From Acidobacteriota bacterium (lineage in GTDB: Bacteria > Acidobacteriota > Thermoanaerobaculia > Multivoradales > Multivoraceae), in assembly GCA_003388555.1 (NCBI GenBank), contig QQVD01000074.1:62001-126000 (forward strand): a stretch of 64,000 nucleotides of DNA. Direction: 5' to 3'. How positions within the stretch are numbered: position 1 is the first letter of the stretch; each line of letters starts with the position of its first letter. Position numbers and translations under genes: made by a program. The notes beneath the pieces are model-generated. The model was not told where the DNA came from and did not search any database. It saw only the letters and a list, made by a program, of their open reading frames with translations. Of the stretch, positions 1-64,000 are shown piece by piece.

Positions 1-600
1 GAGGCGCTGCGCGGCCACATCGGCAAGACCCTGGCCGAGGTCGCCGCCGAGCGCGGCACCACCCCCGAGGCGACCGCGATCGACCTGGTGCTGGAGGACG
101 AGTCGCGGGTCGAGTCGGTGTACTTCATGATGAGCGAGGACAACGTGCGGCGGCAGGTGCAGCTGCCGTGGATGTCGTTCGGCTCCGACGCCGGCTCGAT
201 GGTGCCGGAGGGCGTCTTCCTGCGCTCCTCCACCCATCCCCGCGCCTACGGCAACTTCGCCCGCCTGCTCGGCCGCTACGTGCGCGACGAAGGACTGGTG
301 CCGCTGGAAGAGGCGATCCGTCGCCTCACCTCGTGGCCGGCCGAGAACCTCGGAGTGCGCGAACGCGGCCGCATCCGCGAGGGCTGGTACGCCGACCTCG
401 TCGCCTTCGATCCGGCGCAGATCCAGGACCACGCCACCTTCGCCGAGCCGCACCAGCTGGCCACCGGAGTGCGCCACGTCTGGGTCAACGGCACCGCCGT
501 GCTGCAGGGCGGCGAGCTCACCGGCGCGACGCCGGGACGGGTGGTGCGCGGTCCCGGATGGACCGGCTGGGCGGTGGACGAGGAGAAGGCCGACAGCTGA
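1..600 (+). CDS. D-aminoacylase (N-acyl-D-amino-acid deacylase) family, C-terminal part
   Basis: The reading frame is open from base 1 and ends with TGA at 598-600, so about 199 C-terminal residues are visible and the start lies outside the window. The fragment has the end of a metal-dependent amidohydrolase barrel: a GSDAG motif with the expected catalytic or metal-binding aspartate, then a helix with SWPAENLG. It closes with the small beta-sandwich typical of the superfamily (GRIREGWYADLVAFDP, then VWVNGTAVLQGG). Known relatives hydrolyse N-acyl-D-amino acids or related amides. Substrate and localisation cannot be judged because the signal peptide and N-terminal metal site are missing. The cobalamin riboswitch follows about 100 bases downstream and belongs to the next operon. 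Confidence 0.85.
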   Translation, partial: EALRGHIGKTLAEVAAERGTTPEATAIDLVLEDESRVESVYFMMSEDNVRRQVQLPWMSFGSDAGSMVPEGVFLRSSTHPRAYGNFARLLGRYVRDEGLVPLEEAIRRLTSWPAENLGVRERGRIREGWYADLVAFDPAQIQDHATFAEPHQLATGVRHVWVNGTAVLQGGELTGATPGRVVRGPGWTGWAVDEEKADS

Positions 601-699
601 GTGCCTGCGCGCAGCCCGACCGTGCGTGACCCTGCACCACGACCGGTTGCCGGCTCGCAGCGCAACGGGTGAAGGGCGATAGAGTGTCAGGGGCGTCGC

Positions 700-1000
700 G
701 GTTCTCCGTCGGCGCCTGTGCTGAGTGCCACCGGATGCCGGGAAGTGGAGTGTGAAGCTCCCGCCGCCCCGCGACTGTGATCGGTACGAAAGCCGCTCCG
801 CCGGCCCGAAGGGGCAAACCCCGAGACACGGGGCAGACCCCGAGACCCTTGGCCTCTGGGCCGGCAGCCACTGTCGCCGCTCGCGCCGCACCCCGCGCGA
901 GCCCTTCGAAGGCGGCGGGAAGGTCGGCGGTCAGTAGATCGAAGCCGAGAGCCAGGAGACCGATCCGGAGGTGTCGGGTGTGATTCCCCGAGGGAGGGAA
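700..1000 (+). ncRNA. Cobalamin (B12) riboswitch
   Basis: The core of the adenosylcobalamin-type aptamer can be read directly: GGGAAG then GTGTGAAGCTCC and GCCCCGCGACTGTGA (about 740-780), a CCACTG element (about 868), GGGAAGG (about 917) and the B12-box-like GAGCCAGGAGACC (about 948-960). About 80 bases of extra GC-rich sequence lie between the ACTGTGA and CCACTG parts, as in many extended aptamers. Directly after the box are two alternative short stems, 974-978 with 987-991 and 984-988 with 996-1000. The second places the purine-rich ribosome binding site (991-999) in its loop and 3' arm. This suggests translational control of the btuFCD genes that follow. The aptamer is seen in the sequence; the switching mechanism is inferred. 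Exact ends are approximate. Confidence 0.9.
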
Positions 1001-1007
1001 CGCCGTC

Positions 1008-2282
1008 GTGACCGGATCCGATCTCTGCCGCAACGCTGAGCGGCCCGCCGTCGAGACCTGCGTCGACCGAGCCGGCGTGCCTCCCCTTGCGGCGACGCCC
1101 ACCCGCGGACGAAGGGAGAGACCTCGATCCGGATCGACCCTGGCCTGCCGCCGGCGAGACCTGCGTCGAGTCCACCTGGCCCTGCTGGTGGCGTTCATCG
1201 CGGCGCTGGCCCCCGGCGGCTGCCGGCCGGCCCAGCGTGGGGGCAGCGCGAGCGAGGCAGGTGTCGGGGAGAGGAAGGCCGAGGACGGCGGCGACGAGTC
1301 ACGGGTCGTCGCGACAGCTCCAGCCGCCCAGCACGCCTGGCGGATCGTCGAATCCGCGGGTGGCGACGTCTGGCGCACCCTGGCCCGCCACGACGCGGCG
1401 GGCGGACGCGAGCTGCTGGTGCTGCCGCGCCGGCCGCAGCGCATCGTCTCGCAGACGGTGGCCAGCGACGAGGTGCTGCTCGAGCTCCTCCCCGCCGAGC
1501 GCATCGCCGGTCTGTCGACCTACTCGGCGAGCGCCGGCACCTCGATCGACCTCGCCAAGGCCTCGCGGGTCGGCCGCTTCGTCGGCGGCAGCGCCGAGGA
1601 GATCCTCGCCCTGAAGCCTGATCTGGTGATCACCGCGGTGTACTCCGCCCCCGAGCTCACCCGTCGGCTGCGCGCCGTCGGTGTCCCGGTGCTGCAGCTG
1701 AGGGCGTTCGACGGCTGGGGTGACATCGAGGACAACATCGGTGCCATCGCGGCGGCAGTCGGCGCCGAGACCGCCGCCGAGGAGCTTCTCCGGAGCGCCA
1801 ACGGCCGCCTCGAAGCTGTGCGCAGTCGTCGCGCCCGAGCCCCCGCGGTCCGCGCCCTCGCCTACACCTACGGCAACGCCCAGGCCGCCGGCTCCACCTT
1901 CGACGAGGTGCTGCGGATCTGTGGCGCCCGCAACGTCGCGGCCGAGGCGGGCCTCGAGGGCTGGGCGGCGATCGATCTCGAGCGGTTGATCGTGTGGGAT
2001 CCGGAGATCGTCTTCCTGAGCTCCGAGACCGGCCGCGAGGAAGCGGAGCGCGAGCGCTTCCTGAGCCAGCCGGCGGTGCGGCGCACCCGTCTCGGCGAGC
2101 CGGGTCGTGTGGTGGTGATCTCCGGCGCCCTCTTCGGCACCGTCTCGCACCGCTACGTCGACCTGGTCGAGCGGGTCGCGGCGGCTCTCGACCGGCTGTC
2201 GGCCACGCACGGGGCCGACGACGCCGAGCGGTCCGACCCGGCGCCCGGGAAGACCGAGACGGCCAGCGAGTCGACCCCTTGA
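1008..2282 (+). CDS. btuF: ABC transporter substrate-binding lipoprotein, vitamin B12 type
   Basis: This is a periplasmic-binding-protein fold of the Peripla_BP_2 (BtuF/FhuD) class. It binds cobalamin or a cobamide and delivers it to the permease encoded next. The family signature runs from PQRIVSQTVASDEVLLELL through EEILALKPDLVI to the C-terminal FGTVSHRYVDLVERV. The start given is GTG 1008, 8 bases after a GAGGGAGGGA ribosome binding site at the end of the riboswitch. However, the lipoprotein signal (RRVHLALLVAFIA then APGGC) begins only near residue 55. The first 50 residues may be a leader-like extension, or translation may start downstream, for example at GTG 1077. The stop codon overlaps the next start (TTGA). 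Specificity for B12 rests on the riboswitch and neighbours. Confidence 0.85.
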   Translation: MTGSDLCRNAERPAVETCVDRAGVPPLAATPTRGRRERPRSGSTLACRRRDLRRVHLALLVAFIAALAPGGCRPAQRGGSASEAGVGERKAEDGGDESRVVATAPAAQHAWRIVESAGGDVWRTLARHDAAGGRELLVLPRRPQRIVSQTVASDEVLLELLPAERIAGLSTYSASAGTSIDLAKASRVGRFVGGSAEEILALKPDLVITAVYSAPELTRRLRAVGVPVLQLRAFDGWGDIEDNIGAIAAAVGAETAAEELLRSANGRLEAVRSRRARAPAVRALAYTYGNAQAAGSTFDEVLRICGARNVAAEAGLEGWAAIDLERLIVWDPEIVFLSSETGREEAERERFLSQPAVRRTRLGEPGRVVVISGALFGTVSHRYVDLVERVAAALDRLSATHGADDAERSDPAPGKTETASESTP

Positions 2283-3358
2283 GCCCCTCCACGCCGGCCA
2301 CCTCACCACGCGCCCGACGCCTTCTCCTGGTCACCGCGCTCTGCATCGCCACGACGGTGGCCGCCGCTCTCGCCTCCCTGCTGCTCGGCGCCGCCGAGAT
2401 CCCTCCCGCCACCGTGGCGTCGATCCTGTTCGGTGGCGCCGCAGAGGCCGAGATCGAAACCGCCGGCGGCTCGCTCGAGCCCGAGATGGCCCGCAGCATC
2501 GTGCTCCAGCTGCGGCTGCCACGGTGCCTGGTCGGACTGCTCGTCGGCGCCGCTCTCGCCGTCGCCGGGGTGCTGCTGCAGGGCCTCTTCCGCAACGCCC
2601 TGGCCGCTCCCGGCGTCGTCGGCACCTCGGCCGGCGGCGCCCTGGGCGCGGTGCTCGCCCTCTCCTTCGGCCTCGGCCTGCGGTCGAGCTACCTGGTGCC
2701 GCTCGGCGCCATCGCCGGCGCCTTCGCCTCCCTGGTCGTGGTGGCGCGCATCGCCCGCCACCGTGGACGCACCTCGATCACCGACCTGCTGCTCGCCGGA
2801 GTGGCCCTCAACGCCTTCCTGTCGGCCCTGAACTCGTTCGTGATCGCCCGCGCCTGGATCGACCACGAGGTGGCCAGGCGGATCAACTTCTGGCTCATGG
2901 GCGGCATCGCCGACCGCGACTGGAGTCACGTGGCGATCGCCCTGCCCGGCTGCGCCGCCGGCATCGCTCTCGCCATCGCCCATGCGCGCGATCTCGACCT
3001 GATGCTCCAGGGCGAGGATCTCGCCCGCTCGCTCGGCGTCGACGGCGAGCGACTGAAGAACGTGCTGCTCCTCGCCACCGCCCTGCTGGTCGGCTCGGCG
3101 GTCGCGGTGAGCGGCGTCGTCGGCTTCGTCGGCCTGGTGGTGCCTCACGTGGTGCGACTCGCGATCGGCCCGTCCCACCGCGCACTGGTCCTGCTCTCCG
3201 CCGTCGCCGGCGCCGCCTTCGTGCTGCTCAGCGACCTCATCGCCCGCACCGCCGTGTCGCCGGGGGAGCTGCAGCTCGGCATCGTCACCGCCTTCGTCGG
3301 CGCTCCCTTCTTCGTCTTCCTGCTGATCCGCGAGCGTGGCCGTGTCGAGACCCTCTGA
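2279..3358 (+). CDS. btuC: FecCD-family ABC permease for vitamin B12
   Basis: This is a polytopic inner-membrane permease of the BtuC/FecCD family, about 359 residues, the usual length. Recognisable parts are RLPRCLVGLLVGAALAVAG, the GxxLQGLFRNALAAPGVVG segment, the coupling region SLGVDGERLKN and the conserved GFVGLVVPHVVRL near residues 280-295. About ten membrane helices are apparent. The chosen start is TTG 2279, which overlaps the TGA of the preceding gene by the 4-base TTGA. The frame stays open upstream, but that upstream stretch is antisense-like and unrelated to the family. It should form the membrane channel with the ATPase encoded next and receive substrate from the lipoprotein encoded before. 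Confidence 0.87.
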   Translation: MSPSTPATSPRARRLLLVTALCIATTVAAALASLLLGAAEIPPATVASILFGGAAEAEIETAGGSLEPEMARSIVLQLRLPRCLVGLLVGAALAVAGVLLQGLFRNALAAPGVVGTSAGGALGAVLALSFGLGLRSSYLVPLGAIAGAFASLVVVARIARHRGRTSITDLLLAGVALNAFLSALNSFVIARAWIDHEVARRINFWLMGGIADRDWSHVAIALPGCAAGIALAIAHARDLDLMLQGEDLARSLGVDGERLKNVLLLATALLVGSAVAVSGVVGFVGLVVPHVVRLAIGPSHRALVLLSAVAGAAFVLLSDLIARTAVSPGELQLGIVTAFVGAPFFVFLLIRERGRVETL

Positions 3359-4196
3359 GCCCGAGTCGTCGAGCCCTCGCACGGCGCCCGCCCGGGTCGA
3401 CGCGAGCCTGGTGCTCGAGAACGTCACCCTGGCGCTCGGCGAGGCAGCGCACGCACCGGTGCTGGTCCGCGATCTCGACCTCGATCTGCGGGCCGGCTCG
3501 CTGGTGGTCCTGCTCGGCCCCAACGGCAGTGGCAAGACGACGACGCTGCGCCTGGCGGCGGGACTGGTCGCGCCGACGAGCGGCCGGGTGCTGCTCGACG
3601 GAGAGCCCCTGGACCGCTCCCGAGGCAGCAGCCTGCGGCGACTGGCGCGGCGCGTCGCCTACGTGCCGCAGAGCTACCAGTCGACCTTCGACTTCACCGT
3701 GCGCGAGCTCGTGGCGATGGCGCGGTATCCCCACCACGGGCGCTTCGCGGCGCCTTCGCTCGCCGATCGCCGCCAGGTCGAGGCGGCGCTGGAGCGGCTC
3801 GAGCTGGTTCCGCTCCAGCACCGCATCGCCCACACGCTTTCGGGTGGAGAGCTGCAGCGGGTCCAGCTGGCCCGCTGCCTGGCCAGCGAGGCGCACGTCC
3901 TGCTGCTCGACGAACCGACCTCGAACCTCGACCTGGCGCACGGTCTCGAGGTGCTCGAGGTGTGCCGCGCCCTCGCCGACGAGGGACGTCTGGTGGTGCT
4001 GACCCTGCACGACCTGATGGCGGCGCGGCGCTTCGCCGATCGCGTCGTGCTGCTGCAGGAGGGGCGACTGGTCGACGACGGGACGCCCGTGCAGGTCCTC
4101 GACGCCGGGAACATCCGCCGCGTCTTCGCGGTCGAGGCCAGCGAGCTGCGCAGCGGCTCGCGATCGGCCTACTGGTTCGACCGCCTGCAGAGCTGA
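3336..4196 (+). CDS. btuD: ABC transporter ATP-binding protein, vitamin B12 type
   Basis: This is the ATPase of the B12 importer, 286 residues. All motifs are intact: Walker A GPNGSGKTT (residues 61-69), Q-loop YVPQS (about 109-113), signature LSGGELQRV (168-176), Walker B VLLLDEPTS (188-196) and switch histidine LTLHD. It starts at GTG 3336, with an in-frame GTG at 3342 also possible, and overlaps the permease gene by 23 bases, which supports translational coupling. A GC-rich stem-loop follows the stop (GGGG/CCCC pairing around 4203-4217) without a T-tract. The same fold serves iron-siderophore uptake; the upstream cobalamin riboswitch favours B12. Confidence 0.87.
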   Translation: MAVSRPSEPESSSPRTAPARVDASLVLENVTLALGEAAHAPVLVRDLDLDLRAGSLVVLLGPNGSGKTTTLRLAAGLVAPTSGRVLLDGEPLDRSRGSSLRRLARRVAYVPQSYQSTFDFTVRELVAMARYPHHGRFAAPSLADRRQVEAALERLELVPLQHRIAHTLSGGELQRVQLARCLASEAHVLLLDEPTSNLDLAHGLEVLEVCRALADEGRLVVLTLHDLMAARRFADRVVLLQEGRLVDDGTPVQVLDAGNIRRVFAVEASELRSGSRSAYWFDRLQS

Positions 4197-4441
4197 CGCC
4201 GCGGGGCCGGACCCCGGCAGCGGGGACGAGCACGCCTGGCGCGCGGCCCGAGTCGTCCCCCGACTGTGCGCGGCGCTGTCCCGTCCCACCCTGAGCCGCG
4301 ATCTGAACCAGCGGTGCGGATCCCGCGTATCTGGCACAGAATCCCTCTGCCTGCACACCACCGGCCCCTAGGCCGTGGCGGGCATCACTCCGAGCCCCCG
4401 GATGCAGACCCTTCCCGATCCAACTCCAGGAGAATGATGAA

Positions 4442-5053
4442 ATGAAGTCATTGAAGAGACCGCTGTTCGTTCTCGCCCTCGTCCTGCTCGCCGTCGGCGC
4501 CCTCGCCAGCACGGCGACCGCCCAGAGCGAGCGTCCCAAGAGCCCTCGCGGCCAGGCCGCGACGCAGGTTGGACCGGCCTTCGAGCACTGGGTCACGGTC
4601 GACTACGGGCGGCCGATCCTGCGCGGCCGCGGCGGCGTCTTCGGCAGCGGCGAGGAGTACGGCAAGAAGGTCAACGCCGGCGCCCCGGTCTGGCGCGCCG
4701 GAGCGAATCAGAGCACCCGCTTCGCCACCGAGGTGGCGCTGAAGTTCGGCGACCAGACCCTTCCCGCCGGCGAGTACTCGCTGTTCATCGAGCTCGCCAG
4801 CCCGACCGAGTGGAACCTGATCCTCTCCAACTGGGGCGCCCAGCAGCAGTTCAGCCGCGACGACAAGGAGAACCTCTGGGGAGCCTACGGCTACACCGCC
4901 GAGAAGGACGTGGTGAAGGTGCCGATGCAGGTGATGAACATCGACCTTTCGGTCGACCAGCTCACCTTCGGCTTCATCAACGGCAGCGCCGAGGGCGGCG
5001 CTCTGGCGGTCTGGTGGGACAACGTGATGGCGACGGCGCCCTTCACGCTCTGA
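4442..5053 (+). CDS. DUF2911 domain exported protein
   Basis: This is an exported protein of 203 residues with a clear Sec signal peptide (MKSLKRPLFVLALVLLAVG, then STATAQ). The mature part matches the DUF2911 family: VTVDYGRPILRGRGG, VWRAGANQSTRF, LPAGEYSLFIE and WNLILSNWGAQ. The family is a beta-sandwich protein of unknown function, common in Bacteroidota and Acidobacteriota and usually predicted to be periplasmic. The start at ATG 4442 is 9 bases after CAGGAG; two nearby ATGs (4434, 4437) are in another frame. It stands alone, between the btu operon and the convergent ABC permease gene, and is followed by a strong stem-loop at 5076-5100. Confidence 0.85.
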   Translation: MKSLKRPLFVLALVLLAVGALASTATAQSERPKSPRGQAATQVGPAFEHWVTVDYGRPILRGRGGVFGSGEEYGKKVNAGAPVWRAGANQSTRFATEVALKFGDQTLPAGEYSLFIELASPTEWNLILSNWGAQQQFSRDDKENLWGAYGYTAEKDVVKVPMQVMNIDLSVDQLTFGFINGSAEGGALAVWWDNVMATAPFTL

Positions 5054-5075
5054 CCTGCGGTCGAGCACCAGCCGA

Positions 5076-5100
5076 GGAGGCGCCGCCCACCGGCGCCTCC
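5076..5100. terminator. Stem-loop between convergent genes
   Basis: A perfect 10-base inverted repeat (GGAGGCGCCG / CGGCGCCTCC) with a 5-base loop lies between the convergent ends of the DUF2911 gene (5053) and the ABC permease gene (5134). There is no T-tract on either strand. It could end transcription from both sides or act with another factor. Position and symmetry are seen; function is inferred. Confidence 0.55.
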
Positions 5101-5133
5101 GCCCCTCTGGCATTCGGCCGGACCGCGCGCGCC

Positions 5134-8049
5134 TCACTCGCTGCGTAGCGACTCCACCGGATCGACCCGCGCCGCGCGCCGCGCCGGCAGTGCCACCGCC
5201 GACGCGGCCACCGCTAGCAGCAGGGCGAGCACCCAGGCAACCACCACCGGGTCGCCGGGGCGCACCCCCTGCAGGACGCCGGCGAGCATCCGCCCCGCCG
5301 CCGCGGCGAGCGCCAGGCCGAGCAGGGCACCCACCGCCACCAGGCGCAGACCCTGGCCGATCACCAGACGAGCGACGTTGCGGCCGGTGGCGCCGAGCGC
5401 CATGCGTACTCCCATCTCGTAGCGGCGTTGGGCCATGGCGTACGAGATCACGCTGTAGAGGCCGAAGGCGGCCAGCAGCGAGGCGACGACCGCGAAGGCG
5501 ACGAAGAGTGTCGACACGAAGCGCTCCTGCCACACCGAACGCTGCACGTGCTCTTCGAGGGTGCGCACTCCCCACAGCGGCTGGGTCGGGTCGATCTCTC
5601 GTACTGTGCGCTGCAGCTCCTCGAGCAGCACCGGCGCCGACAGGTCGGCGCGCACCACCCAGCTGGCGCGCACCATGCCGATCGCTCCCTGGCTCATGTA
5701 GACCGCACGCCGCGAGGTCGGGGCCAGCGAGTCGTGTGCCACGTCCGCGACGACTCCGACGACGGTCCACCAGGGCGCCTCGTCGTCGGGTCGCGCGAAC
5801 TTCACCCGTTGACCCAGCGCCTCGCCCTCCGGCCAGACGCTCTCGGCCAGTGAACGCGAGACGATCAGCGGCAGGACCTCTTCGGCGGCATCAGCGCCGT
5901 CACCGCCGGACGGGTCGTCCTCGCCACCGCCTGCCGGAGGCCGCAGAGCCTCGAGGCGCGCCTGCACCAGGTCGAAGTCGGCGCCGCTCAGCATCGGGAT
6001 GCCCATCGCCGCGAAGTAGCCGGGGCTGACGTTCGACACCAGCACCATCGGGTCGAACTCCGACGCAACCGGGGTCTCGGGGGTGATCCCCGAGCGGTTG
6101 CGACCGCTGCCGAGCGGCATGCGATCGATCACTCCGACCGCCTCGACGCCCGGCAGTGCCGAGAAGGCGTCGTAGTACTCGAGGAAACGCGTTCGCCGCA
6201 CCAGCGGCTCCTCGCCGCGCAGCGCCAGCAGATCCAGGCCCACCACCACGGCACTCTCGCTGTCGAAGCCCGGATCACTGGAGGCGAGGTGCAGCAGGCT
6301 GCGCACCATCCAGCCGGCGGCGCAGAGCAGCACCACCGACAGCGCCACCTCGGCGACGACGAACCCACGCGAAGCGCGACCAGTGCGCATCGAGGCGCCG
6401 CCGGAGCGAACCGCGGCATCGAGTGCCGCGGTCTGCCGCAGCGCCGGGTAGATCCCGGCGACCAGCGCCGTGGCCAGCGCGACCGCAGCGGCGTAGACGA
6501 ACACACGCAGATCGGCACCAGGATCGATCCAGCTCGGCACCTCCTCCGCCGGGATCAGGCGTAGTGCGGCGCGCGACCCCCACAGTCCCAGCGCCAGGCC
6601 TCCTGCCAGGCCGAGAACGCCGAGCACCAGGCACTCGCAGAGCAGCTGACGCACCAGGCGCCCCCGATCGGCGCCGAGAGCACTGCGCAGGCCGATCTCC
6701 TCGCGCCGCGAGCTGGCCTGCGACAGCAACAGATTGGCGACGTTGGCGCAGGCGATCAGCAGCACCACGAAGACCACGCCGAGCAGAGTGACGAGGATCG
6801 GACGCACCTCGGCGGTCCTCGCCTCTCGCAGCGCGACCAGAGTCGCCGTCTTGCCTTCGTTGGTGCGCGGATGGGTCTCCGCCAGCTGCCCCATCGCCCG
6901 GGTCAGGGCCGCCTGCGCCTCCATCGGCTCGACGTCCGGCGCGATCCGCGCGGTGACGCCGAGCCAGTGCGAGCCGCGCGCCTCCGGGTCGTCGGAAGCG
7001 CGCATCGGCACGTACATCTGCACTCCGTCGATCGAGCGCATCGCGTGCGGCGCCACGCCGACGATCTCGGTCTCGATGCCGTCGAGCAGGACGGTGCGAC
7101 CGACGATCGCCGGGTCGGCGCCGAAGCTCTCCTTCCACAACTTTTCGGTCACCACCGCGACGCGGGCGCCGCGGCGGTGCTCCTCCTCGTCGAAGAAGCG
7201 CCCACGCAGCAGCGGCGTGCCGAGGATGCGGCCGTAGTTGGCGGTGACCATCGCCGTCCCGATGCGTTCGGGTCTGGCGCCGCCGGCGAGCGACGCCGGC
7301 TCCCAGTCCCAAGGCGAGAGGTCGACGACACCGGACAACATCTCGCGCAGATCGCGCACGTCGGGCCAGGAGCACGACCCCATCGAGGCCCGATCCTCGG
7401 GGTGGCAGCCGATGACGAAGAGCCGCTCGGGCTCGGGATAGGGATAGGGCTTCAGCAGGATCGAGTTGACCACGCCGAAGAGGGCGACGTTGGCTCCAAT
7501 GCCCACGGCGAGGGTGGTCGCGGCGGTGAGCGCGAAGCCGGGCCGGCGGGCGAGGCGACGGGCGGCCCAGCGTAGGTCGGTCCACCAGTCGAGCAGCGAA
7601 TCGAACGGACGGGGCATCGGTGGGAGCTCCTCTCCGGAGGTCCCGGCGGACCCTCCACGGCGCGCACCGCGCGAGCCGCCGCCGAGGCGGGAGCGCCAGC
7701 CGCGCCGTCGCGGCTGCGTCGCTCCCCTCTCACTGAAGCGGCGCAGGCCGGCGTGGGGTGCGCTCGGTGACGGATGCGCCGAGGGAGAGTCTGTGCCGGT
7801 CGTCGCCCCGCCTGGGGGCACGGCCTGGCCGCCGTCGTCGAGCTCGATCTCGAACAGGTCCTCGAACTCCAGATCGAGGGTGTCGAGGATGCGTTGCCTC
7901 GTCCTTGCGGTCGGGTACGGCCGGTGGCCGTTGACCAGCAGCGACAGATGACCGCTGCTCAGACCCATGCGCTGCGCCCAGCGGTTGAGGGTCTGTGGGC
8001 TCTTCGCCAGCTCGGCGGCGAGTCGCTCGTTGTTCAGTCGGACGCGCAA
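5134..8049 (-). CDS. ADOP-type FtsX/MacB ABC permease with N-terminal HTH domain
   Basis: One open frame of 971 codons. Residues from about 150 match the Acidobacterial duplicated orphan permease type. An N-terminal DLRWAARRLARRPGF module, a MacB-like periplasmic domain and an FtsX domain (IACANVANLLLSQASSRREEIGLRSALGA) are followed by a second copy ending in RYEMGVRMALGATGRNV and RVDPVESLRSE. Residues 1-70 are instead an XRE-like helix-turn-helix (SPQTLNRWAQRMGLSSGHLS), joined by a Ser/Pro/Gly/Arg-rich linker. The long form starts at TTG 8049 with weak ribosome binding. An ATG at 7617 starting MPRPFDSLL has AGGAG 9 bases upstream, so the permease alone (827 residues) may be the main or a second product. 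These permeases lack a linked ATPase gene, as here. Their transported substrates are unknown. Confidence 0.85.
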   Translation of the reverse strand: MRVRLNNERLAAELAKSPQTLNRWAQRMGLSSGHLSLLVNGHRPYPTARTRQRILDTLDLEFEDLFEIELDDGGQAVPPGGATTGTDSPSAHPSPSAPHAGLRRFSERGATQPRRRGWRSRLGGGSRGARRGGSAGTSGEELPPMPRPFDSLLDWWTDLRWAARRLARRPGFALTAATTLAVGIGANVALFGVVNSILLKPYPYPEPERLFVIGCHPEDRASMGSCSWPDVRDLREMLSGVVDLSPWDWEPASLAGGARPERIGTAMVTANYGRILGTPLLRGRFFDEEEHRRGARVAVVTEKLWKESFGADPAIVGRTVLLDGIETEIVGVAPHAMRSIDGVQMYVPMRASDDPEARGSHWLGVTARIAPDVEPMEAQAALTRAMGQLAETHPRTNEGKTATLVALREARTAEVRPILVTLLGVVFVVLLIACANVANLLLSQASSRREEIGLRSALGADRGRLVRQLLCECLVLGVLGLAGGLALGLWGSRAALRLIPAEEVPSWIDPGADLRVFVYAAAVALATALVAGIYPALRQTAALDAAVRSGGASMRTGRASRGFVVAEVALSVVLLCAAGWMVRSLLHLASSDPGFDSESAVVVGLDLLALRGEEPLVRRTRFLEYYDAFSALPGVEAVGVIDRMPLGSGRNRSGITPETPVASEFDPMVLVSNVSPGYFAAMGIPMLSGADFDLVQARLEALRPPAGGGEDDPSGGDGADAAEEVLPLIVSRSLAESVWPEGEALGQRVKFARPDDEAPWWTVVGVVADVAHDSLAPTSRRAVYMSQGAIGMVRASWVVRADLSAPVLLEELQRTVREIDPTQPLWGVRTLEEHVQRSVWQERFVSTLFVAFAVVASLLAAFGLYSVISYAMAQRRYEMGVRMALGATGRNVARLVIGQGLRLVAVGALLGLALAAAAGRMLAGVLQGVRPGDPVVVAWVLALLLAVAASAVALPARRAARVDPVESLRSE

Positions 8050-8279
8050 GGTCGGGTGCTCTGCTCAGGCGGCGGGCCGATGGGGACACCGGGCTCGCCG
8101 GAGCGTCGGCATCCTCCATGGCTTCCCGGACACCGAGTCTCCCTCGGCCGGGGTCCCTCCAGCAACGAGAAGGCCCGCCCGCATGTTCAGCGCACCAGGC
8201 GGTTCGCTGCACAAACTGCTTTCAGACGCTTTCAGCCGCCTGGGACTCGAGGGACACTGGGGCTCGCAAACCGCTCTTT

Positions 8280-9185
8280 CTAAGATTCCTCGCTGCCCGC
8301 CGCGCTCCTGCCGGGGGCGTCGCGCTCGAGGCCGGCGCGCCGACGCTCGCGCTCCAGCTCGGCGTTCACCTCGGCGCCGAGCAGGATCGAGAACGCTCCC
8401 AGGTAGAGCCAGAGCAGCAGCAGCACCACCGAGCTCAGCGTGCCGTAACTGCGGCTGTGGTATCCAAAGCGGCCGACCCACCAGGAGAAGAAGAGCGACG
8501 CGATCAGCCACAACGTCACGGCGACGATGGAACCGGGGGTGAAGAGGCGCCAGCGCTTGCCGCGCCGACTCTGCCGGAAGCGGTAGAAGAAGGAGATCGA
8601 CGCCAGGCCGGCGAAGGCCATCAGCGGCCAGCGCAGGATCTCGAGCAGCAGCGAGCTGTAGCGACCGAGGAAGTGCGGCATCAGGGCCAGACCGGCGACG
8701 CCGACGACCAGGATCAGCAGCATCGCCACGGTCAGCGCCATGGAGAGGAAGCGCAGTCTCAGGTAAGAGCGCGAAACGTGCTCGCCGAAGGCGAGGTGGA
8801 TGGCGTAGATCAGGCTCTGCACCCCGGCCGAGGCGCTCCAAGTCAGCAGCACCAGACTGCTCAGCAGGCCGAAGCCGAGGCTCCTGTTGTCGGATGCCGC
8901 GAGCTGCTCGAGCTGGCCGGCGAGGATCTCGAAGCCCTCACGCGGCAGCATGCGCTCGAAAGGAGCGATCTGCTGCCGGATCTCGACCGGATCGGCGATC
9001 AGGCCGTAGAGCGCCACCAGGGCGGTGAGCAGCGGGAAGACCGCCAGCAGGCCGTAAAAGGCCAGGCCTCCGGAGACCAGGCCGATGCGGTCCCGTTCGG
9101 CCTGGGCGGCGACTCGGGTCAGGGTACGGCGCAGCGAACGCAGACGCCCGCCTCGTGCGGCCTCGTCGCTGCTGCGCTTCACCAC
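8280..9185 (-). CDS. YihY/BrkB-family inner-membrane protein
   Basis: 301 residues with about six membrane helices and the family landmarks: a basic N-terminus, GLAFYGLLAVFPLLTALVAL near residue 40, the STWSASAGVQSLIYAIHLAF-like segment and RSYGTLSSVVLLLLWLY near the C-terminus. YihY/BrkB (UPF0761) proteins are integral membrane proteins; some members are linked to serum resistance or export, but the general role is not established. It starts at GTG 9185 (a second GTG follows at once). It lies 25 bases after the thioredoxin gene on the same strand, so co-transcription is likely. The C-terminal 20 residues are charged and cytoplasmic. Confidence 0.87.
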   Translation of the reverse strand: MVKRSSDEAARGGRLRSLRRTLTRVAAQAERDRIGLVSGGLAFYGLLAVFPLLTALVALYGLIADPVEIRQQIAPFERMLPREGFEILAGQLEQLAASDNRSLGFGLLSSLVLLTWSASAGVQSLIYAIHLAFGEHVSRSYLRLRFLSMALTVAMLLILVVGVAGLALMPHFLGRYSSLLLEILRWPLMAFAGLASISFFYRFRQSRRGKRWRLFTPGSIVAVTLWLIASLFFSWWVGRFGYHSRSYGTLSSVVLLLLWLYLGAFSILLGAEVNAELERERRRAGLERDAPGRSAAGSEES

Positions 9186-9210
9186 CGGTCCGCTTCCCGT
9201 CGTGGCCGCT

Positions 9211-9639
9211 TCACAGGTGCGGCGCCAGAGCGCGGCGCAGCTGTTCCTTGGGCAGGGCTCCGACCCAGCGCTCGACCTCGACGCCGCCCCGCAGCAGCAC
9301 CAGGGTCGGGATGCTGCGCGCCGCGAAGCGCGCTGCCAGCCCCGGGCTCGCGTCGACGTCGACTTTCACCACCTTGAGCCGGCCCGCCAGCTCGCGCGAG
9401 AGCTCGTCGAGCACCGGCGCCACGGCCCGGCAGGGGCCGCACCAAGAGGCCCAGAAGTCGACCAGGACCGGCAGCGGGCCGACGCTCTCGGCGGCGAAGC
9501 TGCCGTCGTCGGCGGCGACCAGCCACGGCAGCGGCGCGCCGCAGCGGCCGCACCGCGGCGGCGAGCCGTGCGTCTCCTCGGCGCCGCGCAGACGGTTGCG
9601 GGCGCCACAGGACGGACAGGCGGCGACGTTCTGCGGCAT
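9211..9639 (-). CDS. trxC: Thioredoxin 2 (zinc-finger thioredoxin)
   Basis: 142 residues. The N-terminus has two CxxC pairs (CPSC at 8-11, CGRC at 30-33) forming the zinc ribbon typical of thioredoxin 2. The thioredoxin fold follows, with the active site WCGPC at 66-70 and the cis-proline segment SIPTLVLL. It reduces protein disulfides in the cytoplasm and is often linked to oxidative stress in this subfamily. Start ATG 9639 has AAGAG about 9 bases upstream. It lies 46 bases after the stop of the VPS10/BNR gene and 25 bases before the BrkB gene. No oxidative-stress operator was recognised. Confidence 0.92.
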   Translation of the reverse strand: MPQNVAACPSCGARNRLRGAEETHGSPPRCGRCGAPLPWLVAADDGSFAAESVGPLPVLVDFWASWCGPCRAVAPVLDELSRELAGRLKVVKVDVDASPGLAARFAARSIPTLVLLRGGVEVERWVGALPKEQLRRALAPHL

Positions 9640-9685
9640 GCGCCGACTCTTGCACGAGATCGCCGCTCCGGAGCTGACCCTCGAT

Positions 9686-12600
9686 TCAGCGGCCGGCTGG
9701 TGGGGGCAGGCGGACGGGAGCCGGCTGGGCCTCCCTCACCGCGTCGTTGAACTCCCGGACAGGTCCCGAGTAGATGGCCTCCAGATCGGCAAGCACCGCT
9801 TCCCACTGCGCCGAGAGATCGGCGTAGCGCTGGCGGGATCCGGCGTTGACGATGCCCGGCGCGTCGGCCACCGCGGCATGCAGGTAGATGAGGAACTGGT
9901 TCAGGCGCATCGGGAAGTTGATCACCGTCTGCCCGTCGACGACACGCTTCTGGATCAGCCGGTCTTCGATCGCCGTCAAGGCCTCGCTCAGTGCCCGCGC
10001 CCGTTCGGCGAGCGACGAGTTGCCTTCCTGCTCGCCGGATGAGGCTTCGGAGCCGTCTGCCCGCACCGGCGAATCGGCGAAGACGCGACCCCACCGTTCG
10101 ACCTGCTTACGCACCTCGCGCAGCTCGAGCACGGCGCGATGCGCTGCCTCGGTGGTCTCGGCGACGCGGCGGGCCAGCGCGTCCTGCTCGGCGTATCCCT
10201 CTGCCGTGGCGTCGAGCCGCGGATCGGCAAGCACATCGATCGTGGTGCGGTGCTCGCTCGGCTCCTCCGGCCCTTCGCCGTCCGCGTCGACGGTCAGCAC
10301 CACGTCGTAGGCGTCGGGCACCACCGGACGGCCCTGCAGCGAGCCGAAGACGTAGAGGCCGGGCACGCCGAGCAACGGCCGGTGGCGCAGGTCCCAGGCC
10401 ACCCGATGGTGGCCAGCGCGACGGACGAACTCGCCAGACTGCGCCTCGAGCGCCTGCTCCATCGGCTCCTTCTCCTCGTCTCGCTGCGGCGAGACGTCGT
10501 CTGCCAGCTCGCCCGTCGAGGCGGCAGCGACCTCGCTCGCCTCGCCAGTGGTCTCGTCGGCGGCGGCGGCCGGAGGCCGCGCCCGTCCACCGCGATCCAC
10601 TTTGCCGACGAAGCGACGCACCACCTCGCCGCCGCCCGAGCGCACCTCGAGCGCCACTTCGGCCTCGTCGGCGAGCTCGGGCAGGAAGAAGTCGAAAGTC
10701 ACAGGTCCCGGCGGATTGGCACCGACCCGGTCGGCAGGCAGGCGGAAGCCGCCGCTCGGGGTACGCACTCCGGGCTCGGGGTCGACCAGGCGGATCACCT
10801 GCTCGTCGGAGGATCGGCGGTCTCCGCCACCACCCGGCACGTGCTGCTGCAGCGGCGAGAGGTCGTCGAGGATCCAGAACGAGCGGCCGGCGGTGGCGGC
10901 GACCAGGTCGTTGTCGCGCCGCTGCACGATCAGGTCGGTGATCGCCGCCACGGGAAAGCCGTTCATCAACGGCCGCCACGAGCCGCCGTCGTCGAACGAG
11001 ACCTGCACCCCGTGCTCGCTGCCGAGGTAGAGCAGGCCCGGCCGCACCGGGTCCTCGCGCACCACCCGCACCCACGAGTCCGAGCGCAGACCGCCGGCGA
11101 TCGACGTCCAGCTGGCGCCGAAGTCGTCGGTGCGCAGCGCCATCGGGCGGAAGTCGTTGAACTTGTAGCGGGTCACCGCCACATAGGCGCGGGCGGGGTC
11201 GTGCGGCGACGCCTCGACGGCGTTGATCAGCGCCTCGCCGATCCCCGGCGGAGTCACGTCGACCCAGGTGGCGCCGTCGTCGCGGGTCAGGTGCACCCGG
11301 CCGTCGTCGCTGCCGACCCAGAGCTGTCCCTCGGCCAGGGTCGAAGCCGCCATCGTGTAGAGGGTGCCGTAGATCTCGCCGCCGGCGCCTTCGTTGGTGA
11401 TCGGCCCGCCACCCGGCCCCTGCTTCTCGTCGTCGTCGCGGGTCAGATCGGGCGAGATCTCGTTCCAGGTCACGGCGCGGTCGGTGCTCTTCAGCACGAC
11501 GTTGGCGGCGTGGTAGATCACCGAGCGGTCGAACGGAGAGGTGATCACCGGCGCGCTCCAGTTGAAGCGGTACCTGAGCTCACGCGAGGGCAGCGCCGCC
11601 GGCATCACCGGGTAGGCCATGGCGTCGCGCGAGCTGCCGGTGACCCGGTCCCACTCTTCGAGGATGCCCATGTAGCAGCCTCCGTAGACGTAGCGTGGAT
11701 CCTCGGGATCGAAGGCGGCCCAGGCGCTCTCACAGCCGGCCACCGAGTAGAAGTCGCTCCAGGAGACGCCTCCCGGCGAGCGGTTGACGATGCCGATGGC
11801 GCTGTTGTCCTGCTGCCCACCGTAGACGTGGTAGGGAAACTGGTCGTCGACGTTGACGCGGTAGAACTGGGCTGTGGGCTGGTTCTGCTGGGTCGACCAC
11901 GAGCGTCCGCCGTCGTGGGAGACGTTGGCACCGCCGTCGTTCGAGTTGATCAGGCGGCTCGAGTCGTCGGGGTCGATCCACAGGTGGTGGTTGTCGCCGT
12001 GCGGCGTCGCCACCGCCTCGAAGCTGCCGCCGCCGTCGAGCGATCGGTACATGCGGGCGTTGGTGATCCACACCACGTTCTCGTCGCTGGGGTCGGCGTA
12101 CACCTTGATGTAGTACCAGGCGCGCGCCCGCAGGCCCCAGTCGTCGTTGACCAGCCGCCAGGTCTCGCCGCCATCGTCGGAGCGGTAGAGGCCGCCGCCG
12201 GGATCCGCCTCGACCAGCGCGTAGACGCGGCTCGGCGACGCCGCCGCGACGCCGATCTTGCCCTTGAGCGCCGGCAGCCCCTTCTCCACCGTTTCGCCCA
12301 ACCGGCGCCAGCTGTCGCCGCCGTCGACGCTCTTCCAGATCCCCGAGCCGGGACCGCCGCTGCGCACCTGCCAGGGCAGGCGGACGTGGTCCCAGAAGGC
12401 GGCGTAGAGGGTGCGGGGGTTGCTCGGATCCATCGACAGCGCCGCGGCGCCTGCCGATTCGCTGACGAAGAGCACCTGCTCCCAGCTCTCGCCGCCGTCG
12501 CGCGAGCGGTAGATGCCGCGTTCTGGATTGCGGCCGTGGGCGGCGCCCTGCGCGGCGACGTAGACCAGCTGCGGATCGCGCGGGTGAACCCGGATCGCCG

Positions 12601-13192
12601 AGATGTGTCGCGTCGGCTCGAGGCCCAGCTTCTGCCAGCTGCGGCCGGCGTCGAGCGATCGGTAGACGCCGTCGCCGTGGGAGGTCATCACGCCGCGCAC
12701 CGCGTGCTCGCCCATGCCGACGTAGACCACGTTCGGATCCGACGCCGCCACCTCGATGGCGCCGACGGAGGCGGTCTGGAAGGTGTCGTCCGAGACGTTG
12801 GTCCACGTCTCACCGCTGTCGGTCGTCTTCCACACCCCCGAGCCGACCCCGCCGAAGTAGAAGGTGTGGGGCTGACCGATCACGCCCGTCGAGGCGTTCG
12901 AGCGACCGCCCCGGAAAGGACCGATGTTGCGCCACCGCAGGCCGGCGAAGCCGCCGCCGTCGGCGGCGTCGGCGCTGGCGCCCGATCCGCCTGCCTGCAT
13001 GGCAGGTTGCTGCCCCATGGCGGCCAGCGGAGGGAAGACAGTGAACAGCGAGGCGCACAGGGAGGCGACGACGGCGCCCGAGAGCAGCCCCTCGCGACCC
13101 GTGCCCGCCTTCGGTGCTGCGGGAGAGGTCGACGGCGCTGCGGATGCGGGGTTCTCGAGAGATGTGGGGAGGGGTCGGTTCGTGCGGGCCAT
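9686..13192 (-). CDS. Exported BNR/VPS10-type beta-propeller protein
   Basis: 1168 residues. A membrane-spanning or signal segment (GAVVASLCASLFTVFPPLAA) precedes a long propeller region beginning GFAGLRWRNIGPFRGGRS. About ten Asp-box repeats of the form S-x-D-x-G-x-x-W can be read (TDSGETW, SRDGGESW, SVDGGDSW, SDDGGETW, SHDGGRSW, SFDDGGSW). This matches the VPS10 or sialidase-like propellers that are abundant in Acidobacteriota and often annotated as glycosyl hydrolases; no catalytic evidence for hydrolysis is visible. The C-terminal third (about 850-1168) carries a Gly/Asp beta-rich domain and a helical region with VNFPMRLNQFLIYLHAAV. Start ATG 13192 has AAGGAG 13 bases upstream; the frame is open further upstream but that sequence is not family-like. 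Confidence 0.82.
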   Translation of the reverse strand: MARTNRPLPTSLENPASAAPSTSPAAPKAGTGREGLLSGAVVASLCASLFTVFPPLAAMGQQPAMQAGGSGASADAADGGGFAGLRWRNIGPFRGGRSNASTGVIGQPHTFYFGGVGSGVWKTTDSGETWTNVSDDTFQTASVGAIEVAASDPNVVYVGMGEHAVRGVMTSHGDGVYRSLDAGRSWQKLGLEPTRHISAIRVHPRDPQLVYVAAQGAAHGRNPERGIYRSRDGGESWEQVLFVSESAGAAALSMDPSNPRTLYAAFWDHVRLPWQVRSGGPGSGIWKSVDGGDSWRRLGETVEKGLPALKGKIGVAAASPSRVYALVEADPGGGLYRSDDGGETWRLVNDDWGLRARAWYYIKVYADPSDENVVWITNARMYRSLDGGGSFEAVATPHGDNHHLWIDPDDSSRLINSNDGGANVSHDGGRSWSTQQNQPTAQFYRVNVDDQFPYHVYGGQQDNSAIGIVNRSPGGVSWSDFYSVAGCESAWAAFDPEDPRYVYGGCYMGILEEWDRVTGSSRDAMAYPVMPAALPSRELRYRFNWSAPVITSPFDRSVIYHAANVVLKSTDRAVTWNEISPDLTRDDDEKQGPGGGPITNEGAGGEIYGTLYTMAASTLAEGQLWVGSDDGRVHLTRDDGATWVDVTPPGIGEALINAVEASPHDPARAYVAVTRYKFNDFRPMALRTDDFGASWTSIAGGLRSDSWVRVVREDPVRPGLLYLGSEHGVQVSFDDGGSWRPLMNGFPVAAITDLIVQRRDNDLVAATAGRSFWILDDLSPLQQHVPGGGGDRRSSDEQVIRLVDPEPGVRTPSGGFRLPADRVGANPPGPVTFDFFLPELADEAEVALEVRSGGGEVVRRFVGKVDRGGRARPPAAAADETTGEASEVAAASTGELADDVSPQRDEEKEPMEQALEAQSGEFVRRAGHHRVAWDLRHRPLLGVPGLYVFGSLQGRPVVPDAYDVVLTVDADGEGPEEPSEHRTTIDVLADPRLDATAEGYAEQDALARRVAETTEAAHRAVLELREVRKQVERWGRVFADSPVRADGSEASSGEQEGNSSLAERARALSEALTAIEDRLIQKRVVDGQTVINFPMRLNQFLIYLHAAVADAPGIVNAGSRQRYADLSAQWEAVLADLEAIYSGPVREFNDAVREAQPAPVRLPPPAGR

Positions 13193-13598
13193 CTCTGGGG
13201 CATAGCTCCTTGGCGGGTGGCGGTGGAAAGTGACCGTGCGACTGGAGTGTTCAGCGGCATCGTGCGCTGCCGGGGCGGCGCCTGCAACCATGGCAGCCAT
13301 CGGCGCGACTGCCTCGAGCCGAGCCATGGGGACCCACGGGCGAAAAACGACCAGGGCGACCGGACGGACGATCTGGGAGAATCGGCCGCTGGGGAGGTGC
13401 CACTCCAGCGGCGGGACGTGGACGCGATCAGTCGACGCGAGGACGCTCTCGATGCGCGACTTGTTGCGCACCGCTCGCCGCCTCGGCGGCGCAGCGCCGC
13501 CGGACGCGGATACTCGACCAACGAAGCACGTCGACGATCGCCCCCCAGTCCACGGCGCCCCTCCGCCTCGACCGAGCCCGACCACACTCCTTCTCCCG
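13193..13598. other. Divergent intergenic region
   Basis: About 400 bases between the start of the BNR/VPS10 gene (minus) and the start of the glycosyltransferase gene (plus). It must hold promoters for both sides, but no clear -35/-10 pair stands out. The only structure seen is an 8-base inverted repeat (GCCGCTGG at 13385-13392, CCAGCGGC at 13405-13412). Open frames run through it on both strands, as expected at this GC content, but none has family similarity. Confidence 0.4.
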
Positions 13599-14750
13599 AT
13601 GCACGTCGCGATCGACTTCTCGGAGTCCGAGCACCAGCCGACAGGCGTCGGGACGTTCACCGGCGGCGTCGTCGACGCCTGGTGCGACCGCGTCGCCGCC
13701 GGCAGCCTGCGTCTCTCGCTGCTCACTCGCGAGGAGGTGGCGCTCCCGGAAGCGTGGCGCCTGGCCGGAGTTCGCTGCCGGGCGAGCGGCAGGGCAGCGC
13801 ACCCGATCCTGTGGCAGCGCACCCGCCTGCCGGGCCTCGTCCGCGAAGCGGCGCCGGACGTCTTCCTCGGGCCCGCCTACGCACTGCCGCCGCGACTCCG
13901 TGTGCCCGCGGCGGTGGCGCTGCACGATCTCTCGTTCGAGCGCTTCCCCCGGGCCTGGAGCTGGCGCGAGTCGTGGCGGCGGCGCCTGCTCGCCCGCGAC
14001 GCAGCGCGCCGGGCACGGCGTATCGTGACCATCTCGCACTTCTCCGCCGCGGAGGTCGAGGCGCTCTACGGGGTGCCGCGCGAGAAGATCGTCGTCGTGC
14101 CGCTGGGGGTGCGGCCCGGGTTGGCGCATCCGGCCGCGGCCGCTGGCACCGGCGCCGACGGGCCCGACGACCACGACGCGACGCCTCGCCTCGTCGCGCT
14201 GCGCCGGGAGCTCGGGCTGCGCGACGACCTGCCGACGGTGCTGCACGTCGGCACGCTGCTGGCGCGCCGCAACCTGCCGACGCTGATCGCCGCCGCGGCG
14301 AGGGTCCCCGGCGGCGCCCAGCTCGTCGTCGTCGGAGCGCACGCGGGGTCGTCTCCACTGAATCTCGACGCCCTCGCCCTCGAGGCGGGCCTCGCCGGTC
14401 CGCTGGTGCACCTGCCCTGGATCGAAGCCGCGCGCCTCGCCGACCTCTACCGCCTCGCCGACGTCTACGTCTCGCTGTCCGAGTACGAGGGCTTCGGCCT
14501 GCCGGTGCTCGAGGCGATCGCCAGCGGCACTCCGGCGGTGGTGCTCGGGGTCGGCGCCAGCCAGGAGCTGTGGTCGGGGCACGCACTCACCGTCTCGAGA
14601 CTCGAGCCGGAGAGCGTCGCGGCGGCGATCGCTGCCGTGCTCGAGGATCCCGCATGCGGGCTGCAGGGCCGCGACGCGCTGCTCGAGCGCTACACCTGGA
14701 AGGCGTGCGGCGAGGCGGTGCTGAAGGCGCTGCGGGAGTGCCTGGCGTGA
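13599..14750 (+). CDS. Glycosyltransferase family 4-like (GT-B fold)
   Basis: 383 residues. The N-terminal half has the open GT-B start MHVAIDFSESEHQPTGVG and a VALHDLSFERFP segment. The C-terminal half has the nucleotide-sugar site: PTVLHVGTLLARRNLPTLI, then SEYEGFGLPVLEAIASGTP with the paired glutamates of retaining GT4 enzymes. It likely transfers a sugar during polysaccharide or lipopolysaccharide assembly in the cytoplasm; donor and acceptor are unknown. Start ATG 13599 matches the family N-terminus; the frame extends further upstream without similarity. It overlaps the next gene by the 4-base GTGA, so the two glycosyltransferases probably act in one pathway. Confidence 0.87.
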   Translation: MHVAIDFSESEHQPTGVGTFTGGVVDAWCDRVAAGSLRLSLLTREEVALPEAWRLAGVRCRASGRAAHPILWQRTRLPGLVREAAPDVFLGPAYALPPRLRVPAAVALHDLSFERFPRAWSWRESWRRRLLARDAARRARRIVTISHFSAAEVEALYGVPREKIVVVPLGVRPGLAHPAAAAGTGADGPDDHDATPRLVALRRELGLRDDLPTVLHVGTLLARRNLPTLIAAAARVPGGAQLVVVGAHAGSSPLNLDALALEAGLAGPLVHLPWIEAARLADLYRLADVYVSLSEYEGFGLPVLEAIASGTPAVVLGVGASQELWSGHALTVSRLEPESVAAAIAAVLEDPACGLQGRDALLERYTWKACGEAVLKALRECLA

Positions 14751-15682
14751 GCGGCCGAGATCGCGCCGGAGCGGCACGGGTCGCGGTGGTGATCGTGCAC
14801 CACGAGACGCCGGCGGCACTGCGCGACTGTCTCGACAGTCTCGGCGCCCTCGCCCCTCCGGCCGGCCCGTCGGCAGGTGTCGAGGAGCGCGATCGACCGG
14901 ATGGAGGTCCGGACGGAGGTCCGGATGTGAGTCCGCCTGACGGGATCGAGATCGTCGTCGTCGACAACGCCTCGCGCGACCCCGCCAGCCGCGAGCTGCT
15001 CGACGCGCTGCAGTGGACGGCGAGCGAAGAAGGCCACCGCCGGCTCCGCGTGCTGCGGCGGCCCGACAACCCCGGCTTCGGCGCCGGCTGCAACCTCGGC
15101 GTCGCCGCCACCGAGGCCGAGACCGTCCTGCTGCTGAATCCCGACGCGAGCCTCTCGCCGGCCGACCTCCTCCGCCTCGATACCAAGCTGCAGGAGGATC
15201 CCCGTCGCGGCGCCGTGGGCTGCCGCATCGTCGCTCCCGACGGCCGCAGCGAGCCGACCTGGGGAGCGCCACCGAGCCTGCTCGGCGAGGTCCGCTGGCG
15301 CCGCTTCTGGCGCGCCTGGGAGGCACGCGAGGCGTGGGCCGTCGAGCGCTGCGAGGCGCGTCAGGGCAGCGAGCGCGACGGTGTCCCCTGGCTGACCGCC
15401 GCCTGCCTGGCGCTGCGCCGGTCGGCATTCGAGGAGGTCGGCGGCTTCGACGAGCGCTTCTTCCTCTACTACGAGGACGTCGACCTGTGCTGCGCCCTGC
15501 GCCGCGCCGGCTGGGAGCTGCACTACACCCCCGAGGTCGAGTGCGCGCACCGGCGCGGCGCCTCGACCGGCCGTCGCCGCGACCTGCGCGCCATCCGTCG
15601 CGCCTCGCAACGCCTGCTGTTCGACAAGTGGCGGCCGGCGCACGAGCGGCTGCTGCTGCGCCTGGCGCAGCTCCTGGTCTGA
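14747..15682 (+). CDS. Glycosyltransferase family 2 (WbbL/rhamnosyltransferase-like)
   Basis: 311 residues. The GT-A fold starts VAVVIVHHETPAALRDCLDS, followed by VVVDNASRD, PGFGAGCNLGVAA, the metal-binding LLLNPDASLSP and the acceptor-side motif FDERFFLYYEDVDLCCALRR. That pattern is typical of WbbL-like rhamnosyltransferases and related GT2 enzymes. It starts at GTG 14747, overlapping the stop of the GT4 gene. A Pro/Gly/Asp-rich insertion (PDGGPDGGPD) interrupts the usual spacing near residue 50, just before VVVDNAS. It probably works with the preceding enzyme on a surface glycan. Confidence 0.87.
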   Translation: MSGRDRAGAARVAVVIVHHETPAALRDCLDSLGALAPPAGPSAGVEERDRPDGGPDGGPDVSPPDGIEIVVVDNASRDPASRELLDALQWTASEEGHRRLRVLRRPDNPGFGAGCNLGVAATEAETVLLLNPDASLSPADLLRLDTKLQEDPRRGAVGCRIVAPDGRSEPTWGAPPSLLGEVRWRRFWRAWEAREAWAVERCEARQGSERDGVPWLTAACLALRRSAFEEVGGFDERFFLYYEDVDLCCALRRAGWELHYTPEVECAHRRGASTGRRRDLRAIRRASQRLLFDKWRPAHERLLLRLAQLLV

Positions 15683-15832
15683 GCCGCGGCTGACCGCTCG
15701 CCACGGACTCGGGCCGACCCGCCGCCGGGCGCGTGGCATACTGCCGGCCCTCCTCGATCCGTATCTCGAACCGACCGTCACCACCACGACGCGGCGCCGA
15801 TGCGCCAGCCGCGCGCAGGAGCCTCTCCCGAC

Positions 15833-16618
15833 ATGCAAGACCTCTTCGACCTCAGCGGCAGGAACGCGGTGATCACCGGCTCGACCAAGGGCATCGGCAA
15901 GGCGATCGCCGAGGCGCTGGCGGCGCACGGCGCCAACGTCGTCATCTCGAGCCGCAAGCAGGACGTCTGCGAGGCGGTGCGCGACGCCATCAACGAAAGC
16001 GGTGCCGCGGCCAGCCGGCCGCACGGCAAGGCGGTCTCGATCCCCTGCAACATCTCCGACCGCGAGGCGATCGACCAGCTGATCGACCAGACCCACGAGC
16101 AGCTCGGCCAGATCGACATCCTGGTGTGCAACGCCGCGGTCAACCCCTTCTACGGCTCCTTCCTCGACATCCCGGACTCGGCGTTCGAGAAGGTGATGGA
16201 CGTCAACATCAAGAGCAACCACTGGCTGGCCCAGCGGGTGGCGCCCGAGATGAAGGAGCGGCGCGACGGGGTGATCCAGATCGTCTCGTCGATCGGCGGA
16301 CTGCGCGGCTCGACCGTGCTCGGCGCCTATTCGATCTCCAAGGCGGCCGACATGCAGCTGGTGCGCAACCTCGCCGCCGAGCTCGGACCGAGCAACGTGC
16401 GGGTCAACGGCATCGCGCCCGGCCTGGTGAAGACCGACTTCGCCCGCGCCCTGTGGGAGAACGACCAGCTGCGCCAGGCGCGCGAGGCCGAGACGCCGCT
16501 GCGCCGCCTCGGCGAGCCGGAGGACCTGGCCGGCATCGCCGTCTACCTGGCTTCGCGCGCCGGCGCCTGGACCACCGGCCAGACCTTCGTCGTCGACGGC
16601 GGCGTCACCAGCTGCTGA
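15833..16618 (+). CDS. Short-chain dehydrogenase/reductase (FabG-like)
   Basis: 261 residues of the classical SDR family. The cofactor site is GSTKGIGKAIAEAL, with VCNAAVN for the adenine ring. The catalytic triad is S in IVSSIGG and YSISK (Y-x-x-x-K), and the C-terminus is FVVDGGVTSC. The chosen start, ATG 15833, has GCAGGAG 11 bases upstream; ATG 15800 is in frame but has no ribosome binding site. It should oxidise or reduce an alcohol/ketone using NAD(P)H; substrate unknown. It ends 16 bases from the convergent M24 peptidase gene. Confidence 0.88.
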   Translation: MQDLFDLSGRNAVITGSTKGIGKAIAEALAAHGANVVISSRKQDVCEAVRDAINESGAAASRPHGKAVSIPCNISDREAIDQLIDQTHEQLGQIDILVCNAAVNPFYGSFLDIPDSAFEKVMDVNIKSNHWLAQRVAPEMKERRDGVIQIVSSIGGLRGSTVLGAYSISKAADMQLVRNLAAELGPSNVRVNGIAPGLVKTDFARALWENDQLRQAREAETPLRRLGEPEDLAGIAVYLASRAGAWTTGQTFVVDGGVTSC

Positions 16619-16634
16619 CGAGCCGTAGCAGCCC

Positions 16635-18083
16635 TCAGCGCACGAGGTGCCACTCGGTCTGACGGCCGGCGATGTACCAGACCCGCTCGCCGTCCCACAC
16701 CGCGTCCTGCTCGAGCTTGATCACCACGTACTGACCGCCCCACGCCTCGAGCGGGGTGCGGGTGTTGCCCTCGATCGAGAAGGCGGTGTCGGGGTAGAGC
16801 TTCCAGTCGCCGCGCGGGATCGTCGGCCCCTGGTTGTCCCACATGCCGATGGTCGGGCCGACGCCGTGACCGTGGTTGCCGATCGGGTGGGTGTAGGTGC
16901 TGCAGATCAGTCCCTCGTCGGTGCACTGCTCGCCGGTCCGCGCCAGGATCTCGTTGCCGGTGCGCCCGGTCTCGAAGTTGCCGGTGAGGATGTCCTGCCA
17001 GCGGTTGCCCTGCGCCAGCGCCTGCTGCAGCGCTCGTGGCGCCTCGGTCTCGCCGAGCTGCAGGATGTAGCCCATCTCCTGGGTGTCGGTGCACAGTCCG
17101 AGGTAGCAGACGCCGACGTCGGTATGGATCACATCGCCGCGGCGGATCACGGTGTCGCCCTCGACGCCGCAGAACGGGGACTGCAGGTCGCACTCCTGGC
17201 CGGCGCGCTGCACGTCGACCGAGGGCTGGAACCAGATCGGCAGCTCGAGCTCGGCGAAACGCTCGGCGATGTACCAGGCGACCTCGTCGGCGGTGGTGGC
17301 GCCCGGCGTGATCACCTGGTTGGAGAAGGCCTCGCGGATCACCTTGCGCGCCATGGCGACGATCTGGGGATAGATCTCGAGCTCACTCGCCGAGCGGGTC
17401 TCGAACCAGCGCACCACCAGGTCCTCCGCCGAGCGCACCCGCGAGCGCAGCTCCGGCGAGAGCACCTCCATCAGACGCTCGTGCAGGCCGTGGGTCAGCC
17501 CGTCGGCCACCGGCCAGTCGCGCGACACGTTGACCCCGATCACCTGCGGATCGCGCGCCGCAATGACCTCCGCCAGGCCCTTCCACTGCTCGTCGAGGTC
17601 GCCGCCCGACCAGGCCGACTCGTAGAGCGAGCCGAACGGGTAGCGGTTCACGGTCAGTCGCTCGACCCCTTCGCCCTCACCCTTGTCGTGGAACACCAGC
17701 ATGGTGGTGCGCCGCGCCGCATGGCTCGGCTGCGGCACCAGGGTGAAGTAGACCGGATCCTCGACGTACTCGCGGTTGAGCACCAGCCACATGTCGATGC
17801 CGGTCTCGCGCATCAGCTGGGGCAGCAGCTCGTCGAGGCGCTCGCCGAGCAGGCGGTTGAACACCGCCGGTCGCTCGCGCTGGCTGAGGATGTCGGGCAT
17901 CTGCTCGACCCAGTAGCCCTGATCGAACTCGTCGCCGGTCGTGGCGCCATGGTCCTCGCACCACGCCGGCGCCGCGGCGGCGAGCAGCAGGCAGACGGCG
18001 AGCAGGCCGTCGACCCGGGGGCGGAACGGCGGATTCGGGCGGTGGCAGGAGCGGGTCGAAGCGGTCTCGGTGGCGCGAAGCAT
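16635..18083 (-). CDS. Exported M24-family peptidase (Xaa-Pro aminopeptidase-like)
   Basis: 482 residues with an N-terminal signal segment (GLLAVCLLLAAAAPAWC). The creatinase-like N-terminal domain (MWLVLNREYVEDPVYFTL) precedes the pita-bread domain. The five metal ligands of M24 can be traced: D in IHTDVGVCYLG, D in CTDTQEMGY, H in HPIGNHGHGVG, E in FSIEGNTRTP and E in YVVIKLEQ. This supports a dinuclear-metal aminopeptidase acting outside the cytoplasm. Two extra cysteine clusters (CDLQSPFC; CYLGLC) fit disulfides in an exported enzyme. Start ATG 18083 has CAGGAG about 6 bases upstream. The open frame continues some 660 codons upstream, which I treat as a GC artefact. Confidence 0.86.
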   Translation of the reverse strand: MLRATETASTRSCHRPNPPFRPRVDGLLAVCLLLAAAAPAWCEDHGATTGDEFDQGYWVEQMPDILSQRERPAVFNRLLGERLDELLPQLMRETGIDMWLVLNREYVEDPVYFTLVPQPSHAARRTTMLVFHDKGEGEGVERLTVNRYPFGSLYESAWSGGDLDEQWKGLAEVIAARDPQVIGVNVSRDWPVADGLTHGLHERLMEVLSPELRSRVRSAEDLVVRWFETRSASELEIYPQIVAMARKVIREAFSNQVITPGATTADEVAWYIAERFAELELPIWFQPSVDVQRAGQECDLQSPFCGVEGDTVIRRGDVIHTDVGVCYLGLCTDTQEMGYILQLGETEAPRALQQALAQGNRWQDILTGNFETGRTGNEILARTGEQCTDEGLICSTYTHPIGNHGHGVGPTIGMWDNQGPTIPRGDWKLYPDTAFSIEGNTRTPLEAWGGQYVVIKLEQDAVWDGERVWYIAGRQTEWHLVR

Positions 18084-18266
18084 GGTCTCTCCTGGTACGG
18101 GCGTCGCCGGTCGTGGGCGCGGGCCGCGACGGGCCGCGGTCGCCGCTCTCGGCGTCTCATCGTGGGTCTGGCAGACGGAGACTACCCAACGCAGGGCCGG
18201 TGCTCGGACCGCGTGAGGGGTCACGCCGGCAGCCATGGCGACCGCCTGGCTGCCAGAATCGCCGCG

Positions 18267-19835
18267 ATGTACCTGCTGCCCGCATTCTCGTGGATCTCGC
18301 GCACCGCAGCGCGGATCTTCTACCGGCTCGAGATCGAAGGGTCGGCGCCGCCGGAGGGCCCTCTGCTGCTGGTGGCCAACCACCCCAACGCGCTGCTCGA
18401 CCCCGCACTGGTGGTCGCCGCGGCGCGGCGGCCGGTGCGCTTCCTCTCCAAGGCACCGCTGCTGCGGGATCGCCGCGTCGGCTGGCTGGTGCGGGCGGTG
18501 GGCTCGATCCCTGTGGTGCGCAAGATGGACGATCCCGACGCCACCGCGGAGAGCAACCAGGCGAGCTTCGCGGCCGCCCACCAGGCGCTGGCCGAGGGCG
18601 CTGCGATCGCCCTGTTTCCCGAGGGCACCAGCCACTCGGACCCCCAGCTCAAGCCACTCAAGACCGGCGCCGCCCGCATCGCACTCGGCGCTGCGGCGAG
18701 AGCACCCGCTCTGCGCATCGTGCCGGTCGGTCTCGTCTTCCGCGGCCCCGCAGGCAAGTCGACCTTCCGCGCCGAAGCGCTGGTGCTGCTGGGTGATCCG
18801 GTGGAATGGAGCGACCTCGCCGGCGTCGGCACCGAGCCCGAGGCAGTGCGCGAGCTCACCCGACGGATCGACGCTGGTCTGCGCCGGGTGACGATCAACG
18901 CCGAGCACTGGGAGGACCTGCCGCTGCTCGAGACCGGCGAAGCCGTGTGGCGGGCGCACCAGGGCTCCGCCGACGCGCGGCCCCTGCAGGACGGCGGAGA
19001 GCCTGCGACAGAGCGGCCCGCCGGGTCGCTCTCCCGGGGCCGGACCGCGCGCGACACCGAGCCCGCCCGCTGGAAGGAACGGCATCGCGTGCGCCGCCTC
19101 GGCACGGCGGCCCGACTGCTCGAACGGCTGCGGCAGGCAGAGCGAGGGAGCGAGGACGACGACTGCTCGGCTCGCGCGCCGGGTGCCGGCCAGAGGGTCG
19201 GCGGCGCCGGAGCACCGCCGTCTGCCGAGAGCGCCGGCCCGCTGCGACCGGACGGCGGCGATGGCGAGCCGCTGCTCGTCGCCCTCGAGGCTCACCACCG
19301 GTGCCTCGCGACACTCCGCCTCGACCCGCGCGATATCGCCTCGGACCCCGACCTGCGCACTGCCGTGCGCTGGAGCGCCCGCCGCATCCACCTGCTGGCG
19401 TTGCCGGCCCTCCTCGTCGCCGCTCTCGGCTGGCTCGCCTTCTGGCCTCCCTTCCGCCTCACCGGCTGGATCACCGGCCGCCTGAACGTCACCCTCGACC
19501 AGGTCTCGACCCACAAGCTGCTGATCGGCACCGTCGTCTACGGCGTCTGGCTCACCGTGCTCTCCGGCGCCGCGGCGATCGCGCCTGCGCGGGCCCATCC
19601 CGTGAGCGGCGTGGCCGCCTTCGTCCTCACCTTCGTCGCACTCGTCCTTTGCGGCCTCGGCGGTCTCGCCGTGCGCGAGCGCTGGCGGGCCTCGGCCCGC
19701 GATCTGCGCGGCTTCCTCGTGCTGCGCACCGACCGCGGCCTCGCCGACGAGCTGCGCGCCGCGCAGCAGGAGCTGGCGGAGCGGATCGACGCTCTGGTGC
19801 GAGGCGAGCGTGCCCGTCACGCCGAGACGAGCTGA
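18267..19835 (+). CDS. GPAT-like lysophospholipid acyltransferase (PlsC superfamily)
   Basis: 522 residues. The acyltransferase domain (1-220) has VANHPNALLDPALVV with an H-x5-D spacing, FLSKAPLL, the glycerolipid motif FPEGTSHSDPQLKPLKTGAA and a VPVGLVFRG segment. This form resembles the Gpt2/Sct1-type sn-glycerol-3-phosphate or dihydroxyacetone-phosphate acyltransferases more than PlsC with H-x4-D. A low-complexity hydrophilic stretch (about 250-340) leads to a C-terminal region with two pairs of membrane helices (HLLALPALLVAALGWLAFW; FVLTFVALVLCGLGGLAV). It probably acylates a glycerol-phosphate at the inner membrane. ATG 18267 lacks a strong ribosome binding site; the upstream frame is antisense to the M24 gene. 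Confidence 0.83.
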   Translation: MYLLPAFSWISRTAARIFYRLEIEGSAPPEGPLLLVANHPNALLDPALVVAAARRPVRFLSKAPLLRDRRVGWLVRAVGSIPVVRKMDDPDATAESNQASFAAAHQALAEGAAIALFPEGTSHSDPQLKPLKTGAARIALGAAARAPALRIVPVGLVFRGPAGKSTFRAEALVLLGDPVEWSDLAGVGTEPEAVRELTRRIDAGLRRVTINAEHWEDLPLLETGEAVWRAHQGSADARPLQDGGEPATERPAGSLSRGRTARDTEPARWKERHRVRRLGTAARLLERLRQAERGSEDDDCSARAPGAGQRVGGAGAPPSAESAGPLRPDGGDGEPLLVALEAHHRCLATLRLDPRDIASDPDLRTAVRWSARRIHLLALPALLVAALGWLAFWPPFRLTGWITGRLNVTLDQVSTHKLLIGTVVYGVWLTVLSGAAAIAPARAHPVSGVAAFVLTFVALVLCGLGGLAVRERWRASARDLRGFLVLRTDRGLADELRAAQQELAERIDALVRGERARHAETS

Positions 19836-19891
19836 CGCCGGTTCGTAAGGCACCCGGGCGTCGACCGCTGCGCTGCTCCTCTGCTCCTCTG

Positions 19892-20164
19892 CTACTCCGC
19901 CGTCGTCGGATCGATCACCGTGCGGACCTCGGCGACCGAGTTGGCAGGGAAGCCACCCATCTCGGCGTGCCGGCGAACCGCCGCGGCATCGGGAGCGATG
20001 TAGACGCAGTAGATCTTGTCGTCGGTCACGTAGCTGTGGATCCACTGCACCTGTGGACCGAGCTCGCGCAGCACACCACACGATTTCTGCGAGATACCGT
20101 GCAGCTCGTCGGACGAGAGCTTCCCGGCTCCCGCGATCTCACGCTCGATCACGAACTTGGGCAT
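19892..20164 (-). CDS. DUF4242 (SCO4226-like) small protein
   Basis: 90 residues, matching DUF4242/SCO4226: MPKFVIEREIAGAGKLS, WIHSYVTDDKIYCVYIAP, then RRHAEMGGFPANSVAEV and a VIDP C-terminus. The family has a ferredoxin-like fold; the Streptomyces member was reported to bind nickel. It is likely cytoplasmic and its role is not known. The start at ATG 20164 has a strong AGGAGG 8 bases upstream. It lies 48 bases after a lipoprotein gene on the same strand. Confidence 0.85.
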   Translation of the reverse strand: MPKFVIEREIAGAGKLSSDELHGISQKSCGVLRELGPQVQWIHSYVTDDKIYCVYIAPDAAAVRRHAEMGGFPANSVAEVRTVIDPTTAE

Positions 20165-20212
20165 CGAAGACTCCTCCTGTCGGTTTCTGGACCCGGCACC
20201 GAGGTGGCGGTG

Positions 20213-20764
20213 CTACTCGCCCGCCTGGTGCCGTAGGGATCCTGGCACCACTTCCATGGATTCCTCCAGCCCCGCCTCGAAAGCGAGGCTCAGGAGTCGC
20301 TGCGAACGAACGGCGTCTTCCTCCGTCCGCGCGGAACCCATCATCGTCAGCTGCTCCGCCAGCACCGTGCTCGCCAAGACCTCCTGCAGATCTGCGCCGG
20401 ATCCGACTCGCTGACGGTCGAGCCAGGCCCCGAACCGACGGCCGAGCCACCGTGCCAGCTCGGCAGTCTCCTCCTCCCGGGTCACCTCGGCGCGACGCCG
20501 AACACCTCCGGTTTGCTCGGAGCGAGAACGGTAGGCCCTCGCGAGCTCGAGCAGCTCGTCGCGGGTCTGCCTGTCGGGCGCGACGTGGTGCGCGTCGAGC
20601 AGGCGTTCGACATGTTCGGCTCGCTGTGCCCCGTAGTAGGAGACCATGAGCAGGAAAGCGCCGGTGCGGGAATGAGCAGAGTCAGGGGGGCGGACTCCCG
20701 GATCCACCGTGCAGGCGCCGAGCGACGTCAGCGCCAAGCAACCGGCCAGCAGAACCGTCCTCAT
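20213..20764 (-). CDS. Hypothetical lipoprotein
   Basis: 183 residues. The N-terminus MRTVLLAGCLALTSLGAC is a lipoprotein signal with lipobox SLGAC. The mature part is helical and charged (HVERLLDAHHVAPDRQTRDE; TEEDAVRSQRLLSLAFEAG) and is not a family I recognise. The start is ATG 20764, with GAGGGG about 6 bases upstream. The frame is open far upstream, antisense to the SDR gene, which I reject. It probably forms a small operon with the DUF4242 gene downstream. Membrane anchoring is inferred from the lipobox only. Confidence 0.7.
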   Translation of the reverse strand: MRTVLLAGCLALTSLGACTVDPGVRPPDSAHSRTGAFLLMVSYYGAQRAEHVERLLDAHHVAPDRQTRDELLELARAYRSRSEQTGGVRRRAEVTREEETAELARWLGRRFGAWLDRQRVGSGADLQEVLASTVLAEQLTMMGSARTEEDAVRSQRLLSLAFEAGLEESMEVVPGSLRHQAGE

Positions 20765-20992
20765 GACTGCCCCTCTCGTGCGTTCGGCCCTCCTCGCTGT
20801 TCGTGGGTGCGGCGCCTCTCCTGGCCTCACGCCACCCTGGCCGCACAGGATCACCGTGAGACAGCATGCCAGGCGCCGCCGATCCGCGCCACCGAGCCAC
20901 GCTCCGGGGCGACTCGCGCCCACCGCATTCGCTACGCTGCCGGGTGGGGAGGACCGGAGGGCCGCGACCCTGGCTGGGCTCGGAGACAGCGG

Positions 20993-22084
20993 ATGACGAC
21001 GAACTCGGAGGCAGCGCACGTGCCGCGGTTCCTCGCACACCGCGCCCTCGCCGACCAGGTCGCCCTGGTGGCCGGGGCGACGCGCGGCGCCGGCCGCGGC
21101 ATCGCCCGGGTGCTGGGCCAGGCCGGCGCCACCGTCTACTGCAGCGGTCGCTCCGGCGAAGGGGTCGCCGCGACGCCGGGCCGTCCCGAAACGATCGAGG
21201 AGACGGCGCGGTCGATCGAAGCCGACGGAGGCCGGGCGGTCGCGGTGCGCGTCGAGCACACCGACGAGGAGCAGGTGCGGGACCTGGTCGAGCGCATCCG
21301 CACCGAACAGGGTCGTCTCGACGTCGTCGTCAACTCGATCTGGGGCGGCGACGCGATCACCGAGTGGGGCAGGCGCTTCTGGGAGATCGACGTCGCGGTG
21401 GCGCGCACCCTGCTGGAGCGCGCGGTGCTCTCCCACCTGATCACCAGCCGCCACGCCGCCGCACTGATGGTCGAGCAGGATCGCGGCCTCATCGTCGAGG
21501 TCACCGACGGGCACGAGCCCGGCTACCGCGGCCAGATCGTCTACGACCTGGTCAAGGCCGCCAACATACGCCTCGGCTACGCCATGGCCTGGGACCTTGC
21601 GCAGACGGGAGTCACCGCACTCACCGTGACTCCGGGCTTCCTGCGCTCGGAGGCGATGCTCGAGCATCTCGGCGTCGACGAGGCGAGCTGGCGCGACGCG
21701 ATCGCGAAGGACCCCTTCTTCGCCGAGTCCGAGACCCCGCAGTACGTCGGCCGCGCCGTCGCCGCCGTTGCCGCCGACCCCGACCGCCGTCGGCTCGCGG
21801 GTGCCGTGTTCAACGCCGGCGAGCTGGCGGCGCGCTACGGCTTCACCGACGTCGACGGCCGCACGCCGCGCTTCTTCGAGCTCCTCGAGGAGACCACACG
21901 CGAGCTCGCCGCCCGCCCCGGGCCGCTCGACGAGCACGAGCGCTTCCTGGTCCTGGCGCGCTACCGCCAGGTGCACCTGAATCCCGCCCGGCGCGAGGAG
22001 GCGGAGCGTCTGTGGCGTTGCCTCCGGCTCGAGGATGCCGGTGTTGGTGTCGGGCTGTTGCCGGCGAGCCTCGGTCCGGAGTGA
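20993..22084 (+). CDS. Short-chain dehydrogenase/reductase with C-terminal extension
   Basis: 363 residues. The Rossmann start is VALVAGATRGAGRGIARVLG with the SDR glycine pattern, followed by VVNSIWGG in place of the usual NNAG. The catalytic Y-D-L-V-K motif (QIVYDLVKAANIRLGYAMAW) is present, and TPGFLRSEAM follows. The usual serine position is occupied by EVTDGHEPGY, where a Thr or Asp replaces the expected Ser. About 90 residues beyond the standard SDR core (from roughly 270) form a charged helical C-terminus. Start ATG 20993 is weakly supported (a GGAG is 8 bases away). Substrate unknown. Confidence 0.83.
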   Translation: MTTNSEAAHVPRFLAHRALADQVALVAGATRGAGRGIARVLGQAGATVYCSGRSGEGVAATPGRPETIEETARSIEADGGRAVAVRVEHTDEEQVRDLVERIRTEQGRLDVVVNSIWGGDAITEWGRRFWEIDVAVARTLLERAVLSHLITSRHAAALMVEQDRGLIVEVTDGHEPGYRGQIVYDLVKAANIRLGYAMAWDLAQTGVTALTVTPGFLRSEAMLEHLGVDEASWRDAIAKDPFFAESETPQYVGRAVAAVAADPDRRRLAGAVFNAGELAARYGFTDVDGRTPRFFELLEETTRELAARPGPLDEHERFLVLARYRQVHLNPARREEAERLWRCLRLEDAGVGVGLLPASLGPE

Positions 22085-22197
22085 ACCGCCGAGGTGAGCG
22101 GAAGCCATCGACAGCGAGCTTCTTTCCGGTGTCCCAAAGACCTGGAGTCGAGCTGCCGACGCCTCGGACCGCACCGCTCCGACCGATCCAACCTTCG

Positions 22198-25100
22198 TCA
22201 GGGAAAGCTCGCCGACCAGGCGCCCACGTCCCCGGACTCGAAGCCGTCGGCGAAGATCTCCGGGCCTGAGGGAGGAAGTCGGAAGATCAGCTCCGTCTCG
22301 TCATTGACCAGCACGACCTGACCGAATGCCACCGGATCGCAGGGCTCCGGACAGACGTCGTCTGGCCACACGACCGTGCGATAGCCAGGCGCCTCCGCGG
22401 TGAAGAGGTAGTGCCCCTGTGGCACGTTGGACCAGGAGAACGCGCCGTCCGCCGCCGTGGAGATCTGATTCAACGGCTCCCCGCTGGTGCTCCAGGCCCT
22501 GACCGTCGCCGTCAGTGGAGTCGGCGTCAGACCATCGTCGGTCACCGAACCGGCGACCGGTTCGGCGCGCGAAAGGAGGAAGTCGGCCGCGACACCCTCG
22601 CCGAGCTCGCCGACCAGGGCTGTCCCGGCCGTCGGATCGCAGGCAGGAAAGGCATTCCAGCAGAAGAGGTTCTCGAAGGCCTCGTTCGTGTAGTCCACCG
22701 AATCGGTGGTCACGTAGTACTCGCCCGCCTTCGGCATCTCGATGGCGTAGCCCGTGGCGGTGAAGCTGGAGTTGTTCTCCGCTGTCGCGAGCCGCGTACC
22801 GTCGGAGCTCCAGACCGAAACCACCGCGACCTCCGAGGCGAGGAAGTCGAGGAGCGAGCCCGAGATCCGGAAGCCGTCCTCGAGCAGGAGGTCGACGTCC
22901 TGCAGAGCAACCTCGAAATCGAGCTCGATCGGGGTTCCCAGCAGCGGGTCGCAGCTCGGGTTGAGCTCGTTCCTGCAGGGAGCTTCGTCGAAGAGCTGAT
23001 CGGCCAACTCGCCGCCGTCGACGCGCAGGAAGTAGGTACCCGGGTACAGGTTCTGGAAATCGAACGGCTCGGGCTCGGTGAAGAGGGAGTACCGAATCTC
23101 CTCTCCGAGAGAGTCGAACAGTTGGACTCTCTGCGAAGAGGACTGAATGGCGCTCTCGTCGAAGTCGATCGAGCCCGAGACGCGGCCGAGTCTGGGGTGG
23201 CGGAAGTCGAAGCCTTCGTACGTCTCGTTGTACTCCAGTTCCAGGAGCTGGCCCGAGAGAGGGTCGCATTCGTAGGGTACCGGTCCCTCGCGACACTCCT
23301 CTCCCAGCCAGACGACGTCTGCGTAGCCGTAGGTGCCAGTAGAGGTCAGGTGGTAGGAGCCCGGAGCCGCACGAAGCAACCAGGTCTCGCCGCTCGTGTA
23401 CTGGTCGGCGACGACAGCGCCCTGTTCGTTCCAGAGCCTGATGTACCCCGAGTACTGCATCGGGTTGCCGACCAGATCGGTGCGATTACCGATGATCACC
23501 GGCAGGGCGTCGAGGTGGACATCGAAGGAGAGAACCTGGTTGATCGTTGCCTCGACAGGATCGCCCTCGACCCGAGGATCGCAGGCCGGGTTCACTGCGA
23601 AGTCGCACGGAACGTCGTCCCAGAACTCGAGAGCGTGGTCACGCGCGCTGAACGCGAGATGGTAGGTCCCGGGACGGACACGGATATCCACCGTGTTGCC
23701 ACTCCTACCAAGGATCAGGCCGCTCGGGTCCCAGACGTCGGCATCGCCCCTCAGAGAGGCGCCGTCCGAGTCGAAGAACCGCACCCGAAGTGAAGGGAAC
23801 GCGTCGAGCTCGATGTCCGCGTTCTCCACCTGGTTGATCGACAACGGGAGTGGTGTACCGTCCTCGGGATCGCAGACCAGCGTGTCGGGATCACAGGGTA
23901 TGCCGTCGTAGAGCTGACTGAAGTGGTAGGCGTTCGTCGCGGCGAGGCGATGTTCTCCCTCGGCCTGCGCGAACAGCTCGTAGGAACCGGCACTCGAGGC
24001 AAACCAGCTGGCCACCAGCAGACCGGACGCTTCCCACAGATCGACTGTCGCACCAAGGGGGCCGTCGATCCCGCTCGAGACGACTCCGCGAACCGAAGGC
24101 AGTCGGTCGAGCAGGAAGTCGATGCCTGGTGTCGTCTGATCGGCGACGACGGCGACCGGAGTCCCCTGCTCCACTGAACAACCGGCGGGCGGGTTGCCAG
24201 CACACGGGATCTCCGAGTAGAGCTCCGCCAGGTGGCCGAAGGGAGTGGCGAGCACCCGATAGACACCGGGCTCGAGACCGCCGAAGCTGTACTGGCCGGT
24301 GAGATGCGAGGCTGACGTCGTCCGCGACAGCGAGCCGTTCGAGTCGTAGAGCCGCACGCTGCCGCCGGCGGGGCCGCCGCCGAAGGCCGAAGAGACGATT
24401 CCCGAGAGGCCTCCGGTACCCGAGGCGCTCTCGAGCCAGACCTCGATCGCCTTGATCTCGCCCGGCTCGACCTGCAGCGGGGTGCCGGTGGTCAAGTCGC
24501 ATCCGAGAGGGCAGGCCAGGCCGTCGTACAACTGTGTCGTGTAACCGTACTCGAGGGTCTGCACGAAGTAGATCCCTTGCTCGAGCGGTGCGGTGATCAA
24601 CACGCCTTGCGGGTCGGCATAGTAGAGGCCCTGCGATACGCCGGCTGAGGAGACCACCGCCGATCGGCCCGTGAGCGGAGCGCCGGTGGCAGCATCGCGG
24701 ATGGTGACTTGGATCCGGCCCCGCAGCGACGGCTGGAAGTCGATACCGTCTACCGTCACTCCGTCCTCGAACACGATCGGCGTCGCGGTGGTGACATCCG
24801 GACATGTCGGAACGCAGTCGATGCCGTCGTACAGCTCTGCGTAGAAAGCGCCGTCGTCTGCCAATCGCGCGTAATATCCCCCGCCGTCCAGGTCGTCGAG
24901 TCGATAGCGCCCGTCGGGCCCGGTCACCGCCGAGGTCACGAAGGCTCCGCCCTGGGCGAAGAGCTCGACGCGTTTGCCCTCCAACACGAAGCCGTCGGCG
25001 TCGGTGACAGTGCCTTCGATCGACGCCAGGACGGGGAGCACGAAGTCGACGCCTGCTGCGATCGATCCGATGTCGGCTGCGACCGCCGTGCCGTCGGCAG

Positions 25101-26472
25101 CGCCGCAGCTGACTGGGATCCCGCGTCGACAGGGCACCGAGTCGTACAACACCCCGGCGTGGCCGGAAGCGGTGGCGAGGACGGCGTAGTCGCCGCTCGG
25201 CAACGAGGTGATCGTGTAGTCCCCAGACGGATCGGACTGCACGAAGGCGACCGGCTGACCTCCGAGGTCGAAAGCCCAGACGATGGCACCTTCCACCGGC
25301 CCCAGAGCGGAAGACACGTTGCCGCTGATGCGAGCTGATCGAACGAGCTCGAAGTCGGCGGTCCGATCTCCCAGCGACAGGTCGATCACGCTGCCGTCGT
25401 CCAGGGTGCAGCCCACCTCCAGGCCACCAAAGCAGGAGACGTCGTCCCAGAGCTCGGGGACGTACTCGCCCGAGGGCGACACATACACACGATGGGGCGC
25501 CGCCTCCAGCAGAGCCAGGTCGTAGCCACCGCTGAGGTCCGTCGTAGCTTGCCGCCTCAGAAGGCCGTCGGCATCGTAGGCCGCCACCAGAACGCCGGCC
25601 AGGGGGGACCCACCCTCCTCGCTGCGGACGACTCCCGTGATCCGCGAGGACGAGGCTACGCCGCGACTTCGTGCCTCGCCGATGCTCCCCTCGATGAGCT
25701 CCACCTCCAGCGCCTCGAACACCGTCTCTGCACCGGCGTCATGGTCCACGGGCGGAATGAAGCGCGCCTCTGCAAAGCCGGCTTGGCCTCCGAAACACGA
25801 GCGACCGCGGTGATCCGTCGTCAGGAGACGCGGAGCGGCGCCCGGCCTCTCGACCAGAACCTGCAGGCCCGGCGCGGCGTCGAAGCAGGCGCCGGCGTCG
25901 ACCGGGCGTATGTCGAGGCGGGCGCCCGGCCCGGAGGAGGAGACGGTGAGGGCGAGAGAGCCTCCCAAGGCATCGAGCAGCAGCACGACCTCGTCACGAC
26001 CGGAAGTGGCCTGCATCGGGCCAGCGTGGTGGCGCGGCCGAGCGCCGAGCTGCACCGTGGCGCCCGGCTTGGCGAGCGTCACCTCGACCAGGCGCTGCCC
26101 CGTCGCCGGCAGCTCGACCTCGAGCTGCAGGATCTCGCCCAGGGAGAACCGCCCGAGCTCGGCGATCCGCCCCCCCGCCGCACCTCCCCGAGGCAGAGAG
26201 GAGATCGGCCGAAGGTCGATCTCGGCAGCAGCGGCTCCCGCGAGAAGATGGCGACGAGCCTGCAAATCGCCAGCTCGCTCCTTCTGGCGAGCCACACCGA
26301 GAACCTGTCGCAGGTCACCATCGAAGTCCGTGGCCTGCCCGACGACAGGCGTGGCGAGTAGAGCGAGCGAGGCGCAGAAGGCCACTGTTGCCAGCGCACC
26401 GAGCTCGCAAGAGCAGGACTTCTCTACACCCAGCCGGCCTGACCCGCCGCGGGCGCGGCCGATCGATCGCAT
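22198..26472 (-). CDS. Exported carboxypeptidase-regulatory repeat protein with Cys-pair repeats
   Basis: 1424 residues. After a signal segment (TVAFCASLALLATPVVGQA) comes a pre-peptidase-like beta domain (to about 280), then repeated CarboxypepD_reg/Cna-B-like modules of 90-100 residues. About eleven modules end in the same pattern: a Leu/Val, an aromatic, Asp/Glu, then Pro-Cys, a spacer, and Cys-Asp followed by Gly-Thr-Pro (LYDGIPC...CDPEDGTP; LFDEAPC...CDPLLGTP). This suggests a disulfide per module. The C-terminus is IFADGFESGDVGAWSASFP, shared with the protein at 27809-29062. Such repeats usually build rigid extracellular rods. An A/T-rich -10-like TATAAA lies 34 bases upstream of the start; AAGG/AGGGGG precede ATG 26472. 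Confidence 0.8.
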   Translation of the reverse strand: MRSIGRARGGSGRLGVEKSCSCELGALATVAFCASLALLATPVVGQATDFDGDLRQVLGVARQKERAGDLQARRHLLAGAAAAEIDLRPISSLPRGGAAGGRIAELGRFSLGEILQLEVELPATGQRLVEVTLAKPGATVQLGARPRHHAGPMQATSGRDEVVLLLDALGGSLALTVSSSGPGARLDIRPVDAGACFDAAPGLQVLVERPGAAPRLLTTDHRGRSCFGGQAGFAEARFIPPVDHDAGAETVFEALEVELIEGSIGEARSRGVASSSRITGVVRSEEGGSPLAGVLVAAYDADGLLRRQATTDLSGGYDLALLEAAPHRVYVSPSGEYVPELWDDVSCFGGLEVGCTLDDGSVIDLSLGDRTADFELVRSARISGNVSSALGPVEGAIVWAFDLGGQPVAFVQSDPSGDYTITSLPSGDYAVLATASGHAGVLYDSVPCRRGIPVSCGAADGTAVAADIGSIAAGVDFVLPVLASIEGTVTDADGFVLEGKRVELFAQGGAFVTSAVTGPDGRYRLDDLDGGGYYARLADDGAFYAELYDGIDCVPTCPDVTTATPIVFEDGVTVDGIDFQPSLRGRIQVTIRDAATGAPLTGRSAVVSSAGVSQGLYYADPQGVLITAPLEQGIYFVQTLEYGYTTQLYDGLACPLGCDLTTGTPLQVEPGEIKAIEVWLESASGTGGLSGIVSSAFGGGPAGGSVRLYDSNGSLSRTTSASHLTGQYSFGGLEPGVYRVLATPFGHLAELYSEIPCAGNPPAGCSVEQGTPVAVVADQTTPGIDFLLDRLPSVRGVVSSGIDGPLGATVDLWEASGLLVASWFASSAGSYELFAQAEGEHRLAATNAYHFSQLYDGIPCDPDTLVCDPEDGTPLPLSINQVENADIELDAFPSLRVRFFDSDGASLRGDADVWDPSGLILGRSGNTVDIRVRPGTYHLAFSARDHALEFWDDVPCDFAVNPACDPRVEGDPVEATINQVLSFDVHLDALPVIIGNRTDLVGNPMQYSGYIRLWNEQGAVVADQYTSGETWLLRAAPGSYHLTSTGTYGYADVVWLGEECREGPVPYECDPLSGQLLELEYNETYEGFDFRHPRLGRVSGSIDFDESAIQSSSQRVQLFDSLGEEIRYSLFTEPEPFDFQNLYPGTYFLRVDGGELADQLFDEAPCRNELNPSCDPLLGTPIELDFEVALQDVDLLLEDGFRISGSLLDFLASEVAVVSVWSSDGTRLATAENNSSFTATGYAIEMPKAGEYYVTTDSVDYTNEAFENLFCWNAFPACDPTAGTALVGELGEGVAADFLLSRAEPVAGSVTDDGLTPTPLTATVRAWSTSGEPLNQISTAADGAFSWSNVPQGHYLFTAEAPGYRTVVWPDDVCPEPCDPVAFGQVVLVNDETELIFRLPPSGPEIFADGFESGDVGAWSASFP

Positions 26473-26505
26473 CTCAGCCCCCTTGCCTTGGGTATCGGAG
26501 GCTCC

Positions 26506-26511
26506 TTTATA
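26506..26511 (-). promoter_or_regulatory. Candidate -10 element for the Cys-pair repeat protein
   Basis: On the minus strand TATAAA stands out in a very GC-rich context, 34 bases upstream of the start codon at 26472. A ribosome binding region (AAGGCAAGGGGG) lies between them. No good -35 box is seen at the expected spacing. The assignment is from base composition and position only. Confidence 0.4.
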
Positions 26512-26642
26512 GCAGGCGCGCGGCGCTCGCTCAGGGGCTTCGTCGACGGCACCGAGTACGACGGCGAAGCCGAAGAGGTCCTCCGTGATGCCTCGCCTCC
26601 TCCACTACCCGGTCCTCTCTCCGAAGGGGAGGAGATCGTGCC

Positions 26643-27272
26643 TCAGCCGACAGCCAGGTCCTCGCGGCAGGCGCGCCTGGCCTCATAGAGCGCGGTGCCG
26701 ACGGCGCTGAGCACGAGCGCCGCCAGCCCTGCCATCGAGAGGTGGAAAGACGCGAAAGGCGTCGCCAGCAGTCCGACCAGCGCGCCGTAGAAGAGGATGC
26801 GCCCGAGCGCACGGTGCGCGCGCTCCCAGGCGAGGGGGCTGCGCAGGGTCCAGGGCACGCGGAGCCCGAGCGGACCACCGGGTCGCAACTTGGCAACCGC
26901 GGCGCCCTTGAGCGCCACCACGGCCCACACCATCAGGGCGAGGATCTCCGGCGCGACTCCGGGCGCGCGGCCGTAGTCGTCGAGCACCACGATCAGGCTG
27001 ATCCCCCCGAGAGCAGCCACCGCCGCGAACCGCCAGGCGAGGACCCAGGTGCTCAGGCTGGCGCTGCGACCGTCGGCCTCGCGAAAGGCGCGGCGGTTGA
27101 CGACATGGAGTGCGATGGTCGCCATCAGGACGCCGGGTACGGCGCGGCTGCGGTCACCGGGCTGTAGGGCGTCGGCCAGCATCAGCCCGCTCTGGAAGAG
27201 GACCACCACGGCGGTGAATCGCTGGATGAGCTCCTGCGCGCGGTCTCTGGTCGTGCCGGTCGTGCTGGTCAT
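26643..27272 (-). CDS. SdpI-family integral membrane protein
   Basis: 209 residues with about six membrane helices. The C-terminal half carries the SdpI-family signature GLRVPWTLRSPLAWERAHRA followed by GRILFYGALVGLL. In Bacillus subtilis SdpI gives immunity to the SdpC toxin and also sequesters the repressor SdpR at the membrane; many distant relatives have unknown roles. It starts at ATG 27272, overlapping the stop of the ArsR-type gene by ATGA, the same gene order as sdpR-sdpI. No SdpC-like toxin gene is visible nearby. An extra N-terminal part (FTAVVVLFQSGLMLADAL) is family-variable. Confidence 0.78.
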   Translation of the reverse strand: MTSTTGTTRDRAQELIQRFTAVVVLFQSGLMLADALQPGDRSRAVPGVLMATIALHVVNRRAFREADGRSASLSTWVLAWRFAAVAALGGISLIVVLDDYGRAPGVAPEILALMVWAVVALKGAAVAKLRPGGPLGLRVPWTLRSPLAWERAHRALGRILFYGALVGLLATPFASFHLSMAGLAALVLSAVGTALYEARRACREDLAVG

Positions 27273-27580
27273 GCCGGTTCGCTCTCCTCTCGCAGCGTCT
27301 GCTCGCGAGACGCCACGCCACTGGCCGATCCGAACATCTCGATCAGGAACGCCATCGCCTCTTCTGCGGCCGAGATCTTGAGCCGGTAACGGATCGAGGT
27401 TCCGTCACGCTCGGCGTCGACGAGATCGGCCCGCCTCAGGACCTTGAGGTGCGCGGTGACCGATGGCCAGGCCATGTCGAACGCCTCTGCGATCTGCCCC
27501 GAGCTCATCGGGCCTCCACGCAGCATGACGACGATCTGGCGGCGGACGGGATGCGAGAGTGCCTTGAAGATCGTGTTCAT
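27269..27580 (-). CDS. ArsR-family (SdpR-like) transcription regulator
   Basis: 103 residues. The winged helix begins MNTIFKALSHPVRRQIVVML and continues GPMSSGQIAEAFDMAWPSVT with the recognition helix in HLKVLRRADLV, and a wing at RDGTSIRYRL. No ArsR metal-binding cysteines (such as CVCD) are present. This agrees with the SdpR-type autorepressors, which respond through a membrane partner rather than a metal. It overlaps the SdpI-like gene by 4 bases. An A/T-rich inverted repeat (27594-27613) lies 14 bases upstream and is a likely operator. No good ribosome binding site precedes ATG 27580, so the mRNA may have a very short leader. Confidence 0.87.
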   Translation of the reverse strand: MNTIFKALSHPVRRQIVVMLRGGPMSSGQIAEAFDMAWPSVTAHLKVLRRADLVDAERDGTSIRYRLKISAAEEAMAFLIEMFGSASGVASREQTLREESEPA

Positions 27581-27593
27581 GAGCCAGGACTGT

Positions 27594-27613
27594 AATTAGA
27601 TTTATGCCTAATT
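27594..27613. promoter_or_regulatory. Inverted-repeat operator candidate upstream of SdpR-like gene
   Basis: A perfect inverted repeat, AATTAG at 27594-27599 and CTAATT at 27608-27613, separated by an 8-base A/T-rich spacer (ATTTATGC). It is one of the very few A/T-rich patches in the window. It lies 14 bases from the start of the ArsR-type gene. Spacing and symmetry suit a winged-helix dimer that autoregulates. No binding data; inferred. Confidence 0.55.
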
Positions 27614-27808
27614 GCAACCCACAGCACCTTCGATTCCGAGTTGCGTGGCGGCCTCCAGGCCAAGCACGCCGTCGCGACCTAGAGCTCGGACGCAGCGACG
27701 TCTCCAGCCGGGAGCATGATCATGCTCTGGGAGAGATCGCCCGGCTCACCTACCGTCTCCGGTGCGCCGATCGCCGTCGCGATCGGTCGATCGACGGAGG
27801 CGAATGCC

Positions 27809-29062
27809 ATGAATCGAAGCGCAAGGCTAGGTCTCCTCGTCGCCTGGACCTGGGCGTCGGGCGCCCACGCCGCCACCTTCGTGGTCGACACCGAGGCGGA
27901 CGGCATGGTGACGGGATGTTCGCCTCTCGTCATCGGTGATTGCACCCTACGCGGCGCCATCCAGCGGGCGAACCAGAACGTCGGCTTCGACACCATCACC
28001 TTCGGTTTCGGAGTCCGCACGATCGAGCTGACGCTGTCCGGAGCAGGTGACGACCTCAACCAGACCGGTGATCTCGACATCCTCGAAGATCTTCTGATCG
28101 ACGGCAACGGCGTCGTCACCGTCGACGCCACTGCGATCGAGGATCGTGTCTTCGACGTCAGCACCAACTCGACGGCCTTCACCGTGATCGAGGGATTGAC
28201 GATCTCAGGCGGACGGGCTCCGACCGGCGACGGCTCCTTCGACGGTGGCGGGGTCCGTTGCCTGCAGAGCGCCCTCTTCCTCGACCATGTCGTGGTCGGG
28301 GACAACGGCCCGGTCCGTCGCGGGGGGGGCGTGTACGCGCAGTGCGACGTCATCGCCAACTTCACCACCTTCTCTGACAACGTCGCGACCCAGGCCGGCG
28401 GCGGGCTGGAGATCTTCTCCGACCATCATCTCAGCGCCCCGGTGAGCGCCTTCGTCGGCAACCACGCCGCCATCGGAGGCGGGCTCTCGATCGGAATGCT
28501 CTCGACTGCCGCCATCGACAACACGACGTTCAGCGGCAACACGGCGACCAACGGGGGCACGGCCATCCACAACTCCAGCCAGCTCGAGCTCGACTTCGTC
28601 ACCGTCTTCGATCCCCAGTCGGCGATCCCGACCATCGCCCACCTCAACCTGGGAGCGACGACCGCCTTCAGCAACAGCCTGGTGGTCGGCAGCTGCGCTG
28701 CGATTCCCGGCAACACCCTGGTGACCCTCGGCGGCAACCTCGAGAGCCCCGGCGACACCTGCCTCTTCGATCCGATGCTGGACCAGTTCACCGTCGCCGA
28801 CGCCCGCCTGTCGCCGCTCGGCGACAATGGCGGTCCGACCCCGTCGCACATGCCGCGGGCCGACAGCCCAGCGGTCGACGACCCCTTGGGCACGATCAGC
28901 AACTGCCCGGCCCACGACCAGCGGTTCGGGCCACCTCGCCCCCTCGACGGCAACGGCGACGGCCTCGCCGCCTGCGACATCGGCGCGATCGAGCGCGACG
29001 TGTTGTTCGACGACGGCTTTGAGTCAGGCGATCTCTCGGAATGGAGTCTTGCCACCCCGTAG
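27809..29062 (+). CDS. Choice-of-anchor Q, right-handed beta-helix surface protein
   Basis: 417 residues with a signal peptide (MNRSARLGLLVAWTWASGAHA). The start of the mature part resembles CSLREA domains (ADGMVTGCSPLV, then DCTLRGAIQRANQNVG). A right-handed beta-helix follows (repeats such as LDHVVVGDNGPVRRGGGVYA). The end is a choice-of-anchor Q module (ADSPAVDD, HDQRFGPPRPLDGNGDG, CDIGAIE). In this family that module is normally followed by a sorting signal; here the last residues are VLFDDGFESGDLSEWSLATP, the same tail type as in the 22198-26472 product. ATG 27809 is preceded by GGAGG at 8 bases. It is probably displayed on the cell surface; ligand unknown. Confidence 0.82.
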   Translation: MNRSARLGLLVAWTWASGAHAATFVVDTEADGMVTGCSPLVIGDCTLRGAIQRANQNVGFDTITFGFGVRTIELTLSGAGDDLNQTGDLDILEDLLIDGNGVVTVDATAIEDRVFDVSTNSTAFTVIEGLTISGGRAPTGDGSFDGGGVRCLQSALFLDHVVVGDNGPVRRGGGVYAQCDVIANFTTFSDNVATQAGGGLEIFSDHHLSAPVSAFVGNHAAIGGGLSIGMLSTAAIDNTTFSGNTATNGGTAIHNSSQLELDFVTVFDPQSAIPTIAHLNLGATTAFSNSLVVGSCAAIPGNTLVTLGGNLESPGDTCLFDPMLDQFTVADARLSPLGDNGGPTPSHMPRADSPAVDDPLGTISNCPAHDQRFGPPRPLDGNGDGLAACDIGAIERDVLFDDGFESGDLSEWSLATP

Positions 29063-29250
29063 GTCCCCCGCTCCGGATGCAGGTACGTCGCTCGCTCGAC
29101 CAGACCGCGAGCGCTCGGCGGGTCGGGGGACCTCCGGCACGGACGGCAGGCTTCCCGGCTCTCGACGACCCGCTGCCCTATGATCAGGGAGAGCCGCGGC
29201 AACGGGCGAGGACGAGGGCCCGCGGCCCGGTGCCTTCGTCGAGGCAGAGG

Positions 29251-29904
29251 GTGTTGAACGGCGACAAAGCGATCCGCGTCGGCCTCATCGACGACGACCC
29301 TCCGTTCAGGCGGAGCGTCCGCATGCTGCTCGAAGGCACACCGGGCTTCGCCTGCTGCGGCTCCTGGGGCAGCCTCGAGGCCGCTCTGCACGGCCAGAGC
29401 GACGGTGAGCCCGATGTGATCCTGCTCGACGTGCGACTGCCCGGCACCCAGGGAAGCCAGGGCGTCGCTGAGATCCGCCGCCGCTTCCCCACCGCCCTCG
29501 TCCTGATGTTGACCGGCAGCTCCGACGACGACGTCGTCTTCGATTCGCTCTGCCGGGGCGCCAGCGGCTACCTCCTCAAGGGCACACCGCCGGCGCGCCT
29601 GCTCGAAGCGATCGAGGAGGCGTACAGCGGCGGCTCCCCGATGTCGCCGGTCATCGCCCGCAAGGTCGTCACACTGCTGTCGGAGCGTCGGCCGGTCGCC
29701 GAGGAGATCGACCGTCCGCTGAGCGAGCGGGAGCTCGAGGTCCTCGAGCGACTCGCGGCAGGGCGCACCTACCAGGAGGCAGCGAGCGAGCTCTCGGTGT
29801 CGATCAACACCCTGCGCAACCACGTACGGTCGATCTACGACAAGCTGCAGGTCCACAGCTGTGGCGAGGCGGTGAGCAAGGCGATGCGCGGAGGGCTGAT
29901 CTGA
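29251..29904 (+). CDS. NarL/FixJ-type response regulator
   Basis: 217 residues. The receiver domain has the acidic pair in GLIDDDPPF, phospho-acceptor Asp in DVILLDVRLPG, the switch Thr in LMLTGSS and Lys in GYLLKGTPP. The LuxR-type DNA-binding domain follows: LSERELEVLERLAAGRTYQE, then SVSINTLRNHVRSIYDKLQV. Likely starts are GTG 29251 or TTG 29254, with GAGG 6-9 bases upstream; the frame is open further upstream. It is encoded tail-to-tail with the histidine kinase ending at 29972. The kinase is its probable partner, though separate transcripts are required. Target promoters unknown. Confidence 0.88.
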   Translation: MLNGDKAIRVGLIDDDPPFRRSVRMLLEGTPGFACCGSWGSLEAALHGQSDGEPDVILLDVRLPGTQGSQGVAEIRRRFPTALVLMLTGSSDDDVVFDSLCRGASGYLLKGTPPARLLEAIEEAYSGGSPMSPVIARKVVTLLSERRPVAEEIDRPLSERELEVLERLAAGRTYQEAASELSVSINTLRNHVRSIYDKLQVHSCGEAVSKAMRGGLI

Positions 29905-29945
29905 CCCGCGGCCGTTCTTCGAGCACCACCTGGCCGGCCCCTTCC

Positions 29946-29959
29946 GCCGAGACCTCGGC
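29946..29959. terminator. Short stem-loop between convergent two-component genes
   Basis: GCCGA and TCGGC form a 5-base stem with a GACC loop, between the ends of the response regulator (29904) and the histidine kinase (29972). It is weak, with no T-tract. It is the only structured element in this 67-base gap. Confidence 0.3.
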
Positions 29960-29971
29960 TGGAGCACCGAG

Positions 29972-32900
29972 TCAGTCGGATCCGTCGGCGAGGATCGGCA
30001 GGGTGACGATGAAGGTCGTTCCGCGCCCCACCACCGAATCCACCCGGATCGAGCCACGGTGGGATTCGGCGATGCGCTTGGCGATCGTCAATCCCAACCC
30101 CGTGCCGCCTCCGAACGACACGAACGGCTCGAACAGCGTGGCCAGTCGCGGCGCGGCGATGCCGACGCCGTCGTCCGCGACCGAGAAGCGCACGCACGGT
30201 CCCTGCATCGGATCGTCGATGGCCACCGCCGCCAGCGCCACGTGGGTGGCGCCGGCATGGCGGCGGGCGTTGTTCAGAAGGTTGACCAGCATCCTGAGGA
30301 GCTTCTCGCGCTCGGCGGCGATCCGTGGCAGCGCGTCCTCCACCGCCACCCTCACCGGTAGCGCCTGCTCGTCCTCGCGCAGGCCCGCCTCGAAGGTGGC
30401 AACCACGTCGGCGACCAGGTCGCCCGGATCGATCGGCACCAGGATGGGTGCCTGCGGACGCGCCAGCTCGAGCAGATCCTCGAGCAGTAGCTCGATGCGC
30501 CGCGACTCGCCCGCCAGGAGATCGAGCTCCCGCCGCACCTCCTGACGCGACGAGAGCCTCGAGTCGAGGAGGTGCGCTGCCGTCTGGATGGCGAACAGGG
30601 GGTGCCGCAGCTCGTGCGCCACGCCGGCTACGAGGTGGCCGTAGGCGGCCATCCGGTCAGCGTCGCGCAGAGCCCTGATGCCGTCCTCTACCCGCTGCGC
30701 CAGCGTCTCGTTGGCCTCCGCGAGCTCGGCGCGCGCCAGCTCGAGATCGGTGGTGCGGCGCTGCACGGCGCTCTCCAACTCCTGTTGACGAAGCCGCACA
30801 CTGCGCAACAGCAGGCGATGCAGCAGATAGAGCGCCAGCAGGGCGGCGAGGAAGGCGAGGCTCCGGAACCAGAGAGTCTCGAAGATCCGCGGCTGGACCG
30901 TGATCGCCACGGCGTCGGCGGGACCCCAGGCGCCGTCGGCGAGACGCGCCTGCACCTCGAACCGATACTCCTCGGGGCCCAGGCCGCTGTAGCTCGCCGA
31001 ACGTCGCGCGCCGGCTTCGCTCCAATCCTCGTCGAGGCCCAGCAGTCGGTAGCGGAACGCCAGCCTCTCGGGAGCCGACAGGTGGATCGCCGTGTAGCGC
31101 ACCTCGAGCTGCCGCACGTCGGGCGGCAGCACCAGCAGGTCGCTCGCCAGCCCCAGACCGGGAGCTTCGAGCGCGTGATCCCTGGCGCCGACCCGCTCGA
31201 CGATCGCCACGGGCCGCACCGGCTCTTCGAGGAGCCGGCCCGGGTCGACTCGGACCACCCCGTCGATCGTCGCGAACCAGAGCAGACCTTCGGTATCGAG
31301 CCATCCGGATGGCTGCGTACCTCCGCTGGCTTCGTGTTGGCGCATGCCGTGGGCTCGGCCGAAACGCCGGCAGCGTACCTGCGACGCAGCACCGTCGAGC
31401 ACCGAGCGCACCTCGGCCTCGACGACCACGAAGACGCCCATGTTGCTGCTCATCCACAGCCGACCCCGCCCGTCGTCGACCAGCGCGAAGACGTCGTCGT
31501 CGCAGAGACCCCGACCCCGATCGATGACCCCCACCGAGCCGTCGGCCCGCCTCAGCGCCAGACCCGAGCCCAGCGTGCCGAGCCAGAGTTCGTCTCCATC
31601 GGCGAGGAGCGCGAGGAACATCCCTCCGCGCAGGGTGTCCGGCAGCTCGACCTCCTCGGGCCGTGCACCGTCGAAGCGCATCAGAAAACCCGCTCCACCC
31701 AACCAGACCGTGCCGTCCGTGGTCTCGGCGATCGCGGCGACGTACCGATCCCCCACCAGTCCGAGCGAGCGGAAGCGACCGTCGTCGAAGCGTCGCGGCT
31801 CGCCGAGGAAGCCACCCCACAGCCTGCCGGACGAGTCCTCCAGGAGAGAGAAGTTCTGAGGGCTGCCGTCTGTCGGCAACGCGGTGAAGCCACTGCCGGA
31901 GCGCCGCACCACTCCGCCGGCCGTGCCGACCAGCAGCTCTCCGGCCGCCGTCGCTGCGAGCGCCATCACGTCGAGACTCGGCAGGCCGTCTTCCCTCGCA
32001 AAGCGGCCGACGATCCTGCCTCCCCGGATCTGCGCCAGGCCGCCGCCTTCGGTGCCGATCCAGATCGAGCCGTCCGTCGTGCTCAGCACCGAGTGCACGA
32101 CCGCGACTGGAAGACCCTCCTGCACCGAGAACGTCACGATCGGTCTCTCGGAGAGCCTGCCGAGGCCCTCGGCGTTCGAACCGAGCCAGAGATTCCCTTC
32201 ACGGTCCTCGAACAGCGAACGCACCAGCCGGATGGCGCCGCTGCGCTGCAGGTCGTCGCCGACGAGCCGGGCGATCCCCGCCGTGCCGTCGGAGAACCAG
32301 ATCGATCCGTCGCGGTCTTGGAGCATGCTGACCACGACACCTTCCTCGAGGCCCTGTGTCGCCCCGATACGTCGCCGGATCCCACCGCCAACGACCTGGA
32401 CGAGACCGGCGCCCAAGGTGCCGATCCACAGGCTGCCGTCTGCAGCGAGCAGCAAGGTCTCGATGGGAGCGCCGACATCTTCGCCACCACCGCGCGAAAG
32501 CACGACTTCGAGGTTCCCGTCACGGACACACCAGACCTCGTCGACGCGGGCCATGCAGACACGCCTCTGGCGGTCTGCGACCGAGCGTACGCCGTCGATC
32601 CCGCGTCCTTCGGCATCGAGGAATGGCCTTGCGCCATCGACCTCGGCGACGAGGAGGGGCGCCTCGGAACGCGCGATCCACACCCCGCCCGCACTGCGCG
32701 TCACCAGGGTGTAGGCGCCGGACACCGGCCGTCCGTCGAGCAACACCTCTCGGACCCAAGAGAAGCCGACGACCAGAACGCGGTCCGCGGTGGCAACCCA
32801 GAGAGAGCCGCTGGTGTCGGTCGCCAGTCCGACGATCGGCTCACGAGGAAGGTCCTCCCGAAGTCGGAACTCGACGCCGTCGAAGCTCGCCACACCGACG

Positions 32901-33109
32901 AGGGTGCCGACCCACAGGTACCCGTCGGGAGTCTGAGCGAGCGCGGCGATGCTCGACTGCGGCAGGCCGTCGTCCAGGCTCCAGCGACGCAGTTCGAACT
33001 GGGAGAGCAGCCGTTCCGGCTCGAGCGCGGCCACCGACGCCGGACCTGCGAGTGCCGACCAGGCGGTGATGGTCGCAGCAGCCACGAGCCGACGCGCGAG
33101 CACGTTCAA
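29972..33109 (-). CDS. Two-component sensor histidine kinase with propeller (Reg_prop/Y_Y_Y) sensor
   Basis: 1045 residues. A short signal or anchor at the N-terminus leads to two periplasmic beta-propellers built of Reg_prop repeats (GYLWVGTLVGVASFDG; GSLWIGTLGAGLVQV; GSIWIGTEGGGLAQI). A Y_Y_Y domain (about 650-740) is next, then one membrane helix (SLAFLAALLALYLLHRLLL, near 755) and a coiled coil. The kinase core follows: HELRHP with phospho-acceptor His near residue 832, the N-box NLLNNARRH, G1 DDGVGIA and G2 GGGTGLGLTIA. It is a periplasmic-ligand sensor; related proteins in Bacteroidota sense carbohydrates. No receiver or regulator domain is fused, unlike the hybrid forms. It starts at TTG 33109 or GTG 33103. 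Confidence 0.88.
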   Translation of the reverse strand: MNVLARRLVAAATITAWSALAGPASVAALEPERLLSQFELRRWSLDDGLPQSSIAALAQTPDGYLWVGTLVGVASFDGVEFRLREDLPREPIVGLATDTSGSLWVATADRVLVVGFSWVREVLLDGRPVSGAYTLVTRSAGGVWIARSEAPLLVAEVDGARPFLDAEGRGIDGVRSVADRQRRVCMARVDEVWCVRDGNLEVVLSRGGGEDVGAPIETLLLAADGSLWIGTLGAGLVQVVGGGIRRRIGATQGLEEGVVVSMLQDRDGSIWFSDGTAGIARLVGDDLQRSGAIRLVRSLFEDREGNLWLGSNAEGLGRLSERPIVTFSVQEGLPVAVVHSVLSTTDGSIWIGTEGGGLAQIRGGRIVGRFAREDGLPSLDVMALAATAAGELLVGTAGGVVRRSGSGFTALPTDGSPQNFSLLEDSSGRLWGGFLGEPRRFDDGRFRSLGLVGDRYVAAIAETTDGTVWLGGAGFLMRFDGARPEEVELPDTLRGGMFLALLADGDELWLGTLGSGLALRRADGSVGVIDRGRGLCDDDVFALVDDGRGRLWMSSNMGVFVVVEAEVRSVLDGAASQVRCRRFGRAHGMRQHEASGGTQPSGWLDTEGLLWFATIDGVVRVDPGRLLEEPVRPVAIVERVGARDHALEAPGLGLASDLLVLPPDVRQLEVRYTAIHLSAPERLAFRYRLLGLDEDWSEAGARRSASYSGLGPEEYRFEVQARLADGAWGPADAVAITVQPRIFETLWFRSLAFLAALLALYLLHRLLLRSVRLRQQELESAVQRRTTDLELARAELAEANETLAQRVEDGIRALRDADRMAAYGHLVAGVAHELRHPLFAIQTAAHLLDSRLSSRQEVRRELDLLAGESRRIELLLEDLLELARPQAPILVPIDPGDLVADVVATFEAGLREDEQALPVRVAVEDALPRIAAEREKLLRMLVNLLNNARRHAGATHVALAAVAIDDPMQGPCVRFSVADDGVGIAAPRLATLFEPFVSFGGGTGLGLTIAKRIAESHRGSIRVDSVVGRGTTFIVTLPILADGSD

Positions 33110-33300
33110 CTTTCGATCTCTGGGGACACGGCGGGGAGCCTTTGGCTCCGGGGTCGGCGGCGACCGACGGTGGCGGTGTCACATGCCTCGGGGGCTGGCC
33201 CGAGGACACCCTCCGGTCCGGGCACCTCTCCGTCGAGTCGGACGCCGCCGCCACGACCCACGGGCCCTGGTCCCGGGGCCACCAGCGGTGCTCCCGGCGA

Positions 33301-33702
33301 TCAGCTCTGGTGCGAGCGATGCAGCGAGTTCGAGCTGCAGTCGGAGAGCTCGTCGAACTCCGCATCGATCGCCTCGAACACGTCCGACTGGCCGGCGCGC
33401 TTGGCCGCCGCCCACACCTCGAGCGACGGATAGACGTCGAGATAACCGAAGGAGTTCGGCGCCCCGACGATGTTCTCGAGCACGTAGCTGGCCACGGGCG
33501 AGCCTTCCAGCTTCTCGTTGACCGCCTTCAGCCATCTGCTGTTCGTCGCCCGGACCTCGTCGGGAGTCTTGCCATCCTTCAGGGTGCAGCTCCACATCTC
33601 GACGATGCGCGGCTCCGACGCTGCGTCGTGGCTCTCGCCAGCGACCGCGGCTCCGACTCCGGCGAGGACGAGAACGCAGAACGTGACCAGGACGTGCCTC
33701 AT
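33301..33702 (-). CDS. Small exported protein, unknown function
   Basis: 133 residues. A signal peptide (MRHVLVTFCVLVLAGVGAAV, then AGES) is followed by about 110 residues that start VEMWSCTLKDGKTPDEVRA and contain SPVASYVLENIVG and SFGYLDVYPSLEVWAAAK. The pattern suggests a ferredoxin-like alpha/beta-barrel fold like some monooxygenase-type or NIPSNAP-type dimers, but I cannot name the family with confidence. The start at ATG 33702 has AAGGAG 8 bases upstream. It lies 191 bases upstream of the histidine kinase on the same strand and could be part of its transcript. Confidence 0.7.
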   Translation of the reverse strand: MRHVLVTFCVLVLAGVGAAVAGESHDAASEPRIVEMWSCTLKDGKTPDEVRATNSRWLKAVNEKLEGSPVASYVLENIVGAPNSFGYLDVYPSLEVWAAAKRAGQSDVFEAIDAEFDELSDCSSNSLHRSHQS

Positions 33703-34001
33703 GACCCTTCTCCTTGCTGATTGCGAGAGACGGGCGTCTCGGAGGAGGCGCTCGCTCCCCAGTGACCGGACTGCTGACTCGGAACCTCCCCACCCTAGCA
33801 CCAGCCATCCACCTCGATCGCCCCGACGTCGCCGGCCCAGCTCGCCGCGAGGCGGGTGATCGCACCGCCCGCCTTCGCTCACGCAGTGAGGCTCCAGCCG
33901 GCTATCCTTGCGTCTCCACCTCCCACCCCCTGAGCAGCTCGCCACTGCCGAATGACCGGTCGACCCCGTCAGGGCATGGCTCTGCTGCGACCCGACAAGA
34001 C

Positions 34002-35327
34002 ATGAACGACCGCCGCTCCGTCTGGTCCTGGTGCTTCTACGACTGGGCCAACTCCTCGTTCACCACCCTGGTGGTGACCTTCATCTACGCCACCTACTTC
34101 ACCCAGGCGTTCGCCGACGACGAGGCACGCGGCACGGCCCTGTGGTCCCGCGGCATCGTCATCAGCTCGCTGCTGATCGCGGTGATGTCGCCGATCCTGG
34201 GCGCCCTCGCCGATCGGGGCGGCACCCGCAGGCGCTTCCTCGTCGCGTCGACCATGATCTGCGTCGTGGCGTCGGCGGTCCTCGCCTTCCTGACCCCCGA
34301 CCTGCCCTACGCGGTGTGGCTGGCGCTCGGCGTCTTCGTCGTCGGCAACGTCGCGTTCGAGATCGGCATGGTGTTCTACAACGCCTTCCTGCCGGCGATC
34401 TCGACGCCCCAGACGATCGGGCGCATCTCGGGGCGGGGTTGGGGCCTCGGCTACGTCGGTGGCCTGCTCTGCCTGGTACTGGCGCTCTTCGGTCTGGTCG
34501 GCCTCGGCGACGCGGCGCCCTGGATCCAGCTGCCGCGCGATGAGGGCTTCCACGTGCGCGCCACGAACCTGCTGGTCGCGGGCTGGTTCCTCGTCTTCAG
34601 CCTGCCGATGCTGCTCTGGGTGCGCGATCCGCCGCGCGCCGCCGCCATGGCCCGTCGCGCCAGCGTCCGGGGCGCCTTCGACGACCTCAGAGCCACCTGG
34701 GCGCGGCTACGACGTTTCCCCGAGATCATCCGCTTCCTCGTCGCCCGCCTGGTCTACAACGACGGGCTGGTGACCATCTTCGCCTTCGGAGGCATCTACG
34801 CCGCCGGCACCTTCGGCATGTCGTTCAGCGAGGTGATCGTCTTCGGCATCGCGCTCAACCTGGCGGCCGGCATCGGAGCTCTGCTCTTCGGCTTCGTCGA
34901 CGACTACCTCGGCGGCAGGACCACGGTGATCATCAGTCTGGTGGCGTTGCTGGCTGCCGCGGTGCTCGCGGTGCTGGCGCCGACCAAGACCCTGTTCTGG
35001 GTCGCCGGCCTGATGGTCGGCATCTTCGCCGGCCCCAACCAGGCGGCGAGCCGGTCGGTGATGGCGCGACTGGTGCCGGCCCAGCACGAAAACGAGTTCT
35101 TCGGCTTCTTCGCCTTCTCGGGCAAGGCGACGGCCTTCGCCGGCCCGCTGCTGCTCGGCATCGCCAGCGACGCGATGGGCCAGCGAGCCGGCGTCTCGAC
35201 GGTGACGATCTTCTTCGTCGTCGGCCTGATCCTGCTGCTCATGGTCGACGAGCAGAAGGGGCGCGAGCGCAAGGTGGCGGCAGAGACGATGGCCGCCGAG
35301 AGGGCCGGCACGGCCCCGGTCGCTTGA
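34002..35327 (+). CDS. UMF1-family MFS transporter
   Basis: 441 residues with about twelve membrane helices. The N-terminus WSWCFYDWANSSFTTLVVTF and the ADRGGTRRRFL loop after helix two are hallmarks of the UMF1 (Atg22-like) branch of the major facilitator superfamily. Further landmarks are RISGRGWGLGYVGGLLCLVL and NQAASRSVMARLVPAQHENE followed by FFGFF. The substrates of bacterial members are not established; the fungal relative exports amino acids from the vacuole. The start at ATG 34002 fits the family; no strong ribosome binding site is seen. It ends 33 bases before a six-copy 8-base tandem repeat. Confidence 0.87.
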   Translation: MNDRRSVWSWCFYDWANSSFTTLVVTFIYATYFTQAFADDEARGTALWSRGIVISSLLIAVMSPILGALADRGGTRRRFLVASTMICVVASAVLAFLTPDLPYAVWLALGVFVVGNVAFEIGMVFYNAFLPAISTPQTIGRISGRGWGLGYVGGLLCLVLALFGLVGLGDAAPWIQLPRDEGFHVRATNLLVAGWFLVFSLPMLLWVRDPPRAAAMARRASVRGAFDDLRATWARLRRFPEIIRFLVARLVYNDGLVTIFAFGGIYAAGTFGMSFSEVIVFGIALNLAAGIGALLFGFVDDYLGGRTTVIISLVALLAAAVLAVLAPTKTLFWVAGLMVGIFAGPNQAASRSVMARLVPAQHENEFFGFFAFSGKATAFAGPLLLGIASDAMGQRAGVSTVTIFFVVGLILLLMVDEQKGRERKVAAETMAAERAGTAPVA

Positions 35328-35360
35328 CCACCAGAGGCCGAGCCCTGCAGCGCTGCCGCG

Positions 35361-35408
35361 CTGAGTCGCTGAGTCGCTGGGACGCTGAGTCGCTGAGTCG
35401 CTGAGACC
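35361..35408. repeat. 8-base tandem repeat, six copies
   Basis: Six consecutive 8-base units of consensus CTGAGTCG fill 48 bases. Four are exact; the third is CTGGGACG and the last CTGAGACC. It lies between the stop of the UMF1 transporter gene and the TetR gene, so changes in copy number would alter the spacing to the TetR promoter but no coding frame. Confidence 0.9.
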
Positions 35409-35522
35409 GCGAAGGTCAGCGGAGCATGGGCCGGGCGTGGTTCCCGGAGTCAGCGACCGCTCCTGGGACCGAGCTCCGGCGGTGGCAGCTCGCAGCGCGG
35501 AAATCTTTGCCGGGTCTTTTGC

Positions 35523-35540
35523 TATTCTAAGCCTCGAGTA
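35523..35540 (+). promoter_or_regulatory. Candidate -10 element, near-leaderless TetR gene
   Basis: TATTCT at 35523-35528 (in GCTATTCTAAG) lies in an A/T-rich patch only 11 bases before the ATG of the TetR gene. If used, transcription would begin about 5 bases before the start codon and the mRNA would be nearly leaderless, which agrees with the lack of a ribosome binding site. No convincing -35 box. Confidence 0.4.
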
Positions 35541-36205
35541 TGTCGGACGTCATCGGCCAGGAATCACAGGAAGAGCGCCCCTACCACCACGGCGATCTGC
35601 GTCGCGCCCTGCTGGAGGCGACGCGCGAGCTGCTGATGGAGGGGGGGGTCCAGGCGGCGAGCCTGCGAGCCGTCGCCCGCCGTGCCGGGGTGACCAACCG
35701 GGCGCCTTACCACCACTTCCCCGACAAGTGCTCGCTGCTGGCAGCGGTCGCCACCGAGGGCTTCCGCAAGCTGCGCGAGAACGTCGCCCGTCGACTCGAG
35801 CACGCCGGTTCGGATCCGGTGGCGCGGCTGACCGAGATCGGCCTCGGCTACATCGAGTTCGCGCACCAGAACCCGGGCGAGTTCCAGGTGATGTTCTGGC
35901 ACGAAGTCTGTGACGCCGAGGAGCATCCCGAGCGCGACACCGCCTCCGAGTGCTGCTTCATGCAGCTGCTCGAGACCATCCAGTCGATGGCTCGCCGACC
36001 GATCGGCGAGCACGAGCTGAAGAGCCTCGGAGTCACCGCCTGGTCGGCGGTGCACGGCTTCGCCACTCTGCGGGCGCAGGACAGCTTCGTCGACGAGAGG
36101 GTCGACGATCTTGCAGAGGCGCTGGCGCGACGTATCGCGGTGGTCACCGCACTCGAGGTCGGCGCCTTCTCGCTCGTGCCCGCGGTCAGCGACAGCGTCT
36201 CCTGA
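35540..36205 (+). CDS. TetR/AcrR-family regulator with WHG-type C-terminal domain
   Basis: 221 residues. The DNA-binding domain is YHHGDLRRALLEATRELL, then AASLRAVARRAGVTNRAPYH and HFPDKCSLLAAVATEGF (about residues 14-70). The C-terminal domain matches TetR_C_33/WHG regulators, with WSAVHGFATL near residue 172. Such proteins repress efflux or lipid genes and release DNA on binding a small ligand. No gene directly adjacent is an obvious target; the UMF1 transporter upstream is a candidate. A run of eight Gs precedes residue 36 codons (GGAGGGGGGGGTC), a slippage-prone spot. Confidence 0.88.
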   Translation: MSDVIGQESQEERPYHHGDLRRALLEATRELLMEGGVQAASLRAVARRAGVTNRAPYHHFPDKCSLLAAVATEGFRKLRENVARRLEHAGSDPVARLTEIGLGYIEFAHQNPGEFQVMFWHEVCDAEEHPERDTASECCFMQLLETIQSMARRPIGEHELKSLGVTAWSAVHGFATLRAQDSFVDERVDDLAEALARRIAVVTALEVGAFSLVPAVSDSVS

Positions 36206-36548
36206 GGGACTGGCCGCACCCCTAGGGTCCCCTCCAGTGTCGCGGACCTGATCACCAGGTCTCGTCGGGCCCGGGCGCTCGCCGACCGGCGTGTCCGCTC
36301 CCGGACACCGGTCTCGTGGACCCGCCGCGAAGGATCGGACCGGCGCTGCCGGCGGGCCGGTCGCGTAGCCGGGCGGAGCGGCGAAGAACAGGACCGTGCG
36401 AAGGGCACAGGTGAGCTCATCCGGCCGTCAGCCGGACGGGTCAGGGGCTGAGCGCACCCACGAAAGACGAGGTTTCCGGCGGTTCGCGATGCTGTGCGCG
36501 CTCAAGGAGTGCGCCGGTCTCGTGAAGATCGAGACAATTTCGCCGGGA

Positions 36549-36580
36549 GTGAAACTCGGCCGATCTATCCGGCGTATAGT
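36549..36580 (+). promoter_or_regulatory. Candidate ECF-sigma-type promoter
   Basis: A GTGAAACT element (AAC-type -35, 36549-36556) is followed 17 bases after GAAAC by CGTATAGT (CGT-type -10, 36573-36580). The pair fits the general ECF layout of an AAC core, about 16-17 bases, then CGT. Downstream is the exported pentapeptide-repeat gene, about 94 bases away. Alternatively, TATAGT could be a housekeeping -10 without a good -35. Confidence 0.45.
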
Positions 36581-36587
36581 TCGATGT

Positions 36588-36611
36588 ATACGGTGGGTAG
36601 TTCCACCGTAT
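36588..36611. repeat. 9-base inverted repeat in leader of pentapeptide gene
   Basis: ATACGGTGG (36588-36596) and CCACCGTAT (36603-36611) are perfect complements with a 6-base GTAGTT loop. They lie just downstream of the candidate promoter, so they could be an operator or an RNA hairpin at the 5' end of the transcript. A second dyad, GTATA/TATAC (36574-36578 and 36587-36591), overlaps it. Confidence 0.7.
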
Positions 36612-36673
36612 CGACCCGAGACTCCCGCGAGATCGCGCGACCGGCGCTCCTCGCAGAAAGAAGCCCACCCACC

Positions 36674-37345
36674 ATGCGAGAACTTCGCAACTCCCCTCTC
36701 CCCTACGACGCCTCCCTGGGCTCGTACCCACGGTGGCTGCTCTCCACAACGCTCGCCCTGCTCATCGCCGGCGGGCTCCTCTTCCCGGTCTCCCCGACCT
36801 CGGCTCAGACCGAGGGCGACGCGCACGTTCGCCCAGCCACCGTGGTGGCGAACCCCTGCGTGAGCCCGAGCGCTGGCGCCGACCTCCGCCGCTGCGATTT
36901 CGCGTACCGCACTCTGCGCGGCGCCGATCTCGCGGGAGTCGACCTTCGTGGCGTCAACCTCTCCTTCGCCGACCTCACCGGCGTGCGCCTCGAGGGTGCA
37001 CGTCTCGACGGCGCCAAACTGACCTCGGCCACCCTGCGCGGCGCCGACCTGCGCCGGGCCAGGCTCATCGACAGCGACCTACGACTCGCCGACCTCACCG
37101 GAGCCGAGCTCGACGGTGCCGACGCCTCGGGAGCCGAGCTGAGCAACGCCGCCATCGATCCGTCGATGCTGCCGCGGATCACTCTCACCGACACCATCGG
37201 ACCGTTCGGCATGCTCTGCAGCGAGCCCGGCTGCGACGGCTCGAGCCTGCACGTAGATCCCCTTCGCCTCGACGGCGAGCGCATCGCCGCCTGGGCGAGG
37301 GTGCACCTGACCTCGTTGCCCGAGAGCCTGGCGACGACGCCCTGA
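36674..37345 (+). CDS. Exported pentapeptide-repeat protein
   Basis: 223 residues. A hydrophobic signal (YPRWLLSTTLALLIAGGLLF) is followed by a cysteine-containing spacer and about 15 pentapeptide repeats of the form A-D/N-L-x-x (GADLAGVDLRGVNLSFADLT; GARLDGAKLTSATLRGADLR), from about residue 80 to 160. These form a right-handed quadrilateral beta-helix. The C-terminal 60 residues (MLPRITLTDTIGPFGMLCSE, then a Cys pair) are not repeats. Function unknown. Most pentapeptide proteins are cytoplasmic, so the signal peptide is notable. ATG 36674 lacks a strong ribosome binding site. The next gene, 206 bases downstream, encodes another exported protein with kinase-like motifs. Confidence 0.82.
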   Translation: MRELRNSPLPYDASLGSYPRWLLSTTLALLIAGGLLFPVSPTSAQTEGDAHVRPATVVANPCVSPSAGADLRRCDFAYRTLRGADLAGVDLRGVNLSFADLTGVRLEGARLDGAKLTSATLRGADLRRARLIDSDLRLADLTGAELDGADASGAELSNAAIDPSMLPRITLTDTIGPFGMLCSEPGCDGSSLHVDPLRLDGERIAAWARVHLTSLPESLATTP

Positions 37346-37551
37346 CCGGCTGGGGCCTCGGGCGACTCAACCCGACGTCCTCCACCAGGACTCAGCCCGC
37401 TCACGAACGCCCCGAGCGCCGACGGATCGCGGCAAGTCGCCACCGGTCGACGCTCGCCGACCAGAGAGCCGCTCCTCACCGCCGGCGCCGGCGCGCCCGA
37501 ACACGGGGAGGATCTGCCTTCAGCAGTCCAACGAAACGAAGAGGTTTCGCG

Positions 37552-38442
37552 ATGCGTTCCCACCCCATCTCCCGAGCCCCGATTCCTCTCGCGGCCCGCT
37601 TCCCCGGCGTCGCCGTTGTCCGCGCCTCCCTCTCTACGACCCTGCTGGCCGTCTCGCTCCTCGCGCTGAGCGCGGCGGCACGAGGGCAGAGCGGCGACTC
37701 GGCGTCCGCCTCCCTGCCGCCGCACCTCGAAGCCGACCGCGAGGTGCTCGAGTTCCTCCTCCACGCCGAACCGATCGCGGAGAAGGTCATCGAGGGCAGC
37801 ATCAACCGCCCCCGCAAGCTCCTCCTCGAGCGCGGCGGTGAACGCCGGGCCGCCATCTTCCGTGAGGTCCACCGTACCGTCTCGACGTCCGAGCAGCACC
37901 ACCGCAAGCTGCTGCGTGACCACTACGTCTTCGAGCGCGCCGCCTATGAGCTCGATCGTCTCCTCGGCATCGGCAGGGTGCCACCCACCGTGCTGCGGGA
38001 GATCGATGGCCAGGAGGGCTCGCTGCAGCTCTGGATCGACGACGCCCGCCCCGGCAGCGAGCTGCTTCGCGGCTCGGCCTTCTCCGGCGAGACGGGGACC
38101 GCGCGGCGCGACTCCGTGCTGCGCGAGATGGCGCTCTTCGACAGCCTGGTGCGCAACTTCGACCGCCACCTCAACAACCTCCTGGTCGACGACGATGCGC
38201 GGGTGTGGTGGATCGACCACACGCGCACCTTCCCGCCGCTGGGCGAGCTGGAGAAGGAGCTCGAGATCGACCACTGCAGCACCCCGCTCTACCAGCGCCT
38301 GGAGTCGGTCGACACCGACGCGATGCGCCATGCGGTGCGTACGCTCCTGCGGCCGGAAGAGCGACTGGCACTGGCCCAGCGGCACCAGTCGATCGTGCGG
38401 CACTGCCACCGCCTGCTCACCAGAGCCGACGCCCAGCCTTGA
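37552..38442 (+). CDS. Exported PI3K/HipA-like (SCO1664-type) kinase-fold protein
   Basis: 296 residues. An N-terminal membrane or signal segment (LSTTLLAVSLLALSAAARG) precedes a kinase-like fold. FERAAYELDRLLGIGRVPPT is the helix and hinge pattern shared by SCO1664-like, FAM20-like and PI4K-like kinases. SLVRNFDRHLNNLLV carries the catalytic Asp and metal-binding Asn (N-x-D-R-H-x-x-N), and WWIDHTRTF carries the second metal-binding Asp. The usual ATP-binding Lys appears to be Arg (AAIFREVHR). Activity is therefore uncertain, but both catalytic motifs are intact. The start at ATG 37552 has GAAGAGG 7-8 bases upstream. A secreted kinase in bacteria is unusual; substrates might be exported neighbours such as the pentapeptide-repeat protein. 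Confidence 0.72.
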   Translation: MRSHPISRAPIPLAARFPGVAVVRASLSTTLLAVSLLALSAAARGQSGDSASASLPPHLEADREVLEFLLHAEPIAEKVIEGSINRPRKLLLERGGERRAAIFREVHRTVSTSEQHHRKLLRDHYVFERAAYELDRLLGIGRVPPTVLREIDGQEGSLQLWIDDARPGSELLRGSAFSGETGTARRDSVLREMALFDSLVRNFDRHLNNLLVDDDARVWWIDHTRTFPPLGELEKELEIDHCSTPLYQRLESVDTDAMRHAVRTLLRPEERLALAQRHQSIVRHCHRLLTRADAQP

Positions 38443-38465
38443 GCTCGGCGGCAGAGAAGCCGTGA

Positions 38466-38481
38466 GGACCGGCACCGGTCC
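38466..38481. terminator. Stem-loop between convergent genes
   Basis: GGACCG and CGGTCC pair with a GCAC loop in the 68-base gap between the kinase-like gene (ends 38442) and the RNA methyltransferase gene (ends 38511 on the other strand). There is no T-tract. It could terminate in both directions. Confidence 0.4.
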
Positions 38482-38510
38482 GCGGCTCTGCGCTCGTCCG
38501 GCCCCGGGGA

Positions 38511-39794
38511 TCAGTAGAGGTCGAAGACCAGGATCCGGGCTTCGAGCGGCCCGTTGCGCACCGGCAGCCTGAGGCTCGGGCGGAGCCCGATCTCCTTGCC
38601 CAGGCCTTCCCCACCAGCCAGCACCACGGCGCGCCAACCGCGGTAGCGCTGCTTGAACAGATCGCCGAGGCGGCGCCAGGCGTCGGCCGTCGGCGCTTCA
38701 TGTGCCGGATCCGCCGCTCGACGTGCCCGCCCAGCGCCCGAGCCGCGCGGCCCGATGCGCTCGCCGTACGGCGGGTTGAGCAGCAGGAGGCCCGGGCCGG
38801 GAGGCGCCTCGAGCTGGAAGCAGTCGCCGCGCCGCAGCGAGGCGCTGCCCAGCAGCCCGGCGCGCCCGAGGTTGGAGCGAGCCGCCTCGAGAGCCACGCC
38901 GTCGATGTCGGCGCCGAAGAGCCGAACGCCAGCGCCGTTCCCCCGATCGTCGGAGATCGCCACGTCGGCCCGCGCCGCCGCGCGCACCGCGCTCCACACG
39001 CCGCGGTCGAAGTGCGGCAGGTCTTCGAACATCCACCGCTCGCGCAGCCGTCCGGGCGGCAGACCGAGACGATGCCAGGCCGCCTCCACCAGCAGGGTCG
39101 CGGAGCCGCACATCGGGTCGAGGATCGGGCCGCCGCGCCACGCTCCGGGCCCAGAGGCCACGATCTGGTCCTCCTCCTCGGCGCCGCGCTGCGCCCTTCC
39201 GGTCACCGAGTCGGCCGCCAGCACGCAGGCTGCGGCGAGGTGCTCCCGCAGCGGGGCGTCGACGGCCCTGACGCGGTAGCCGCGCCGGTCGAGCGGCTCG
39301 CGCGAAGTGTCGAGCAGGTAGGTGGCGACATCGTCGCGCAGCAGCACCCGCAACGGCACATCGGCCGCCTCGCGGTCGACCGAGCTGCGCTGCTCGAACC
39401 GCCGCCGCTGTGCGTCGACCAGCCCGTCTTTGGTGCGCTGAGCGATCCATCGCACGTCGGTGAGGCGTGAGCCGGCCGCGGCGACGCTGACGCTGATCGA
39501 GCGTTCCGGGGCGAGCAGAGCGCCAGCGTGCAGGCCGCACCAGTCGTGCTCCCCTTCGAGCAGCCAGGCGGCCCCGTGCGCCAGCTCACGATCGTTGGCG
39601 GCGGCGCTGCGGCTGAGCTCGACCAGGACCCGGTTGGCGCAGCGCAGCTCGAGGTTGGCGGCGTAGACGGTGCGCCAGTCGCCACGGAAGGTCACCGCAC
39701 CGCGCTCGGGCGCGATCTCGGCGGCGGTGCCGCCGCGTAGACCACGGAGCTCTCCGGCCACCAGCTCCTCGACCCCCGCCGGACACGTGGCCAC
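38511..39794 (-). CDS. THUMP-type class I RNA methyltransferase (RlmL/Trm14-like)
   Basis: About 427 residues. The N-terminus VATCPAGVEELVAGELRGL and the following mixed domain match the ferredoxin-like/THUMP part of RlmL and Trm14 proteins. The Rossmann methyltransferase domain (about 200-427) has the SAM site ILDPMCGSATLLVEAA, GADIDGVALEAARSNLGRAG and the catalytic LLLLNPPYGERIG. NPPY is typical of N2-guanine methylation of rRNA or tRNA. The given start is GTG 39794; a CTG overlapping the previous stop (39839) would add about 15 residues. The family has a C-terminal V-F-D-L-Y, as here. It is downstream of the amidohydrolase gene with very small spacing. Confidence 0.83.
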   Translation of the reverse strand: MATCPAGVEELVAGELRGLRGGTAAEIAPERGAVTFRGDWRTVYAANLELRCANRVLVELSRSAAANDRELAHGAAWLLEGEHDWCGLHAGALLAPERSISVSVAAAGSRLTDVRWIAQRTKDGLVDAQRRRFEQRSSVDREAADVPLRVLLRDDVATYLLDTSREPLDRRGYRVRAVDAPLREHLAAACVLAADSVTGRAQRGAEEEDQIVASGPGAWRGGPILDPMCGSATLLVEAAWHRLGLPPGRLRERWMFEDLPHFDRGVWSAVRAAARADVAISDDRGNGAGVRLFGADIDGVALEAARSNLGRAGLLGSASLRRGDCFQLEAPPGPGLLLLNPPYGERIGPRGSGAGRARRAADPAHEAPTADAWRRLGDLFKQRYRGWRAVVLAGGEGLGKEIGLRPSLRLPVRNGPLEARILVFDLY

Positions 39795-39838
39795 GAGGCC
39801 GAGCAGACCGTCGGCCGAGCGTCTGCCACCGCGAGCGT

Positions 39839-41110
39839 TCAGTCCGCGACCTCGGCGAACAGACCTTCGGCGATCCCCGGGATCACCCTCAGGGCGTTCT
39901 CGTAGTACAGCTTGCGCAGCACCTCGGCGGGCAGATCGAGACCGTAGAGCTTCCAGTGCGCGTGTCGCTTGCGGTAGTAGTCGAAGTACTCGTCGGCGGT
40001 CTCGAGGGTGCGGAAGTAGACGTGGTACTCGCTCGGCTCCCACGAGTCCTTGCCGAAGAGCACGCGATCCTGGTACTCGGTGAGGAAGCGACGGGCACGG
40101 CGCGGCTGGCGGCCGAGCTCGGCGAGCACGGCGCCGATCTCGGTGTAGACGTTGGGCAGCTCGTCGAGCAGCGCAGAGAGCCGGTCGAGATCGTTGCCGA
40201 GCCAGCCGAGGTGCGCATTGATGAAGGTCGTACCCGGATGCTTGCGGAACATGGAGTGCTGCTCTCCCATCGTCTGCTCGAAGGAGGCGAAGCGGTCGGC
40301 ATCGTCGCGGCGGCGGTCCGGATACTGCTTGAGCTCGAGCCATCGTTCGTTGAAACGGTCATGCGGCAGCCAGAACGGTGACGGCTCGCCGACGTGGATC
40401 AGAACCGGGACGCCGAGCTCTCCCGCCTTTCGCCACACGGGGTCGATCCGCGGGTCGTCGGTCGCCACCCGAGCTCCCGATCCGTCACGCAGGAACATGC
40501 CGAGGTTCTTGTAGATCTTGAGGCCCACCGCGCCGGCCGCGACGTCGCGCTCGAGCTGCGCCGCGGTGCGCTCGCCCCACTCGGGGTCGTCGATGCCGTC
40601 GAAGGAGATGTTGGCGAAGTGCACGATGCGACCGTTCGCCTTCCGGGTGCGCTCGATCATCTCCTCGAGACGCTCGCCGCTGCCGCCGCTCAGGTTGACC
40701 ATGACGCGCATGTTCATGGCGTCCATCTCGGCCAGCAGCTCGTCGACCCTGCCCTCCGGCTGCTGCAGCAGCCGATACTGGTGCGCGTGCACGTCGACGA
40801 AGGGAAACGCGGCGCGGGTGCGGGGATTCTCCGGCACCACCAGGGTCGAGCGCGGCTCGTACTCCTCGAAGCTCATCTCCTGCGCCTGGACGGTGGGTGC
40901 GGCGACGGCGACGACCGGGGGCAACAGGTAGAGCGCCGCCCGCCTCGCCGCGCGGAGGGCGTCGGCAACGGCGCACGATCGCGGGCTCTGCGATCCGGGC
41001 CTGTGGCGTACTGGGCCGTGGAAGCTTGGGCTGTGGAGCACTGGGCTATGGAACACTGGACTGTGAAGTACTGGGCCGTGGAGTACTGGACTGTGGCGTA
41101 CAGAGGGCAC
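39839..41110 (-). CDS. Amidohydrolase-2 family protein with repeat-encoded N-terminus
   Basis: 423 residues. Residues from about 70 form a TIM-barrel amidohydrolase: VDVHAHQYRLL with the H-x-H metal pair, LIHVGEPSPF, FINAHLGWLGND and the final Asp in FGKDSWEPSEY. This suggests a metal-dependent hydrolase or decarboxylase acting outside the cytoplasm, because a signal segment (ALYLLPPVVAVAAPTVQAQ) precedes it. The first 38 residues come from a 15-base tandem repeat and read as seven V-x-H-S/G-P pentads (VRHSP, VLHGP, VFHSP). The only start in reach is GTG 41110, so this odd N-terminus seems to be translated. No ATG, GTG or TTG occurs between the repeat and the signal segment. Confidence 0.82.
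   Translation of the reverse strand: MPSVRHSPVLHGPVLHSPVFHSPVLHSPSFHGPVRHRPGSQSPRSCAVADALRAARRAALYLLPPVVAVAAPTVQAQEMSFEEYEPRSTLVVPENPRTRAAFPFVDVHAHQYRLLQQPEGRVDELLAEMDAMNMRVMVNLSGGSGERLEEMIERTRKANGRIVHFANISFDGIDDPEWGERTAAQLERDVAAGAVGLKIYKNLGMFLRDGSGARVATDDPRIDPVWRKAGELGVPVLIHVGEPSPFWLPHDRFNERWLELKQYPDRRRDDADRFASFEQTMGEQHSMFRKHPGTTFINAHLGWLGNDLDRLSALLDELPNVYTEIGAVLAELGRQPRRARRFLTEYQDRVLFGKDSWEPSEYHVYFRTLETADEYFDYYRKRHAHWKLYGLDLPAEVLRKLYYENALRVIPGIAEGLFAEVAD
41009..41098. repeat. 15-base tandem repeat at gene start
   Basis: Six full 15-base units plus a partial one, of type TACTGGGCCGTGGAG on the plus strand, at 41009-41023, 41024-41038, 41039-41053, 41054-41068, 41069-41083 and 41084-41098. 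Units differ at 1-5 positions. On the minus strand it encodes pentapeptides of type V-x-H-S-P at the N-terminus of the amidohydrolase. Unit length is a multiple of three, so copy changes stay in frame. Confidence 0.9.
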
Positions 41111-41510
41111 GGATGACGCTCCCGGGGGTCGGTTCTGGTTCCTGGCGTCCGCCTGGCTCTGAGTGCTCTACGGCGAGAAGTGACGGACGGTTGGCTCCGG
41201 CCCCCTCATCGGCCGGCACGCCCACGCGGAGAGGGCGCAGCGTAGCAGTCACGCCGCGGCCTGCTCCTGGCGGCGCCTCGATCCGAATCGCCCCGGCGCC
41301 CGTAACGTGCCCGAGTGCCGCCAGGGCGCGATCCCGGCACGTCCGGGAGCAGCGCGGCTCCACGATGCATCCCCAGGCGCCCAGCAGCGGCGCGCGATCG
41401 AGGACGTCGCTCCGCCCGCACCCGAGGGCGAGACCGTGTCAGCATCACGAGGGACGACAGCGGTACCAGACCGGGACGCAACAGAGACGATCCAGAGGAC
41501 CCTCACCCCG
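41111..41510. other. Divergent intergenic region
   Basis: 400 bases between the start of the amidohydrolase gene (minus) and the DUF547 gene (plus). It must hold promoters for both. I see no convincing -35/-10 pair, dyad or small gene. The only clear element is an AGAGGA ribosome binding site 11 bases before ATG 41511. Confidence 0.4.
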
Positions 41511-42359
41511 ATGCAACCGACGAACCGACTCCTGATCCGTCTCCCACTGACCCTGCCGCTCCTCCTCCTCGTCGCAGCCGTCTTGGCGGCCTGCGCCCCG
41601 GCGGCGTCACCGGCCCGCGGCCCGGTCGGCGAGCAGGTGCAGCGCGGTATCGAGACAGGGAGCGAGGAGTTCGATCACTCGCGTTTCGACGCGCTGCTCT
41701 CCGCCAGCGTGCGTGACGGGCTGGTCGACTACGCAGTGTTCCAGCAGCGGCGCGCCGAGCTCGACGAATACCTGGCAACGCTCGCCGCCGCCGACCTGGC
41801 ATCGCTCGAGCGCGACCACCTGATGGCGCTGCTGCTCAACGCCTACAACGCCTATACCATCGCCTCGATCCTCGACCACTGGGGAGTCTCGTCGATCCGT
41901 GAGATCGACGGAGTCTGGGATCGCGCGACCCACGACGTCGGCGGCAACCAGGTGACCCTCGACACCCTCGAGCACAACCTGCTGCGGCCGTACTTCCAGG
42001 ACCCGCGCATCCACGTCGCGGTGAACTGCGCCTCGATGTCCTGCGCTCCGCTGCCGACCTGGGCCTTCGACGGCGACCAGCTCGAGCAGCAGCTCGAGCA
42101 GTGGACCCACGCCTTCTTCGCCGACCCGCGGTACCTGACGCGCGAGGGGGAGGCGCTGCGGGTGTCGAAGCTGCTCGACTGGTACGGCGAGGACTTCACC
42201 GCCGAGGGCTGGCGCCCAAGGGCCGAGACCCTGGCCGGCTTCATCCAGCGCTACGCACCGGCGGAGATCGCGGCGTGGCTCGAGGAGCGCCGAAGCTCCG
42301 GCGACGAGGTGGAGATCCGCTTCTTCGACTACGACTGGTCGCTCAACCAGGCGCCGTGA
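41511..42359 (+). CDS. DUF547 lipoprotein
   Basis: 282 residues. The N-terminal LLLLVAAVLAAC is a lipoprotein signal with lipobox VLAAC. The mature protein matches DUF547: FDALLSASVRDGLVDYAVF, LLLNAYNAYTIASILDHW, FQDPRIHVAVNCASMSCAPL with the conserved Cys, and the C-terminal KLLDWYGEDF. The family is widespread (also in plants) and its biochemical role is not settled; a Cys/His site has suggested a protease-like activity to some authors. It starts at ATG 41511 with AGAGGA upstream. It ends 34 bases before the convergent GH109-like gene. Confidence 0.86.
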   Translation: MQPTNRLLIRLPLTLPLLLLVAAVLAACAPAASPARGPVGEQVQRGIETGSEEFDHSRFDALLSASVRDGLVDYAVFQQRRAELDEYLATLAAADLASLERDHLMALLLNAYNAYTIASILDHWGVSSIREIDGVWDRATHDVGGNQVTLDTLEHNLLRPYFQDPRIHVAVNCASMSCAPLPTWAFDGDQLEQQLEQWTHAFFADPRYLTREGEALRVSKLLDWYGEDFTAEGWRPRAETLAGFIQRYAPAEIAAWLEERRSSGDEVEIRFFDYDWSLNQAP

Positions 42360-42393
42360 TCGGCTGGAACATGCCCTGCTCCGGCGCCTGCGA

Positions 42394-43851
42394 TCAGGCG
42401 AACGACCCGGTGGGACGGCGCTGGCGCCAGCGGCCGCGGGTGAAATCGGGGATCTCGACCGGTCGGCTCCTCTCCGCGACCGAGATCTCGGAGACCTCGG
42501 TGATCACCGACAGCGCGGCAGCGTCGTAGACGTCCATCTCGAGGGCCTGGCCGGCGCGCAGACACTCGATCAGCCGCAGGTCCTCGAGGTAGTCCATGCC
42601 GCCGTGACCGGCGCCGGAGGCATCGTCGCCGGCCCGGCGCCACAGCGGGTGCTCCCACTCGGAGCGCAGCGGCTCGACGTCCTGCCAGTCGCCGTGGCCA
42701 CCTTCGGCGCGGTCTTCGAGGAAGATCCGGTCGGGATACCCGGTGAAGAGCCCCTCGGTGCCCTGCACGAGATGGATGCGTGAGTAGGGACGTGGCGACG
42801 TGGTGTCGTGCTGGACCACGAGGGTGCGCCCACGCACGGTGCGGATCAGGCTGGTGTTCATGTCGCCCAGGGCGTACGGCTGCAGGGCGCGCGGATCCTC
42901 GTCGCCGAATCGCTCGCGGGCGTACTTGCTGAGGCCGCGCTGCACGCTGCTCATCGACACCAGGAAGTCGAACTGGTCGCCGCGGTTGATGCCGAGACAG
43001 TTCGCCACCGGGCCCAGGCCGTGGGTGGGATAGAGGTTGCCGTTGCGGGTCTTCGAATGCTCGAGTCGCCACAGTCCCTCGTTGGCGTCGCTGAACTTGA
43101 TCGCCCGCAGGTCGTGGATGTAGGCGCCCTCGGCGTGCAGCAGCTCGCCGAAGAGGCCGGCGCGGGCCATGCGCAGCACCATCATCTCGGAGCGGCCGTA
43201 GCAGCAGTTCTCCATCATGATGCAGTGGCGCAGGGTCGACTCGGCGGTCTCCACCAGCTGCCAGCAGCCATCGATGGTGTAGGCCGCCGGCACCTCGACC
43301 GCGGTGTGCCGGCCGGCGCGCATCGCCTCGACGCAGACCGGCACGTGCCAGCGCCACGGCGTCGCGTTGAACACCAGATCGATCCCGTCCTGCTCTTCGA
43401 GCAAACGACGCCAGTCCTCCTCGCCCTGGGTGTACAGGACCGGTTCCTGCCGGCCGTCGGCGATCACCCAGCCCGCCACCTCGGCGGCGCGAGGGGCGTC
43501 GATGTCGCAGATCGCCACCACGTCGACGCCGGGGATGCGCAGGAAGTTGCGCACGTGGGCGCCGCCCTGCAACCCGACTCCGACGAAAGCCATGCGCACG
43601 CGCTCGAGCGGAGGCGCAGCGAAGCCCTCCGGCTCCAGATAGGCGTCCGGCAATGCGCCGCGCTGCACGGCCCCGGCGGTTCGGCCCGCGCCGCCAGCGA
43701 GGCCGACCACCGCCGCCACGCTCCCGGCCCGCCGCAGCAGCGAGCGGCGGCTCAGCCCGGCGGCGCCACGACGTCCAGGCTGCTTCGCCGCCGCGGTGGA
43801 GTCCGGCTCGGCCGAGGCCCCGTCTTCTGGATGGTCTCGCTCGTCCTTCAC
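42394..43851 (-). CDS. GH109-like Gfo/Idh/MocA oxidoreductase, Tat-exported
   Basis: 485 residues. A twin-arginine signal (SRRSLLRRAGSVAAVVG, residues 34-50) targets it across the membrane. The NAD-binding domain starts VRMAFVGVGLQGGAHVRNFL. The rest matches the GH109 alpha-N-acetylgalactosaminidase group: NATPWRWHVPVCVEAMRAG, EVPAAYTIDGCWQLVETAES, MMENCCYGRSEMMVLRMA, GAYIHDLR and NGNLYPTHGLGPVANCLGIN. GH109 enzymes use NAD in an oxidation-elimination cycle to cleave alpha-linked GalNAc. A periplasmic form must carry bound NAD, which fits Tat export of folded proteins. It starts at GTG 43851, overlapping the methyltransferase stop by GTGA. Confidence 0.87.
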   Translation of the reverse strand: MKDERDHPEDGASAEPDSTAAAKQPGRRGAAGLSRRSLLRRAGSVAAVVGLAGGAGRTAGAVQRGALPDAYLEPEGFAAPPLERVRMAFVGVGLQGGAHVRNFLRIPGVDVVAICDIDAPRAAEVAGWVIADGRQEPVLYTQGEEDWRRLLEEQDGIDLVFNATPWRWHVPVCVEAMRAGRHTAVEVPAAYTIDGCWQLVETAESTLRHCIMMENCCYGRSEMMVLRMARAGLFGELLHAEGAYIHDLRAIKFSDANEGLWRLEHSKTRNGNLYPTHGLGPVANCLGINRGDQFDFLVSMSSVQRGLSKYARERFGDEDPRALQPYALGDMNTSLIRTVRGRTLVVQHDTTSPRPYSRIHLVQGTEGLFTGYPDRIFLEDRAEGGHGDWQDVEPLRSEWEHPLWRRAGDDASGAGHGGMDYLEDLRLIECLRAGQALEMDVYDAAALSVITEVSEISVAERSRPVEIPDFTRGRWRQRRPTGSFA

Positions 43852-45446
43852 CGTCGTCCCTCCTGGGTCTCCGTCCCTGCCCTTGCCCGTCCAGGCGGGC
43901 GCCGATCGGTGGCGGTGATCGGCGGCCCGTCCGGATCCTCCTCGGTCATGCCCGCCGCGCGCTTGAGTTGGAACCAGCGCCGCCGCAGACGCCAGAAGAA
44001 GCTCTGCTTCATCGCTTCGATGATCTCCGCCAGCTCGTAGACGCGCTGACGGTGGCGCAGGAAGTTCTCGCGTGCCGTGTGGTGCAGCAGTCGCTCCAGC
44101 GCCCCCGCCCAGACCACGGTGCGCAGCGCTTCGTCAGCGCGGGGAGGACCGACGGGATCGAAGCGATCCACGGGCCCGGTCGCCACCTCGACGACCAGCA
44201 GCGCCGCGGTGCGCCGCAGGGGCACCGGAAGCGCCACCCGCAGCGACCAGCCCGGCCGAGCCGCGGCATCGAGATCCAGCGGTTCGACCAGCTCCTCGCG
44301 TGGCTGCATCTGCCCGGCGTCGAGGGTGCCGAGCGACTGCACCTGTCCGTCGGGGGGATCGGCGAGCAGCACCGCGATCGACTCGACCCGCGTGTCCGCG
44401 GCGCCGGGGATCGCCCAGCCGGACAGCTCCAGCACCAGTGTCGCGGCCTCGCGACCGGCGCGGCGCCCGACGCTCAGGGTGCAGCTCTCGATCTGGCAGC
44501 GCGCCCCGGGGTCGATCGGCAGAGCCCGCATCCGTCTCCGGCGTCCATCGACGTCGCCGTCCGCCGTCACCGCAGCGGACGCCGTCGCCAGCACCAGATC
44601 CTGATAGCCACACAGACCGCGCGGCAGCAGCCGGTGCACCGCGCCGACGCCCTCGAGCCGCCGGCGCAGGGCCGGACCGGTGATCCAGGAGGAGCCGTAC
44701 TCCGCATGATCGAGCTCGTGGCTCTCGCTCGACGGCTCGAAGAAGAAGCCCTCCGACGGCATCTCGTGCTCGGGAGGCAGTAGCTCCTCACCGTGCACCG
44801 AGAAGACCAGCAGCCCGTCCGGTTCCAGCATCGCGAGCAGTCGCTCGAGCCAGCGGTCGAAGCGACCGCTGGGCAGATGGGTGAAGAGCGAGCCGGCGTA
44901 GATGAGGTCGTAGCGTCGCGGCGGCCGCAGGTCGGCCGGGTCGACCGAGGAGACGAACCCTCCGACTCCCAGCACGGAGCGCGCGAACGCCACCGCGCCG
45001 GGCAACAGGTCGCTGCTCGAGACCCGCTGCGGTCCGAGCTCGGCGGCGAAGAAGCGCGTCACCCTCCCGTAGCCACCACCGAAGTCGAGCAGCGACCCGA
45101 GGTGATCGAGATCGCCGAACCACGCCCGCGCCACCTGCAGCACGGTCGCCGCGACCCGCTCGCCGCTGGCGAAGTAGTCGAGGACCGCCGCGTCCCAGTC
45201 GCCGCCGTCGCGCCACGAGAACTCGAGCATCTCGTCGGCGGCGGCGATCCGCCGCTCGACCCCCTCCCAGCCGCGCCACGCCGCGAGGCCCTGCAGGGCG
45301 GGCAGCGGTTCGCGAGGATCGTAGGCGAGCGCCGGAGACGCTCGGCGCGCGGCATCGTCCGGCGCGGCCGGGACAGCCGACGGCGACGCTGCGGCAGGCG
45401 ACGACGAGGTGCCTGGCCCGGTGCTCGGTGTAGAGGGCTGGCTCAC
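43848..45446 (-). CDS. Class I SAM-dependent methyltransferase, large
   Basis: 532 residues. A low-complexity N-terminus (about 35 residues rich in Ser/Pro/Ala) is followed by a methyltransferase domain: LGSLLDFGGGYGRVTRFFAA is motif I, SSSDLLPGAVAFAR follows, then YDLIYAGSLFTHLPSGRFD and LEPDGLLVFSVHG. The C-terminal half (from about 300) has a beta-sandwich-like region (RGLCGYQDLVLA; LELSGWAIPGAADTRV) and a helical tail (FWRLRRRWFQLKRAAG), unknown to me. Such two-part enzymes occur in glycan biosynthesis loci. Its stop overlaps the GH109-like gene start by 4 bases, indicating co-translation. Confidence 0.8.
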   Translation of the reverse strand: MSQPSTPSTGPGTSSSPAAASPSAVPAAPDDAARRASPALAYDPREPLPALQGLAAWRGWEGVERRIAAADEMLEFSWRDGGDWDAAVLDYFASGERVAATVLQVARAWFGDLDHLGSLLDFGGGYGRVTRFFAAELGPQRVSSSDLLPGAVAFARSVLGVGGFVSSVDPADLRPPRRYDLIYAGSLFTHLPSGRFDRWLERLLAMLEPDGLLVFSVHGEELLPPEHEMPSEGFFFEPSSESHELDHAEYGSSWITGPALRRRLEGVGAVHRLLPRGLCGYQDLVLATASAAVTADGDVDGRRRRMRALPIDPGARCQIESCTLSVGRRAGREAATLVLELSGWAIPGAADTRVESIAVLLADPPDGQVQSLGTLDAGQMQPREELVEPLDLDAAARPGWSLRVALPVPLRRTAALLVVEVATGPVDRFDPVGPPRADEALRTVVWAGALERLLHHTARENFLRHRQRVYELAEIIEAMKQSFFWRLRRRWFQLKRAAGMTEEDPDGPPITATDRRPPGRARAGTETQEGRR

Positions 45447-45517
45447 CGGGGCAAGCTAGCACGCGGCGCCGCGTCGCATTCCTCTCCCGCAGCCGCGGCG
45501 TGCCGCACCCCGAGGCT

Positions 45518-48500
45518 TCAGCGCGCCTCGGCTGCGCCGCCTCGATCGAGCGCGATCTCGACCCCCACCGCCGAGCCCGCCATCGCCAGCTCCACGGGGG
45601 AGTATCCGGGCGCCACCGCCAGCACCCGGTAGACGCCGGGCACCAACGCGCGCAGGGTGAAGGAGCCGTCGTCCGCACTCTGCTCCCGAGATCGTTTCTC
45701 GATCCAGTCGGCGTCGGCGCCAACGAGTGACAGCTGCGCACCCGGCAACGGACGACGACTCGTCGCGTCGACCACCCGGCCGCTGATCTGCACCCGCTCG
45801 AGGTCGAGCTCGAGGGTGCGATCCTCGGCCACGACGCCGCTCCACACCGGCACCAGCTCGCTGGTGGCGTCGGCCACCGCGAGGTGCCAGGTGCCCGGCG
45901 CCAGCCCCTCGAGAGCGCCGCGCCCCATCGCGTTGAGGTTGGCCCAGCTGACCTGACCCTCGGGTCCGTCGGCGGCCACCCAGGCGGCGAGCGGCGCGCC
46001 GTCGACGCGAGCGGTCAGCTGCAGGCGCAGCGCACGCTCGGCGAACTCGAGCTCCACGTGCCGATCGCCCGCCTCGGCGAGCTCGATCTGCCGCTCGACC
46101 TCGCGGCCGTCAGGCAGCGAGGCGCGCAGACGCCAAGCGCCGGCGGCGAGCTCGTCGAGGCGGAACGCTCCGTCGGCGGAGACCTCGGCGGTGGTGACGG
46201 TCCACTCGTGACGGGCGGCGAGACGCACGCTCTGCAGCTCCCGTGCATCGAGGCCGAGGACCCGACCGGTGATCAGGCCCGTGCCGCCGAGCACCACCTC
46301 GACGCCCCGCAGGTCGGAGCCCAGCTCGATCTCGCGCCTCGTCCCCTGGCGCCTGCGCCCCTCGCCGGCGGTACCGCCTGCCCACAGCAGGTAGCGCCCT
46401 GGCTCGAGCCCGCGGAAGCCGAACGATCCGTCGGCCGGGGTCCGGGCCCGAGGGCGGCTGCCAGTCCGCTCACCGACGCCCACTCTCGACAGCACCACCT
46501 CGCTGTCACTCACCGGTGCCCCCCGCATGTCGACCACCCGGCCGGAGAGCTCGAGCCCCTCCTCGAACTCGACCTCGATCCGACGCACCTCGCTGGGTCG
46601 CAGATCGATCGCCACCTCCCGCACCCAGCCACGGTCGTCGACCGCGTGCACGGTGTGGGCGCCGATGCCGACACCGGCGAGGGTGAACTCACCGAAGTCG
46701 TCGGTCACAGCGGCCTCACCGCAGCAGCGCACGCTGACGCCTTCGAGGGCGCGACCGCCGCGCCGCACCACGCCGGTCACCGTGGCGGTGTCGGGCGAGC
46801 GCAGCACCAGGTCGTTGTACTCCTCTCCCGAAGCCACCTCGAGGGGGATCTCGTCGAAGTCGGGACCGCTCGGCGGTCGGCCCCACAGCACCAGCTCGCC
46901 CGATGGCACGCCGCGCAGTACGAACCGCCCGTCGGCGCCGCTGCGCGTGTAGAGCCGCGGCGGCAGCGCGATCGTCGGGTGTCGCGAGCGCAGCGCGACG
47001 TGGGCGCCGGAGACTTCCCGGCCGCGCGCGTCGAGCGCCCGGCCGGAGACGATGGCGGCGCGCTCGAGCTCGACGCGTACCGGCTCGGCGCGCGGCAGCT
47101 CGACGGCGTCGACGGTGCGGGTGACGAAGTCGAAGTGCTCGATGCGCAGGGTCACCTTCTCGTCGCTGCCCAGGCCGGCGATCCTGACTCTCCCGTCGAC
47201 ATCGCTGCGCCGCGGCAGCGCACGTAGATCGCCGGGTGCGACGCGCGGCGAGTCGACACCCGACACCTCTTCGCCCGACCAGCGTGGGTGAGCGCCACGA
47301 AAGAGCACTGTCGCTCCCTCGACGGGGGCCCCGTCGCGGTCGACGAGCTCGACCTCCAGATCGAGCGCGTCACCGAGGACCACCGTGCCGAGCTCGTAGC
47401 GGCCCTGTCGATCGCGGCTGGCACCCGCGAGATCGAGATCGGAGATGGTGGCGGGAGCGTGCCCCGGCGCGCGCACCAGCAGATGCAGGCGCGAGAACGG
47501 CACGTCGGCGAGCACGAAGCCGCCGGCGCCGTCGGTCCGCGCCTGCTGTCGTGGCGGCGCCCCGGCGATCCGCTCGCCAGCGGGCGTCGCGTCGAGCAGG
47601 ACGACCTCGGCGCCGCGCACCGGGACCTCGCCGGCGTCGACCACCCACCCGAGCACGGCGCGAGGCTGGCGGACGACCAGGCGCACCGGCGCCGCCGGTT
47701 CGCCGACGGCGGCCGCGGCGACCTGCACCGGTGTCACCACACGGCCCTCTCCCGGCGAGGCTTCGAGTCGCCAGCGTGATGCGGGCGCCAGGCCGAGGAA
47801 GCGGAACTGGCCCCGGCGATCGCTCAGCGCCGCCAAGCGCGCCAGAGACGGCGCGGAAGTCGCCGCCCCGTCCTCTTCGGCGACGGCGCTGAGCGCGAGC
47901 TCCACACCCGGCACCGGACCGCCGGCCTCGTCGACCAGCTCCCCGATCAACGATGCGGCGCGCTGCAGCTCGACATCGCCCGGCGGTGCATCCCGGGAGG
48001 CACGCGTCCAGGCGTAGCCGGAGGCGCCGACCAGGACGTCGCGACGCGGATCGGTGGCGATCTCGAACCCGCCGTCCGGGCCGCTGCGCGTTGCGGTCGC
48101 GCCGGCCACCACGAAGGCCGCCGCGAGGGGACGGCCGTCGGCGGCGTCGCGCACCGTGCCGCGGACTCGCGGCCAGGGCCGCAGGCTGAGCTCGACCGCT
48201 TCATCGCCTCCACCACCGATCGCTATCTCGATCCGTGCCGACGCTCGACGCGACAGGGCCTCGATGCGCGACGAGGCACCTGCGTTCAGCCGCAGCTCGT
48301 GCACCCCGCCGCCCGGGTCGGCATCGAGCCGGGCGACCGGCCGACCGTCGACCAGCACCACCGTCGGCTCGGTGACCAGACCGACGAGCAGGGTGCGGCC
48401 CGACACCTCGGCCAGCGGATCGTGCGCCACCGTGACGCCGCCGTTCCTGCCTCTGTCGCCGATCTCGATCCGCTCCCGCCCCCAACGGTTGCTGGCGTAG

Positions 48501-49276
48501 AACTGCAGCATCTCGGCATCGGCGCGCACGAACTCGAACTCGTCCGGTGCCAGGTCGTCTCCGCTCGGTGTCGAGAACCGGTCGCCGCCGGTCCAACCGT
48601 AGAGCGGCGGCCGCCGCCAACCGACCGGCGCCACGGAGCCGGTTCGCTCCGACTGCGTCAGGACCACCCAGGATCGCTCCGCGGCGTCAGCGGGACCGAC
48701 CGACGAGACGTCGGGCGGCACCACCCGCAGTCGCTCAACGTGGGCCGGTGCCAGAACCAACGTCGGCAGGTGGAGCTCGCTGGGTACCGGCAGCACGGCG
48801 TACTCGTAGTCCAAGTGGCCGGCGCTCTGCACGAGCACCCGCGCCGGCCCGTTCAGGTCGGCCACCAGCTCGAAGTGCCCGTCGCGGTCCCAGGCACCAC
48901 GGGCGAGGACGAGTTCGCCGGCGATGTTCCCCGGTGCTGCCGGACCGCTTTGGCGTCCCTCGTCCGCCGCCAACCTCTGCAGCTCGGCGAGCGCCTCGAG
49001 CAGCCGGTCGGCACGCGACCGGGCGGCGAGAATCGACACCTGGCCGGAACCCGGTCGCGGCACCGAGCCGTCGGAGCGAACGACGCGGCCGGTGACCCTC
49101 ACGGCGACTCCGGAGCCTTGTGAGGCCGCGGCCTGCGACGAGTGCGCCGCTGGTTCCTGCGCCCAGGCGGTGACGGCGGCCGACAGCAGAAGCGAGGCAA
49201 CGAGGCGCCGGCGGCGCATCGGTGCACGCTCGACGCTGCGCCCCGCCACCGTCGTCGTGGTGGTGCTGGAGGTCAT
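45518..49276 (-). CDS. Large exported carboxypeptidase-regulatory-like repeat protein
   Basis: About 1252 residues from ATG 49276, or 1233 from ATG 49219, which directly starts the signal peptide MRRRRLVASLLLSAAVTAWA. The protein is a chain of CarboxypepD_reg/Cna-B-like modules of about 85 residues. Examples are VRGTVRDAADGRPLAAAFVV, GWVVDAGEVPVRGAEVVLLD, VTGVVRRGGRALEGVSVRCC and ISGRVVDATSRRPLPGAQLS. At least ten are visible. Unlike the 22198-26472 protein it lacks the Cys-pair pattern and the DGFESGD tail; it ends VEIALDRGGAAEAR. Such proteins are probably outer-surface or periplasmic structural proteins; function unknown. The frame is open upstream but not protein-like. Confidence 0.78.
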   Translation of the reverse strand: MTSSTTTTTVAGRSVERAPMRRRRLVASLLLSAAVTAWAQEPAAHSSQAAASQGSGVAVRVTGRVVRSDGSVPRPGSGQVSILAARSRADRLLEALAELQRLAADEGRQSGPAAPGNIAGELVLARGAWDRDGHFELVADLNGPARVLVQSAGHLDYEYAVLPVPSELHLPTLVLAPAHVERLRVVPPDVSSVGPADAAERSWVVLTQSERTGSVAPVGWRRPPLYGWTGGDRFSTPSGDDLAPDEFEFVRADAEMLQFYASNRWGRERIEIGDRGRNGGVTVAHDPLAEVSGRTLLVGLVTEPTVVLVDGRPVARLDADPGGGVHELRLNAGASSRIEALSRRASARIEIAIGGGGDEAVELSLRPWPRVRGTVRDAADGRPLAAAFVVAGATATRSGPDGGFEIATDPRRDVLVGASGYAWTRASRDAPPGDVELQRAASLIGELVDEAGGPVPGVELALSAVAEEDGAATSAPSLARLAALSDRRGQFRFLGLAPASRWRLEASPGEGRVVTPVQVAAAAVGEPAAPVRLVVRQPRAVLGWVVDAGEVPVRGAEVVLLDATPAGERIAGAPPRQQARTDGAGGFVLADVPFSRLHLLVRAPGHAPATISDLDLAGASRDRQGRYELGTVVLGDALDLEVELVDRDGAPVEGATVLFRGAHPRWSGEEVSGVDSPRVAPGDLRALPRRSDVDGRVRIAGLGSDEKVTLRIEHFDFVTRTVDAVELPRAEPVRVELERAAIVSGRALDARGREVSGAHVALRSRHPTIALPPRLYTRSGADGRFVLRGVPSGELVLWGRPPSGPDFDEIPLEVASGEEYNDLVLRSPDTATVTGVVRRGGRALEGVSVRCCGEAAVTDDFGEFTLAGVGIGAHTVHAVDDRGWVREVAIDLRPSEVRRIEVEFEEGLELSGRVVDMRGAPVSDSEVVLSRVGVGERTGSRPRARTPADGSFGFRGLEPGRYLLWAGGTAGEGRRRQGTRREIELGSDLRGVEVVLGGTGLITGRVLGLDARELQSVRLAARHEWTVTTAEVSADGAFRLDELAAGAWRLRASLPDGREVERQIELAEAGDRHVELEFAERALRLQLTARVDGAPLAAWVAADGPEGQVSWANLNAMGRGALEGLAPGTWHLAVADATSELVPVWSGVVAEDRTLELDLERVQISGRVVDATSRRPLPGAQLSLVGADADWIEKRSREQSADDGSFTLRALVPGVYRVLAVAPGYSPVELAMAGSAVGVEIALDRGGAAEAR

Positions 49277-49531
49277 CCTGGCTCGTGGTTCCCGGCCGGC
49301 CAATGCCGTGACCGGGCCGCGGAATTCCGCCTTTCGGTGGAGTCCGATCCCCGGGCAACCTCTTCGCGGCCCCAGGCGCCTCGAGCTTCCGGCACGGGAG
49401 CGCCACGGGGTTCTGCGAGAATCCCGGCCCGGCACTTCGGTCCATGCCTTCCATCCCCCGGACCGACGCCGGCCCGCCGGCCGAGCTGGCTCGGCAGGCG
49501 GCGTCGACCCGGGATGCAGGAGACTTCCGAC

Positions 49532-49873
49532 ATGAATCCTCCCGACATGACTCCCCCGGACCGCCCTCGGTTCCCGGAAAGCCGCGACCTCTCGACTCTC
49601 CGCCGCGCCGACTTCGGCGAGTGCGTCGGTGACGAGTTCACGACCGCGGACGAGGACTTCGTGCTGCGCCTGAGGCAGGCCGAGTCGTTCGGCAGCAGGG
49701 TCGATCCGCAGAGCGGACGTCCCTTCTCCTGCATCTTCAAGGGTCCCGACGAACCGGTGCTGGCTCAGGGCATCGTCGACCTGCGCCACCCACGACTCGG
49801 CTCGCTGTCGATCTTCCTGGTCCCGATCGGCCCAGCGGCGGACGGGATGCAGTACGAGGCGGTGTTCACCTGA
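49532..49873 (+). CDS. DUF6916-like small protein
   Basis: 113 residues. The core reads FGECVGDEFTTADEDFVLRL, then GRPFSCIFKGPDEPVLAQGI and LRHPRLGSLSIFLVPIGPAA ending YEAVF. I recognise this as the DUF6916 pattern (RPFSLxFxGP, Q-G, H-P-x-L-G, FLVPIG, YEAVF). In other bacteria such genes can lie beside phage-tail-collar (MdpB-like) genes, and three collar genes occur 5-6 kb downstream here. Family naming is moderately sure. ATG 49532 has AGGAG 9 bases upstream; ATG 49514 and 49547 are also in frame. The stop lies inside a 16-base direct duplication. Confidence 0.6.
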   Translation: MNPPDMTPPDRPRFPESRDLSTLRRADFGECVGDEFTTADEDFVLRLRQAESFGSRVDPQSGRPFSCIFKGPDEPVLAQGIVDLRHPRLGSLSIFLVPIGPAADGMQYEAVFT

Positions 49874-49892
49874 GTCGGTGTTCACCTGAGGC
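49861..49892. repeat. 16-base direct duplication across a stop codon
   Basis: GGTGTTCACCTGAGTC (49861-49876) is followed directly by GGTGTTCACCTGAGGC (49877-49892), 15 of 16 identical. The first copy contains the TGA that ends the DUF6916-like gene; the second repeats that TGA in a shifted frame. It looks like a recent slippage duplication. Confidence 0.9.
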
Positions 49893-50093
49893 GGAGCCGG
49901 CTCACCGCTCTCGACAAGCCCCGCGACGCGGCGGCGCCGAACGGCGCAGCCATCGACCGCGCTCGCCGATAGCCACTTGAGCATCGCCGTATCTTCCTGA
50001 TTCGCTGGTGCTTCGCCACGAGTTTGCGCTACCGTAGGGGGATCCCTTTCTGCACCGGTCTCGTGCGCGTCACGAGGCACCCTCTTTCCAGTG

Positions 50094-50492
50094 ATGTCCT
50101 TGGTCCACTCCACCCTGCGCCACCGCATCGTTCGGGTCCTCGGCTCCGGAACCCTGAGCGACGAGGAGCTGCTGACCCAGCGGCGCCGCATCGTCGAGAC
50201 CTGCATGCTCGACGACCTCGACGGGCTGCTGGTGGACCTGCGCTCGGTGGTCAACAGTGAGATCAGCACTGCCACGATCGAGCGGCTGGCACGACTCGAC
50301 CACTCCCGTTGCGGTCTGCTGCGGATCGCGATCGTCGCGCCCCAGGACGTGCTCTTCGGTCTCTCGCGCATGTACCACCAGAACCTGCAGAGCGCTGGGG
50401 GTCCACCGGTCGAGGTCTTCCGCGACATCGCGCCGGCCCTGTCCTGGCTGCGGCGCGAGGGCGAGCAGGTGATCCGCGTCTCCGCCGGCTGA
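50094..50492 (+). CDS. STAS/SpoIIAA-like small protein
   Basis: 132 residues. The alternating pattern STLRHRIVRVLGSGTLSDEE, then LDDLDGLLVDLRSVVNSEIS and CGLLRIAIVAPQDVLF suggests the STAS-like fold (SpoIIAA-like), often found in proteins that adjust sigma-factor or transport activity. No phosphorylatable Ser of the classic DSxG type is seen. A GTG (50091) directly precedes ATG 50094. Ribosome binding is weak. No anti-sigma kinase gene is nearby. The fold is inferred from secondary-structure pattern only. Confidence 0.55.
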   Translation: MSLVHSTLRHRIVRVLGSGTLSDEELLTQRRRIVETCMLDDLDGLLVDLRSVVNSEISTATIERLARLDHSRCGLLRIAIVAPQDVLFGLSRMYHQNLQSAGGPPVEVFRDIAPALSWLRREGEQVIRVSAG

Positions 50493-50569
50493 TCCTCCCC
50501 GAGCGCCCGCTGCTCCACCGAGCCGCCGGGCGTCACCGTCGCCGACTGCTCCTGGCGACCCGGCTCTGC

Positions 50570-51124
50570 TCAGGCTGGCTCGCCCGGCGATCGCCACTCC
50601 ATGAGCCGGTAGACGCCGTTGTGGTCGCGCTCGCAGAAACCGAGCCGCTCGTAGAGGGTCTTCGCCGGGTTGTTCGCCTCGACGTGGATACGTACCGCCA
50701 GACCCCGCGCCGACGCCGACTCGAGGAGGTCCTCGAGCACCGCGGTGCCGACGCCGTTGCCCCGCTGCTGCGGCAGCAGCGCGATGTCGACGAGGCGCAC
50801 CTCGTCTTCGCGCAGATGCAGGTAGAGGCGCCCGATCCCGGTTCCGAAGCGCTCGAGCACGAGGAACTGGGCGTCGGCGTAGTGCTGCTGGTAGTGCCGG
50901 TGCTGCGCCTCGAACTGCTGGCGCAGGAAGGCCTCCTTCTCCGCCTCGCTCCACGGCACCGGAGCCATCTCCTCGCGCCGGGTGCTGGCGTAGAGCTCGG
51001 CCAGGAACTCGGTGTCGCCCTCGGCGATCGGTCGCACAGCGAGCCCCCTGGCTCTCGCCCGGTCACCCAGAGCCGGAAAGCTCCCGTGGGCCCGGCCCGC
51101 TCCTGCTCCACCGACTTCGTCCAC
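50570..51124 (-). CDS. GNAT-family N-acetyltransferase
   Basis: 184 residues. LAVRPIAEGDTEFLAELYAS starts the domain and LLPQQRGNGVGTAVLEDLLE carries the acetyl-CoA pyrophosphate site (Q-x-x-G-x-G). VEANNPAKTLYERLGFCERD is the usual C-terminal N-x-x-A-x-x-L-Y-E-R-x-G-F helix. The target (amine, protein N-terminus or small molecule) is not evident. GTG 51124 has GGGGAGG 5 bases upstream and is preferred over the open upstream extension. It lies just downstream of glnK on the same strand. Confidence 0.86.
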   Translation of the reverse strand: MDEVGGAGAGRAHGSFPALGDRARARGLAVRPIAEGDTEFLAELYASTRREEMAPVPWSEAEKEAFLRQQFEAQHRHYQQHYADAQFLVLERFGTGIGRLYLHLREDEVRLVDIALLPQQRGNGVGTAVLEDLLESASARGLAVRIHVEANNPAKTLYERLGFCERDHNGVYRLMEWRSPGEPA

Positions 51125-51251
51125 GTGCACCTCCCCAGAGGAGGGTTCGAGAGAGAAACGGTAGCAGGCTAGCAGCCCGGGCCGAGCCTCCCACGGCGGC
51201 CGTCCGCGGCCCGGGCTGGGCGGGTTGGGCGGCGCGTGGCGCACCGCGGCA

Positions 51252-51593
51252 TCAACCGATGGCCACCGACCCGGTCTCGCCGGTGCGGATGCGGTAGCAC
51301 TCCTCCAGCGCCATCACGAAGATCTTGCCGTCGCCGATCTCGCCGCTGTGGGCCTCTCGGCGGATCGCATCGACAGCCGCTTCGACGAAGTCGTCGTTGA
51401 CGGCGATCTCGAGCTTCACCTTGCGCAGCAGGCTGCCCGCCTCCTTGTGCGAGCGGTAGACCTGAGAGAGGCCCTTCTGACGTCCACGACCCATCACCTG
51501 GGACACGGTCACCAGGTGGATCTCGGCCTTCTGGAGCGCGTCGAGCACGGCGTTCAAGCGATCGGGCTGAATCACGGCCACGAGGTACTTCAT
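51252..51593 (-). CDS. glnK: PII nitrogen-regulatory protein lacking Tyr51
   Basis: 113 residues, normal PII length. KYLVAVIQPDRLNAVLDAL, the T-loop start GRGRQKGLSQVYR and the C-loop GEIGDGKIFV and YRIRTGE are all present. PII trimers sense ATP/ADP and 2-oxoglutarate and block the ammonium channel AmtB through the T-loop. Tyr46 is kept, but residue 51, the tyrosine uridylylated by GlnD in proteobacteria, is Glu (SHKEAG). Control by uridylylation at Tyr51 is therefore not possible. It is encoded 46 bases downstream of amtB, the usual order, and follows a candidate sigma-54 promoter. Confidence 0.93.
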   Translation of the reverse strand: MKYLVAVIQPDRLNAVLDALQKAEIHLVTVSQVMGRGRQKGLSQVYRSHKEAGSLLRKVKLEIAVNDDFVEAAVDAIRREAHSGEIGDGKIFVMALEECYRIRTGETGSVAIG

Positions 51594-51639
51594 TTCTGGT
51601 CTCCCCTTCTGCGGGTTGGGCTCGTTTGGCTCGGTCGGC

Positions 51640-53016
51640 TCAGTCCACCAGGGTGTAGGCGGTCTCGCGATGCTCGGTGACGTCGAGGCCGATGCGCTCG
51701 GAGTCGGGGCTGACCCGCAGTCCGATCACCAGATCGATCAGCTTGAGCAGGACGAAGGAGACCACACCGGCCCAGACCACGGTGTACAGCACCGCCTTGA
51801 GCTGGATCAGCACCTGGGCCGCGTTGCCGTAGAACAGGCCGTCGGTGTCGTTGCCGGGCACCCCGGAGGTCGCCCAGAGGCCGGCGCCGACGGCGCCCCA
51901 GATCCCGGCGACGCCGTGCACGCCGAAGACGTCGAGCGAGTCGTCGTAGCCGAGCTTCACCTTGGCCCAGGTCACCGCGAAGTAGCCCGCGATCGATGCA
52001 CCGGCGCCGACCCCCAAGGCTCCCATCGCGTTCACCGAGCCGCAGGCCGGCGTGATCGCGACCAGCCCCGCGACCGCGCCGGTGATCAGACCGAGCAGGG
52101 TCGGCTTGCGCTCGCGGAACCAATCGAGCGCCCCCCAGGTCGCCGCCGCCGCCGCCGTCGCGACGTGGGTGACGACGAAGGCGTTGGCCGCCGACTCGTT
52201 GGCGCCGAGGGCGCTACCGGCGTTGAATCCGAACCAGCCGAACCAGAGCAGACCGGTACCGAGCACGGCGAAGGGCAGGTTGTGGGGCGGAGAGATCCCC
52301 TGCGGATACCCCTGCCGCCTTCCGAGCAGGATCGCCGCCACCAGCGCCGAGACACCGGCGTTGATGTGGACGACCGTGCCGCCGGCGAAATCCAGCGCTC
52401 CGTCGTCGCCGAGGCCGAAGAAGCCCTCGGCACCTCCCCACACCCAGTGACAAACCGGGGCGTACACGACGAGCAGCCACAGTCCGGTGAACCAGCAGAT
52501 GGCGCTGAACTTCATGCGCTCGGCGAAGGCCCCGATCATCAGTGCGGGCGTGATGATGGCGAACATGCCCTGGAACACCATGAACAGCTGAGCCGGGATC
52601 GTGGTCCCGTCCCAGGGCTCGAAGCCGACACCGCTGAGGAAGAAGTAGTCGCCACCTCCAACCAGACCGCCGAACGCGTCCGATCCGAACGCCAGCGAGA
52701 AGCCGAACAGCACCCAGAGGATGGTCATCAGCGCCATGCACAGGAAGCACTGGGCGAGGATCGACAGCACGTTCTTGCGTCGCACCAAACCGCCGTAGAA
52801 GAAGGCCAGGCCGGGCGTCATCAGCAGCACCAGGGCGCTCGCCGCCAGCACCCAGGCGGTGTCGCCGGAGTCGATCGCCGGCGCAGTTTCCTGAGCCGCC
52901 AGCGGCCGGGCGCCGATGCCGAGCAGACACAGAGTCAGCAGCAGCAGGACGCCGATCCAGCGGCCGTCGGCTCCGCGGACCGCCGTCACTTCCTTCACCT
53001 GCGGATTCGATCTCAT
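51640..53016 (-). CDS. amtB: Ammonium transporter
   Basis: 458 residues with an N-terminal signal-like helix (GRWIGVLLLLTLCLLGIG) and eleven membrane helices. Diagnostic parts are LLMTPGLAFFYGGLVRRKNV, the twin-His conducting site (FAGGTVVHINAGVSALVAA and DVFGVHGVAGIWGAVG) and GWFGFNAGSALGANESAANA. It conducts ammonium across the inner membrane and should be gated by the PII protein encoded downstream. ATG 53016 has GGGGAGAG upstream at good spacing. A TGGC...TTGCA element with exact sigma-54 spacing lies about 87 bases upstream of the start. Confidence 0.93.
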   Translation of the reverse strand: MRSNPQVKEVTAVRGADGRWIGVLLLLTLCLLGIGARPLAAQETAPAIDSGDTAWVLAASALVLLMTPGLAFFYGGLVRRKNVLSILAQCFLCMALMTILWVLFGFSLAFGSDAFGGLVGGGDYFFLSGVGFEPWDGTTIPAQLFMVFQGMFAIITPALMIGAFAERMKFSAICWFTGLWLLVVYAPVCHWVWGGAEGFFGLGDDGALDFAGGTVVHINAGVSALVAAILLGRRQGYPQGISPPHNLPFAVLGTGLLWFGWFGFNAGSALGANESAANAFVVTHVATAAAAATWGALDWFRERKPTLLGLITGAVAGLVAITPACGSVNAMGALGVGAGASIAGYFAVTWAKVKLGYDDSLDVFGVHGVAGIWGAVGAGLWATSGVPGNDTDGLFYGNAAQVLIQLKAVLYTVVWAGVVSFVLLKLIDLVIGLRVSPDSERIGLDVTEHRETAYTLVD

Positions 53017-53450
53017 CGCTCTCCCCTCGAGTCTCAGTTCGGGCGTCGGCGGCCGCACGCCACCGAGGGGCGCCGTGGTGCCGGTCGCCGATCACCCGCC
53101 ACTGCAACACGGGAGCCAACCCGTCCTCCGGGCCGCGGCGCGTCGCCATGCCGGGCAGCTGACGGGTCCCATCCGCGCCGACGACGGCGGCCGAAGTCAC
53201 GTGGGCCGGGAGCCCACCGCGGTCTGCCCGACGCAGACCGCGGGAGCTCTTTCCCGCCCAGGGGCGGCGTGCTCCGACGCCACCTGCCGCTACGAGAGTG
53301 TGGAGAAAGCACACCGTCCACGACAAAAATGTCGCGAAACCCTCGCGTCACCGACGCGGACCGTTCGGCCGGCGGGCCAGGATCAGCCTGACCGGGTCAG
53401 TCGGGCCAGTCGGGCCAGTCGGGTCAGTCGGGTCAGTCGGGTCAGTCGGG
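53017..53450. other. Intergenic region upstream of amtB
   Basis: 434 bases without a supported gene. It holds the candidate sigma-54 element (53103-53118) near amtB and a 9-base tandem repeat (53394-53456) that runs into the end of the next gene. The part between is GC-rich and otherwise featureless; I found no convincing NtrC-type dyad by eye. Confidence 0.45.
53103..53118 (-). promoter_or_regulatory. Candidate sigma-54 promoter of amtB-glnK
   Basis: On the minus strand the 16 bases read TGGCTCCCGTGTTGCA. Against the consensus TGGCACG-N4-TTGCW the GG and GC dinucleotides are at exact spacing, and 5 of 7 plus 5 of 5 fixed positions match. The implied start site is near 53092, giving a leader of about 75 bases before ATG 53016. 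Nitrogen-regulated amtB-glnK operons commonly use sigma-54, which supports the call. Confidence 0.65.
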
Positions 53451-53456
53451 TCAGTC
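53394..53456. repeat. 9-base tandem repeat, seven copies, covering a stop codon
   Basis: Seven units of GGGTCAGTC (copies 2 and 3 are GGGCCAGTC) lie end to end. On the minus strand each normal unit gives TGACCCGAC, so the stop codon of the neighbouring Tat-type gene (TGA at 53451-53453) is the first of a series, and copies recur in the same frame every 9 bases. Copy number could change without altering the protein. Confidence 0.92.
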
Positions 53457-54290
53457 GACCGACTCGAAGGCGATCAACAGGCAGCGACCGATCCGCGCCA
53501 GCGGGCCTGCCGAGATCGAGCGGGGAGATCGCAGCGAGTGCGGCGCCACGGACAGCAGGTAGAGCCCCCGCGTCAGTTTGGGCTGGGCTCTCCAGCCGTC
53601 GACCGTCAGCGCCGAGCGGAAGCGATCGACCCCCCACTCGCCCAGCACCGGCCGAGAGTCGACCGGGCCGCCGACGCCGGACGCAGCGGACGACGCCGAC
53701 GCGCCATCGCCGCCGGGACCCTCGACGCTTCCAGCGACGCCGAGCAGGAGGCGTCGACGCTGCTCCACCTCGAGATCGAGGGTCAGCACTCCGTCGGCGC
53801 CGATCGGCAGCTCGCACGCCAGGGACGACGCCTCGTTCAGCACCCCACCGGTGCGCGAAGAAGACCACAGCTCGACGCGGACCGTCTCCTCCGGGGCCCC
53901 GGCCGGAGTCGGCAGGATCGCGGAGAGGGAGATGCGACGGAAGTCCGGCCACTCGCGCCGCCGAAGCCGCGGATAGAGACCGTGCACCGTCAGCCGCACC
54001 GAGCCACCGGCCAGCTCCGGGTCACCTCCATCGAGGGCGACCGCCGGGATGAGGTCCACAGCGCCCGCGACGCCTTCGGAACCGTCCTCCGGCAGCAGGT
54101 CGTGCGGCCAGGAATCGAGGTCCTCGAGCTCGGCCGAACCGAGCACGAAAGCGAGCTCGAGCGGATCGGGCACGTCCGCGGTCAGCCACTCGGACACCGC
54201 CGAGAGGCGAGCCGCCGAGCCTGCACTGGCTGTCAGGAGTCCGGCTCGCAACACGTCGCGACGCCGCCAACCGGGCACTGAGACGGCCAT
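53451..54290 (-). CDS. Tat-type exported protein, unknown function
   Basis: 279 residues. The N-terminus VPGWRRRDVLRAGLLTASAG has a twin-arginine signal. The mature part is beta-rich (VDLIPAVALDGGDPELAGGS, VRLTVHGLYPRLRR, ISLSAILPTPAGAPEETVRV, LARIGRCLLIAFESVD) and has a Gly/Ser/Asp-rich insertion near residue 205. I do not recognise a family. ATG 54290 has GAAGGGG 9 bases upstream. It is divergent from the lysine-tail gene and the collar-protein cluster and could be a secreted partner, but only location suggests this. The 3' end lies in a seven-copy tandem repeat. Confidence 0.6.
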   Translation of the reverse strand: MAVSVPGWRRRDVLRAGLLTASAGSAARLSAVSEWLTADVPDPLELAFVLGSAELEDLDSWPHDLLPEDGSEGVAGAVDLIPAVALDGGDPELAGGSVRLTVHGLYPRLRRREWPDFRRISLSAILPTPAGAPEETVRVELWSSSRTGGVLNEASSLACELPIGADGVLTLDLEVEQRRRLLLGVAGSVEGPGGDGASASSAASGVGGPVDSRPVLGEWGVDRFRSALTVDGWRAQPKLTRGLYLLSVAPHSLRSPRSISAGPLARIGRCLLIAFESVD

Positions 54291-54543
54291 CCTTGGATAC
54301 CCCTTCGAAGGAGAACGAGAAGATCGGGCAGCGTCAGCGTAGCACCAAACTCCTGCCGTCTCGGCCCACCGTCGCTCCGACGGGCCTCCAACGCGGGCCC
54401 TGTCACTTCTTGTTCGGTTCGCGGTACATTGATAGCGAGTTGCCCACTTCCGCGCCTCGATCCCCGCCGGGCCAAAGCTGGGAGCGAGTCTGACCCGTGT
54501 TGCCGCTGCCGCTCCTGCGCCAGCGGCCGTTTCAGGAGGTCCG

Positions 54544-55071
54544 ATGCAGATCACGGCGTTACGCGCGACGCTCGACGCCCCCCGCAACGTCGAGATCGCC
54601 CAGGACCCGGTGCGGATCGACGCCCGCGTGACCCTCACCAACCAGAGCGACCACAGTGTGGTCCTGTCGTCGCCGGCCGGCAAAGACCCGCACTTCTGGC
54701 ACGTCCTCGACTCGAACCAACGCGAGGTCGCCCGCCAGAGCGACGAGTCTCCTCTCACCAGGCACCACGCCTCGCCTCTCATCGCGACCGGACACGAGGC
54801 GCACGAGTCCTTCACCGCAAGCGTCCCGGCACGGAAGCTCCGGTCCGGCCGCAGCTACACCCTGAGGGTGGTCTTCCACGGCTGCCCGGCGGAGGTGTGC
54901 TTCACCGCCTTTACGGTGCCCAAGAAGGCCGCGGCCAAAGAGAAGAAGACGGCGAAGGACGGCAAGCAGGCGGCCAGCAGGAAGCCGGCCAAGAAGAAGA
55001 CGACCAAGAAGAAGACCAAGAAGAAGACCAAGAAGGCCACCAGGAAGACCTCTGAGAAGTCCGCCCGCTGA
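54544..55071 (+). CDS. Small protein with beta domain and histone-H1-like lysine tail
   Basis: 175 residues. Residues 1-125 form a probable Ig-like beta-sandwich (IDARVTLTNQSDHSVVLSSP; SGRSYTLRVVFHGCPAEVCF with a Cys pair). The last 48 residues are Lys/Ala/Thr-rich (KPAKKKTTKKKTKKKTKK), like bacterial or eukaryotic H1-type tails. Part of the tail is made of four near-identical 12-base units. No signal peptide is visible. The tail could bind DNA, polyanionic glycans or the cell surface; none can be chosen. ATG 54544 has AGGAGG 5 bases upstream. It directly precedes three tail-collar genes on the same strand. Confidence 0.72.
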   Translation: MQITALRATLDAPRNVEIAQDPVRIDARVTLTNQSDHSVVLSSPAGKDPHFWHVLDSNQREVARQSDESPLTRHHASPLIATGHEAHESFTASVPARKLRSGRSYTLRVVFHGCPAEVCFTAFTVPKKAAAKEKKTAKDGKQAASRKPAKKKTTKKKTKKKTKKATRKTSEKSAR

Positions 55072-55158
55072 GCCGCGAAGAAGAATGGCTGACCCGGCAG
55101 CAACGACCGGCGAATCGATCCGATCGCAACGCACCAAAGACACGAGGAGCTGCATTCG

Positions 55159-55695
55159 ATGTCCGAACCGTTTCTCGCCGAGATCCGCATCGTCGGCTTC
55201 AACTTCGCCCCGCGCGGCTGGGCCTTCTGCGACGGCCAGATCCTGCCGATCAACCAGAACCAGTCGCTCTACTCTCTGCTCGGCACCACCTACGGGGGCG
55301 ACGGTCGCACGTCCTTCGCCCTGCCCGACCTCAGGGGACGCACGCCGATCCACGTCGGAGCCAGCAACGGGGGAGCGCATCATGTCGAAGGTCAGAAGGG
55401 GGGCGAGGAGACCCACACCCTGAGCGCAGCGGAGATGCCGCAGCACACCCACCAGATGGCCGCGACGAGCGACACCGCCTCGGCGAACACACCGCAGGGC
55501 AACCGACCGGCCGCCACCACCGCGGCGGTCGGCAACCTCTACCGCACCGCCACCAGCGGCAGCGGCCTCGACGTCACCCTGGCCGCCGGAGCGGTGACCA
55601 ATGTCGGCGGTGGCCAGGCCCACGACAACATGCAGCCCTATCTGGTGCTCAACTTCTGCATCGCGCTGCAGGGCCTCTTCCCTTCACGCAACTGA
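55159..55695 (+). CDS. Phage-tail-collar (MdpB-like) protein 1
   Basis: 178 residues. The family start is MSEPFLAEIRIVGFNFAPRG, followed by WAFCDGQILPINQNQSLYSL, LGTTYGGDGRTSFALPDLRG and the C-terminal HDNMQPYLVLNFCIALQGLF. The collar domain is known from phage tail fibres and from bacterial proteins named MdpB or microcystin-dependent; in bacteria its role is not established. It has an AGGAGC-type ribosome binding site 9 bases before ATG 55159. It is the first of three paralogues and has a longer middle part with Thr/Ala repeats. Confidence 0.88.
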   Translation: MSEPFLAEIRIVGFNFAPRGWAFCDGQILPINQNQSLYSLLGTTYGGDGRTSFALPDLRGRTPIHVGASNGGAHHVEGQKGGEETHTLSAAEMPQHTHQMAATSDTASANTPQGNRPAATTAAVGNLYRTATSGSGLDVTLAAGAVTNVGGGQAHDNMQPYLVLNFCIALQGLFPSRN

Positions 55696-55714
55696 CCCTT
55701 CCCGGGAGCCACAC

Positions 55715-56236
55715 ATGTCCGAACCCTTCGTCGGCGAGATCCGCATGTTCGCGGGCAACTTCGCGCCCCGCGGCTGGGCGTTCTGCGACGGCCAGCTGCT
55801 CGCGGTGTCGCAGAACGACGCCCTGTTCAGCCTCCTCGGAACGGTCTACGGGGGTGACGGCCGCACCACCTTCGGCCTGCCCGACCTGCGCGGCCGCATC
55901 CCGATCCACGCCGGTACCGGACCGGGCCTCAGCCCGAGACGGCTCGGCGCCAAGGCCGGGGAGGAGAACGTGACCCTGACCGTCAATCAGATGCCTTCGC
56001 ACACCCACGGCTGGCGCGCATCTTCGGGTGCGGCGACCGAGACCAGCCCTTCGGGCGCCGGCTACGCCCAGACCTCGGCGCTCGACGTCTACAACGACGC
56101 GCCGACGTCGTTCGCGGCCATGGCGAGCGACATGATCGGCAACGTCGGCGGCTCACGCAGCCACACGAACCTCATGCCCTTCCTCTGCGTGCACTTCATC
56201 ATCGCCCTCTTCGGCATCTACCCCTCCCGCCACTGA
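55715..56236 (+). CDS. Phage-tail-collar (MdpB-like) protein 2
   Basis: 173 residues, the same layout as its neighbours: MSEPFVGEIRMFAGNFAPRG, WAFCDGQLLAVSQNDALFSL, VYGGDGRTTFGLPDLRGR and the ending FLCVHFIIALFGIYPSRH. The middle third (about 85-130), with TVNQMPSHTHGW, differs most between the three copies, which fits a variable binding tip. Start ATG 55715 has GGGAG 6 bases upstream. It lies 19 bases after the first copy, so one transcript is likely. No signal peptide is present on any of the three. Confidence 0.88.
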   Translation: MSEPFVGEIRMFAGNFAPRGWAFCDGQLLAVSQNDALFSLLGTVYGGDGRTTFGLPDLRGRIPIHAGTGPGLSPRRLGAKAGEENVTLTVNQMPSHTHGWRASSGAATETSPSGAGYAQTSALDVYNDAPTSFAAMASDMIGNVGGSRSHTNLMPFLCVHFIIALFGIYPSRH

Positions 56237-56263
56237 CCTGCCTTCTCCCGAGGAGCTCACTCG

Positions 56264-56785
56264 ATGTCCGAACCCTTCATCGCCGAGATCCGCATCTTCG
56301 CCGGCAACTTCGCGCCGCAGGGCTGGGCCTTCTGCAACGGTCAGCTGCTGCCGATCGCCCAGAACACCGCCCTCTTCTCGCTCATCGGCACCACCTACGG
56401 CGGTGACGGCCGCACCACCACCGCGCTGCCCAACCTCGAGGGGCGGGCGCCGATGCACCCCGGCCGCGGTCCCGGCCTGACCGACCGGCGCCTTGGTCAA
56501 CGCGGCGGCGTCGAGACGGTCACCCTGACCGAGGCCCAGTTGCCGAACCACAACCACAGCGCTCAGGGCGGGCTGGGCGCCGCCAACGAGCGCAACCCGG
56601 GCAACCATTACCCGGGGCAGGTCGCCGGCCGCGGCACCTCGGTCTACGCTCCCCCGACCGGCACGCAGGTTCCCTTCGAGTCGCTGGCCGACAGCGGCGG
56701 CTCGCAGGCACACAACAACATGCAGCCGTTCCTGACGATGAACTTCATCATCGCTCTCGTCGGGCTCTACCCGAGCCGATCCTGA
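56264..56785 (+). CDS. Phage-tail-collar (MdpB-like) protein 3
   Basis: 173 residues: MSEPFIAEIRIFAGNFAPQG, WAFCNGQLLPIAQNTALFSL, TYGGDGRTTTALPNLEGRAP and the ending LTMNFIIALVGLYPSRS. It retains the collar glycines and the paired Asn/His region (EAQLPNHNHSAQGG). CNGQ replaces CDGQ. ATG 56264 has GAGGAG 8 bases upstream. The third copy lies 27 bases after the second, and the methyltransferase-like gene follows on the same strand. All three are about equally diverged, so the duplications are not recent. Confidence 0.88.
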   Translation: MSEPFIAEIRIFAGNFAPQGWAFCNGQLLPIAQNTALFSLIGTTYGGDGRTTTALPNLEGRAPMHPGRGPGLTDRRLGQRGGVETVTLTEAQLPNHNHSAQGGLGAANERNPGNHYPGQVAGRGTSVYAPPTGTQVPFESLADSGGSQAHNNMQPFLTMNFIIALVGLYPSRS

Positions 56786-56874
56786 TCGACAGCTCCTCGC
56801 CGGCGTCGGGCCGGCTGGAACCGGGCCCTGACGCCGCGGCGGATCGTGACGCACCGCGGTCGCAGTCCCGCTAC

Positions 56875-57474
56875 GTGCGCTGTGACGCGCCGGAGGGGCG
56901 TTCGGGCCGCTGGGTGCTCGAGCGCTTCGAGGTGCGCGAGGACCCCGACTACCGCGCCGAGCTCGACGAACGGCCGCCCTGGGTGCGCCGCGAACCGGGG
57001 ATCTATTCGCAGCTGCGCCGCGACGGTGTGGTCTACATGACCGACCTGTTCGACGAGTGGTACACCCAGCGCGCCTTCCTCGAACGAGCCCGGCTGCATC
57101 CGGCAGGAGAACATCTGGTCACCGGGCTAGGCCTCGGCCTGGTCGTCGAGACCCTGCTCCAGGACCCGAGCTGCGCGCCGCGGCGGATCACCGTCGTCGA
57201 GAGATCCGCCGACGTGCTGCGGCTCGTCGGCGACCATCTCGCGGCACGCTACGGCGCCAGTCTGCGGCTGGTCGAAGCCGACGCCTTCAGCTGGCAGCCA
57301 CCGCAGGGCGAGCGCTTCGACCTGATCTGGCACGACATCTGGCCGGACCCACGGGCGCCCGAGGTGGCCAGGGAGATCGAGCTCCTCGAGCGCCGCTACG
57401 CGCCCTTCTGCGCACCGCAGGACGGGTGGCAGGGGTCGTGGCCCCGCGAGTACCGCGCCGCCTACGGCGACTGA
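56875..57474 (+). CDS. Methyltransferase/spermidine-synthase-like protein
   Basis: About 199 residues from GTG 56875. HLVTGLGLGLVVETLLQDPS resembles a Rossmann motif I (spermidine synthase or small methyltransferase type), VERSADVLRLVGDHLAARYG the acidic loop, and FDLIWHDIWPDP motif IV. No assigned substrate; the WHDIWPD segment is typical of a family of conserved proteins near tail-like genes in my reading, which is not a firm assignment. No ribosome binding site precedes the start. The gene overlaps the end of the convergent radical SAM gene by 13 bases. Confidence 0.6.
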   Translation: MRCDAPEGRSGRWVLERFEVREDPDYRAELDERPPWVRREPGIYSQLRRDGVVYMTDLFDEWYTQRAFLERARLHPAGEHLVTGLGLGLVVETLLQDPSCAPRRITVVERSADVLRLVGDHLAARYGASLRLVEADAFSWQPPQGERFDLIWHDIWPDPRAPEVAREIELLERRYAPFCAPQDGWQGSWPREYRAAYGD

Positions 57475-58940
57475 TCGGCGCCCGCGGACGACTGCCCCAG
57501 CGAGTCGAGGATGCCGCGCGTGAGCGCGCCCGGAAGCGCGAGATCGATCCGATCGCGGCGTTCTCCGCCGCTCCAATCGGAGAGGTAGCTTTCGTAGAAC
57601 CGCTCGCACAGGCGCAGGTCAGCGAGCGAGAAGGTGTCGCTGCGCAGCAGCTCGTACGGCGGGTCGCTGCTGAAAACCATGCCGAAGCGCTCGGCGTCGC
57701 GCATCAGCGGCGAGCCGGGCAGCCCGAGCAGCCGGTAGGCGACGATCTCGCAGTCGCGCGCCGCGAGGTACTCCACGGTGGCGAAGAAGTCAAAGGGCCT
57801 GGTGCCCGGAAGGCCGTAGATGATGTCGACGTAGAAGCGCACCCGGGCGCGGCGCAGCTCCGCGATCGCGCGCTCGAAGCGTTCGCGGTTCTCGGGCCGG
57901 CGCACCTCACGCAGGCCCTGGCTCGAGATCGTCTGCAGGCCGAGGCCGACGCAGGTCACTCTCGCGGCAGCCAGCAGGTCGGCCATCTCGCCGTCGATCG
58001 AATCCGGGTATGCCTCGAAGTAGAGGGTGCCGCGGTAGTCGTGCCGCGCCAGCTCGGCGAGGATCCGCTTGGCGCGCTGGACGTAGGTGGTGAAGGTCGG
58101 ATCGATGATCTCGACCGCGAGGCCCCGGCGCAGGAGCGCCAGCAGCTCGCTGACGACCAGGCCCTCCTCCTTCGCGTTCAGCGGTGTCTTGCCGTACATG
58201 CAGTACGAGCACGCATAGGGGCAGCCGCGCAGCGTCTCGTAGAGCACGTGCGGCCACGACCAGCTCTGGTCGGCCAGTGCGTCGAGCTCGCCGGCGTCCC
58301 ACACCGCGGTCAACCGTGTCATGTCGGTGGCCGGCGCGGTACTGGCCGCTGGAGCCGCCGCCGCGGCCGGCGGCGTCCTGCGTACGAGGACGCCGGGGAT
58401 CCCCTCCGGCGGCTTTCGAGCCGGGTCGCAGGGGGTTCCTCGGGTCTGCTGACGCGCGACGACGAGCCGGCGCAGCGGCTCCTCGCCGTCGCCCTCGACC
58501 ACCGCGGCGATCGCCGGGTGGCGGGTCAGGATCTCGGCGCCCCGACCACTGACGTCGGGGCCTCCGAGCAGCACCCAGCTCTCCGGCAGCAGGCGGGCGA
58601 CCGCATCGGCCAGGCGCAACGACAGCTGCACGTTCCACAGGTAGCACGAGAACCCGACGATGTCGGGGCCGGGCGCGACGACCTCGTCGAGCGCCTGGTC
58701 GAAGCGGGTGGAGAACGACCAGCGTTGGATCGCGCTGTCGGCGTCGCGCAGGAACGGCTGCAGCGGCCAGTCGAACAGAAGCACCTCGACGCCCGCGGGT
58801 GCCAGCGCCAGCTCGGCATCGCTCTCCAGATAGCGCCGCAGGTTGCGCAGCGCCAGCGACGGGCAGTGGCCGAGCGAGACCAGGGCGATCCGCAAGGGCC
58901 GGTGAACCTCCGCCGGTGGCGATACGGCTACGCCGGTCAC
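57462..58940 (-). CDS. B12-binding-domain radical SAM protein
   Basis: 492 residues. Residues 15-160 form a cobalamin-binding-like Rossmann domain (RIALVSLGHCPSLALRNLRR; GPDIVGFSCYLWNVQLSLRL; WVLLGGPDVSGRGAEIL) without the DxHxxG motif, as in most of this radical SAM subclass. The radical SAM core has RGCPYACSYCMYG with the cluster-binding C-x3-C-x2-C at Cys240, Cys244 and Cys247, followed by the barrel (EIIDPTFTTYVQRAKRIL; YVDIIYGLPGTRPFDFFATV). Such enzymes methylate or rearrange unactivated carbons on peptides, lipids or glycans. It starts at GTG 58940, overlapping the upstream beta-helix gene stop by GTGA, with GGGAGGG 6 bases before. Substrate is inferred only from context. Confidence 0.86.
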   Translation of the reverse strand: MTGVAVSPPAEVHRPLRIALVSLGHCPSLALRNLRRYLESDAELALAPAGVEVLLFDWPLQPFLRDADSAIQRWSFSTRFDQALDEVVAPGPDIVGFSCYLWNVQLSLRLADAVARLLPESWVLLGGPDVSGRGAEILTRHPAIAAVVEGDGEEPLRRLVVARQQTRGTPCDPARKPPEGIPGVLVRRTPPAAAAAPAASTAPATDMTRLTAVWDAGELDALADQSWSWPHVLYETLRGCPYACSYCMYGKTPLNAKEEGLVVSELLALLRRGLAVEIIDPTFTTYVQRAKRILAELARHDYRGTLYFEAYPDSIDGEMADLLAAARVTCVGLGLQTISSQGLREVRRPENRERFERAIAELRRARVRFYVDIIYGLPGTRPFDFFATVEYLAARDCEIVAYRLLGLPGSPLMRDAERFGMVFSSDPPYELLRSDTFSLADLRLCERFYESYLSDWSGGERRDRIDLALPGALTRGILDSLGQSSAGADQSP

Positions 58941-61003
58941 CGCTCGCCCTCCCGATCCCCAGCCGAGGGCGCCGTGCAGCGCTCCACCCGGCCGGTCGCC
59001 AGCTCGCCGACGACCTCCAGCCGGCCGCGGTTGCCACGCGCCTGCCACGCCTCCTGGATCCCACCGGCTGCCGACGAGCCACCGGCGGCAGCGAGCTCCA
59101 GGAGACTGCCCTCGTCACCGGCGACCCGCAGGTCCGCCTCGTAGACGACTTCCTCGGAGTCGAGGCAGAGCGTCGCACCCTGCCGCAGCTCGGCGACCAG
59201 GCTGGGCTCCTGCTCGTAGGAGGGCCGCGCCAGCTCCTCGGCCCCGAGCCGCAGGACCACGCTCGCTCCCGATCTGGCGCGGATGCGCACCGGGCTGCCG
59301 GGCACGTCGAAGACGCCGGTCGGCGGGAAGTCGACCGTGCCGCGCACCAGTTCGTTGCCGCGTGCCGCGATCCCGGCGCTGACCGGCCCCTCGGCGAGCA
59401 CGCCGTAGCCGACCGAGACCGGGCGCTCGAACCGGTTGCGCTCGATGCGCAGGTCGGCGCGCGCCGGAGGCCCGGCGGCGGGGGCCTCGATCGTGAGCGC
59501 GACGTTGGCGACCGCCCCGTCGGCATTGCCCAGCTCGACGAAGCGATTGCCCAGCACCTCGGCGAACAGCTCGGAACCGCCACCGCTCTGGCGCAGAGCC
59601 AGTCCTCCCTGCGGCTCGTTGCCGGCGCCCCACTGCTGCTGGTGATGGCTCGCGACCACCTCGTTGTCCTCGATCGCGGCGCCGACGTGGGACGCTTCGC
59701 CCTCGCTCGCCAGCAGCACCGAGCCGATGGTGCAGTCGCGGAAGCGGTTGCCGCGGAGCTCGACGCTCGCCGTGCCGCCCGCTCGCGACCACCACCGCAG
59801 GCAGTGCGCCCCTGCCACCGAGCCATCGCCGCGCACCCGCCAGGAGTCGGCGAGGCCGGAGTCGACGACCTCGAGGCGCACGCCATGATCGCCGGGGACG
59901 AAGGTCTCGGCGTGGCGCACGTCGAGCAGGCGATGACCGCCGACGAGCTCGCTGCGCTCGATCCGGACCGCGTCGACGTCGACCATCACCACCGCTCCCT
60001 CCTCGCCCCCGTCCATGCCGTGCATCAGGTCATAACGGCTGGCGTCGCGCACCGTGCTGTCGCGCAGCACGAAGCGCCCGGCTCGCTGGAGCCGGATCGC
60101 TTCGTCGCTGACCCGCTCGATGCGCACCCGCTCGATCTCGACATCCACAACCTCGACCAGATCGAGGGCACGGTGACCGCTCACCGCCGGCCCCTGGAGC
60201 CGGCGATCGCCGACGTCGGTGATCACGGAGTCGGCGAGGTGCAGGCGCGACAGACCTTGCGCCGTCACCGCGCTGGCGTCGAGACCGCGGAGCATCGCCG
60301 CGGCGACGACGAGCTCGCCGACCGGTGCCTTGCCGTCCACCTCCTCGCCACGCGCCGCGACCGCGGTAGCGGTGCGGGCGGTGGTGCGCAGGCCGAGCAG
60401 CCGCAGGCTGCCGCGCAATCGGTCGACCGTGACCGCCGATCCTGCCTCGGCAGCGACGGCGACGCCGCAGAAGAGGACGGTCAGCGAAGCGAAATGCTCG
60501 CCGTCGAGGCGCAGGGGCGGCAGGGTCGCGGGCTCGCCGCCGGACGACGCGCCCGGGTCTCCATCCTCCTGCTGCGGATCGAGCTCGCACGAGGGCCCGG
60601 GGCCGCCGGTCACGAGCAACACCCTTTCAGGCCCCGCCACCAGCTCCTGCAATCGCGCCAGCCCCGAAGACGCCGAGCAGGTGGCCGGTCGCCAGGTGCC
60701 GATCCGCGCCTCGTCGACCTCCTCGCAGCCCGGCCAGCGCCCCGCGGCGTCGACGATCATGTCGGGTGACGGCGGCAGCGCGAAGCGCTGGCGCTGCGCC
60801 GCGTCGACGCCGAGGCACGACCAGCAGAGCTCGTCGGCGACCTGCAGTGCCGGCAGCCGCTGGGCGCAGCCGACGAGCATCGCGAGCAGGCCGCACGGCA
60901 GCCCGAACCGACGCCATGCTACGGACGGGGACCTCACCGTCGGCGTGGCGGCGCACGGCGCCGCGGGCTCGCGCCCGCGTGCTCCGTGCCGAGCCGTCCT
61001 CAT
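58937..61003 (-). CDS. Beta-helix lipoprotein
   Basis: 688 residues from ATG 61003. A start at GTG 60937 would give a cleaner lipoprotein signal (WRRFGLPCGLLAMLVGC, lipobox MLVGC). After a Cys-rich region (ELCWSCLG; CEEVDEARIGTW; CSASSGLARLQ) comes a right-handed beta-helix (DVEIERVRIERVSDEAIRLQ; RFVLRDSTVRDASRYDLMHG; VELRGNRFRDCTIGSVLLAS; ADLRIERNRFERPVSVGYGV). It is likely anchored in the outer membrane or periplasm. It is translated together with the radical SAM gene (GTGA overlap), which makes a functional link likely. It is related in layout to the larger beta-helix protein encoded upstream. Confidence 0.76.
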   Translation of the reverse strand: MRTARHGARGREPAAPCAATPTVRSPSVAWRRFGLPCGLLAMLVGCAQRLPALQVADELCWSCLGVDAAQRQRFALPPSPDMIVDAAGRWPGCEEVDEARIGTWRPATCSASSGLARLQELVAGPERVLLVTGGPGPSCELDPQQEDGDPGASSGGEPATLPPLRLDGEHFASLTVLFCGVAVAAEAGSAVTVDRLRGSLRLLGLRTTARTATAVAARGEEVDGKAPVGELVVAAAMLRGLDASAVTAQGLSRLHLADSVITDVGDRRLQGPAVSGHRALDLVEVVDVEIERVRIERVSDEAIRLQRAGRFVLRDSTVRDASRYDLMHGMDGGEEGAVVMVDVDAVRIERSELVGGHRLLDVRHAETFVPGDHGVRLEVVDSGLADSWRVRGDGSVAGAHCLRWWSRAGGTASVELRGNRFRDCTIGSVLLASEGEASHVGAAIEDNEVVASHHQQQWGAGNEPQGGLALRQSGGGSELFAEVLGNRFVELGNADGAVANVALTIEAPAAGPPARADLRIERNRFERPVSVGYGVLAEGPVSAGIAARGNELVRGTVDFPPTGVFDVPGSPVRIRARSGASVVLRLGAEELARPSYEQEPSLVAELRQGATLCLDSEEVVYEADLRVAGDEGSLLELAAAGGSSAAGGIQEAWQARGNRGRLEVVGELATGRVERCTAPSAGDREGER

Positions 61004-61026
61004 GCCTCGCGCCGAGCGCGACCGCC

Positions 61027-64000
61027 TCAGGGAATCACCGGGTTCGGAACCGTCGGCTGGGTCGTCGAGCAGGCGATCGTGCCGCCGCCGACGGTCACCA
61101 CCGTCGGCGGGTCGGTCGCGTCCGAGTTCATGCCGCCAGTGTTGCCGTTGCCGTCGACGATCTGGGCCGGCGTCAGCGGGCAGCCCGTCTCCGAATACAG
61201 GTTCAGCGTTCCGCCGCCGATGTCGAAGCGGTAACCGTCCGGCGACACCACGTCGTCGAGCCAAAGGTCGAAGGTGCCGCCGGAGACGTTGATCGACGCA
61301 TCGAACGAGTGCGGGAAGATCGAGAACACGTCGTCGTGCTGCGGCAGGACCTCGCCTGCCGGGCCACTGCCGTCGAGCCGCAGGTCGAGCGAGCCGCCGT
61401 TGCGCACGTTGACCAGCCACGGGTTGAACGGCGACTGGGTCACGAATCCGACGTCATCGCCAGCGCTGCCGACCGTGCCGTCGACATACGTGTTGTCATG
61501 GAAGAGCACCCTTGCGCTACCGTTGGCGTCCGCCAGGATGCGCACCGATGCGTCCCACGGCAGGCGGAAGGTGTTGTCGCGCACGACCATGTCCGAGCTG
61601 CCGCCGGCGTCGGCGACGATGGTGAGCTGACCGAGACCGCCGTCGGCGTGCATCACCTCGTCGAACAGGTTGTCCTCGACGATGGCGTCGAACTGGCCGC
61701 CTCGCGGCCCCAGGTACACGCCGCCCTGCGGATGGAAGAACTGCAGCGAGCCGCCCGGACAGGTGCTCGGGCCGGTGAGGTGGTCGACGACCCGGAAGGT
61801 GTTGTTGGCGATCAGGGTATCGACCTCGCCGGTGGCGCCGCTGTCGTGCACGATCACCAGCGATGCCGTGTTGTTGTCGGTGAAGCTGTTGGCGAGGGCG
61901 CCGGCACCACCGATGACGGCGTCCACGCTGGTGCTGCCGCGGGCCAGAAGCGAGATCCCCGCCTTGCCCACGCTCACCGTGCCCGGCGGCGAGCAGTTGA
62001 ATTCCTTCGTCGTGGTGTTGAAGGTGTTGCCGGTGACGGTCAGCGCCAGGCTGCCCGAGGTCGCGCTCCAGAAGTCGAGGTGCTGGGCCGTGCGGCTGAA
62101 GGTCGAGTTGCTCACCGTGACGGTGCCGCTGAGCCCGATGATCCGGATGCCGCCCTCGCCCGAGTCGTCCCCGAGCCCCGCCGGCCCGCTCGGGCCGACG
62201 TGGTAGCGGTTGGCGTCCTCGATCACCGCGTTGTTGACGACCAGGCCGTTCCACGGCGTCGCCGAGATGCCGTCGGCGAACAGCGATCCGCTGACCGCGT
62301 TGTCGGAGAAGCGCCGTAGCGTGACGCTCTGCAGCGTCAGGCCGCCGTCGACGCTCTGGCCGTGGATGCCGTCGACGTTGCGCCGCGTGCCGTAGTTGTC
62401 GGCGCCGTCGCTGGCGTGCGCGATGTCCTCGAGGATCACGTTCTGCAGCGTCACCCGGCCGTCGGTGTTGTTCAGGGTGATCGCGTCGACGTCGGTGAGG
62501 TTCTCGATCGTGCCGCCGGAGCCGTTGCCTCCCGAGCTCGTGGTGCCGTCGCCGGTGACCGTGAAGGTGCCGGCGCCGGTGTCGTCGAGCACGATGGCGA
62601 CCGTGTCGGGGGCGGTGGAGCCCTGGTTCACCGCGATGCTGCGGAAGGTGACGCCACTGGCGCCGATCGTCGTGTCGGTGATCTCGACCGCCCGTCCGAC
62701 CAGCGCGGTGGTCGCGCCGATCGTGTTGATGACCGTGGAGCCACCGCCGCCGCACAGCGACGTCGCACAGACGTTCACCGTGCCGCCGCCGGTGGCGCTG
62801 AAGGCGGTGTTCGCGCCGGTGTCGAGGGCCATACCGCCGCGGAAGGTCGCCGTGCCGCCGGTGTTGGAGGCGAGGCGGATGCCCGCGCCGTTGTCGTCGA
62901 TCGCACCGTTGAAGGTGATCGAGCCGACGGAGCCGCCGTCGATCTCGACCGAACGCCCGGCGTCGTTCTCGATCGAGGCGGAGATCGTCACCGTGCCGTC
63001 CACGTCCGCCGCGTCGAAGCCGCGCCCTGTCGCCCCGGCGATGTTCTGGATCGTGCCGCCGGATACGGTGAACGCGCCGGCGCTGCCGGTGCCGGAGAGC
63101 ACCACGCCGCCCGAAGCGTCGCCCGAGGCGCCGACGTTCACCGTCGCGAAGGTGACCCCCGGGGCACCGATGGTCGAGCTCTGCAGCCGCACTCCGATGC
63201 CTCCGGCGCCCCCGGGCGCGCCGCTGACGTCGACCGAGCTGCCGACACCGGTCACCGCCAGGTTGGCGACGTTCGAAGCGTCGAAGCCGTTGCCGTCGGT
63301 GGTGTCGAGATCGAGGGCTGCGGAGAAACCCACCGTCCCGGCGCCGGCGATCTCGATCGCGTTCACGGTCTGCGACGCCACCGTGATCGGCACGGCGAAG
63401 GTCAACGTGCCGGTGGCATGCCCGGTCACGTGCACACCTCTGGCGACGTTGTTCTGCGTGATCGACCCGCCGACGTAGCTGACGCCCGCGGTGCTGGAGT
63501 CGACCCGAAACGCCGTGCCCGTCGGCGAGGTGATCGTGGTGTCGGCGAAGGTGAAGGTGCCGCCCGAACCGGCGACGATGTCGACCCCGGCGTCGCCGCC
63601 GCCGAGGTTCGCCGTGCCGTTGAACGTGTAGACGCCGTCGGCGTTGCTGAACTGCAGTCCGGTGCCGTTGGTGGCGCCGATCGTGCCGGTCTGGAAGAGC
63701 AGGGTGCCGAGAGTGTGGTTGCCACCGACGGACACCGCAGCACCGCTGCCGGTCTGGGTGATCGAGCCGCCGTAGGTGACGCTCACCGTGCCGTCGGTGA
63801 CCTCGAAGGCGGGCGTCGCCGAGGCGTTGGTCAGGGCGCCGCCGCTGGCGGTCACCACGCCGGCGACCTCGTCGAAACGCACCGAGCTGCCGCTCAGCGA
63901 GCCGAGGGTGATCGCCGACGTCATCGGGTCGAGATCGAGCGCCCGCGCGGTGCCGCTGTCGACGGAGCCGGCAGAGATCTCGAGGGTGAAGTCCGCCGCT
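61027..64000 (-). CDS. Large exported right-handed beta-helix protein (partial)
   Basis: At least 991 residues; the start lies beyond the right window edge. The visible part is a long Gly/Asp/Thr-rich beta-helix with rungs such as VTISASIENDAGRSVEIDGG and GIRLASNTGGTATFRGGM. The last 350 residues have right-handed parallel helix signatures (NTFRVVDHLTGPSTCPGG; AIVEDNLFDEVMHADGGL; SDMVVRDNTFRLPWDASV). A DANRYHVGPSG segment resembles DASRYDLMHG in the next gene product. The composition suggests an extracellular filament or adhesin. It ends 24 bases before the beta-helix lipoprotein gene, so it heads the transcript with the radical SAM gene. Partial, so no signal peptide can be checked. Confidence 0.82.
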   Translation of the reverse strand, partial: AADFTLEISAGSVDSGTARALDLDPMTSAITLGSLSGSSVRFDEVAGVVTASGGALTNASATPAFEVTDGTVSVTYGGSITQTGSGAAVSVGGNHTLGTLLFQTGTIGATNGTGLQFSNADGVYTFNGTANLGGGDAGVDIVAGSGGTFTFADTTITSPTGTAFRVDSSTAGVSYVGGSITQNNVARGVHVTGHATGTLTFAVPITVASQTVNAIEIAGAGTVGFSAALDLDTTDGNGFDASNVANLAVTGVGSSVDVSGAPGGAGGIGVRLQSSTIGAPGVTFATVNVGASGDASGGVVLSGTGSAGAFTVSGGTIQNIAGATGRGFDAADVDGTVTISASIENDAGRSVEIDGGSVGSITFNGAIDDNGAGIRLASNTGGTATFRGGMALDTGANTAFSATGGGTVNVCATSLCGGGGSTVINTIGATTALVGRAVEITDTTIGASGVTFRSIAVNQGSTAPDTVAIVLDDTGAGTFTVTGDGTTSSGGNGSGGTIENLTDVDAITLNNTDGRVTLQNVILEDIAHASDGADNYGTRRNVDGIHGQSVDGGLTLQSVTLRRFSDNAVSGSLFADGISATPWNGLVVNNAVIEDANRYHVGPSGPAGLGDDSGEGGIRIIGLSGTVTVSNSTFSRTAQHLDFWSATSGSLALTVTGNTFNTTTKEFNCSPPGTVSVGKAGISLLARGSTSVDAVIGGAGALANSFTDNNTASLVIVHDSGATGEVDTLIANNTFRVVDHLTGPSTCPGGSLQFFHPQGGVYLGPRGGQFDAIVEDNLFDEVMHADGGLGQLTIVADAGGSSDMVVRDNTFRLPWDASVRILADANGSARVLFHDNTYVDGTVGSAGDDVGFVTQSPFNPWLVNVRNGGSLDLRLDGSGPAGEVLPQHDDVFSIFPHSFDASINVSGGTFDLWLDDVVSPDGYRFDIGGGTLNLYSETGCPLTPAQIVDGNGNTGGMNSDATDPPTVVTVGGGTIACSTTQPTVPNPVIP

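Follow-up and report, generated by a model that had tools for sequence, protein, structure and literature searches.

The genes of the B12 radical SAM enzymes CysS, TokK and TsrM are set in natural-product clusters, and the proteins carry, like the one described here, a B12-binding domain followed by a radical SAM domain with a CX3CX2C motif. Other B12 radical SAM C-methyltransferases are dedicated to the maturation of RiPPs (TIGR03975). Action on a large protein, rather than on a peptide precursor, has a precedent in MgmA and Mmp10, B12 radical SAM enzymes that are described in PMC11796369 and PMC8828468 as C-methylating methyl-coenzyme M reductase. Phage tail collar proteins (PF07484) form a second point of reference: the T4 short tail fibre is among the PDB matches of three collar-domain proteins encoded at the locus considered here, and a study of Solibacter (PMC3174227) describes paralogues of phage tail collar proteins that bear signs of positive selection. 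An open-licence library yielded nothing joining the tail collar domain with radical SAM enzymes, nothing joining tail collars with acetyltransferases, gene clusters and beta-helix proteins together, nothing joining Thermoanaerobaculia with radical SAM enzymes, and nothing on DUF6916.

On the minus strand of this Acidobacteriota locus, a cohesin-like gene is followed by the gene for a giant exported protein, a lipoprotein gene and a gene for a B12-binding/radical SAM protein (Table 1; positions are those of the window, the whole stretch of 64,000 nucleotides that was analysed). The stop of the cohesin-like gene and the start of the giant gene, the latter outside the window, have one base in common. 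The lipoprotein TGA overlaps the radical SAM GTG as GTGA, and 13 bases are shared, tail-to-tail, between the radical SAM gene and the methyltransferase-like gene on the plus strand, so that the gene order and both overlaps described in the first-pass annotation are borne out by the coordinates. The 24-base gap that it placed ahead of the lipoprotein gene varies with the start chosen: 23 bases separate the giant-protein stop from the lipoprotein ATG, and a GTG in the same frame, 66 bases deeper in the gene, is an alternative lipoprotein start with which the signal peptide would be more typical. The host bacteria are uncultured.

Table 1. Features of the locus, in window coordinates; for the radical SAM, lipoprotein and giant-protein genes the lower coordinate marks the stop codon.
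Feature	Position	Strand	Remark
B12-binding/radical SAM gene, 492 aa	57462..58940	-	GTG start
B12-binding domain match PF02310	58464..58700	-	over Pfam cut-off
Radical SAM domain match PF04055	57771..58238	-	over Pfam cut-off
CX3CX2C iron-sulphur motif	58200..58223	-	same pattern in G041 orthologue
Lipoprotein (LVGC lipobox)	58937..61003	-	truncated paralogue of giant protein C-terminal part
Giant exported protein, C-terminal 990 aa within window	61027..64000	-	gene runs to window-equivalent 66966
Giant protein, type II module (its C-terminal 300 aa)	61030..61929	-	
Small class I methyltransferase-like protein	56875..57474	+	tail-to-tail with radical SAM gene
Collar-domain protein 1 (PF07484)	55159..55695	+	
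Collar-domain protein 2 (PF07484)	55715..56236	+	
Collar-domain protein 3 (PF07484)	56264..56785	+	
Small protein with lysine-rich tail	54544..55071	+	front part BsuPI (PF12690), exactly at cut-off
Protein with RRR-type export signal	53451..54290	-	by eye like the c5-group protein with Tat signal at other collar loci
GNAT acetyltransferase	50570..51244	-	54% identity to one in G041 locus

Sequence places the radical SAM protein in class B, the cobalamin type, nearest to CysS, TokK and TsrM. The N-terminal match to PF02310 scores 47 bits against a cut-off of 32.1, and a sequence search with the protein matched all three of these enzymes. A fold search of solved structures placed the same three first, followed by AprD4, OxsB and MgmA; the structure model used is weak (mean pLDDT 56, from a two-row alignment), and its best fold matches, at TM-scores of 0.26-0.41, support the enzyme class only. 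The protein is most likely a C-methyltransferase, and we infer cobalamin use, methyl transfer, a protein substrate and a site of modification. To our knowledge AprD4, one of the fold matches, makes no use of cobalamin, so that a cobalamin-type domain is no proof of cobalamin use. A set of binding-protein, FecCD and ABC genes at 1008-4193, 53 kb from the radical SAM gene, had been read as a B12 uptake operon that could supply the cofactor. The B12 specificity of this set is unproven: an Rfam scan of the window returned no family at the gathering score, cobalamin riboswitch included.

The phylogenomic distribution of the radical SAM gene is narrow. A true orthologue occurs in two of 148 genomes of the class, the window genome counted; the other, G041, belongs to another family of the same order, and its protein is 51% identical. 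Among 396 genomes of the phylum six other matches were found at E 1e-40, at 144-167 bits versus about 995, and the orthologue was found in none of the other genomes searched in class and phylum. A first contig scan found none, and a scan with a two-row alignment returned only the G041 record. The genome searches scored a limited number of first-look candidates in each genome (for the orthologue 10 per genome in the class search and 3 in the phylum search, at most 21 for the methyltransferase, 16 for the type II profile described below, 17 for the lipoprotein and 7 in one further search), and weak or unusual homologues may have been missed. In G041 the radical SAM gene again lies tail-to-tail with the small methyltransferase gene behind the collar triplet, the same place as in the window; the remaining arrangement of the locus differs between the two genomes, the G041 giant gene lying 2.4 kb from the radical SAM gene, beyond the three collar genes and the methyltransferase gene. 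Linkage to the collar cluster, for which the first-pass annotation had pointed to the convergent overlap, thus holds for both orthologues and is better conserved than linkage within the trio of giant-protein, lipoprotein and radical SAM genes.

The trio, which had been regarded as translationally coupled, was followed across genomes and had to be abandoned as a conserved unit: the lipoprotein was found in one of 72 genomes of the order, and in G041 the gene order is different, with the giant gene apart. The conserved unit is the larger locus, consisting of the giant protein and the collar triplet with modifying enzymes as optional additions. The proposed tie between the enzyme and repeat proteins survives to the extent that a giant protein is encoded at both orthologue loci and the orthologue nowhere else searched. 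A six-frame control recovered the respective homologue in 18 of 18 loci around distant homologues of the radical SAM protein, and none of these 18 contained a collar, giant-protein, methyltransferase, lysine-rich, GNAT or DUF6916 homologue. Our preferred, still tentative, reading is that the radical SAM gene is a rare accessory of a variable giant-protein/collar locus and acts with the methyltransferase in modifying the giant protein.

The lipoprotein signal, an LVGC lipobox after a hydrophobic stretch, was read by eye and is predicted from the sequence; the sole other match to the lipoprotein is the giant protein of G057 (28%). The beta-helix fold originally assigned to the repeat proteins was not confirmed. 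No beta-helix family was matched in Pfam, and single sequences and an eight-row profile matched no solved beta-helix in the PDB; hydropathy periodicity was not above that of shuffles, and the lipoprotein structure model (pLDDT 35) was too poor for a fold search.

The collar domain scores 98-106 bits in the three adjacent genes, against a cut-off of 24, and collars occur in 45 of 145 class genomes. Loci were examined in 41 of the 45 (all but G105, G133, G134 and G140); gene calling found the collars in 39 (it missed L091 and L094) and a six-frame search in all 41, the latter also placing a giant protein in 35 loci and a GNAT gene in 33. Collar proteins are nearly invariant at both ends (MSEPF...PSR) and show no signal peptide by eye. 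The lysine-rich gene is found in six of the 145 genomes, including both with the radical SAM gene, and lies about 6 kb or less from the collars in all six. Given such neighbours, the substrate could be a cytoplasmic protein of the locus, either a collar or the lysine-rich protein, and export would then be no obstacle; both orthologues do adjoin the methyltransferase and collar genes. We consider this rather unlikely, as collars occur in 45 and the lysine-rich gene in six of 145 genomes, against two of 148 for the enzyme, and as an alignment of 36 collar triplets, the number in the collar tree (from 35 loci), hardly separates the two radical SAM genomes from the rest: collar 1 has no column that does so, collar 2 has two and collar 3 two, all of them near residues 110-121, where the sequence is variable.

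No curated subfamily cut-off was reached by the radical SAM protein. The best family is KedN5 (NF033712; 99 bits, cut-off 700), which we take to be a natural-product enzyme, and the third-best is the RiPP maturation family TIGR03975 (65.8 bits, cut-off 281.85). Membership of a known lipid (hopanoid) or bacteriochlorophyll subfamily, which the first pass had named as a refuting outcome, was checked and rejected, the scores being far below the cut-offs for BchE (34.2/481), HpnR (54.3/650) and HpnJ (18.3/578). A small molecule, lipid or glycan attached to the surface protein, or displayed with it, is an unlikely substrate. The rank of KedN5 and the small pantetheinylated substrates named in the structure titles of CysS and TokK, the closest solved relatives, would agree with it, yet the hopanoid and bacteriochlorophyll scores are low, and inspection by eye of the called genes of the two loci, a part of which was domain-scanned, turned up neither a glycosyltransferase gene nor one for small-molecule biosynthesis.

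The preferred substrate, the giant protein, consists of 1979 aa and has a Sec-type signal and an Ig/cadherin-like front part, as recognised by a domain search run without the first 20 residues. It is exported, whereas the enzyme is cytoplasmic. The small methyltransferase is found in five of 145 class genomes and adjoins the collar triplet in all five; two of these genomes have the radical SAM gene and three lack it, one of the three being 82% complete. Pfam gives no match at E 0.01 for the methyltransferase of the window, which, as a two-row profile, matches PRMT5 in the PDB at E 0.12, while its G041 homologue reaches 17.5 bits for PRMT5, below the cut-off of 22.9. The giant proteins of all five methyltransferase genomes have a common type II C-terminus: among 43 giant proteins scored, type II members left out in turn score 129-242 bits, and the best protein from methyltransferase-free loci scores 25. 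The 43 represent a 47-member group minus a truncated duplicate of the G041 protein, two short exported proteins and one contig-end fragment; some loci give more than one protein, and some proteins are fragments. Run against all 145 genomes of the class, the profile of type II C-termini retrieved the five, by construction, and G057, whose contig ends 150 bases past its giant gene. The giant protein of G039, 1782 residues long, matches G050, a member of its own family, from the front as far as residue 1443, and over residues 1034-1782 it matches the G049 protein, which is of type II; the G039 collars fall in the other collar clade, which is that of its own lineage. In this chimera of own front, own collars and type II C-terminus, module and methyltransferase moved together. 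It is the methyltransferase for which tracking of the C-terminal type was shown; the radical SAM gene is in two of the five genomes.

A passenger role for the radical SAM gene, with a single landing behind the methyltransferase gene followed by co-inheritance and no functional tie, is improbable: the gene is present in just two genomes, and its identity resembles those of the methyltransferases (50.5%) and giant C-termini (52.5%) of the same two, as co-inheritance predicts, but it is intact, with its motif, at 51% identity and has kept its tail-to-tail position in both despite the rearranged remainder of the locus.

If the gene is instead an accessory for modification of the giant protein, the radical SAM enzyme and the small methyltransferase would be optional enzymes of a locus that makes this exported Ig/cadherin-plus-repeat protein together with three collar-domain proteins, and the two would modify the giant protein in the cytoplasm, ahead of Sec export, within or close to its type II module. 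Modification before export, as first suggested for the exported repeat proteins, is plausible in that the neighbouring methyltransferase tracks the giant C-terminal type; the substrate is the part of that suggestion that we infer. At three aligned columns, type II proteins from genomes that lack the radical SAM gene carry Cys, apart from one gap in G070, and both giant proteins with the gene have Asn, Asp and Pro there. The window lipoprotein keeps all three cysteines. In G000 a further Cys occurs 14 residues before the end of the protein and four ahead of the aligned column; the loss there may therefore be a shift, and a crude count scores G000 as terminal-Cys bearing. No conserved target motif was found. 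The linkage in both genomes and the Cys loss may also reflect shared ancestry, because the orthologues number only two and the giant proteins of these two genomes have the most similar C-termini among ten type II pairs. Modular display is a distinctly doubtful extension, in which the C-terminal module would be swapped along with its own enzymes and a B12 radical SAM carbon modification (methyl or cross-link) before export would replace the possible disulphides of the relatives.

Should the preferred reading be right, B12 radical SAM protein modification would extend from peptide natural products and the methane enzyme to a giant surface protein, and the locus would represent a natural exchange of module plus enzyme in which genomes reveal the target of an enzyme. 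Should the radical SAM step fall away, the tie between methyltransferase and C-terminal type still gives a directly testable substrate prediction for an uncharacterised bacterial locus. In contrast to phage tail collar proteins, the collars here are small proteins encoded as a bacterial triplet adjoining a giant exported protein. The MgmA and Mmp10 target is archaeal and cytoplasmic, and the sequence relation is weak (TIGR04014, 23 bits versus 360). CysS, TokK and TsrM are longer (575-681 aa, against about 490 aa here) and 20-22% identical in the fold alignments and, unlike their natural-product clusters, the setting here is a surface-protein locus.

Of the functional links within the locus, the strongest ties the small methyltransferase (METHYLTRANSFERASE), rather than the radical SAM enzyme, to one C-terminal module type of the giant exported protein (type II). 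The methyltransferase occurs in 5 of 145 class genomes, namely the window's own (G000), G041, G049, G039 and G070, which represent five families, and it lies beside the three collar genes in every one; a sample of 396 phylum genomes yielded a single further match, of 29 bits. The giant proteins of these five genomes are, as judged from sequence, of one common C-terminal type: in leave-one-out profiles the left-out member scored 129-242 bits, the window lipoprotein 38-48 bits, and none of the 37 group members from other loci exceeded 25 bits. Across the 145 class genomes the type II profile finds the five, by construction, and also G057 (196 bits), which cannot be scored for the methyltransferase because only 150 bases of its contig remain past the giant gene.

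On a tree of 36 collar triplets, four of the five methyltransferase genomes group in a strongly supported 16-member clade, with G039 in the other clade, so that the label requires at least two changes; as a whole it is not significantly clustered on this tree (75 of 500 shuffles were as low). The giant protein of G039 is a chimera, matching that of G050, a member of its own family, up to residue 1443 and the type II protein of G049 over residues 1034-1782. Its methyltransferase is 51-58% identical to the other four, which are 48-60% identical among themselves, while its collars reach 53-56% to those of the other methyltransferase genomes, versus 73-74%. On the evidence of this single chimera, the type II module and the methyltransferase, encoded on either side of the collars, thus seem to have been transferred jointly.

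The surrounding locus is widespread in the class. Collar proteins of this type are found in 45 of 145 genomes, mostly three per genome, and 41 of these loci (625 kb) were searched in six frames, the giant-protein, GNAT and DUF6916 searches omitting proteins from the locus itself. Homologues of the giant protein were recovered in 35, GNAT in 33 (the window's own lying just beyond the stretch searched), DUF6916 in 29, the methyltransferase in five and a radical SAM orthologue in two; a Tat-signal protein occurs in 11 loci. By a simple gene caller, 25 of 39 loci have the giant gene immediately before the collars and in the same orientation. The lysine-rich protein is present in six of 145 class genomes, each time no more than about 6 kb from collar genes.

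The window spans bases 62001-126000 on contig 18 of the 6.8-Mb genome; the minus-strand order, which starts outside it, is cohesin-like protein, giant protein, lipoprotein and radical SAM. The cohesin-like stop and the giant start have one base in common, 23 bases separate the giant stop from the lipoprotein ATG, and the lipoprotein stop codon (TGA) runs into the radical SAM start codon (GTG) in a shared GTGA. Convergent on these, the plus strand encodes the lysine-rich-tailed protein, three collars and the methyltransferase-like protein, whose gene shares its last 13 bases with the end of the radical SAM gene. The giant protein (1979 aa) has a dockerin-like stretch under the cut-off, Ig and cadherin-like domains, and about 1000 final residues matching no family, the only part within the window. 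It gives a repeat-rich, beta-solenoid-like impression; the beta-helix fold assigned to the repeat proteins in the first-pass annotation was not confirmed by Pfam, PDB, a structure model or a periodicity test. The lipoprotein, at 85.6 bits against a fuller type II profile, is a shortened paralogue of the giant C-terminal part. The cohesin-like protein directly precedes the giant protein, and cohesin-dockerin attachment of the pair is possible. The locus of G002 (L057), from the window genome's family, has a window-like layout with the giant gene reversed on the far side (Dockerin_1 16.4 bits), a preceding protein that is cohesin-like by eye, and no radical SAM gene. Rfam matches were absent from the 64-kb window.

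Coordinates of features in the window and in comparison loci
Feature	Location	Strand	Remarks
Cohesin-like protein	L009:11967-12674 (window-equivalent 66966-67673)	(-)	PF00963 23.0 bits, just below cut-off 24.1; exosortase-like hydrophobic tail by eye
Radical SAM gene	window 57462-58940	(-)	PF02310 and PF04055 above cut-off; CX3CX2C motif
Methyltransferase	window 56875-57474	(+)	
Lysine-rich protein	window 54544-55071 (+); L026:11502-12047		BsuPI-like domain, histone-like lysine-rich tail
Large repeat protein	window 45518-49300	(-)	many carboxypeptidase-regulatory-like repeats (PF13620, 220 bits); adjoins GNAT gene
Iron-complex or B12 type importer	window 1008-4193	(+)	periplasmic binding protein, FecCD permease, ABC ATPase
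Gene run in G205	L100:6172-10357	(-)	two B12/radical SAM homologues flank another CX3CX2C-type protein, closely packed; resembles an independent peptide or natural-product cluster
Gene pair in G060	L103:603-4456	(+)	two distant radical SAM homologues adjacent, in tandem

The radical SAM protein, one of 22 Radical_SAM matches in its genome, is taken as a class B enzyme of an unnamed subfamily, which would use cobalamin and transfer methyl groups. It reaches no NCBIfam cut-off, scoring best (bits/cut-off) with KedN5 (99/700), TIGR04013 (70/251) and the RiPP C-methyltransferase TIGR03975 (66/282), and stays below those of BchE (34/481), HpnR (54/650) and HpnJ (18/578). CysS, TokK and TsrM are its solved relatives by sequence search, and a weak model (pLDDT 56) matches these three and then AprD4, OxsB and MgmA. 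At E 1e-15, 15 of 98 relatives match, its own genome included, and the only orthologue among them is in G041 (about 50% identity; others 27-31%), a genome of the same taxonomic order and a different family; a two-row profile likewise finds the gene in 2 of 148 class genomes, its own among them. With the best three candidates per genome scored, 396 phylum genomes gave at least seven matches at E 1e-40: that of the window, plus six scoring 144-167 bits. In G041 (Thermoanaerobaculia, Acidobacteriota; metagenome assembly record JALXFE010000492.1) the gene stands tail-to-tail with the methyltransferase, one base between stops, and diverges from the lysine-rich gene; on the far side come the three collar genes, followed by the giant gene. 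Around distant homologues, 18 loci (204 kb) searched in six frames at E 1e-8 returned the homologue itself in all 18 and a collar, giant-protein, GNAT, DUF6916, methyltransferase or lysine-rich homologue in none. By the condition named in the first-pass annotation for rejecting it, a radical SAM gene mostly lacking beta-helix neighbours, the proposed coupling to exported repeat proteins is thus half refuted: both genomes have the giant gene in the locus, one of them places it and the radical SAM gene in a single run, and the lipoprotein occurs in one of 72 order genomes.

The enzyme accompanies two of the five methyltransferase loci, and a cysteine difference coincides with it. Among seven aligned C-termini, those of G057, G049, G039 and the window lipoprotein have Cys at three columns (G070 has two of the three and a gap at one) where G000 and G041 both show Asn, Asp and Pro; at two more columns Cys is confined to G049, G039 and G070. 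A Cys near the end and one upstream are usual in the family, being found by a crude count in 32 of 37 group members lacking the methyltransferase, and both radical SAM genomes therefore seem to have lost a common feature, although in G000 a nearby Cys, scored as terminal by that count, may make the loss a shift. The G000 and G041 C-termini are the closest of ten pairs, and with two cases a causal tie is not distinguishable from common descent.

The methyltransferase and, where present, the radical SAM enzyme would most likely work in the cytoplasm on the freshly synthesised C-terminal module, before Sec export of the giant protein, and the latter could methylate unreactive carbons there. The giant protein is tentatively the leading candidate substrate, and its chief difficulty is compartment. 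That difficulty favours a cytoplasmic protein of the locus, collar or lysine-rich, as target, yet almost nothing in the collar sequences marks the two radical SAM genomes, and this reading is rather unlikely. A small molecule, lipid or glycan as substrate is a little less likely again, and that the radical SAM gene is a mere passenger is improbable.

For the giant protein as substrate, the reports on MgmA and Mmp10 provide precedents for large-protein targets (PMC11796369, PMC8828468). Within openly licensed papers, no description of this locus was found; it looks like an undescribed kind, and its radical SAM protein represents a rare, new subfamily within a known enzyme class.
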